The notes under the pieces are model-generated. The model worked only from the letters and a program-made list of their open reading frames with translations, had not been told where the DNA came from and ran no database searches. This document shows positions 1-32,579 of a stretch of DNA of 32,579 nt, in pieces (within the stretch, counting starts at the first letter, position 1; each line of letters begins with the position of its first letter). This DNA comes from an uncultured Bacteroidales bacterium. Its GTDB lineage: Bacteria > Bacteroidota > Bacteroidia > Bacteroidales > P3. The stretch spans positions 1 through 32,579 of the forward strand of contig CAMWIS010000003.1 of the NCBI GenBank assembly GCA_947174375.1. The letters are read 5' to 3'. The position numbers were made by a program, and so were the translations under genes.

Positions 1-509
1 GGAAAATCAGGTTGGCATAATGTCACGATGTAGCCCCCGGCTTTGTTGATCGTTGTATGGAAACGGGCGTGGTTGACCATGAGTATTTCCCGAATCTCTT
101 TTGGGGTGTTGAGGCCTTGTCCGGTCATTTTGCAATAGCTTTCTTTCCGGGTCCAGAGGATGGTAAAAGCCACGGCCGGGTCGGCACTCGTCAAAATGGA
201 TTTAAACTCTTCAGGTGCGGAAACATATTCCGCCATTTCCCGGTCGAAAGGGCGGACGGATTCCACGTCTATCCCGACGACGCTGTCGGAAAGGGCGCAA
301 ACCACCGCTTTATCGCAATGGCTGATGTTGAAATGAATATCCGGATGAGACCTGAAATAGGGTTTACCGAAAACACCGAATGAGATTTCTGGGATTTCCG
401 ATAGACCGTATTCCGTCTGTACCCCCTTTAAAAGGAGTTTACGGCCTATTTCCGACAGTTCCTTTTGAGTGCCGGTACCTTTTACCTCGTCAATCAGCGT
501 AGTCAACAT
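1..509 (-). CDS. 4'-phosphopantetheinyl transferase, Sfp-type (C-terminus truncated by window start)
   Basis: Not in the ORF track because its stop lies outside the window. Manual translation of the complement from the ATG at 509: MLTTLIDEVKGTGTQKELSEIGRKLLLKGVQTEYGLSEIPEISFGVFGKPYFRSHPDIHFNISHCDKAVVCALSDSVVGIDVESVRPFDREMAEYV...ILWTRKESYCKMTGQGL... Contains GKPYF, HFNISHC, VGIDVE and WTRKESYCKMTGQGL, hallmarks of Sfp-type PPTases. Confidence 0.9.
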   Translation of the reverse strand, partial: MLTTLIDEVKGTGTQKELSEIGRKLLLKGVQTEYGLSEIPEISFGVFGKPYFRSHPDIHFNISHCDKAVVCALSDSVVGIDVESVRPFDREMAEYVSAPEEFKSILTSADPAVAFTILWTRKESYCKMTGQGLNTPKEIREILMVNHARFHTTINKAGGYIVTLCQPDF

Positions 510-536
510 AAATTAAACGACAAAAAGCCACTGATG

Positions 537-839
537 TCATTTAATGTCGAAGAGTGAGGAAAAACCGGTCATCGTAAATACTTTCCGGATATTGTCGTTC
601 AGGTTTTCAATGGTAAGCGTATTGCCATTCGGCTTACAGCTTTTGAGGAGAGAAAGGAAAAGCCGCAGGCCGCTTGATGAGATGTAGTTGAGGCCCGAGC
701 AGTCCAAGGATATCTTTTTCCCTTTTTCCGCCATAAGTGTCTGAAACGCTTTCTCTGTTTCCTGTGCGGCGGCCGTATCAAGGTCGCCTAAAAGTTGTAC
801 CGAAATATTTTCGGCCTCACAATGGATGGTAGTTTTCAT
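537..839 (-). CDS. STAS-domain protein, anti-sigma-factor antagonist (SpoIIAA/RsbV-like)
   Basis: 100 aa; VQLLGDLDTAAA...ISLDCSGLNYISSSGLRLFLSLL matches the STAS fold, with the Ser-containing SSSG motif at the usual phospho-acceptor position. Confidence 0.88.
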   Translation of the reverse strand: MKTTIHCEAENISVQLLGDLDTAAAQETEKAFQTLMAEKGKKISLDCSGLNYISSSGLRLFLSLLKSCKPNGNTLTIENLNDNIRKVFTMTGFSSLFDIK

Positions 840-870
840 ATCTTGTTTTGTTATATTTCAATATATACAA

Positions 871-3078
871 TTATCCCCGGCGTTTGGTTAAGGATAATAG
901 GTTGAAATTGCCTTCCCTGCGATAGGTCATGGTGTCTGTCAGTTGTCGGACCAGACACAAACCCAAGCCACCGATACGGCGTTCCTCAACAGACGATTCC
1001 GTATCGGCTTCTTTGATTTCCGTAGGGTCAAAAGCCTTGCCGGCATCCTTTATCTCAACCGACACTTCCTCCGGCCGAAACTTCAAGTTCACCCCTATTT
1101 CCCCTTTTTCATGCTTATCGTAAGCATGATGGATGACATTCGCCACCACTTCTTCTATGGCAAGCTTAAGTTCCGCGATAAATCCCTCTCCGAGGTGTTG
1201 TCCGGCACACGCCTCCTCTACAAATTGATTCAATTGCGGAATGTCAGCCACCTGATTTGTCAAAGTCATGCTTTTTTCGATGGTTTGGACCGACCTTTGG
1301 AATTTGAAGGCCAACATCGTGATATCATCGCTCTGTTCCGCCTTACCCACGAATGACTTTATGTGCCGCCCTATTCCCGCTATCAGGTCCCGCGGAGCGA
1401 CATCAGGATTCCCGGAACAAAGGGTTTTCAAGCCCGCCAACATCCGTTGCTCGCCAAACACTTCCTTATGGATGTCCATGGCCTCCGTCAGTCCGTCGGT
1501 ATAGAGCAGCATGACGGCCCTTTCCCCGAGTTGAGTTTTCTGCGGAACAAACTCAAAATCAGGGAATACGCCCAAAGGCAGATTGGGTATCACATCCAAT
1601 TGGGCCAAGCCTTGGGCATCCAAGACTAACGGCGCATCATGCCCTGCGTTGCAATAATCCAGCCTGCCGGTTTTCAGGTCAAGCACGCCCAAAAACAGGG
1701 TCACGAACATATCCCTCTCGTTAAACTCAATCAAGGTATTGTTCATGCCGGAAACGATGGCGCCGGGGGCAAACGTATTGGCGGCCAATGCACGGAAAAG
1801 CGAACGGGCCACCGCCATAAACAAAGAAGCCGGCACGCCTTTTCCGCTGACATCGCCTATACAGAAAACAAGACGGTGGTCTTTGATGAAATAATCATAG
1901 AGATCTCCGCCCACTTCCTTGGCCGGTTCCAGAACTGCCGCCACGTCGATTTTTTCCTCAGCCGCTTCTATGCTGTCGCCTTTCGGCAACATGCCCATCT
2001 GAATGGCGGCGGCAATCTGAAGTTCACTCCGGATTCTTTCCCTTTCGGCCGATACTTTTTCCAACTTCCGGATATTGCGTATCGCCCTCGCTATGATCAA
2101 CACCAATATCACCAAACCCGCCAGACTGAGCCACAGGATGGTCACCCGCATCTTATGGAAATCGCCAAAAATTTCCTTCTCGGAGTTTATGATGGCAATC
2201 GACCATCCCGTATGCTTGTCCACCGGCATAAAAAAGGCAAGGAATTTATTCCCTTTTTTATCCCTGATGACGGTTTGGCCGCTTTTGCCCGACAACATCC
2301 CCGCGTTGAGCGTCAGGAAATCCTCGTTTCCGTAAGCCTTCTCCATATCCGGTATGGTCTTCAACAAGAAATTCCGGTCAGGCACGGACATCAGCTGGCC
2401 CGTCTTGGAAAGCAGGATATGGTAACTTGACGGATAGGCATACTCCACCGCCAGTACGTCATCAAGCCAATCCAAAGATATATCGGCATCCAGCACCGCT
2501 ATGATTTTGCCATCCTTGTCATAAACCGGCTCCGAATAGGTGGTAAGCATCATTTTCGCACCATCGCTATCAAGATATGGATTGGTCCAACACCCCTTTC
2601 CGGTTGAAACCGGCAGACTGAAAAACTCACGCTTGAAGTAATCATGTTGTTCAGATCCGAGTTGCATGGTCTCGATCTTACCGGTGGAATCCCGGACGGC
2701 ATAAACCTCAAACCACTTGCCCCTTTCAGGATAGTAGTCTTCGATGAATGATATCGAACTTCCTGTGATTATGGCATTCATGCCCACTATTTTCGCGGCT
2801 ATCCCGTACATGGCGTCCGGTTGGTTCAATAATCCCGCCACATCATCGGTGTGATTGCATACGGCGGTCTCCACGACGTTCATGATGTTCTGAATGGTCA
2901 GGCTCTTTGCCGAAAGTTCGCTTTGCGCCCTAAGGCGTAAATCTTCATTTATCTCTTCATAGGCGTATTTGTACTGTACCAGATATATCACGACCAGCAA
3001 TACGGCCGCCACAACGATAAGGATAATACCGTTGGCGCCCAATATGTCATCGATCTTCTTAAGGGGATTCTTAGTCAT
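871..3078 (-). CDS. Membrane sensor: N-terminal TM, Cache-like extracytoplasmic domain, TM, SpoIIE-type PP2C phosphatase, C-terminal RsbW-like HATPase
   Basis: 735 aa. Two hydrophobic TM stretches bracket a Cache-like sensor (SYHILLSKTGQLMSVPDRNFLL...). PP2C metal motifs are intact (GGDLYDYF, GDVSGKGVPASLFMA, CNAGHDAP, YTDGLTEAMD, SDDITMLAF). HATPase motifs are intact (EEVVANVIHHAYD, IKDAGKAFDP, GGLGLCLVRQL). Confidence 0.88.
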   Translation of the reverse strand: MTKNPLKKIDDILGANGIILIVVAAVLLVVIYLVQYKYAYEEINEDLRLRAQSELSAKSLTIQNIMNVVETAVCNHTDDVAGLLNQPDAMYGIAAKIVGMNAIITGSSISFIEDYYPERGKWFEVYAVRDSTGKIETMQLGSEQHDYFKREFFSLPVSTGKGCWTNPYLDSDGAKMMLTTYSEPVYDKDGKIIAVLDADISLDWLDDVLAVEYAYPSSYHILLSKTGQLMSVPDRNFLLKTIPDMEKAYGNEDFLTLNAGMLSGKSGQTVIRDKKGNKFLAFFMPVDKHTGWSIAIINSEKEIFGDFHKMRVTILWLSLAGLVILVLIIARAIRNIRKLEKVSAERERIRSELQIAAAIQMGMLPKGDSIEAAEEKIDVAAVLEPAKEVGGDLYDYFIKDHRLVFCIGDVSGKGVPASLFMAVARSLFRALAANTFAPGAIVSGMNNTLIEFNERDMFVTLFLGVLDLKTGRLDYCNAGHDAPLVLDAQGLAQLDVIPNLPLGVFPDFEFVPQKTQLGERAVMLLYTDGLTEAMDIHKEVFGEQRMLAGLKTLCSGNPDVAPRDLIAGIGRHIKSFVGKAEQSDDITMLAFKFQRSVQTIEKSMTLTNQVADIPQLNQFVEEACAGQHLGEGFIAELKLAIEEVVANVIHHAYDKHEKGEIGVNLKFRPEEVSVEIKDAGKAFDPTEIKEADTESSVEERRIGGLGLCLVRQLTDTMTYRREGNFNLLSLTKRRG

Positions 3079-4441
3079 CTGTCTCGCCGGTATGAATGAT
3101 ATAATCCGGTATCTTACCGCCTTTTTTATTATGCAGCAGAGGTTTCAATGAATAAGTCACTTTTGCCTCAACGCATCCGTTTTCATGGAAATATTCCTCC
3201 AACCGCGCGCTCAGGCCGCCCAATACCTTTTCCGGATCTTCCCCCGGAAAGCAGATGCCTCTTATTTCAAGCGTATCGGATGAAATCTGTACCGTCTGGG
3301 ATTTCATCAAACCGGGCCATACCTCGGCTTTGGTTATGATAAGGACCATCGTGTACTTTTTTCCCGCTAAAGTGAACGATTGAAAAGAACGACCGTCTAT
3401 CTCCAAGGTCGGCAAAGCGGAACCGTCTTCCGGCGCGACAATCCGCACCCTGTCATCGACATGATAGCGGATGATAGGCTGCACAAAATTACTCAAGTCC
3501 GTAATCAGGATACCATCTGAAAATTGAGAGGCATCCTTGACGGGTTGAAGATGCTCATCCACAGGCTCCACAATCACCCAGTCCTCGTTAAGCCGCAGTT
3601 CCGGGCCGCCGTTGGCCATAGCGATTTCTCCCCCTTCGGTCATGCAGTAATTATTGATAACCGGACAACCGAAAGATTCAGACAATTCCCGGTAGGCTTT
3701 ATCGGGGAGCAACTCGGCGGAATTGGCGATAAGCTTAAGCCCTATATCCAACCGGCCTTCTTTCTGTTCTTTTGCCAGCGCGATGAGGGACGAAGCATAT
3801 CCGGTCAACACATCCGGCCTGAATGCGTTCAGTTTTTTCACGGTGCTGTCGAGGTCGTCAAGCACCGATATGGCGAGCATATTGTGGGCATGGTCAGGGA
3901 ATGCCGCCAGCGTCCTTAAATAGCCGTTATAACTTGAGGCCCCCGGCGAAGTGTGTATGACCGTGGCAATCCTATATTGGGAAGGATTCAAGAGGTTCGG
4001 GTCAAGGTCCCGCATAAGACGCCTGTTGACCAAAGCCCCATGAATCTTGTTGTGAAAATCATCGCGCACCATCAGCAGCGGTTCGCCTGTAGAACCGCTT
4101 GTTTTCAAAGCCGTATATTTGCCTGAAAGCAGAGAGGTGTCCTTCACGTCCCGGCCAAGATACGCGCCGACCTTTTCCTTATTCAGGCTCCGATCGGTCA
4201 ACCAGTCATCATAGTTAGCCTGCAAGGTTCTCTTCTCGGTAGGGGGAAGGTCCTTCAGCGTATAATGTTCCGGCAGATCCCTATAGAGTTCCTTGAAATA
4301 AGGGGAATTCCGCCGTGCGTACGCCACCAGCTCACGCAGTCTTTCATGCCTTATGTCCAGCCTTTCCCTTGCGGGCATACGCCCGGCTTCCTCTATCAGC
4401 CTTACGGCTTCGCTATATTCTATTGTCTTCATCGTATGCAC
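3071..4441 (-). CDS. PaaK-like (phenylacetate-CoA ligase family) AMP-forming adenylate enzyme
   Basis: 456 aa; LRELVAYARRNSPYFKELY, LKTSGSTGEPLLMVRDD, NNYCMTEGGEIAM and a C-terminal KGGKIPDYI segment are typical of PaaK/CapK-like adenylate enzymes. Overlaps the SpoIIE gene by 8 nt. Confidence 0.82.
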   Translation of the reverse strand: MHTMKTIEYSEAVRLIEEAGRMPARERLDIRHERLRELVAYARRNSPYFKELYRDLPEHYTLKDLPPTEKRTLQANYDDWLTDRSLNKEKVGAYLGRDVKDTSLLSGKYTALKTSGSTGEPLLMVRDDFHNKIHGALVNRRLMRDLDPNLLNPSQYRIATVIHTSPGASSYNGYLRTLAAFPDHAHNMLAISVLDDLDSTVKKLNAFRPDVLTGYASSLIALAKEQKEGRLDIGLKLIANSAELLPDKAYRELSESFGCPVINNYCMTEGGEIAMANGGPELRLNEDWVIVEPVDEHLQPVKDASQFSDGILITDLSNFVQPIIRYHVDDRVRIVAPEDGSALPTLEIDGRSFQSFTLAGKKYTMVLIITKAEVWPGLMKSQTVQISSDTLEIRGICFPGEDPEKVLGGLSARLEEYFHENGCVEAKVTYSLKPLLHNKKGGKIPDYIIHTGETDD

Positions 4442-4444
4442 CGG

Positions 4445-7400
4445 TTAAGCATCGAAGAACCCGAGGCCCTCGATTGCGGTTAAAAATCTGTCTATATAGT
4501 CCCAGGACGTGACGGACCACGAGAAACCAAGACGATAAAGCACCTGCATTGTATATACATTCTGCCGGAGAACATCGGATGATTTCCGCCCCTTCGCCAT
4601 ATTCTGGTACGCCAGGAGACTGGACAGCTGTTTGGCCTTTGCCGGATCTTCCTTGGCTTCATCGAGCGCCTTGGAGAAGTTTCCAAGTTCTACGAATTCA
4701 ACCCCTTCTCCTATATATTTCAATTCCCGCAATACATCCCCGAACAATATATTGTGGTTATTGTAAGGATGGAATACGACGCATTCTTTCGGCGTACATG
4801 AAAGCAGGACAATGGCCTTCGCCACCTCGTTGATGGGTGAGAATTCCACGGTAAGGTCCCTGGATTCATAGGGGCAACAGCCAAGCATATTATAGACCTT
4901 CAACCTGCCCATGAATGAGTTTGTCTGGAAATTAACCTGAAACTCGCCATCCGTGCTTCTGGGAGCGAGATTACCCACCCGCATGATTTTGGCGACAAGA
5001 CCTTTAGAGGCGACGGCTTCGAGTACCGCTCTTTCCGCAAGGAACTTCGAGTGGATATACTTATTGCCGAGGTATTGCCCCATGTAAAGACTTTCCTCAT
5101 TGAAAATCATGTCGCGCGCCGGGATACCGTTCACACTCAGGCCACGGGTACTTGCGGTGGAGACCTGAATCATCCTGGCGCCGGTAGCAAGGCAATATTC
5201 AATACAGTGTTCCGCTCCGCCTACGTTCACATCCTCAATTTCCGTCCCTTCTGCAAAATGCTTGACAATCGCGGCACAGTTTATCAAGGTATCGACTTTG
5301 ACCGCCGTATCGATTTCAGAGGTCACATCCCCCGGAATTACCTGCAATCTGTTGCCGAACAGACCGTCGAACGTATTTTCAAAATAATAGAACAGAAGGG
5401 TCTTCAGGCGTTCTTCGGCGCTCTTGGCATCCTTTGCCCTTATCAGGCAATAGATTTGCGCCGCATCGGAGTCAATCAGTTGTTTGAGGATATGGATGCC
5501 GAGATAGCCGGTGGGGCCGGTAAGCAGGACTTTGCCGAGACCCAACGGTTCTCCGAGCCGGAATGCCTCAAGGGTGTTTTGTTTAAGCAGGGCGTTTATG
5601 GCCGAATAGTCATAATCCGTCACCTCATCTTTCTCAACGGCGTCGTCGGAGATACCGAGGATAAAGTTGGCGAGTTTTCTCGGCGTCGGGTTCGCGAACA
5701 CATCCCCGTATGCCACACGATAGCCCAACTTGTCCGTTTCGATAATCACCCTTGTCGTTACGAGCGACGTGCCTCCCAACTCATAGAAACTGTCATTCGC
5801 CCCGACCTTGTCCAATTTGAGAATCTTTCCGAATATGCCGGCGATATTCCGTTCCGTTTCATTGGCAGGCGCCTCATATTCTCCGGAAAGGGCGACCTCC
5901 GGAGCGGGCAGCGCCTTGACATCGGTCTTGCCGTTCGGGGTCAACGGGAACTTATCCAGTTGCAGGTATGCGGTGGGCACCATATACTTGGTAAGGTTCT
6001 TTCCAAGTTCCGCTTTCAGTTCGGATATGTCAATCTTACGGTTGGCCGTGAAATAAGCCGCCAGATGGTCTTCCCCTTTAATCCCGACAATCTTGACCAC
6101 AACGTTGCCGATGCCTTCAACAGCCGCCAAAGCCGCCTCCACTTCCCCGAGTTCAATCCGGAGACCGCGCAGCTTTATCTGATTGTCGGTCCGGCCAAGG
6201 ATTTCCACATCGCCGTCCTCGGTCCATCGGGCGTAGTCCCCCGATTTATAGACGTGCATTCCCTTGTAGTCTATAAATCTTTCAGCCGTCATCTCGGGAA
6301 GGTTGTTATAGCCTGAGGCCACTCCCAAACCGCCGATATAGAGTTCTCCCACGATACGGGCGGGCAGTTCGTTTCCGTCCCTGTCAACCACAAATTCCGT
6401 TACGTTCAAGAGGGGCTTTCCCACACTGACTCGGTTGGTTTGCGTCATGTCCTTGCAGTTGGAGGAAACCGTAATCTCCGTCGGGCCGTAGGTATTGAAT
6501 ATCCGTGCTTCCGGAGCGGCGGCCCTCAATTTGTCAAGCAGGCCATCGGCATATTTCTCGCCACCGCACATAATGACCTTACATTGCCCGATAGCCTCTG
6601 CAAAAGCGGGCAACTCCATGAATTGCAGCATTCTTGAAGGCGTGGTGTTGAAAGCGTCCGCTTTCGTTTCCTTAAACAGCCTTGAAAGCGTAATCGGATT
6701 GGTGGTCTGTTCTTCATCGGCAAACACAAGCGTCAACCCGTTGTTCAAGGCGGCCCCGATTTCTTTCAGGCTCATGTCGAAAGAAATGGTCGTGATGGAA
6801 AGCAATGTGTTTGCGGTTGTCGCCAAAGCATGTATATGGGTATTGGCCGGATGGTCAAGCAGGTAATTGGCGATACTTTCATGGCGAAGCATCACCCCTT
6901 TGGGCTTGCCGGTCGAGCCGGAAGTATATATTAGATACGCAAGATCATTCGGGGTGATTTCCAACGCGGGGCGCTCGGGATTTCCTTCCAACAGCGTCTC
7001 AACATCGATGGCATTGGCGAAATCCTTCAGCCGGTCCTTGGTCGTGATGACATAGGCGGCCCCGCTGTCATTCAAGATATGCTGTATTCTCTCTACCGGA
7101 TACTCGGGATCGCAAGGGATATACGCACTTCCGGCTTTCATCACCCCGTACATGGACAGAATCACTTTCGCGGTTCTGGGAAGCAGCAACGCGACCTTGC
7201 TTCTCGGACGCACGCCCAGACCGATCAAGTTGTTGGCAATCCGGTTGGCCGTGGCGTCAAATTCCCGGTACGTATATTCGCCATCGCAAGCGATAAGGGC
7301 CTTCCGGTCCGGTGTCTTTCGGGCGAAATACTCCACCGCTTCCTGAAAATAATGAAACTTAGGCGCCGCCACCTCAACCGTGCGGAATTTTTCCAATTCC

Positions 7401-10400
7401 TTCTCCCGGGCCTCATCGATAAGATTTACCGCGTTAATCTTCCCGGATGCGTTCGAGAGCATCTTATCCGTGACAATCACGATACTGCGGGCAAACCCCT
7501 CCATTAAACTCCGGCTGTAAAGGGCATCATTGTAGTACACCACGACCGCCGGTTTTCCGTCGGCCAGTTCAATATGCACCGAAACCTTGAATTTGGCCAT
7601 GTCCTGCTCCAGGCTTTCCATCCCTTTCAGTTGCGGGAAGCCGTTACCGCCGATGACACCGAGTTGGTATTCATATACGATTTCCGGCCGGTACCCGTAG
7701 TCGGCGGAAATGCGGGCGAACGGGTATTTTTCGTGGTCGAGAACGCCATTGAATATGCCGGCGCTCCGCTTGATGAACGCTTCGATGGATTCGTCTTCCA
7801 CCTTGACGGCCAAAGGCAGCGTGTTGACGAACATACCGAAGGTTTCTCCGGTGCGCACGTCGCTTCGCCCGCTACTGATGGTGGAAAGATATACATTGGC
7901 GTCGTTGACATATCTTGACACGGTATAGAACGTGGATGCCAACATCACCGCGGCCTGTGTCACGCCAAGTTTCCTGGCGAATTCATCCACCCGGTCCGCA
8001 TTGAAATGGGAAGCGGCCGTTCTCAGTTTGCCATCCGTTTCCTTCCCTTTCAGGTCGTTTGGAATTTCACTTACATTTTCCAAATCCGCCAGGAGCCGGG
8101 CATAATATTGTCCGTTGGCCTCATAGGTTTCCGATTTCTCAAACTCCTTTTCATCCGCCACATATTGGAAATAGGTATAGCTTTCAGGCGAAAGCTTTTC
8201 ACCCGCCAAAACCTGTTGCAGTTGGCGGAGGAAAATATCCAGCGACGTACCGTCAAACACCAGATGATGGAAATCGGCAAGCAGACAGATATCATCGGGC
8301 GTTTCCACCACTTCCATCCGATATAGCGGCCCGTTGGATAGACGGAACGGTTTGACAAATGAATTTTTATACGTATCCAGTTGTTCCTGCGTCATTTGCG
8401 ACACCTTCACTTCCGGAACGTGGCCGTCCATCAAGACCTGCATCACGCCCGCCTCGGTGTTTTTAAAACAGGAAGCAAGGGTTGGATGGGCCGAAACCAC
8501 ATCTTTCACCGCGCCGGCCAGTTTTTCAGAAGCTATCGCCTTGCTAAACCGGAACATGGCCGGAATATTATAGGTAACGTCGGCGGGGCGTTTCATACAT
8601 TCGAAATAGACACCGGTCTGCGGGAATGAGAGCGGCGACGACTTGACGTCCTTCCCCTCGGCCTTTGCCCCCGTATCCCCGGCTTTTGCGCCGGACAGCA
8701 GCTGACCGAGGATGAGGTTCTCGACCGTCTCGACGCTCCCGCCGTTTAACAGATGCTTGGACGGAATTTCCACGCCGAATCTTTTATATAGCTGGGAAGC
8801 GAACTTGATGCTAAGGATGGAAGTGAGGCCGTAATGCGTAAAAGGCGAAGCGATGCCCAATCCGTCGGTACCCAATGTCTTTTCTGCAATCGAACATATT
8901 TCCTTTTCAAGAATATTTAAAGGACGGTGCGTCTCGGCTTCATCGGTTTCAACCTTAAATTCAGGCTCCGGCAAAGCCCTCTTGTTGACCTTCTGGTTTT
9001 GATTCAGCGGGATACGTTCAATCTGCATCGTAACGGCCGGCACCATATAAGGCGGTTTCCTATCGCGGATGAAATCATTGAGGGCGTTTATATCCACCGG
9101 ATTATCGCTCACCACATAGGCGGCGATGTATTTCCCGCCGGAAGGATGGTCGAATGCCACGACGGTCGCATTCCTGATGCCTTCGAATTCCCGGATCACC
9201 GTCTCCACCTCGCTTAGCTCTATCCTGAAACCGCGGATCTTGACCTGACCGTCACTCCGCCCGACGAAATCAATGTTTCCATCGGCACGGTAACGGACCA
9301 TGTCGCCCGTCCGGTACGCTTTACCATAATCCCCGCCGGCAAATGGATTCCGGATGAAGACCTCGGCCGTCTTTTCAGGACGGTTCAGATACCCTTCCGC
9401 CACATGGGGGCCGGCTATCCACAATTCTCCGACGGCGCCTACCGGCACCCGCTTGCCTTCATCATTCACGATATATCCCTTAATGTTGTCGAGGATCTTT
9501 CCGATCGGAATATCGGTTTCATCTTTTTGCAACTGATAAATCGATGATAATATAGTGCCTTCCGTAGGCCCGTAGGCGTTATAGGTCTTATAGCTGGACG
9601 GAACCGGGAAAGAGATGAGTTTCTCGCCGCCCATGCAGAGGTATCGCAGAGAAGTTTCCTCGATATCACTCGCGAACTGCCGGCCGACCTGCGTGGTCAT
9701 GAACAGGTGGGACACCTTGTTTGCCATCAAATATGCGTTCAGCCGCTCCATATCGAGGCGGATGTCCTCCGGCACGATGCAGACGGCCGCCCCCCGGCAT
9801 ATAGTGGGGTACATGTCCATCATATTGGCGTCAAACCCATAGGAGGCATATGCGCCCACGCAATCTCCGGGGCGGAGGTCAAAGTATCTTACATACCAGT
9901 CGATAAAGCATACCAGATTGGCATGGTCAAGTTTAACGCCCTTAGGCACGCCGGTAGAACCGCTGGTGTATAGGAGGGTAAAGAGCGAGGACGGCTTCAC
10001 GCTATGCCGTACCGCCCGTTTCCGCTCGCTCTTTTCTATCTCGGAAATGAAAAGCACGTCCCCGTTATATTCATCAAGATATCCGCGCAGTTCTTCCGTG
10101 GTGATAAGAAGTTTCGCTCCGGAATCCTTTACCATGAAGTTAAGACGGTCTTTCGGATAGGTATGATCCAAAGGTTGATACGCACAACCGGTCTTTGAGG
10201 TACCCACGGAGGCCAACACCATCCATTCGCTTCTGGGAATCAGGATACTGACCACATCCCCCTCGCCGAGACCGCGGCTTTCTATTTCCGCCGCAACGTT
10301 ATCGGTAATCCGGGCCGCCTGCCTGTAAGTGTATTTCCGGTCTTCATATATAACCGCTATATTGTCAGGATAAGCTTGCGCCGCGCTTTCAAACAGACTG

Positions 10401-13366
10401 ACTACCGTCTGCGTATGGTCGTATGCCGCGTCCGTATTGTTGAAACCATCCAGTTGTGCAAGCTGTCCCGGCGTGGTTATGTCCACTTCGCCCATCAAGT
10501 CACAGCAAGTCATTGACTTGAGGATGGCGGCATAACTCTCGGACATTCCCTTTATAAAGCCTTCGGAATACCGGTTAGCCATATATTCCACATGGAGTAC
10601 GAGTTTCCCCTCCTTGATGAAAACCTGGAAATCGAGAGGCATCCCCGTGGCGTTCCCGCCGAGGGCGATTTCTTCCGCCATACCGCCGAGCAGACTTTCC
10701 TTTGCAAGGTAATCGCCTTGATAGGCAAACAAGATATCGCTGTTTATCCCGCTGGATGCCGCCAACTCCGCAAATGAGTATATATCATTCTGCATCGCCC
10801 CCAATATTTGATCCTGCATCTCTTTCAGATATTGGGTCGTACCGGTATCGGACGTCCACTTGCAATATACCGGCAACGTCTTCACCATCATGTCGATGGT
10901 GCGCTCCTCCTTTGAACCGGTTCGGCCGTTGTATATCGTGGCGAAAAGGGCCTCGTTGGCATTGACGAACGTTCCCAACAGTTTCCCGAAAGCGGCCGTG
11001 TTCAATACGTTGGCCGATATGCCGGTCTTTTCGCAGAACCGGTTCATGGCTTCGACACTCAAATCCAATGGATGATCCCATGAGGCGAACGCCACTTCAT
11101 CCGCATGTCTGTCCCGAACCGGCAGACTGTCGATTTCAAGACCGCCGAAAATCCTTTCATACCATGCTTTTGACTCGTTGTAAACCTCGGTTTTCCTGAC
11201 TTCCGCTTCTTCCAAGGCGACATCAAAACCCGTCCATTCTTCCGATACGATTTCCTCATCTCGATATGCGCCATTGAGGTCTTCAAGGAAGATCAGCATC
11301 GAAGTACCGTCATAGATAATATGATGGAAATCCATAAAAAGATAATGACGCTCCTCTGTTTCGAAAATCCGGATTCTGAAGAGCGGATCTTCCGTTAGCC
11401 TGAACGGTTGAATCAGTTCGGGTACCAGTCTGTCGAACGCTTCTTGTGACAGTTTCTCAATCGTCTGTCTATAAGCATAATCCTGAGGAACCATCATCGG
11501 ATTGCCATCGGCGTCTTCCTTTATCCTAAGTTTGACAAACGGATGCGCCTCGATGACTTTTTCCAGCGCTTTTGCAAGCTTGGCCGGATCAATGGACTTG
11601 TCGAGTTTAAAAAGCTGGGGGATATTGTAAACGGCCTTGCCCTGAGCGGCCATGCATTCGGCGAATATGCCCGATTGCGTACGGCTCAAAGGAACGGGCG
11701 TCTTGGCATCATGTTTCGTTGCGCTTGAAGCATCCTTCCGGAGGGCGGCCGCCAGATTTTTCGGCGTCCTTGCTTTATAGATAAGTTTAGAGGTGAGTTC
11801 CAGACTCTTGCACAATTGTTGCAATTTCATCACCTTGATACTGTCTCCGCCAAGGAGGAAGAAATCATCGTCGATGCCCACCTTTTCCAAATTAAAAACG
11901 CGGGCGAAAGCATCGCACAAGGCCTGCTCCGTGGCATTTCGGGGCGCGACGTAAGACACCTGCCATTCTTCGGCGGAGGGGGCCTCCAAAATCTTCCGGT
12001 TCACTTTCCCGTTGGGCAACAAGGGGAAAGCCTCCATCCTGACGAGATAAAGCGGCACCATATATGACGGGAGCCGCTTTAGTAAATCTTCCCTCAGTTT
12101 TTCCGAAGTCAAATCCGATTCGGAAGACGGGATATAATAGCCACAGATGAACTGGCTGCCGTTGTCAGCATCGAAACCTTTCACGATGGCATCTTTTACA
12201 CCGGCATTCTTTTTCATGGCGGACTCCACTTCGCCCGGCTCGACGCGCTGGCCGTTGATTTTGAGCATCCAATCCTTACGGTTGACGTATTGAATGGCAC
12301 CGTCGGGAAGGACTTTCATGATATCGCCGGTATGTAGCCACCCGTTTTCATACAGCTTGGCCGTTTTATCGGGATCCTTATAATATTCCTTGGCGAAATG
12401 CCCTTTCGCGATTAATTCCCCTTCCTCGCCTTGCGCCACTTCGTTGCCTTCGTTATCGACAATCTTAAACTCAAAACCGGATTCACGGTCGGGATAGCCA
12501 ATCGGCGTGGCGTCATAAGGACGGTCCACCTTAAACGGCGTTATACCGCCCACCATTTCGCTCATACCGAAGATATTGTAGAGCGTGTAACCGTCGCGGC
12601 TCGACTGGCCGGAAACCTTCTCGCTACCTGTATATACCACTTTGAGGGAGTCGGAATGATTACGGAAATTCCGGAGCATGGAAGGGCTGATGAAGGTGTG
12701 GGTAATCCCGTTTTCCGCAACATAATCCGCCATCTTCACAACGTCAAACCGCACCTCGTCGTCATAGAGATGGAGCTGACCGCCTCCCTTCAACACCTTG
12801 AAGTTTATCGTCACCCCCGCGATGAAATAGAGCGGTGCGGTGGCGCCCCATTTCTGCGTCGGATCTACCGGCGCCTTGATGCAATACTCGTTTCCGAAGA
12901 GAAGGCTCTCGAACGTATGGAGGATACCTTTGGGTTCTCCGGTCGAGCCACTGGTGTAAATCAGAAGGGCGTTCCTATCCAAACCACACGCTTCGTCACC
13001 GAGATACCTTCCCTCCGTGGCGGATAATTTCCGGAATAAATCTTCATCCAGCACGACGGAGGCGTCACTATGCCTTCTAATGTATGCAATCCGTTCCGGA
13101 GGATAGGATGTGCCCATAGGAACCGGTGCATGCCCCGCCATCCAAATGGCCATCATCGATGCGATGTATTCCAACGAAACCGGCATAAGGATCGGAATAA
13201 ACGAATTGTCGGGCAAATCCATTTCATCGAGTGAATAGGCCACCCGGCTCACCAAATCATATAACTCGCTATAAGTCGTTTTCCGGCCGTGCTTGTCCAC
13301 TATGGCAATCTCGTCGCCATACTTCCGGCAACTATCCCAAAATGCTTGAAGGAATTGGTTGGTCAT
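4445..13366 (-). CDS. Trimodular nonribosomal peptide synthetase with terminal thioester reductase (A-T-C-A-T-C-A-T-R)
   Basis: 2973 aa. Three adenylation domains (LLIYTSGSTGEPKG; TLLYTSGSTGVPKG; YLIYTSGSTGKPKG), three carrier domains (FFLLGGDSIKV; FTHYGLTSILS; FYELGGTSLVT), two condensation domains with intact HHxxxDG (HHIIYDGTS; HHLVFDGTS), and a C-terminal NAD(P)H reductase (VLLTGPTGYLGIHILKQL, catalytic YxxxK in KYIHSKFLAE). No epimerisation or TE domain seen. Confidence 0.95.
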   Translation of the reverse strand: MTNQFLQAFWDSCRKYGDEIAIVDKHGRKTTYSELYDLVSRVAYSLDEMDLPDNSFIPILMPVSLEYIASMMAIWMAGHAPVPMGTSYPPERIAYIRRHSDASVVLDEDLFRKLSATEGRYLGDEACGLDRNALLIYTSGSTGEPKGILHTFESLLFGNEYCIKAPVDPTQKWGATAPLYFIAGVTINFKVLKGGGQLHLYDDEVRFDVVKMADYVAENGITHTFISPSMLRNFRNHSDSLKVVYTGSEKVSGQSSRDGYTLYNIFGMSEMVGGITPFKVDRPYDATPIGYPDRESGFEFKIVDNEGNEVAQGEEGELIAKGHFAKEYYKDPDKTAKLYENGWLHTGDIMKVLPDGAIQYVNRKDWMLKINGQRVEPGEVESAMKKNAGVKDAIVKGFDADNGSQFICGYYIPSSESDLTSEKLREDLLKRLPSYMVPLYLVRMEAFPLLPNGKVNRKILEAPSAEEWQVSYVAPRNATEQALCDAFARVFNLEKVGIDDDFFLLGGDSIKVMKLQQLCKSLELTSKLIYKARTPKNLAAALRKDASSATKHDAKTPVPLSRTQSGIFAECMAAQGKAVYNIPQLFKLDKSIDPAKLAKALEKVIEAHPFVKLRIKEDADGNPMMVPQDYAYRQTIEKLSQEAFDRLVPELIQPFRLTEDPLFRIRIFETEERHYLFMDFHHIIYDGTSMLIFLEDLNGAYRDEEIVSEEWTGFDVALEEAEVRKTEVYNESKAWYERIFGGLEIDSLPVRDRHADEVAFASWDHPLDLSVEAMNRFCEKTGISANVLNTAAFGKLLGTFVNANEALFATIYNGRTGSKEERTIDMMVKTLPVYCKWTSDTGTTQYLKEMQDQILGAMQNDIYSFAELAASSGINSDILFAYQGDYLAKESLLGGMAEEIALGGNATGMPLDFQVFIKEGKLVLHVEYMANRYSEGFIKGMSESYAAILKSMTCCDLMGEVDITTPGQLAQLDGFNNTDAAYDHTQTVVSLFESAAQAYPDNIAVIYEDRKYTYRQAARITDNVAAEIESRGLGEGDVVSILIPRSEWMVLASVGTSKTGCAYQPLDHTYPKDRLNFMVKDSGAKLLITTEELRGYLDEYNGDVLFISEIEKSERKRAVRHSVKPSSLFTLLYTSGSTGVPKGVKLDHANLVCFIDWYVRYFDLRPGDCVGAYASYGFDANMMDMYPTICRGAAVCIVPEDIRLDMERLNAYLMANKVSHLFMTTQVGRQFASDIEETSLRYLCMGGEKLISFPVPSSYKTYNAYGPTEGTILSSIYQLQKDETDIPIGKILDNIKGYIVNDEGKRVPVGAVGELWIAGPHVAEGYLNRPEKTAEVFIRNPFAGGDYGKAYRTGDMVRYRADGNIDFVGRSDGQVKIRGFRIELSEVETVIREFEGIRNATVVAFDHPSGGKYIAAYVVSDNPVDINALNDFIRDRKPPYMVPAVTMQIERIPLNQNQKVNKRALPEPEFKVETDEAETHRPLNILEKEICSIAEKTLGTDGLGIASPFTHYGLTSILSIKFASQLYKRFGVEIPSKHLLNGGSVETVENLILGQLLSGAKAGDTGAKAEGKDVKSSPLSFPQTGVYFECMKRPADVTYNIPAMFRFSKAIASEKLAGAVKDVVSAHPTLASCFKNTEAGVMQVLMDGHVPEVKVSQMTQEQLDTYKNSFVKPFRLSNGPLYRMEVVETPDDICLLADFHHLVFDGTSLDIFLRQLQQVLAGEKLSPESYTYFQYVADEKEFEKSETYEANGQYYARLLADLENVSEIPNDLKGKETDGKLRTAASHFNADRVDEFARKLGVTQAAVMLASTFYTVSRYVNDANVYLSTISSGRSDVRTGETFGMFVNTLPLAVKVEDESIEAFIKRSAGIFNGVLDHEKYPFARISADYGYRPEIVYEYQLGVIGGNGFPQLKGMESLEQDMAKFKVSVHIELADGKPAVVVYYNDALYSRSLMEGFARSIVIVTDKMLSNASGKINAVNLIDEAREKELEKFRTVEVAAPKFHYFQEAVEYFARKTPDRKALIACDGEYTYREFDATANRIANNLIGLGVRPRSKVALLLPRTAKVILSMYGVMKAGSAYIPCDPEYPVERIQHILNDSGAAYVITTKDRLKDFANAIDVETLLEGNPERPALEITPNDLAYLIYTSGSTGKPKGVMLRHESIANYLLDHPANTHIHALATTANTLLSITTISFDMSLKEIGAALNNGLTLVFADEEQTTNPITLSRLFKETKADAFNTTPSRMLQFMELPAFAEAIGQCKVIMCGGEKYADGLLDKLRAAAPEARIFNTYGPTEITVSSNCKDMTQTNRVSVGKPLLNVTEFVVDRDGNELPARIVGELYIGGLGVASGYNNLPEMTAERFIDYKGMHVYKSGDYARWTEDGDVEILGRTDNQIKLRGLRIELGEVEAALAAVEGIGNVVVKIVGIKGEDHLAAYFTANRKIDISELKAELGKNLTKYMVPTAYLQLDKFPLTPNGKTDVKALPAPEVALSGEYEAPANETERNIAGIFGKILKLDKVGANDSFYELGGTSLVTTRVIIETDKLGYRVAYGDVFANPTPRKLANFILGISDDAVEKDEVTDYDYSAINALLKQNTLEAFRLGEPLGLGKVLLTGPTGYLGIHILKQLIDSDAAQIYCLIRAKDAKSAEERLKTLLFYYFENTFDGLFGNRLQVIPGDVTSEIDTAVKVDTLINCAAIVKHFAEGTEIEDVNVGGAEHCIEYCLATGARMIQVSTASTRGLSVNGIPARDMIFNEESLYMGQYLGNKYIHSKFLAERAVLEAVASKGLVAKIMRVGNLAPRSTDGEFQVNFQTNSFMGRLKVYNMLGCCPYESRDLTVEFSPINEVAKAIVLLSCTPKECVVFHPYNNHNILFGDVLRELKYIGEGVEFVELGNFSKALDEAKEDPAKAKQLSSLLAYQNMAKGRKSSDVLRQNVYTMQVLYRLGFSWSVTSWDYIDRFLTAIEGLGFFDA

Positions 13367-13377
13367 ATTGCGTAGAA

Positions 13378-15147
13378 TTAATTATTTCTTGAAAAACTGA
13401 GCATCACCATATTTTGGTCATACATGTATTTATAGTTGACATGGTCGTATAGGGCGTTGACCATCTTCAAACCTATCTTCCCGTTTGGATTGTCGGAGAC
13501 TATTTTTCTGTCCCCGCCGGTCATCACGGGATTGAACGGACGCCCGTCATCCTTGAGCAAGACCTGCACGTCCCGTTCCGTCACGCTTATATGCAGGTCG
13601 AAATAATGCTTCTCGCGCCTCTTTTCAACCGCATATTTTACGATATTCCGCATCAGTTCCTCACAATCAAGCCTGACCCTGTATGCGGTCATGGCGTCAA
13701 TCCCCAGCCTCCCGAGAAAGTCCTTGATTTCCTTATCCGCGTCCGTCACGCTTTCGGGGGTCATTTTTACGGATAAGACAAGTACATCATCGTTTTCCTC
13801 CCGGGGAATGAGGGTGATGAACCTATATCCTTCCTCCCGGCTTTGGATGACACCGGTATAAAGAACCAGGCCCGACAACAGGGCGACCGAGGAAGCCGCA
13901 AATCCCCACCACATCACATCCGCGCTTATGAATGTGAACCCCCAGACAAATCCGACCATAAGCAGCAATTGCGCGATGCTTAAAAAGAGACTCAGCCGCG
14001 TCCTGCCTAAAATCTGATATGTGGATCTCAATATGGCGACAACGGCATAAGGGATAAGCATAAGAGAAAAAGCCCTCAACGCATATGGCAGCATACGTAC
14101 GGGATTGTCCGGTCTGTTGCCGAATAATTCTCCGAAAAACCGGGGACATATCAATATCACCAACGTTATCGCCGCCAACGCGCCCACTGTATATAATAAA
14201 CTTTTCCTATTTAGGATGGCAAGTCCCTCCATATCCCTTTCCCCTGCCAAAACCCCGCCAATGGAAAAGATGCTGGAGCCGATGCCGGTCAAAACCATCT
14301 GCATGATCATGAAAAGTTGCAGGCATACCGCCCAGCAGTATATACCATCGGCACCTTGCGCGGAGAGCACAATATAATTGATTAACAATATACTGCCACC
14401 AAGCAGCAATGTATTGATGCTCATGGGGAGGCCCTGGGCCACACTTTGCCGCACATAAAGCATCATCTTGCCCCAATCCGCATGCCACTTCAAGGAATTA
14501 TGAGGTTTCCTGAAATGTCTGAGACAGATGGTGATGGCTAGAATATAATTCAATCCCGTAGCCCATGCCGAACCGGCGATCCCCATCCCGAGCCACTTGA
14601 TAAAAACGATGTCAAGAATAAGGTTGAGGCAACTTCCCGCTATCACCGCCCCCATCACTATTCTTGGATTTCCATCGGTCTTGACGAAATTTTCAATCAC
14701 GCCCCCCAACATCATGAAAGGCACGGATACGCACATCACTTTCAGATAGCTGAGCGCCAAAAGATAGATTTGTTCATTGCCGCCGGTAACCGCCCCTGCG
14801 ATTTCCGAGCTGAATATAAAGGTAACTATCGCCAAAGCCACCCCGCTTCCGACGGAACCGAGAACCGCAGCGGTAAAAACGCCATTGGCGGTATCGTCAT
14901 CCCTTCTCCCGATGGCCTTGGCCGCCACTATACTCGCGCCTATCCCGAATAAAATCATCAGGCAACTGAACACCGTCAATACCGGCGTCATCAGGTTGAT
15001 GGCGGAAATGGCATCCGGTCCAATAAGATGGCTTACCACGATGGCATCGGTGGTTGTGGCAAGCTGAGCGGAAACGGCCGCCAATATGGAGCCCCACATA
15101 AAATGCTTCAAAGCCTGAGTCACCAGATATGGATTGCGATTTTCCAT
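13378..15147 (-). CDS. MATE-family multidrug/metabolite efflux transporter fused to a C-terminal RsbW-like HATPase domain
   Basis: 589 aa. The N-terminal ~430 aa are polytopic and MATE-like (TTTDAIVVSHLIGPDAISAINLMTPV...). The C-terminal ~140 aa carry N-box CEELMRNIVKYA, G1 LKDDGRPFNP and G2 GKIGLKMVNAL of serine-kinase HATPase_c domains. Confidence 0.87.
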   Translation of the reverse strand: MENRNPYLVTQALKHFMWGSILAAVSAQLATTTDAIVVSHLIGPDAISAINLMTPVLTVFSCLMILFGIGASIVAAKAIGRRDDDTANGVFTAAVLGSVGSGVALAIVTFIFSSEIAGAVTGGNEQIYLLALSYLKVMCVSVPFMMLGGVIENFVKTDGNPRIVMGAVIAGSCLNLILDIVFIKWLGMGIAGSAWATGLNYILAITICLRHFRKPHNSLKWHADWGKMMLYVRQSVAQGLPMSINTLLLGGSILLINYIVLSAQGADGIYCWAVCLQLFMIMQMVLTGIGSSIFSIGGVLAGERDMEGLAILNRKSLLYTVGALAAITLVILICPRFFGELFGNRPDNPVRMLPYALRAFSLMLIPYAVVAILRSTYQILGRTRLSLFLSIAQLLLMVGFVWGFTFISADVMWWGFAASSVALLSGLVLYTGVIQSREEGYRFITLIPREENDDVLVLSVKMTPESVTDADKEIKDFLGRLGIDAMTAYRVRLDCEELMRNIVKYAVEKRREKHYFDLHISVTERDVQVLLKDDGRPFNPVMTGGDRKIVSDNPNGKIGLKMVNALYDHVNYKYMYDQNMVMLSFSRNN

Positions 15148-15177
15148 GATGCGTTATGCCGTCATATCCACAGATTG

Positions 15178-17023
<1,846 letters not shown>

Positions 17024-17048
17024 TTAAGTGTTTCTAATTTAAGGTTTT

Positions 17049-18869
17049 CTATTCTTCTATCTTGAAGGCCTGATAGGCCCGGCCACCACCCGCGAAGCCC
17101 GCGTTCTTGTAGAACTCCACGAACGTGAGACGCAACGGGTGTACGACCGATCCCAACGCGCAGAGCGCGATGTTGAGCCCATGGCCGAACAACAAGATCA
17201 AAATCATAATCAACTGCTTGAGCACCGGGATGGAACCGCTCATCTGCAAGGCCAAATCGTTGAACACGCCGCCGAGGATACCGCCCGTAAGCCCCAACGC
17301 GAACAGACGGATATAGGACAGCAAATCGCCGACCAAGCCCGTGGCCGTATTGTAACTCGCCCACAGCCCCGAACCGAAGTTCATCCAAATCGGCTTGCCG
17401 GGACTGTTGTAGAAGAACGCGCCGCACGCGCCGATACCCACGAGGGCATAGCAGGCGTAACGCACGGCGACCGGCAGCGTCATGGCCGTCATCTGTTCGG
17501 CCAACAGCGGAATCGCGAACACGAGGATGAGCCACCAGCCCAACGCGCCCACGGCATATTTAAAGCCTTTCTGACGCGCGATGTTGAGCACGTGGACGAA
17601 CATCCCGAACAGAATCTGTATGCCGCCCAACGCGAGCGAGAGCATCATGAGCTGGTCCTGACCGAGGATATAGGCGTGGAACCGTTGCAGGGACGGCACA
17701 TTGACGAGCGACACGCCGAAGAACGTGCCCGACAGCATACCGAACACGACGGCCGCCGCGCCCAAATAGCAGACGAGCGACAGTATCGGCCTGAAGTCCG
17801 GCTTCACCTTGGCGCGGAGCAGGAAGCCCGCCAGGACGAACAGCAGGCCGTAGCCGGCGTCGCCCATACAGAAGCCGAAGAACATCATGAAGAAAGGCGC
17901 GAACAAGGGCGTCAAATCCAATTCCCGATAGCCGGGCAACGAGAACAGTTTGGTAATCGGCTCGAAAAGACGCGCATAGGCGTTGTTTTTCAACAGCACC
18001 GGCACGTCCGCCTGCGCTTCCTCGGGCAAGGTCTTGGCGGCCTGTTGGCGGAAGAACACGCCCTCGCCCTCTAAGAAAGCCTCGAACTCGGCCTGGTCTT
18101 TGGCCGGCAGGTAACCGGCCACGATGCGCAGACTCCCATCGGCCTCGGCGGGCATATCGGTGCGCGCCACCCTATAGGCCAAGCGGTTCCAACAGTGCTT
18201 GCGCGCCTGTCCGAAGTCGGCCATGCGGTCGGCCGCGTAGGCCACGCGGGCCTCGTCTTCGGCCTTTTGCTGCCGCGCCGCCTGCAACTGCACCGCCCAC
18301 TGCGCCGGCGGCTGGGTCGGCGCGGCCTCTTCCTGCACGCGCCAGTCGGCGGGCAACGTATCCCAATAGACAAAATAGACGCGGCCGCCGGTTTTAGCCA
18401 CCAAGGCCACCGGATAGGCTTCGGGGGCTTCGTCCAACGTCCACATTTTGGCCGGCATACTGCCGAAACGCAACGTCAGCCCGGCCTGCGCCAAGCCTTC
18501 CAACACCGCCGGGTCGTACACGCCCCATACCGCCTCTTTGTCGGCGGCCTGCCGCAAGACCGCTTCCTGGTCCGCCGACTTGCGCGCGCGTTCCAAAGCG
18601 TCTTCGGTCCATTCGATACGGGCGGTCTCGTCCGCCGGGAAATCCGCCGCGGCGGCCCGCACGTCCGGATGCAGACGCCGCCAGTCGTTGAGCGCGCGCT
18701 CCAAACGCTCCGCCCGAACGCCCAAACGGTAGTCCTCTTCCTGCGTGCCCTTTACGGCCAAGTCTCCCAACGACAGGTCGAGCAACCCTTTGGCCTGCAA
18801 GGCTTTCAAGAACGGTTCGAATTCCTGATGGAACAACAGGATTTCGTATTTCAGCATCGGTTCTATCAT
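17049..18869 (-). CDS. ntpI: V/A-type ATPase subunit I (a-like)
   Basis: 606 aa; soluble N-terminal half, then polytopic C-terminus with FFGFCMGDAGYGLLF and NTATGLVGDLLSYIRLFALGLTGGILGGVFNDLA. Confidence 0.93.
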   Translation of the reverse strand: MIEPMLKYEILLFHQEFEPFLKALQAKGLLDLSLGDLAVKGTQEEDYRLGVRAERLERALNDWRRLHPDVRAAAADFPADETARIEWTEDALERARKSADQEAVLRQAADKEAVWGVYDPAVLEGLAQAGLTLRFGSMPAKMWTLDEAPEAYPVALVAKTGGRVYFVYWDTLPADWRVQEEAAPTQPPAQWAVQLQAARQQKAEDEARVAYAADRMADFGQARKHCWNRLAYRVARTDMPAEADGSLRIVAGYLPAKDQAEFEAFLEGEGVFFRQQAAKTLPEEAQADVPVLLKNNAYARLFEPITKLFSLPGYRELDLTPLFAPFFMMFFGFCMGDAGYGLLFVLAGFLLRAKVKPDFRPILSLVCYLGAAAVVFGMLSGTFFGVSLVNVPSLQRFHAYILGQDQLMMLSLALGGIQILFGMFVHVLNIARQKGFKYAVGALGWWLILVFAIPLLAEQMTAMTLPVAVRYACYALVGIGACGAFFYNSPGKPIWMNFGSGLWASYNTATGLVGDLLSYIRLFALGLTGGILGGVFNDLALQMSGSIPVLKQLIMILILLFGHGLNIALCALGSVVHPLRLTFVEFYKNAGFAGGGRAYQAFKIEE

Positions 18870-19468
18870 AACGCCTCCTCCTGTTGCATATGACGGCTCT
18901 TGACGATTTTCTGCGAGGACTTCGACAGGTTCTCCTCGTCTTCGATAAAGCGTTTTATCTTTTGTATCGCCTCTTTATAGCCGGGAATCTGCACCTTTTC
19001 GTACAGATTCACTTTTTGGGTCGTTTTCTTGCGCGCCTTTTCAAGATACTGCATCTTGTAGCGGTACACCTCGCTCTGCAGGCCCACGGACGCCAATTCC
19101 TTGAGCGTCTCTATGCCCTGCGCCGTCCAGGCCGGTTCGGCAAACGAAAGGAACGGCTTTTCCTTGTAGCGGATTTCCTTCAGCTCCGGCACCTTGACGC
19201 CGGCCACCTTGCCCATCCTGAGATCGATGGCCTCCACCTCCACGCTGCGGGGATCCAGTTCCGGGAACAGCGCGGAAAGCCCTTCCATGCGCTGCATCGC
19301 CTCCTCCAACGCCTTATCCAGACGTTCGGCCTCGGCCTTGGCCTTCTTGACCTCCACCCGCAACGCGGACTCCTTGCTCTTGATGGTCGGCAAGGCCCGT
19401 TCCCGCATTTTCAGCCCCTTGCCCAACTCGTTGAGCGAAGTCTTGTTATATTGAAATTTAATCGGCAT
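18866..19468 (-). CDS. ntpD: V/A-type ATPase subunit D
   Basis: 200 aa; MPIKFQYNKTSLNELGKGLKMRERALPTIKSKESALR..., long coiled coil; correct operon position. Confidence 0.92.
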   Translation of the reverse strand: MPIKFQYNKTSLNELGKGLKMRERALPTIKSKESALRVEVKKAKAEAERLDKALEEAMQRMEGLSALFPELDPRSVEVEAIDLRMGKVAGVKVPELKEIRYKEKPFLSFAEPAWTAQGIETLKELASVGLQSEVYRYKMQYLEKARKKTTQKVNLYEKVQIPGYKEAIQKIKRFIEDEENLSKSSQKIVKSRHMQQEEAL

Positions 19469-19508
19469 CGGTTTTCACACTTAATTTTCAAAACCCGTCG
19501 GTACGGCC

Positions 19509-20834
19509 TCAGGCGTTCTTCGGCCAGTATTTGTCCATCAGGTTCTGTTTGATCGCCACCTCGGCCGGCTTGAAATAGTGCGCGAACATCTGCCAAACGC
19601 GATCCAGCATCTCCGTCGTGTCGATGTTGACGTCGATGGCCAGAATCTGCGCCGAATAGTCCTTGGCGAACGACAGCGTCCGTTCGTCGTAGTCGCTCAA
19701 ATCGAAACCGTTTTCCAGCTTGGTGCGCGCGTTGGCCGCATCGGCGTACAGACGGACGGCCGCATTCATGACCTGCGGATGGTCTTCGCGCGTCTGCTTG
19801 CCGATAACCAGCTGTTTCAGACGCGAGAGCGAACGGAACGGGTCGATGATGACCTTGTTCACGTCGCTGTCGTTACGCAGGAACAACTGCCCTTCCGTAA
19901 TATACCCCGTATTGTCGGGGATGGCGTGCGTGATGTCGCCGCCGCTCAACGTCGTCACCGCGATAATCGTGATGGAGCCGCCGTCGGGCAACTGCACGGC
20001 CTTTTCGTAAATCTTGGCCAGGTCGGAATAGAGCGAACCCGGCATACTGTCTTTGGACGGAATCTGATCCATACGGTTGGAGACGATGCTCAACGCGTCG
20101 GCATACAGCGTCATGTCGGTCAGCAACACGAGCACCTTCTCGTTCTTATCCACGGCGAAATATTCGGCCGCCGTCAGCGCCATGTCGGGAATCAACAACC
20201 GTTCGACGGGCGGCTGTTCGGTCGTGTTCACGAAGCAAATCATCTTGTCGAGCACGCCGGCGTTCTCGAACGACTGCTTGAAGAACAGGTAGTCGTCGTT
20301 CGTCAGCCCCATGCCGCCCAAAATGATTTTATCCACCTTGGCCCGCAAGGCCACCATACACATCACCTGGTTGTAGGGTTCGTTCGGGTCGGCGAAGAAC
20401 GGAATCTTCTGACCCGACACGAGCGTATTGTTCAAGTCGATACCGGCCATGCCCGTGGGAATCAGCTCCGACGGCTGCTTGCGGCGGAACGGGTTGACCG
20501 ACGGCCCGCCGATCTCGCGTTCCTCGCCCTCCGGTTCGGCGCCCCCGTCTATCGGTTGGCCGTAAGCGTTGAAAAACCGCCCCACCAAATCGTCGCCCAC
20601 CTTGAGCGAAGGCACCTTGCCCAAGAAAACGACTTCGGCATTCGTCGGCAGGCCCTCCGTACCGGAGAACACCTGCAACGTGATGCGGTCGCCCTTGATT
20701 TTGACCACCTGCGCCAAACGGTCGCCCACCATGGCCAATTCATCGTTGGAAACCTGCGTCGCCCGCACATCGACCGTCGCCTTGGTCACGGCCTCCAATC
20801 GCGTATATACTTTCTGAAACGCTGTCTTTTCCAT
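19509..20834 (-). CDS. ntpB: V/A-type ATPase subunit B
   Basis: 441 aa; VFLGKVPSLKVGDDLVGRFFNAYGQPIDGG, LIPTGMAGIDLNNTLVSGQKIPFFADPNEPYN, MDQIPSKDSMPGSLYSDLAKIYEKA. Confidence 0.96.
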   Translation of the reverse strand: MEKTAFQKVYTRLEAVTKATVDVRATQVSNDELAMVGDRLAQVVKIKGDRITLQVFSGTEGLPTNAEVVFLGKVPSLKVGDDLVGRFFNAYGQPIDGGAEPEGEEREIGGPSVNPFRRKQPSELIPTGMAGIDLNNTLVSGQKIPFFADPNEPYNQVMCMVALRAKVDKIILGGMGLTNDDYLFFKQSFENAGVLDKMICFVNTTEQPPVERLLIPDMALTAAEYFAVDKNEKVLVLLTDMTLYADALSIVSNRMDQIPSKDSMPGSLYSDLAKIYEKAVQLPDGGSITIIAVTTLSGGDITHAIPDNTGYITEGQLFLRNDSDVNKVIIDPFRSLSRLKQLVIGKQTREDHPQVMNAAVRLYADAANARTKLENGFDLSDYDERTLSFAKDYSAQILAIDVNIDTTEMLDRVWQMFAHYFKPAEVAIKQNLMDKYWPKNA

Positions 20835-20842
20835 AATCTCGC

Positions 20843-22612
20843 TTATTTATCTTGTTGATAGCGGGCAACCCACGTATCTATTTCCTGTTCGTAACGTTTG
20901 AAATCCTCGCTTTGGAACTGACTGTAGTTCATCTGCTTGAAAAGGTTGATCAACTGCTTGTAGAACTGCACGCAGTCGTTGAAGTCCTCGAAGCGGTAAT
21001 GGCGTTCGCACAGCCCCATGACCTTCTCGAACATATAACGCTGGCGTTCCATCGGCGTCAGGCTGTCGATGCTGTCGAACGCATCCTGTTGCAGAATCAC
21101 GAAGTCGATGAGTTCCGATTTCCAGAAGCTGTCGTGATACGAAACGGGTACGCCGTCGTCGCCGAGGATGTTGATCTGCTCGTTGGCTTCCTTGCCGCGC
21201 AATACGTAGTTCTTGCCGGCACGCACCTTATCGACCCAACCCGTGCCCATGCGTTCGTTCATATAGGCTTCGATTTCCGGATAGTCCAGATATTTGGAGT
21301 AGCTGTCAATCGGGTCGATGGCCGGATAACGCTTGCTGTCGGCACGCGACTGGGCCAAAGCGTAGAAACAGCGCGCGGCCTTTTTCGTGCCCTCGGTCAC
21401 GGGTTCCTTCAGGTTACCGCCCGCCGGCGACACCGTACCGATAAACGTGATGGAGCCGCTCTGACCGTTGTTCAGATAGACGATGCCCGCCCGCGCGTAG
21501 AAGTTGGAGATGATGGCCGTCAAGTCCATCGGGAACGCGTCCTGACCCGGCAACTCTTCCAAACGGTTCGACATCTCGCGCAAGGCCTGCGCCCAACGCG
21601 ACGTGGAGTCGGCCAACAACAGCACGCGCAAACCCATCGCGCGGTAATACTCGCCGATGGTCATGGCCGTATAGACCGAAGCCTCACGCGCGGCCACCGG
21701 CATATTGGACGTGTTGCAGATAATCGTGGTACGCTCCATGAGGCTGCGGTTCGTCCGCGGATCGACCAGTTCGGGGAACTCGGCGAAAATCTCGACGACC
21801 TCGTTGGCACGTTCGCCGCAAGCCGCCATGAGGATGACATCCACGTCGGCCTGCTTCGAAATCGCGTGCTGCAACACCGTCTTGCCCGAACCGAACGGCC
21901 CGGGGATAAAGCCCGTACCGCCCTCGGCAATCGGGTTGAACGTATCCATGACGCGCACGCCCGTTTCCAACACCTTGAACGGACGCGGCTTTTCCTTATA
22001 ATGCGTGATGGCGACGCGGACCGGCCATTTCTGCACCATCGTCACGGGGCACGACTCGCCGGCCTCGTTCTTGAGCACGGCCACGGCCTCCTCTATCGTA
22101 TAGGCACCGGCCGGCACGATTTTTTCCACCGTATATTCGCCCTTGAAGGCAAACGGCACCATGATTTTGTGAGGCAGCCAGCCTTCCTTTACCTCGCCGA
22201 GCCAATCGGCCGCCCGCACGCGGTCGCCTACCTTGGCCATAGGCGTGAAATCCCATTTCTTCGTCTTGTCCAAAGGCTCGGTATATTCGCCCCGGCGCAG
22301 GAAGACGCCTTCCATCGTTTCCAGATTGTTCTGCAAGCCGTCGTAATAACTCGACAACAGGCCCGGCCCCAACGTCACTTCGAGCAAATGCCCCTCGAAG
22401 CTGACGGGCGCCCCCACTTGCAGGCCGCGCGTGCTTTCATAGACCTGCACGTAGGCCGTATCGCCGTCTATTTTGATGACCTCGGCCATCAGTTTGACCC
22501 CGCGCAGGTCGATGAAACAGATTTCATTCTGCGCCACGGGGCCTTCGGTCTTTACCGTCACGAGGTTGGCGGTAATGCCGCTTACGGTTCCTCTTGTTTT
22601 CTCCATAGTCAC
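20843..22612 (-). CDS. ntpA: V/A-type ATPase catalytic subunit A
   Basis: 589 aa; Walker A GPFGSGKTVLQHAISKQADVDVILMAACGERANEVVEI, LLADSTSRWAQALREMSNRLEELPGQDAFPMDL. Confidence 0.97.
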   Translation of the reverse strand: MTMEKTRGTVSGITANLVTVKTEGPVAQNEICFIDLRGVKLMAEVIKIDGDTAYVQVYESTRGLQVGAPVSFEGHLLEVTLGPGLLSSYYDGLQNNLETMEGVFLRRGEYTEPLDKTKKWDFTPMAKVGDRVRAADWLGEVKEGWLPHKIMVPFAFKGEYTVEKIVPAGAYTIEEAVAVLKNEAGESCPVTMVQKWPVRVAITHYKEKPRPFKVLETGVRVMDTFNPIAEGGTGFIPGPFGSGKTVLQHAISKQADVDVILMAACGERANEVVEIFAEFPELVDPRTNRSLMERTTIICNTSNMPVAAREASVYTAMTIGEYYRAMGLRVLLLADSTSRWAQALREMSNRLEELPGQDAFPMDLTAIISNFYARAGIVYLNNGQSGSITFIGTVSPAGGNLKEPVTEGTKKAARCFYALAQSRADSKRYPAIDPIDSYSKYLDYPEIEAYMNERMGTGWVDKVRAGKNYVLRGKEANEQINILGDDGVPVSYHDSFWKSELIDFVILQQDAFDSIDSLTPMERQRYMFEKVMGLCERHYRFEDFNDCVQFYKQLINLFKQMNYSQFQSEDFKRYEQEIDTWVARYQQDK

Positions 22613-22617
22613 TATCG

Positions 22618-23580
22618 CTATGCGCCGATACCGGCGCTGAATTCATTTTTCTCCCAATCCACAGCCCGCAGGGACTGCAATTTAGCTTTAAGCAGTTGAT
22701 GGCCGTCGGCCTTTTTAAGACGCTGCCAGCGTTGCTGCAACTGCAAACGGACGAAATACGCCCACAGGCTGTCGGTCGAAGCCGTCGCGTCGCCGCCGCC
22801 CGCCTCGGCAAAGCGCCAACGGAAGCTGTCGCAAAGCCATTCTCGTTTCATCGGGTCGGTTTCGGCCGTCACCTTCTCCATGTCTTCGGCATAGTCCCAA
22901 AGCTGCGCCAACGGTTCTTTCTCCAAGGCCGCAATCCACTCGGCGTCGGCGACCGCCCGGTCGCCCTTGGCCGGGTACTCCGGCAGGTTGTCGTCCATCG
23001 GCAGTTCGGGGTATTTCTTACGGTTGAGCCGGTTGGCCACGGTCTTCCATTCCCAGTCGAAACGGTAATACGATTTCAGGAACGCGGACGGCAAGGCCGG
23101 CACCTGCGCGTAGAACAGCGCCTGCAAACGCCGGTAGGCCTCGGTATCGGACCACGGCGCCAAGGCTTCGTCCGTATCGCCGGCCACCGGTTGGAGCGCG
23201 CCCGCCCCCGCTTCGGCGGCGGTCGCCGCGGCCTCCATCGCGCAACGCCGCGCGTAATCGGCCCGGAACGCCTGCATATAGGGCAAAGCCTCTATCATAG
23301 GCACGAGACAGGCCGGTTCAAAGTTCCCGGCTTCCGGCAACGCCCGGTCGGCCGTCTGCGCTTCCGCTCCGGCTTCGGCCCGGATTTTCGCGAGCCATAT
23401 TTTATGGTAGGCGGGCGAAAAGATATAAGCGAGCACCGCTAAGTCCTTACGGCTCAGCAATTCGATGGCTTCGGCGCAGACGGCCTCCACGGAAGGGCCG
23501 TCCCCCTCCGCATTGAACGTCCATTGCGGCAACGAAGCCGAAAAATAAGGATAGGCTGACATAACGACTAAAACAACCAA
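22618..23580 (-). CDS. DUF2764 family protein within the V/A-ATPase operon
   Basis: 320 aa, located between subunits E and A. Sequence style (YPYFSASLPQWTF..., KSYYRFDWEWKTVANRLNRKK..., NEFSAGIGA) and position match the DUF2764 protein of Bacteroidota/Chlamydia-type operons. Confidence 0.8.
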   Translation of the reverse strand: MVVLVVMSAYPYFSASLPQWTFNAEGDGPSVEAVCAEAIELLSRKDLAVLAYIFSPAYHKIWLAKIRAEAGAEAQTADRALPEAGNFEPACLVPMIEALPYMQAFRADYARRCAMEAAATAAEAGAGALQPVAGDTDEALAPWSDTEAYRRLQALFYAQVPALPSAFLKSYYRFDWEWKTVANRLNRKKYPELPMDDNLPEYPAKGDRAVADAEWIAALEKEPLAQLWDYAEDMEKVTAETDPMKREWLCDSFRWRFAEAGGGDATASTDSLWAYFVRLQLQQRWQRLKKADGHQLLKAKLQSLRAVDWEKNEFSAGIGA

Positions 23581-24188
23581 CGACGCAGGTTTTCACGCGC
23601 ATACTGTTTGAACAGCGCGGCGAAATCCGCTTCGGTAAAACTGAGTTTATAGCCTTTGGCACGGCTCTGCACCTGAAAGCCGTGTTGCACGTCGTGCCGG
23701 TACTGTACCTGCAGGCCCGCCTGCAACGCCTGTCCCAACGTCTTCTGCAACAAAGCGTCGTACTGCGCGCGTTGCGCCTCCGGCAACAAGAGCGTCAAAT
23801 CGGCGGCGCCGGCTTCGGATTTTCCGAAAGCCCGCACGGTTTCCAACAACAGTTCCTGCATGAAGGCGTCCTTTTCGAAAGCCGCCTCCACCGCCGGATT
23901 CACGGTCTTTTGCAACAGGTTCTCTTCCAAGTCGGCTTTGGCGGCGGAGAGCATCTGACGCAGACTGCGTTTGAGTTCCGCCTCGGCACTCTCTTTTTCT
24001 TTGGCGATATCGGCCGCGGCCCGGGCGCGCAAGGCGGCCACTTCGGCTTCCACGGCGGCCTTCAGGCGTTCGGCTTCCGCCTTGGCCTCGGCCAAGAGGC
24101 GTTCGCCCTCGGCTTTTCCTTTGGACAACCCCTCTTCGTAGAGTTTTCGGGTTATTTCCTGTAATTTGCTATCCGTCTCCATATTCAT
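23568..24188 (-). CDS. ntpE: V/A-type ATPase subunit E (peripheral stalk)
   Basis: 206 aa; Ala/Glu/Lys-rich N-terminal coiled coil (EGLSKGKAEGERLLAEAKAEAERLKAAVEAEVAALRARAAADIAKEKESAEAELKRSL); first gene of the operon. Confidence 0.85.
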   Translation of the reverse strand: MNMETDSKLQEITRKLYEEGLSKGKAEGERLLAEAKAEAERLKAAVEAEVAALRARAAADIAKEKESAEAELKRSLRQMLSAAKADLEENLLQKTVNPAVEAAFEKDAFMQELLLETVRAFGKSEAGAADLTLLLPEAQRAQYDALLQKTLGQALQAGLQVQYRHDVQHGFQVQSRAKGYKLSFTEADFAALFKQYARENLRRWLF

Positions 24189-24209
24189 AGACTTTTATAT
24201 AAGGAATGA

Positions 24210-24240
24210 CAAATTTAATGATTTTTTTGCCTATCGGCAA
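24210..24240 (-). promoter_or_regulatory. Bacteroidota-type promoter for the V/A-ATPase operon (-33 TTG, 20-nt spacer, -7 TAAATTTG)
   Basis: On the minus strand, TTG (24240-24238) is followed after exactly 20 nt by TAAATTTG (24217-24210), fitting the known TTTG/TAnnTTTG Bacteroidota consensus. It lies 22 nt upstream of the ntpE ATG. Confidence 0.55.
24227..24240. repeat. Short perfect inverted repeat TTGCC-TATC-GGCAA overlapping the predicted -33 element
   Basis: Read directly: 5-bp arms with a 4-nt loop in the divergent ntpE/spmAB-like intergenic region. Confidence 0.6.
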
Positions 24241-24357
24241 GTTTTTATGACCGATATAATGCCTTTTTTCGTTATTTTTGCAGTGGATATGAACGGCAAG
24301 ACGCGCCCGTTGCGTAGCCGTTTTTCATCGAAAGCACTACTTTTAATAACTGCACCT

Positions 24358-25596
24358 ATGTTATTGAACTACATTTGGATTGCATTTTTTCTGATTGCCA
24401 TCGTCGTGGCGGTTTCCCATTTTACCGCGACCGGCGACGCGGAGGTGTTCCGCGCCTTGGTGAACGCCACGTTCGACTATGCCAAATTCGCCGTCATGGA
24501 CATCGCCCTGCCGTTGACCGGCATCATGACGCTTTGGCTCGGCCTGATGAACATCGGCGAACGGGCGGGCGTCATCCGCTTCCTATCGCGCATCGTGGGC
24601 CCGTTCTTCCACAAGCTGTTTCCGGAAATCCCGGCCGACCACCCGGCCACGGGCCAACTCATGCTCAACTTTTCGGCCAATATGCTCGGCCTCGACAACG
24701 CCGCCACGCCGCTCGGCCTGAAAGCGATGGAGAGCATGCAGAGCCTGAACCCGCAGAAAGACACGGCCTCCAACGCCCAAATCATGTTCCTGGCCATCAA
24801 CACGTCGGGCCTCACGCTCATTCCCATCGCCATCATGGCGCAACGCGCGCTGTTGGGCGCGGCCAACCCGACCGACATCTTCCTGCCGCTACTCATGGCC
24901 ACGTTCTGCTCCACGCTCGGCGGCATCATCTATGTGGCCGTCAAACAGAAAATCAACCTGTTGGACAAAACCATCCTCGGCTGGCTCGGCGGGCTGACGC
25001 TGCTGATCGCGGGCCTGGCCTGGTTCGGCACGCAGGCCGCGCCCGAAACGCTGTCGCGGTTCTCGACGGTCTTCGGCAACGGGCTGTTGCTGCTCCTGAT
25101 TGCGGGCTTTATCGGCGGCGGCCTCTACAAACGCATCAACGTCTATGACGCGTTCGTCGCGGGCGCGAAAGACGGCTTCTCGACCACGGTCAAAATCATT
25201 CCCTATCTCGTGGGGATGCTCGTCGCCATCGGCGTTTTCCGCGCTTCCGGCGCAATGGACTATCTCGTTGACGGCTTGGCCTGGCTCTTCGCGCAACTCG
25301 GCCTGAACACCGACTTCGTGGCCGCCCTGCCCACGGCCCTGATGAAACCGCTGAGCGGTAGCGGCGCCAAGGCCATGATGGTGGAGACGATGAACGCCTA
25401 CGGCGCCGACAGCTTCGTCGGCCGCCTCTCCTGTCTGTTCCAAGGGTCGGCCGATACGACCTTCTACATCATCGCGCTGTATTTCGGTTCGGTGGGCATC
25501 CGCAAATACCGTTACGCGGTCCAGGCCGGCCTGATGGCCGACCTGATCGGCGTGGTCGCGGCCATCATCATCGCTTATATCTTCTTCCATGCATAA
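24358..25596 (+). CDS. Fused SpmA-SpmB-like (nucleoside-recognition/Gate domain) membrane protein
   Basis: ORF 24166..25596; the likely start is the ATG at 24358 (MLLNYIWIAFFLIAIVVAV...). Two homologous halves: NFSANMLGLDNAATPLGLKAMESMQSLNP (SpmA-like) and PTALMKPLSGSGAKAMMVETMNAYGADSFVGRLSCLFQGSADTTFYIIALYFGSVGI (SpmB-like). Confidence 0.88.
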   Translation: MLLNYIWIAFFLIAIVVAVSHFTATGDAEVFRALVNATFDYAKFAVMDIALPLTGIMTLWLGLMNIGERAGVIRFLSRIVGPFFHKLFPEIPADHPATGQLMLNFSANMLGLDNAATPLGLKAMESMQSLNPQKDTASNAQIMFLAINTSGLTLIPIAIMAQRALLGAANPTDIFLPLLMATFCSTLGGIIYVAVKQKINLLDKTILGWLGGLTLLIAGLAWFGTQAAPETLSRFSTVFGNGLLLLLIAGFIGGGLYKRINVYDAFVAGAKDGFSTTVKIIPYLVGMLVAIGVFRASGAMDYLVDGLAWLFAQLGLNTDFVAALPTALMKPLSGSGAKAMMVETMNAYGADSFVGRLSCLFQGSADTTFYIIALYFGSVGIRKYRYAVQAGLMADLIGVVAAIIIAYIFFHA

Positions 25597-26893
25597 CCCT
25601 TGTCCTATACGTCCGCTGTGGGGGCTGTGGCTCGGCCTGACGCTCCCCGCCGCCCCGATGGCCGCGCAAACGCCGGCCACGTCGCGCGCGCTGCCGACCG
25701 AACTGCATTGGCCCAACACGGTGTTCAAAAGCGTTACGGTGACGGCGCCCGAAACCTCCACACTCGTTTTGCCGATGCTGGAATTGGGTTCCGACCAACA
25801 GTTAACGGTGGGCTTCGACGACGTGGCCGACCGCGACCTGAACCTGCGCTACCGCCTGGTACTCTGCAACCTCGACGCCGATTTCAGCCCGAACGACCAA
25901 AACGAAATTGAATACATCGAAGGCCAGAACGCGCTCTACGTGGAGTCATCGGAACTCTCGATGGCCACGCGCGTCAACTACGCGCACTATGCGTTCGACA
26001 TTCCCGCCCCCTATCAGCGAATCAAGCAATCGGGGCTTTACAAGGCCGAAATCCACGACGCCGACGCGCCCGACCGGATTTCGCTGACCGTGCCCTTCTT
26101 GGTCTGCGAGCCGCTGGCCAACATCTCGGCCTCGGTCTTTCCGTCCAAAAACGTGACCGAACGGATGCAACGCCAGCAATTGGCTGTGGAAGTACGGCTG
26201 CCGGACGGCCTGCGGCTGATTTCGCCCGAACAGAGCCTGAAAGTCTATGCCGTGCAGAACCTGAACTGGCGCACGGCGCGTCGGCTGCCCATGCAGTATT
26301 CGACGGGCAACACCTATTATTATCAGGATAAACCGGAACTCGTGTTCGACGGCCTCAACGAATTCCGCAATTTCGACATCCGTTCGCTCGACTACGCCGG
26401 CCGTGGCGTGCAGCGGTTGGAGCTGGACGCCGTGGGCGTATGGCACGCCTTCCTCTACGACCAGAAAAGCCGTCTGGGCGACAGCTACATCCAGACCGAC
26501 GACATCGACGGCCGCTTCGTCATCAAGCTGAACCACTCCAAAAACTCGGAGACGGAGGCCGACTACGCGCACGTGCATTTCTTCTTCGACTACCCGTTCC
26601 ATCCCGACCAAAAACTGTACGTGACGGGCGATTTCAACAACTGGCGCACCGACGACGGCAGCCGGTTGTATTACGATGGCGACCTGAACCTCTATACGAC
26701 CGCCCTGGTGCTCAAACAGGGCTTCTACGACTATATGGTGCTGTTGGAAGACGCGCAGGGCAAGCGGTACGTGCCGATGGAGAACAATTTTCAGGAAACC
26801 GAAAACGACTATTATATATTGGTGTTTTACCGCGAACCCGGCGGCCGGCACGACCGGCTGATCGGCGTACAGCATCTGAACACCCGCGAATAA
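25589..26893 (+). CDS. DUF5103 / type IX secretion system plug-like protein
   Basis: 434 aa with N-terminal signal-peptide-like segment; LRYRLVLCNLDADFSPNDQNEIEYIEG, LYVTGDFNNWRTDDGSRLYYD and KQGFYDYMVLLED are typical of the Bacteroidota DUF5103 family. Start overlaps the preceding stop by 8 nt. Confidence 0.78.
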   Translation: MHNPCPIRPLWGLWLGLTLPAAPMAAQTPATSRALPTELHWPNTVFKSVTVTAPETSTLVLPMLELGSDQQLTVGFDDVADRDLNLRYRLVLCNLDADFSPNDQNEIEYIEGQNALYVESSELSMATRVNYAHYAFDIPAPYQRIKQSGLYKAEIHDADAPDRISLTVPFLVCEPLANISASVFPSKNVTERMQRQQLAVEVRLPDGLRLISPEQSLKVYAVQNLNWRTARRLPMQYSTGNTYYYQDKPELVFDGLNEFRNFDIRSLDYAGRGVQRLELDAVGVWHAFLYDQKSRLGDSYIQTDDIDGRFVIKLNHSKNSETEADYAHVHFFFDYPFHPDQKLYVTGDFNNWRTDDGSRLYYDGDLNLYTTALVLKQGFYDYMVLLEDAQGKRYVPMENNFQETENDYYILVFYREPGGRHDRLIGVQHLNTRE

Positions 26894-26900
26894 ATCCGTT

Positions 26901-28463
26901 ATGACGACGCCCACGACCCCTGAGCCGGCCGCCGCACCGCAGCAAGCGGTGTTGGAGGCCCTGCGGCAAAGCCCGCTCCTGCAACCCGACGAACCGATGC
27001 CGGCCTGCGAGCCGTTGCCCGCCTCCGGCTCCGCCCGCCGCTACTTCCGTTTCCGACGCGCCGACGGCACGACCTTTCTCGGTGTCTATCACGCCGACGC
27101 GCACGAGAACGCCGCCTACCTCGACTTCAGCCGCCAGTTCGAAGCCAAGGGCCTGCCGATACCGCACGTGCTGCATCAGGATACGCAACGGCCGGTCTAT
27201 TTCGTGACCGACGCCGGCGAACACGTGCTCTACGACTGGCTGCAACAACTCAAAGACGGCTGTCCGCAGGCGAAAACGGCGGGCGTGGCCGTGCCGACGG
27301 TCTATCGCCGCGTCATCGACCGCCTCATCGAGTTCCAATACCGGGGCGGCCGGGACTTCGACTACCGGGCCGCCTACCCTTACGCGGCCTTTGACGAAAA
27401 GGCGATTTACGCCGACTTGAATTACTTTAAGTACTATTTCCTCAAACTCTCCGGCACGCCTTTCGACGAACGCGCGTTGGAGGCCGACTTCCAAACGCTG
27501 ACGGCCCTGCTGGGCGCCGCGCCGCGCGACGTGTTCATGTGCCGCGACTTTCAGAGCCGCAACATCCTGTTGGGGGCGCCGCTGCCCGGGGTGGCGGCCG
27601 CCGAAACGCCCGCCATGCGGACGTATGCCGAAACGGTGCCGCTCACGTTCATCGACTTCCAGGGCGGCCGCCGCGGGCCGGCCGCTTACGACCTGGCCAC
27701 CTTGCTCTACGAAGCCAAGGCCGACCTACCGCCCGCGCTGCGCGAAGAACTCCTGCAATACTACCTAACGCGCACGGCCGGCACCTACCCTTACCCCGCC
27801 GGCCGCGACTTTGAGACCGACTTCTACGGCTTCGTCTTCCTGCGCATCTTCCAGGCCATGGGGGCCTACGGCTTGCGCGGGCTGTACGAGCGCAAGGCCG
27901 TCTTCCTGCAAAGCATCCCGCACGCCATCGCCAACCTCGGCCATTTGCTCGACGGCGGCCGCCTGCCGGCCGACCTGCCCGAGATTGCACGCGTCATCCG
28001 CACGATGTGCGAAGGGCCGTGGGCCTGTCATGCGGCGCCCGAAGCGGTAGCCACGACAGCGGCGGCCGCCTCCACGCTCACGGTGTCGGTCTGCAGTTTC
28101 TCGTTCCGCCAAGGGCCGCCCGCCGACCCGAGCGGCAACGGCGGCGGCTTCGTCTTCGACTGCCGCGGCCTGCCGAATCCCGGCCGCCTGCCGGCCTACA
28201 AGACGCTGACGGGCCGCGACCTGCCCGTGCAGACCTACCTGCGCAACTTTGCCCAAGTGGACCGCTTCATTGAACAAAGCATCGACCTGACGGCCGTCAA
28301 CATAGAAACTTACCTGCAACGCGGCTTCACGCACCTCTGCGTCGCGTTCGGCTGCACGGGCGGCCAGCACCGCTCGGTTTACTGCGCCGAGGAATACGCG
28401 CGGCGCATCCGCGAACGCTATCCCGTAACGGTCGAACTGCGGCATATCGCGCACCCCGCCTGA
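26901..28463 (+). CDS. APH/AmgK-like phosphotransferase fused to a C-terminal RapZ-C-type domain
   Basis: 520 aa. Kinase part: SGSARRYFRFRRADGTTFLGVYH, DVFMCRDFQSRNILL, FIDFQGGRRGPAAYDLATLLYEAKADLP. C-terminal part: VSVCSFSFRQGPP...GGGFVFDCRGLPNPGR...HLCVAFGCTGGQHRSVYCAEEYARRI, matching the RapZ/YvcJ C-terminal domain. Confidence 0.88.
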   Translation: MTTPTTPEPAAAPQQAVLEALRQSPLLQPDEPMPACEPLPASGSARRYFRFRRADGTTFLGVYHADAHENAAYLDFSRQFEAKGLPIPHVLHQDTQRPVYFVTDAGEHVLYDWLQQLKDGCPQAKTAGVAVPTVYRRVIDRLIEFQYRGGRDFDYRAAYPYAAFDEKAIYADLNYFKYYFLKLSGTPFDERALEADFQTLTALLGAAPRDVFMCRDFQSRNILLGAPLPGVAAAETPAMRTYAETVPLTFIDFQGGRRGPAAYDLATLLYEAKADLPPALREELLQYYLTRTAGTYPYPAGRDFETDFYGFVFLRIFQAMGAYGLRGLYERKAVFLQSIPHAIANLGHLLDGGRLPADLPEIARVIRTMCEGPWACHAAPEAVATTAAAASTLTVSVCSFSFRQGPPADPSGNGGGFVFDCRGLPNPGRLPAYKTLTGRDLPVQTYLRNFAQVDRFIEQSIDLTAVNIETYLQRGFTHLCVAFGCTGGQHRSVYCAEEYARRIRERYPVTVELRHIAHPA

Positions 28464-28468
28464 CCCCG

Positions 28469-28499
28469 TTGCCTTTATCCGAAATTTTACCTAAATTTG
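28469..28499 (+). promoter_or_regulatory. Bacteroidota-type promoter (-33 TTG, 20-nt spacer, -7 TAAATTTG) for the 28544 gene
   Basis: TTG 28469-28471, 20-nt spacer, TAAATTTG 28492-28499, then the ATG at 28544. Same element geometry as the predicted ntpE promoter. Confidence 0.6.
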
Positions 28500-28543
28500 C
28501 ACCGCTTTGCAAAAAGCCATAGAAAACGTTAATCGAAAACATC

Positions 28544-29179
28544 ATGAACAAGCAACTCAGAATCGTCCTGCAAATCGCCTTGGGCATCATCGCCGTGGTA
28601 TTGGCCCTTTTCATCTACCGGGGTATCATGAAACCGGTGCGTTTCAACCAGGAAAAAGACCAGCGTGCCGCCGTGGTCGTACAACGTCTCAAAGACATCC
28701 GTACGGTACAGGAAGCCTATAAGAAGGCCTATGGCCATTTCATCAGCGATATCGACAGCATCGTCCTGTTCCTGCAAGACGGTGAGTTGCCCTACACGCG
28801 CATGATCGGTACGGTGCCCGACTCCTTGACCGAAGAAGAGGCCATCAAGCTCAAGATCGTTTCGCGTGAGACGTTTACCGAAAACGCCTACAACGTTTTG
28901 TTCCCGAACGAAACCGACAAGGCCGGCCACCTGGCGCGTCTGGCTTATGTGCCCTATACGCAGCAGACGGAAAAAATCGACCTGCAGGCCGGTTTCATCG
29001 AAAAGAACGGCTACCACGTGCCGGTTTTCGAAGCCAAGGTGCCTTTCGAACTGTTCCTGAACGGCATGGATGAACAGCTCATCCGCAACACGGTTTCCCA
29101 AGCCAACGACTTGAACCGCTATCCGGGCGTCAAGGTCGGCAGCATGGAAGAAGCCATCACCGACGGTAACTGGGAATAA
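28544..29179 (+). CDS. Conserved hypothetical single-TM membrane protein
   Basis: 211 aa; one N-terminal TM (IVLQIALGIIAVVLALFIYRGI), then a soluble domain (VVQRLKDIRTVQEAYKKAYGHFISDIDSIVLFLQDG). Has its own promoter. Confidence 0.75.
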   Translation: MNKQLRIVLQIALGIIAVVLALFIYRGIMKPVRFNQEKDQRAAVVVQRLKDIRTVQEAYKKAYGHFISDIDSIVLFLQDGELPYTRMIGTVPDSLTEEEAIKLKIVSRETFTENAYNVLFPNETDKAGHLARLAYVPYTQQTEKIDLQAGFIEKNGYHVPVFEAKVPFELFLNGMDEQLIRNTVSQANDLNRYPGVKVGSMEEAITDGNWE

Positions 29180-29182
29180 ACG

Positions 29183-30055
29183 ATGGCATGGTTCTGCACC
29201 CAAAGGTGCATCAGCCCGCAATTACAGCAATACCGCGAGTCGGAACTGAGCCTGCGCCTGTTGTTGCGCAAGGGTGAAGTCCTGTTTTCCGTACAGGCCG
29301 ACGATTTGCGCGTTCTTTGTACCGGTATTTACGTTTATCAAGACGATGGTCTGCATACCGCGCCGTCCGCTACCGACGATTCGCCGCAGCGGGCGGCCGC
29401 TTTGTTTAAGCAGCGGCTCTCCGAGCTGAGCCAGGCCGAAGTGTTGCTGAACCCCGACTGGCATTACCGCTGTGTGGAATATACGGTGGCCGACGAAGCC
29501 GCCCTGTTGATGCCGGCCGAATACGGCCTGACGCCCGACGCCACGACCGTTTTGCACACGCTCTATCCGATACCGGCCCAAAGCGAGGAAATCAAGGTAG
29601 AGAAATTCAAGCAACGGCGGATGCATTGCCATATCGTGACGGGCTTCCCCGAATTCTATATCCCGGCGGTGACCTCCCTCTACCCTAAGGCCGAACACAA
29701 AAGCGTCTATCTGCGCCTGGCCGAACGTTTCTTTACGACCGACGACCTGCCCAAACGCTTTCCGAACCATGTGCTGCTCTGCCTGCGGCCGCCCTATTTC
29801 GACCTTTGGCTCAAAGGGCCGGAAGGCCTGCTGTTGGCCAACCGCTACCCCTATCACAACTTCGACAACCTGCTCTATTACCTGCTCTACGCGCTCAACA
29901 AACACAAGATAGACGCGGGCAACACGTTCCTGTTGGCCTGCGGGGCGGCCCGCGCCGAACAAATCGGCGAGCGGCTCGACGCCCATGTCGGCAGCTGGGC
30001 TTACCCGCCCTTCGAAAGCCATACGCTCTGCCTGCCGGCCATCTACAAAGCCTGA
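29183..30055 (+). CDS. DUF3822 family protein
   Basis: 290 aa; LYPKAEHKSVYLRLAERFF..., YPYHNFDNLLYYLLYALNKHKID, position immediately upstream of rsmD as I recall for Bacteroidota DUF3822 genes. Confidence 0.72.
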   Translation: MAWFCTQRCISPQLQQYRESELSLRLLLRKGEVLFSVQADDLRVLCTGIYVYQDDGLHTAPSATDDSPQRAAALFKQRLSELSQAEVLLNPDWHYRCVEYTVADEAALLMPAEYGLTPDATTVLHTLYPIPAQSEEIKVEKFKQRRMHCHIVTGFPEFYIPAVTSLYPKAEHKSVYLRLAERFFTTDDLPKRFPNHVLLCLRPPYFDLWLKGPEGLLLANRYPYHNFDNLLYYLLYALNKHKIDAGNTFLLACGAARAEQIGERLDAHVGSWAYPPFESHTLCLPAIYKA

Positions 30056-30062
30056 CACCGAT

Positions 30063-30611
30063 ATGCGCATCATCAGCGGTCTTTATAAGGGACGACGGTT
30101 CCAAGCCCCCGACCGGTTGCCGGTACGGCCTACGACCGACATGGCCAAGGAAAGCCTGTTCAATATCCTCAACAGCCTGATGGCTTTGGAAGACCTGCAC
30201 GTGCTGGACTTATGCGCCGGCATCGGCAGCATCTCGTTTGAATTCTATTCGCGGGGCGCGGCCGAAGTGCTGGCCGTGGACCAATACGGGCCGTGCGTGG
30301 ATTTTATCCGGCAGCAGGCCGCCTCCTGGCAGATGGAAAACCTGCGCGTCTTGCGGCAGGATGTCTGCGATTTTCTGCGCAAGGCCGTCGGCGGCGCGCC
30401 CCGTTTCGACCTCATTTTCGCCGACCCGCCCTACGACGCGCCCTTTCTCGAAACCCTGCCGGCACTCGTCGCGGCCTCCGGCCTGCTCAAACCCGGCGGC
30501 CGGTTCATCCTGGAACACGGCAAGGCGCACGACTTTACGCAACGCCCCGACTTTGAGCAAGAGCGGCGCTACGGCAAAGTCCATTTCAGTTTTTTCCAAA
30601 AGGCGGAATAA
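30063..30611 (+). CDS. rsmD: 16S rRNA (guanine(966)-N(2))-methyltransferase RsmD
   Basis: ORF 29985..30611 with likely start at the ATG 30063: MRIISGLYKGRRFQAPDRLPVRPTTDMAKESLFNIL..., VLDLCAGIGSISFEFYSRGA, DLIFADPPYDAPF. Confidence 0.93.
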   Translation: MRIISGLYKGRRFQAPDRLPVRPTTDMAKESLFNILNSLMALEDLHVLDLCAGIGSISFEFYSRGAAEVLAVDQYGPCVDFIRQQAASWQMENLRVLRQDVCDFLRKAVGGAPRFDLIFADPPYDAPFLETLPALVAASGLLKPGGRFILEHGKAHDFTQRPDFEQERRYGKVHFSFFQKAE

Positions 30612-30620
30612 AGTCTCCGT

Positions 30621-31778
30621 TTAGAATCCCCCCAACAGTCCGACGAGGCCGATCAGAATGGCCACGAGGCTCTTGATGCCCTTGAGCAAGACGAATTGGC
30701 GGCGCGACTCCGACAGCAGCACGAGCGACGTATGCCCGTCCTGCACGAACGCGTTGACGAGCAGGACGCTCAACGGCACCACCGAGGCCGCATAGAGTTT
30801 GACGAACAGGAAATGCGGGCCGGAATACGGAATCCAGCCGATGCCGAGCGCGAGCAGCATCCAGAACAGCGGCCGCATCCAAAAGCCGTCCGCCTGTCCG
30901 GACGCCGGCACGAAGGTTTCCCAACACAACAGCACGTAAATCGTACCCAACGTCCACAGGAAAATCGACAGGAAGTGTTCCTTGACGACGTGTCCCCAGA
31001 TATGTTCCTTGATGAAATGCCCGTCGGCGCGGCACAGCACCGCGATGGCGGCCAGTCCGAGCAGCAGGAACAGGCCGTTTTCAAACAGCCATTCGCCCCA
31101 TCCTTCGCCATGCGCGTGCCCTTCGTGCGCGTGTGCCGCGCCGCAGGCGGCGTGCCAACACGGCAAATCGACGAGCAGGCCGACGGTGTACCACAGCAAG
31201 ACCGCCAGCAACAAGAGCCGGATGCCGAGCGTCAGGTAACGGTATCGGGCCGGTTGCGAGGGCGCCGCCGTTTCGTGGGCATGGTGATGATGGTGGTGAT
31301 GACCGTGCGCCGGCACGCGGTCTTCCGCATGGGTCTGCAAATGGTCGTGCGAGCGGGTCTTCCATTGACGCAAGGCCGGGATGCGGTTGGCCAACAGGCC
31401 CAAGCCGATGCCCGCGGCCGTCAGCCCGAGGCTGATTTCAAACGTCAGACCCGGCATCATGCCCCACATCCGGAACGCATCGTCGCCGAGGGCCGTGACC
31501 GAGGCCGCCAGCACCGCGCCGAAGCGCCAAAAGCCGTGCGTATAGAAGCTGACGGCCGCGAAGCCGCCCACACAGCCCGGAATCCAGCCCAACAGCGCCC
31601 CCATGCAGACCGACTGCCAGCCGCTGCGCCCCTCCGCCCGCATCTGCCAACGCGTGGCGGGCCGCTTGATGGCGACATACTCCATGAGCGTCATGATCAT
31701 CAAGACGAAACACGACAACTGCATGGCTTCTCCCAACGGCTCCAAGCCCCATGTATCCCAATTCAACTGCATCTCCAT
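30621..31778 (-). CDS. Putative 10-TM heavy-metal exporter (ArsP_2-like) with His-rich loops
   Basis: 385 aa polytopic protein; WIPGCVGGFAAVSFYTHG and IGWIPYSGPHFLFVKLYA repeats; loop AHGHHHHHHHAHE and second cluster CWHAACGAAHAHEGHAHGEGW. Confidence 0.75.
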   Translation of the reverse strand: MEMQLNWDTWGLEPLGEAMQLSCFVLMIMTLMEYVAIKRPATRWQMRAEGRSGWQSVCMGALLGWIPGCVGGFAAVSFYTHGFWRFGAVLAASVTALGDDAFRMWGMMPGLTFEISLGLTAAGIGLGLLANRIPALRQWKTRSHDHLQTHAEDRVPAHGHHHHHHHAHETAAPSQPARYRYLTLGIRLLLLAVLLWYTVGLLVDLPCWHAACGAAHAHEGHAHGEGWGEWLFENGLFLLLGLAAIAVLCRADGHFIKEHIWGHVVKEHFLSIFLWTLGTIYVLLCWETFVPASGQADGFWMRPLFWMLLALGIGWIPYSGPHFLFVKLYAASVVPLSVLLVNAFVQDGHTSLVLLSESRRQFVLLKGIKSLVAILIGLVGLLGGF

Positions 31779-31784
31779 TCAAAT

Positions 31785-32579
31785 TTACCACGCCGGATAA
31801 CGCACCTCCTGCAAGAACAGTGCGTGTCCTGGCACCGATTCCCCCGCTTGGCAACGGTCGCGGCCGTCCAAAATGGCCGGCACGTCCGCCACGGCGAAAC
31901 GGCCCTGCCCCACGGCCAAGAGCGTGCCCACCATCGCGCGCACCATATTGCGCAGGAAACGGTCGGCCGAGAACACGAAGCAATAGCGGCCGTCGCCCAA
32001 ATCCCGTATCTCGGCCCGCCGCAGGTCGCAGATATGCGAGCTGTCCGCGCCGTGCAGCTTCTCGAACGCGCTGAAATCGCGCCGCCCCACAAGTAAGGCC
32101 GCGGCCGCGCGCATGGCGTCCATATCCACCGCTTGCCGCACGAAATAACTGCCCTCCGCGATAAACGGGTTTTTAATCACGTGAATATAATAATGGTAAG
32201 TCCGCTCCACGGCCGAAAAACGCGCATGGCAATCCAAGGGCACCTCGAACAGCCGGTAGAGGGCGATGTCGGCCCCCACCAAGGCATTCAGCTGATAGAC
32301 CCAATGCGCGTAAACGTTCGTCAAATCCTTACCCGCCGCCTTTTCGCCACGCGCGACCGCGGCCGCCCATACGTCTTCCTCCAAATCGAAATGCGCATAG
32401 TACGAAACGGCGTGCACGCCCGTGTCGGTCCGCCCCGCGCCGGTCAGCCGCAAGGAGGCCTTGAACAATACGCCCAGCGCCCGTTCCACCGTCCCCTGCA
32501 CGCTCGGCACGCCGGGTTGCACCTGCCAGCCGCAGAACGAGCGGCCGTTATACGCCATATGTAGGAAAAACCGTCTCAA
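31785..32579 (-). CDS. truA: tRNA pseudouridine(38-40) synthase TruA (5' end at window edge, possibly truncated)
   Basis: 264 aa; AYNGRSFCGWQVQPGVPSVQGTVERAL, LTGAGRTDTGVHAVSYYAHFDLE, RFLRNMVRAMVGTLLAVGQG. The first codon in the window is TTG, so the true start is uncertain. Confidence 0.95.
   Translation of the reverse strand: MRRFFLHMAYNGRSFCGWQVQPGVPSVQGTVERALGVLFKASLRLTGAGRTDTGVHAVSYYAHFDLEEDVWAAAVARGEKAAGKDLTNVYAHWVYQLNALVGADIALYRLFEVPLDCHARFSAVERTYHYYIHVIKNPFIAEGSYFVRQAVDMDAMRAAAALLVGRRDFSAFEKLHGADSSHICDLRRAEIRDLGDGRYCFVFSADRFLRNMVRAMVGTLLAVGQGRFAVADVPAILDGRDRCQAGESVPGHALFLQEVRYPAW

Follow-up and report, generated by a model that had tools for sequence, protein, structure and literature searches.

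The locus studied here raises the question of why a MATE transporter should carry an RsbW-like domain at its C-terminus, and what that domain does there. We analysed a window, the whole stretch of 32,579 nucleotides from an uncultured Bacteroidales bacterium, in which a first-pass annotation had read a MATE exporter and an RsbW-like domain from a single reading frame. Both parts were recovered by Pfam (MatE and HATPase_c_2) and in the AlphaFold fold, and the coding strand proved to be the minus strand, the plus strand across 13378-15147 being broken by stops.

13378..15147, minus strand: MATE-HATPase_c_2 fusion protein of 589 aa with an ATG start; MATE part about 10-437, linker about 437-460, HATPase 462-584
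13396..13764, minus strand: HATPase_c_2 domain of the MATE fusion (PF13581 match in its own genome and residue census)

MatE matched in two stretches covering both halves of the transporter (E 2.2e-28) and HATPase_c_2 matched residues 462-584 (E 1.2e-13; 51.6 bits, cut-off 27.4), while the TIGR00797 match (E 8e-36) stayed under the cut-off of that family. Asp34 in helix 1 of the MATE part is invariant in 15 sequences and, judged from the alignment, fits an ion-coupling residue. The AlphaFold model of the whole fusion shows MATE helices and, after them, a small domain of mixed alpha/beta structure, and PfMATE, VcmN, Aq_128 and DinF-BH were among its best PDB matches, so that MatE over both halves and the MATE fold together identify a MATE transporter. 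The isolated C-terminal domain, modelled with a pLDDT of 79 and a disordered lid, gave 24 significant PDB fold matches, including SpoIIAB, RsbW, UsfX, the RsbU-RsbW protein Rv1364c and SiaB; the top complexes were SpoIIAB-SpoIIAA, RsbV-RsbW, UsfX-RsfB, Rv1364c RsbU-RsbW and SiaB-SiaC, and the remaining matches were to Leptospira LvrC, which carries a response-regulator annotation. The PF13581 score and these matches identify a Bergerat fold of the RsbW/SpoIIAB kind. The PDB relatives came from fold comparison only; phmmer with the domain gave no match among PDB sequences. A negative control, hhalign of the domain against STAS, gave no match. Both termini of MATE proteins are cytoplasmic, and therefore the fused domain should be cytoplasmic as well. 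We class the protein among the MATE transporters, with an RsbW-type domain attached, a new combination of known parts.

The peptides first read as N, G1 and G2 boxes of anti-sigma kinases (CEELMRNIVKYA, LKDDGRPFNP and GKIGLKMVNAL) are all present, but GKIGLKMVNAL falls short of a true G2 box, with Lys in place of the first glycine of G-x-G. In the window protein the N-box residues are E497 and N501, G1 spans D533-G535, the degenerate G2 is K557-I558-G559, and a C-terminal strand reads Y572-x-Y574-x-Y576-x-Q578-N579. Homologues conserve E497, N501, KDDGRPFNP (sole exception an R-to-C change in L041), G559-L560 and Y572/Y574/Y576/Q578-N579.

The fusion gene lies in a string of genes that all run on the minus strand, in the 5' to 3' order Wzy_C protein, MATE-HATPase, non-ribosomal peptide synthetase (NRPS), F390/CapK-like enzyme, dCache-SpoIIE-HATPase, STAS and phosphopantetheinyl transferase (PPTase). 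The STAS reading frame pointed out earlier at 537-839 belongs to this same string, 12.5 kb from the MATE gene.

16581-15178, minus strand: Wzy_C protein, first of the gene string
4445..13366, minus strand: NRPS of 2973 aa, A-T-C-A-T-C-A-T-Red by Pfam domain content
3071..4441, minus strand: F390 synthetase/CapK-like adenylate-forming enzyme of 456 aa (profile matches)
871..3078, minus strand: membrane protein of 735 aa with dCache sensor, SpoIIE (PP2C-type) phosphatase and canonical HATPase_c_2 kinase domain (Pfam)
537..839, minus strand: free STAS protein of 100 aa with an IxSSGLR phosphoacceptor motif (Pfam)
1..509, minus strand: 4'-phosphopantetheinyl transferase for NRPS activation (ACPS Pfam match at window 57-383)

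From the Wzy_C gene through STAS the intergenic distances are 30, 11, 3, -8 and 31 bases, the dCache-SpoIIE-HATPase gene overlapping the preceding F390/CapK-like gene by 8 bases; the PPTase frame extends to the window edge, its start being undefined. A promoter and terminator scan gave scores not clearly above those of shuffled sequences. The NRPS contains three AMP-binding domains, two condensation domains and three carriers and ends in an NAD_binding_4 reductase (Pfam), and its best NCBIfam match was the aureusimine NRPS AusA, below the cut-off of the AusA model; the expected product would be a reductively released tripeptide. The string holds a complete partner-switching set, namely a SpoIIE phosphatase, a HATPase kinase and a STAS protein with a phosphoserine motif, whose S55, S56 and G57 are invariant in nine sequences. 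Outside the string, the window contains V/A-type ATPase genes (subunits K, I, B and A by Pfam; 16565-22612, minus strand) upstream of wzy and the MATE gene, a T9SS plug domain (25589-26893, plus strand), an APH and RapZ C-terminal combination (26901-28463, plus strand) and an ArsP_2-type 10TM putative metal exporter (30621-31778, minus strand).

We consider it close to evenly balanced that the fusion exports, through its MATE part, the product of the NRPS encoded in the same operon and is under post-translational control by the partner-switching module. The dCache-SpoIIE-HATPase membrane protein would sense an external or periplasmic signal and set the phosphorylation of STAS, its SpoIIE domain dephosphorylating and its canonical HATPase domain phosphorylating the protein; these steps follow from domain content and family knowledge. 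At its C-terminus the MATE protein would carry an RsbW/SpoIIAB fold specialised as a dock for STAS, with kinase activity that is probably weak or lost. One form of STAS, most likely the unphosphorylated one, would bind this dock and thereby permit or block export of the NRPS product; the binding, the gating of transport, the sign of the effect and the NRPS product as cargo are all inferred. In its broader form the proposal is that the direct client of a phosphorylation-driven partner switch can be a secondary transporter, with STAS binding an RsbW-fold dock on a MATE protein and gating non-ribosomal peptide export, neither a sigma factor nor transcription being involved; this seems quite possible and is put forward tentatively.

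The genome census speaks to the link between the fused domain and STAS. The genome of the window (92% complete, 187 contigs) encodes only two HATPase_c_2 domains that score above the cut-off in the profile search, one fused to SpoIIE and one to MATE; these are the two candidate partners between which STAS could switch. The same pair together with one free STAS was found in each of four genomes (G000, which is the window's own, G266, G687 and G696), and no free-standing RsbW was found in these at the HATPase_c_2 cut-off. Together with the shared operon, this makes the earlier suggestion of a regulated effector of partner switching the best reading of the fusion. In G696 the MATE-fused gene and the SpoIIE-STAS genes lie on different contigs, and therefore the association is more than operon proximity. 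Furthermore, every genome with an intact N-box in the MATE-fused domain has a free STAS (30/30, hand count). The other STAS match in the window's genome falls in a frame of 582 aa, a size that suggests a SulP-like protein. Away from the operon the genome encodes one more SpoIIE-like phosphatase, of divergent sequence (G000:C37:9940-10587; 51.5 bits, 421-aa frame), which could also act on STAS.

The domain might instead serve dimerisation, stability, nucleotide sensing or the binding of, e.g., the NRPS, and STAS would then target something else. We regard this as unlikely: the nearest folds are STAS-binding kinases, four genomes offer no HATPase_c_2 beyond the MATE-fused and SpoIIE-fused ones, and intact N-boxes occur only alongside free STAS. 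What speaks for it comes from two clades. The first is a sister clade of 13 loci whose NRPS-linked MATEs lack the domain; in 10 of them SpoIIE-HATPase and STAS stand beside the NRPS, upstream of it. A reading in which these loci also lack STAS and SpoIIE was rejected, since the far side of the NRPS holds them in most. STAS may therefore have another target. In G1020, G782 and G839, HATPase_c_2 is found only on SpoIIE, and thus STAS there has a target or role other than a MATE-borne HATPase, one that might be common to the system of the window; the STAS proteins of L038 (with domain) and L182 (without) are 86% alike. These cases weigh against STAS docking on the MATE protein, as does the 12.5 kb that separates STAS from the MATE gene in the window. 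An outer-membrane barrel, absent from the window, is encoded in the five domain-less clusters read in detail, and the one that was scanned is Alginate_exp. More generally, a barrel is frequent in SpoIIE-STAS-NRPS-MATE clusters (L173:11206-12507, Alginate_exp by Pfam; L174:13771-15090; L180:448-1815; L184:18158-19486; L037:5685-7103) and may be an outer-membrane exit.

The second clade lacks STAS. In six orphan MATE-fused proteins (L095, L097-L101) both the N-box Asn and the lid are gone, and the C-terminal YKYMYxQN strand has outlasted the ATP site, as a role apart from STAS would allow. No free STAS was found in genomes G925, G898, G1040, G985, G799 and G938, and the five genomes of this clade that were checked gave no HATPase_c_2 matches; this joint loss counts in favour of the docking proposal. 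The six proteins form one clade and count as a single evolutionary event, and G928, G859, G953 and G1065 have lost the N-box Asn in spite of a free STAS; a dependence of the domain on STAS is therefore consistent with the data and not proven by them. We set aside a statistical comparison of N-box decay with the loss of STAS because a single clade offers too few independent pairs.

Docking by a pseudokinase also has to be weighed against catalysis, and the first-pass annotation had considered a kinase that responds to the transport state. We aligned 43 MATE-fused domains, i.e. 16 near homologues including the window protein and 27 sequences of the wider family, with 19 free and 18 SpoIIE-fused HATPases as controls from genomes that also hold MATE-fused ones. 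E497 and N501 align with E46 and N50 of SpoIIAB, and 16/16 near homologues retain this N-box pair together with the G1 Asp, as would be expected if the domain were an active STAS kinase reporting transport state or product level to the switch; in the wider family the N-box Asn is absent from 13 of the 27. The first glycine of the G2 G-x-G, on the other hand, occurs in 0/16 near homologues against 36/37 controls, the position being Lys in the window protein and His in most relatives, and the ATP lid varies between 11 and 23 residues against 20-22 in the controls. The canonical kinases of related genomes keep both features, and SpoIIE is already fused to a complete kinase domain. An active kinase on the MATE protein is accordingly quite improbable, and the idea of a kinase responding to transport is weakened. 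Arg at the position of SpoIIAB R105, which contacts the gamma-phosphate (PMC10120452), was present in 0/16 near homologues and in 37/37 controls. We dropped this loss as proof of a dead kinase, given that B. subtilis RsbW, a known kinase, lacks Arg at the equivalent position in our alignment; the loss is therefore not decisive alone. From the residues, nucleotide binding may persist in the window protein and efficient kinase activity is unlikely, the intact canonical kinase domain being carried by the SpoIIE protein. Since the G2 feature was tested and found missing, the domain is not filed as an RsbW kinase; the best reading is a domain for STAS docking that is probably a pseudokinase.

RsbW and SpoIIAB, whose fold the domain shares, are both anti-sigma factors, and the fusion could accordingly be a membrane-anchored anti-sigma factor whose HATPase sequesters a sigma factor and whose MATE part senses cargo. 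No sigma factor gene was noticed in the operon, and RsbW-type anti-sigma action is familiar from SigB/SigF-type sigma factors, which, to our knowledge, have no described members in Bacteroidota; this explanation is highly improbable. An assembly or gene-calling artefact, conceivable in a fragmented source MAG of 187 contigs, is refuted by about 40 homologues in other Bacteroidales genomes, each a single open frame with conserved linker position and residues.

Among these independently assembled genomes, G266 carries the fusion at 59% and L033 at 61% identity, and full-length homologues of 45-61% identity were found on 14 contigs of Prevotellaceae, Muribaculaceae and other Bacteroidales. In a 399-genome sample of the Prevotella-type family the fusion occurs in about 26 and a closely related MATE that lacks the domain, about 445 aa long, in about 23 (hand count), and in a 396-genome sample of the phylum it occurs only in the window's own genome. 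The MATE tree shows the fusion as widespread and the domain-less NRPS-linked MATEs as one nested clade (support 100/99), so that one loss is the simplest history. Viral contigs yielded no relatives, and plasmids just ordinary MATEs matching 55-65% of the query. NRPS, STAS and SpoIIE genes adjoin near homologues in many contigs. STAS lies at most about 35 bases upstream of MATE-HATPase (0-33 bases from match to match) in L035, L038, L039, L040, L106 and L114, where L035/L038/L039/L040, L106 and L114 are well separated branches of the tree; in the window, G266 and L033 it lies towards the other end of the gene string.

The system can be compared with several described ones. With SpoIIAB and RsbW (PF13581) the domain shares the predicted fold, the N-box Glu/Asn, the G1 Asp and an operon with STAS and SpoIIE genes; in contrast to them, it sits on a 12-helix transporter, lacks the first G2 glycine and the R105-equivalent, has a variable lid and was seen with no sigma factor. 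SypE-SypA, SiaABCD and BtrUVW (PMC8256260, PMC10120452, PMC8457831) likewise combine a SpoIIE/PP2C phosphatase, a HATPase kinase and a free STAS with a phosphoserine motif, and their non-sigma or unknown output, beyond a simple sigma factor, would be matched by the system of the window, although the output proposed here is a transporter bearing its own HATPase dock. Direct action on a target has precedents: SiaC, a STAS or STAS-like protein, acts directly on the enzyme SiaD (PMC8457831), and the STAS protein MlaB acts directly on the transporter ATPase MlaF (PMC7367683). MlaB binds a transporter on its cytoplasmic side, for which a counterpart is proposed here; unlike the window's phosphorylatable STAS and secondary transporter, however, it is a subunit of an ABC system. 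ClbM of the colibactin pathway has the MATE fold and is encoded with an NRPS, but its structure (4z3n, 431 residues) is MATE only, without a HATPase domain. In a collection of open-access papers, which leaves out most subscription ones, we found no description of a MATE-RsbW fusion.

Several STAS partner-switch systems of Gram-negative bacteria have unknown targets and outputs (PMC8256260). Where a genome's sole HATPase_c_2 client is part of an exporter, the case is minimal, and the gene alone can show the output. Should the proposal be true, transporters would be added to sigma factors and a diguanylate cyclase on the list of partner-switch clients, and an external signal would directly control natural-product export in rumen and gut Bacteroidales.

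Further forms of the gene were observed. A second, distant type of Bacteroidales MATE (L051:7513-9429, L052:8477-10393) has a C-terminal extension of about 165 aa, invisible to Pfam, that aligns with the MATE-fused HATPase domain (hhalign E 6.5e-6, probability 85%) and misses the N-box Asn; it is possibly a second MATE-HATPase lineage without a STAS operon. At L047:9902-10162, between STAS and NRPS, the MATE-HATPase gene has shrunk to 86 codons with its N-terminus fused in frame to the HATPase end, by internal deletion or misassembly. Finally, a 108-aa HATPase remnant at L046:927-1253, in the same MAG as L042, closely resembles the MATE-fused domain.
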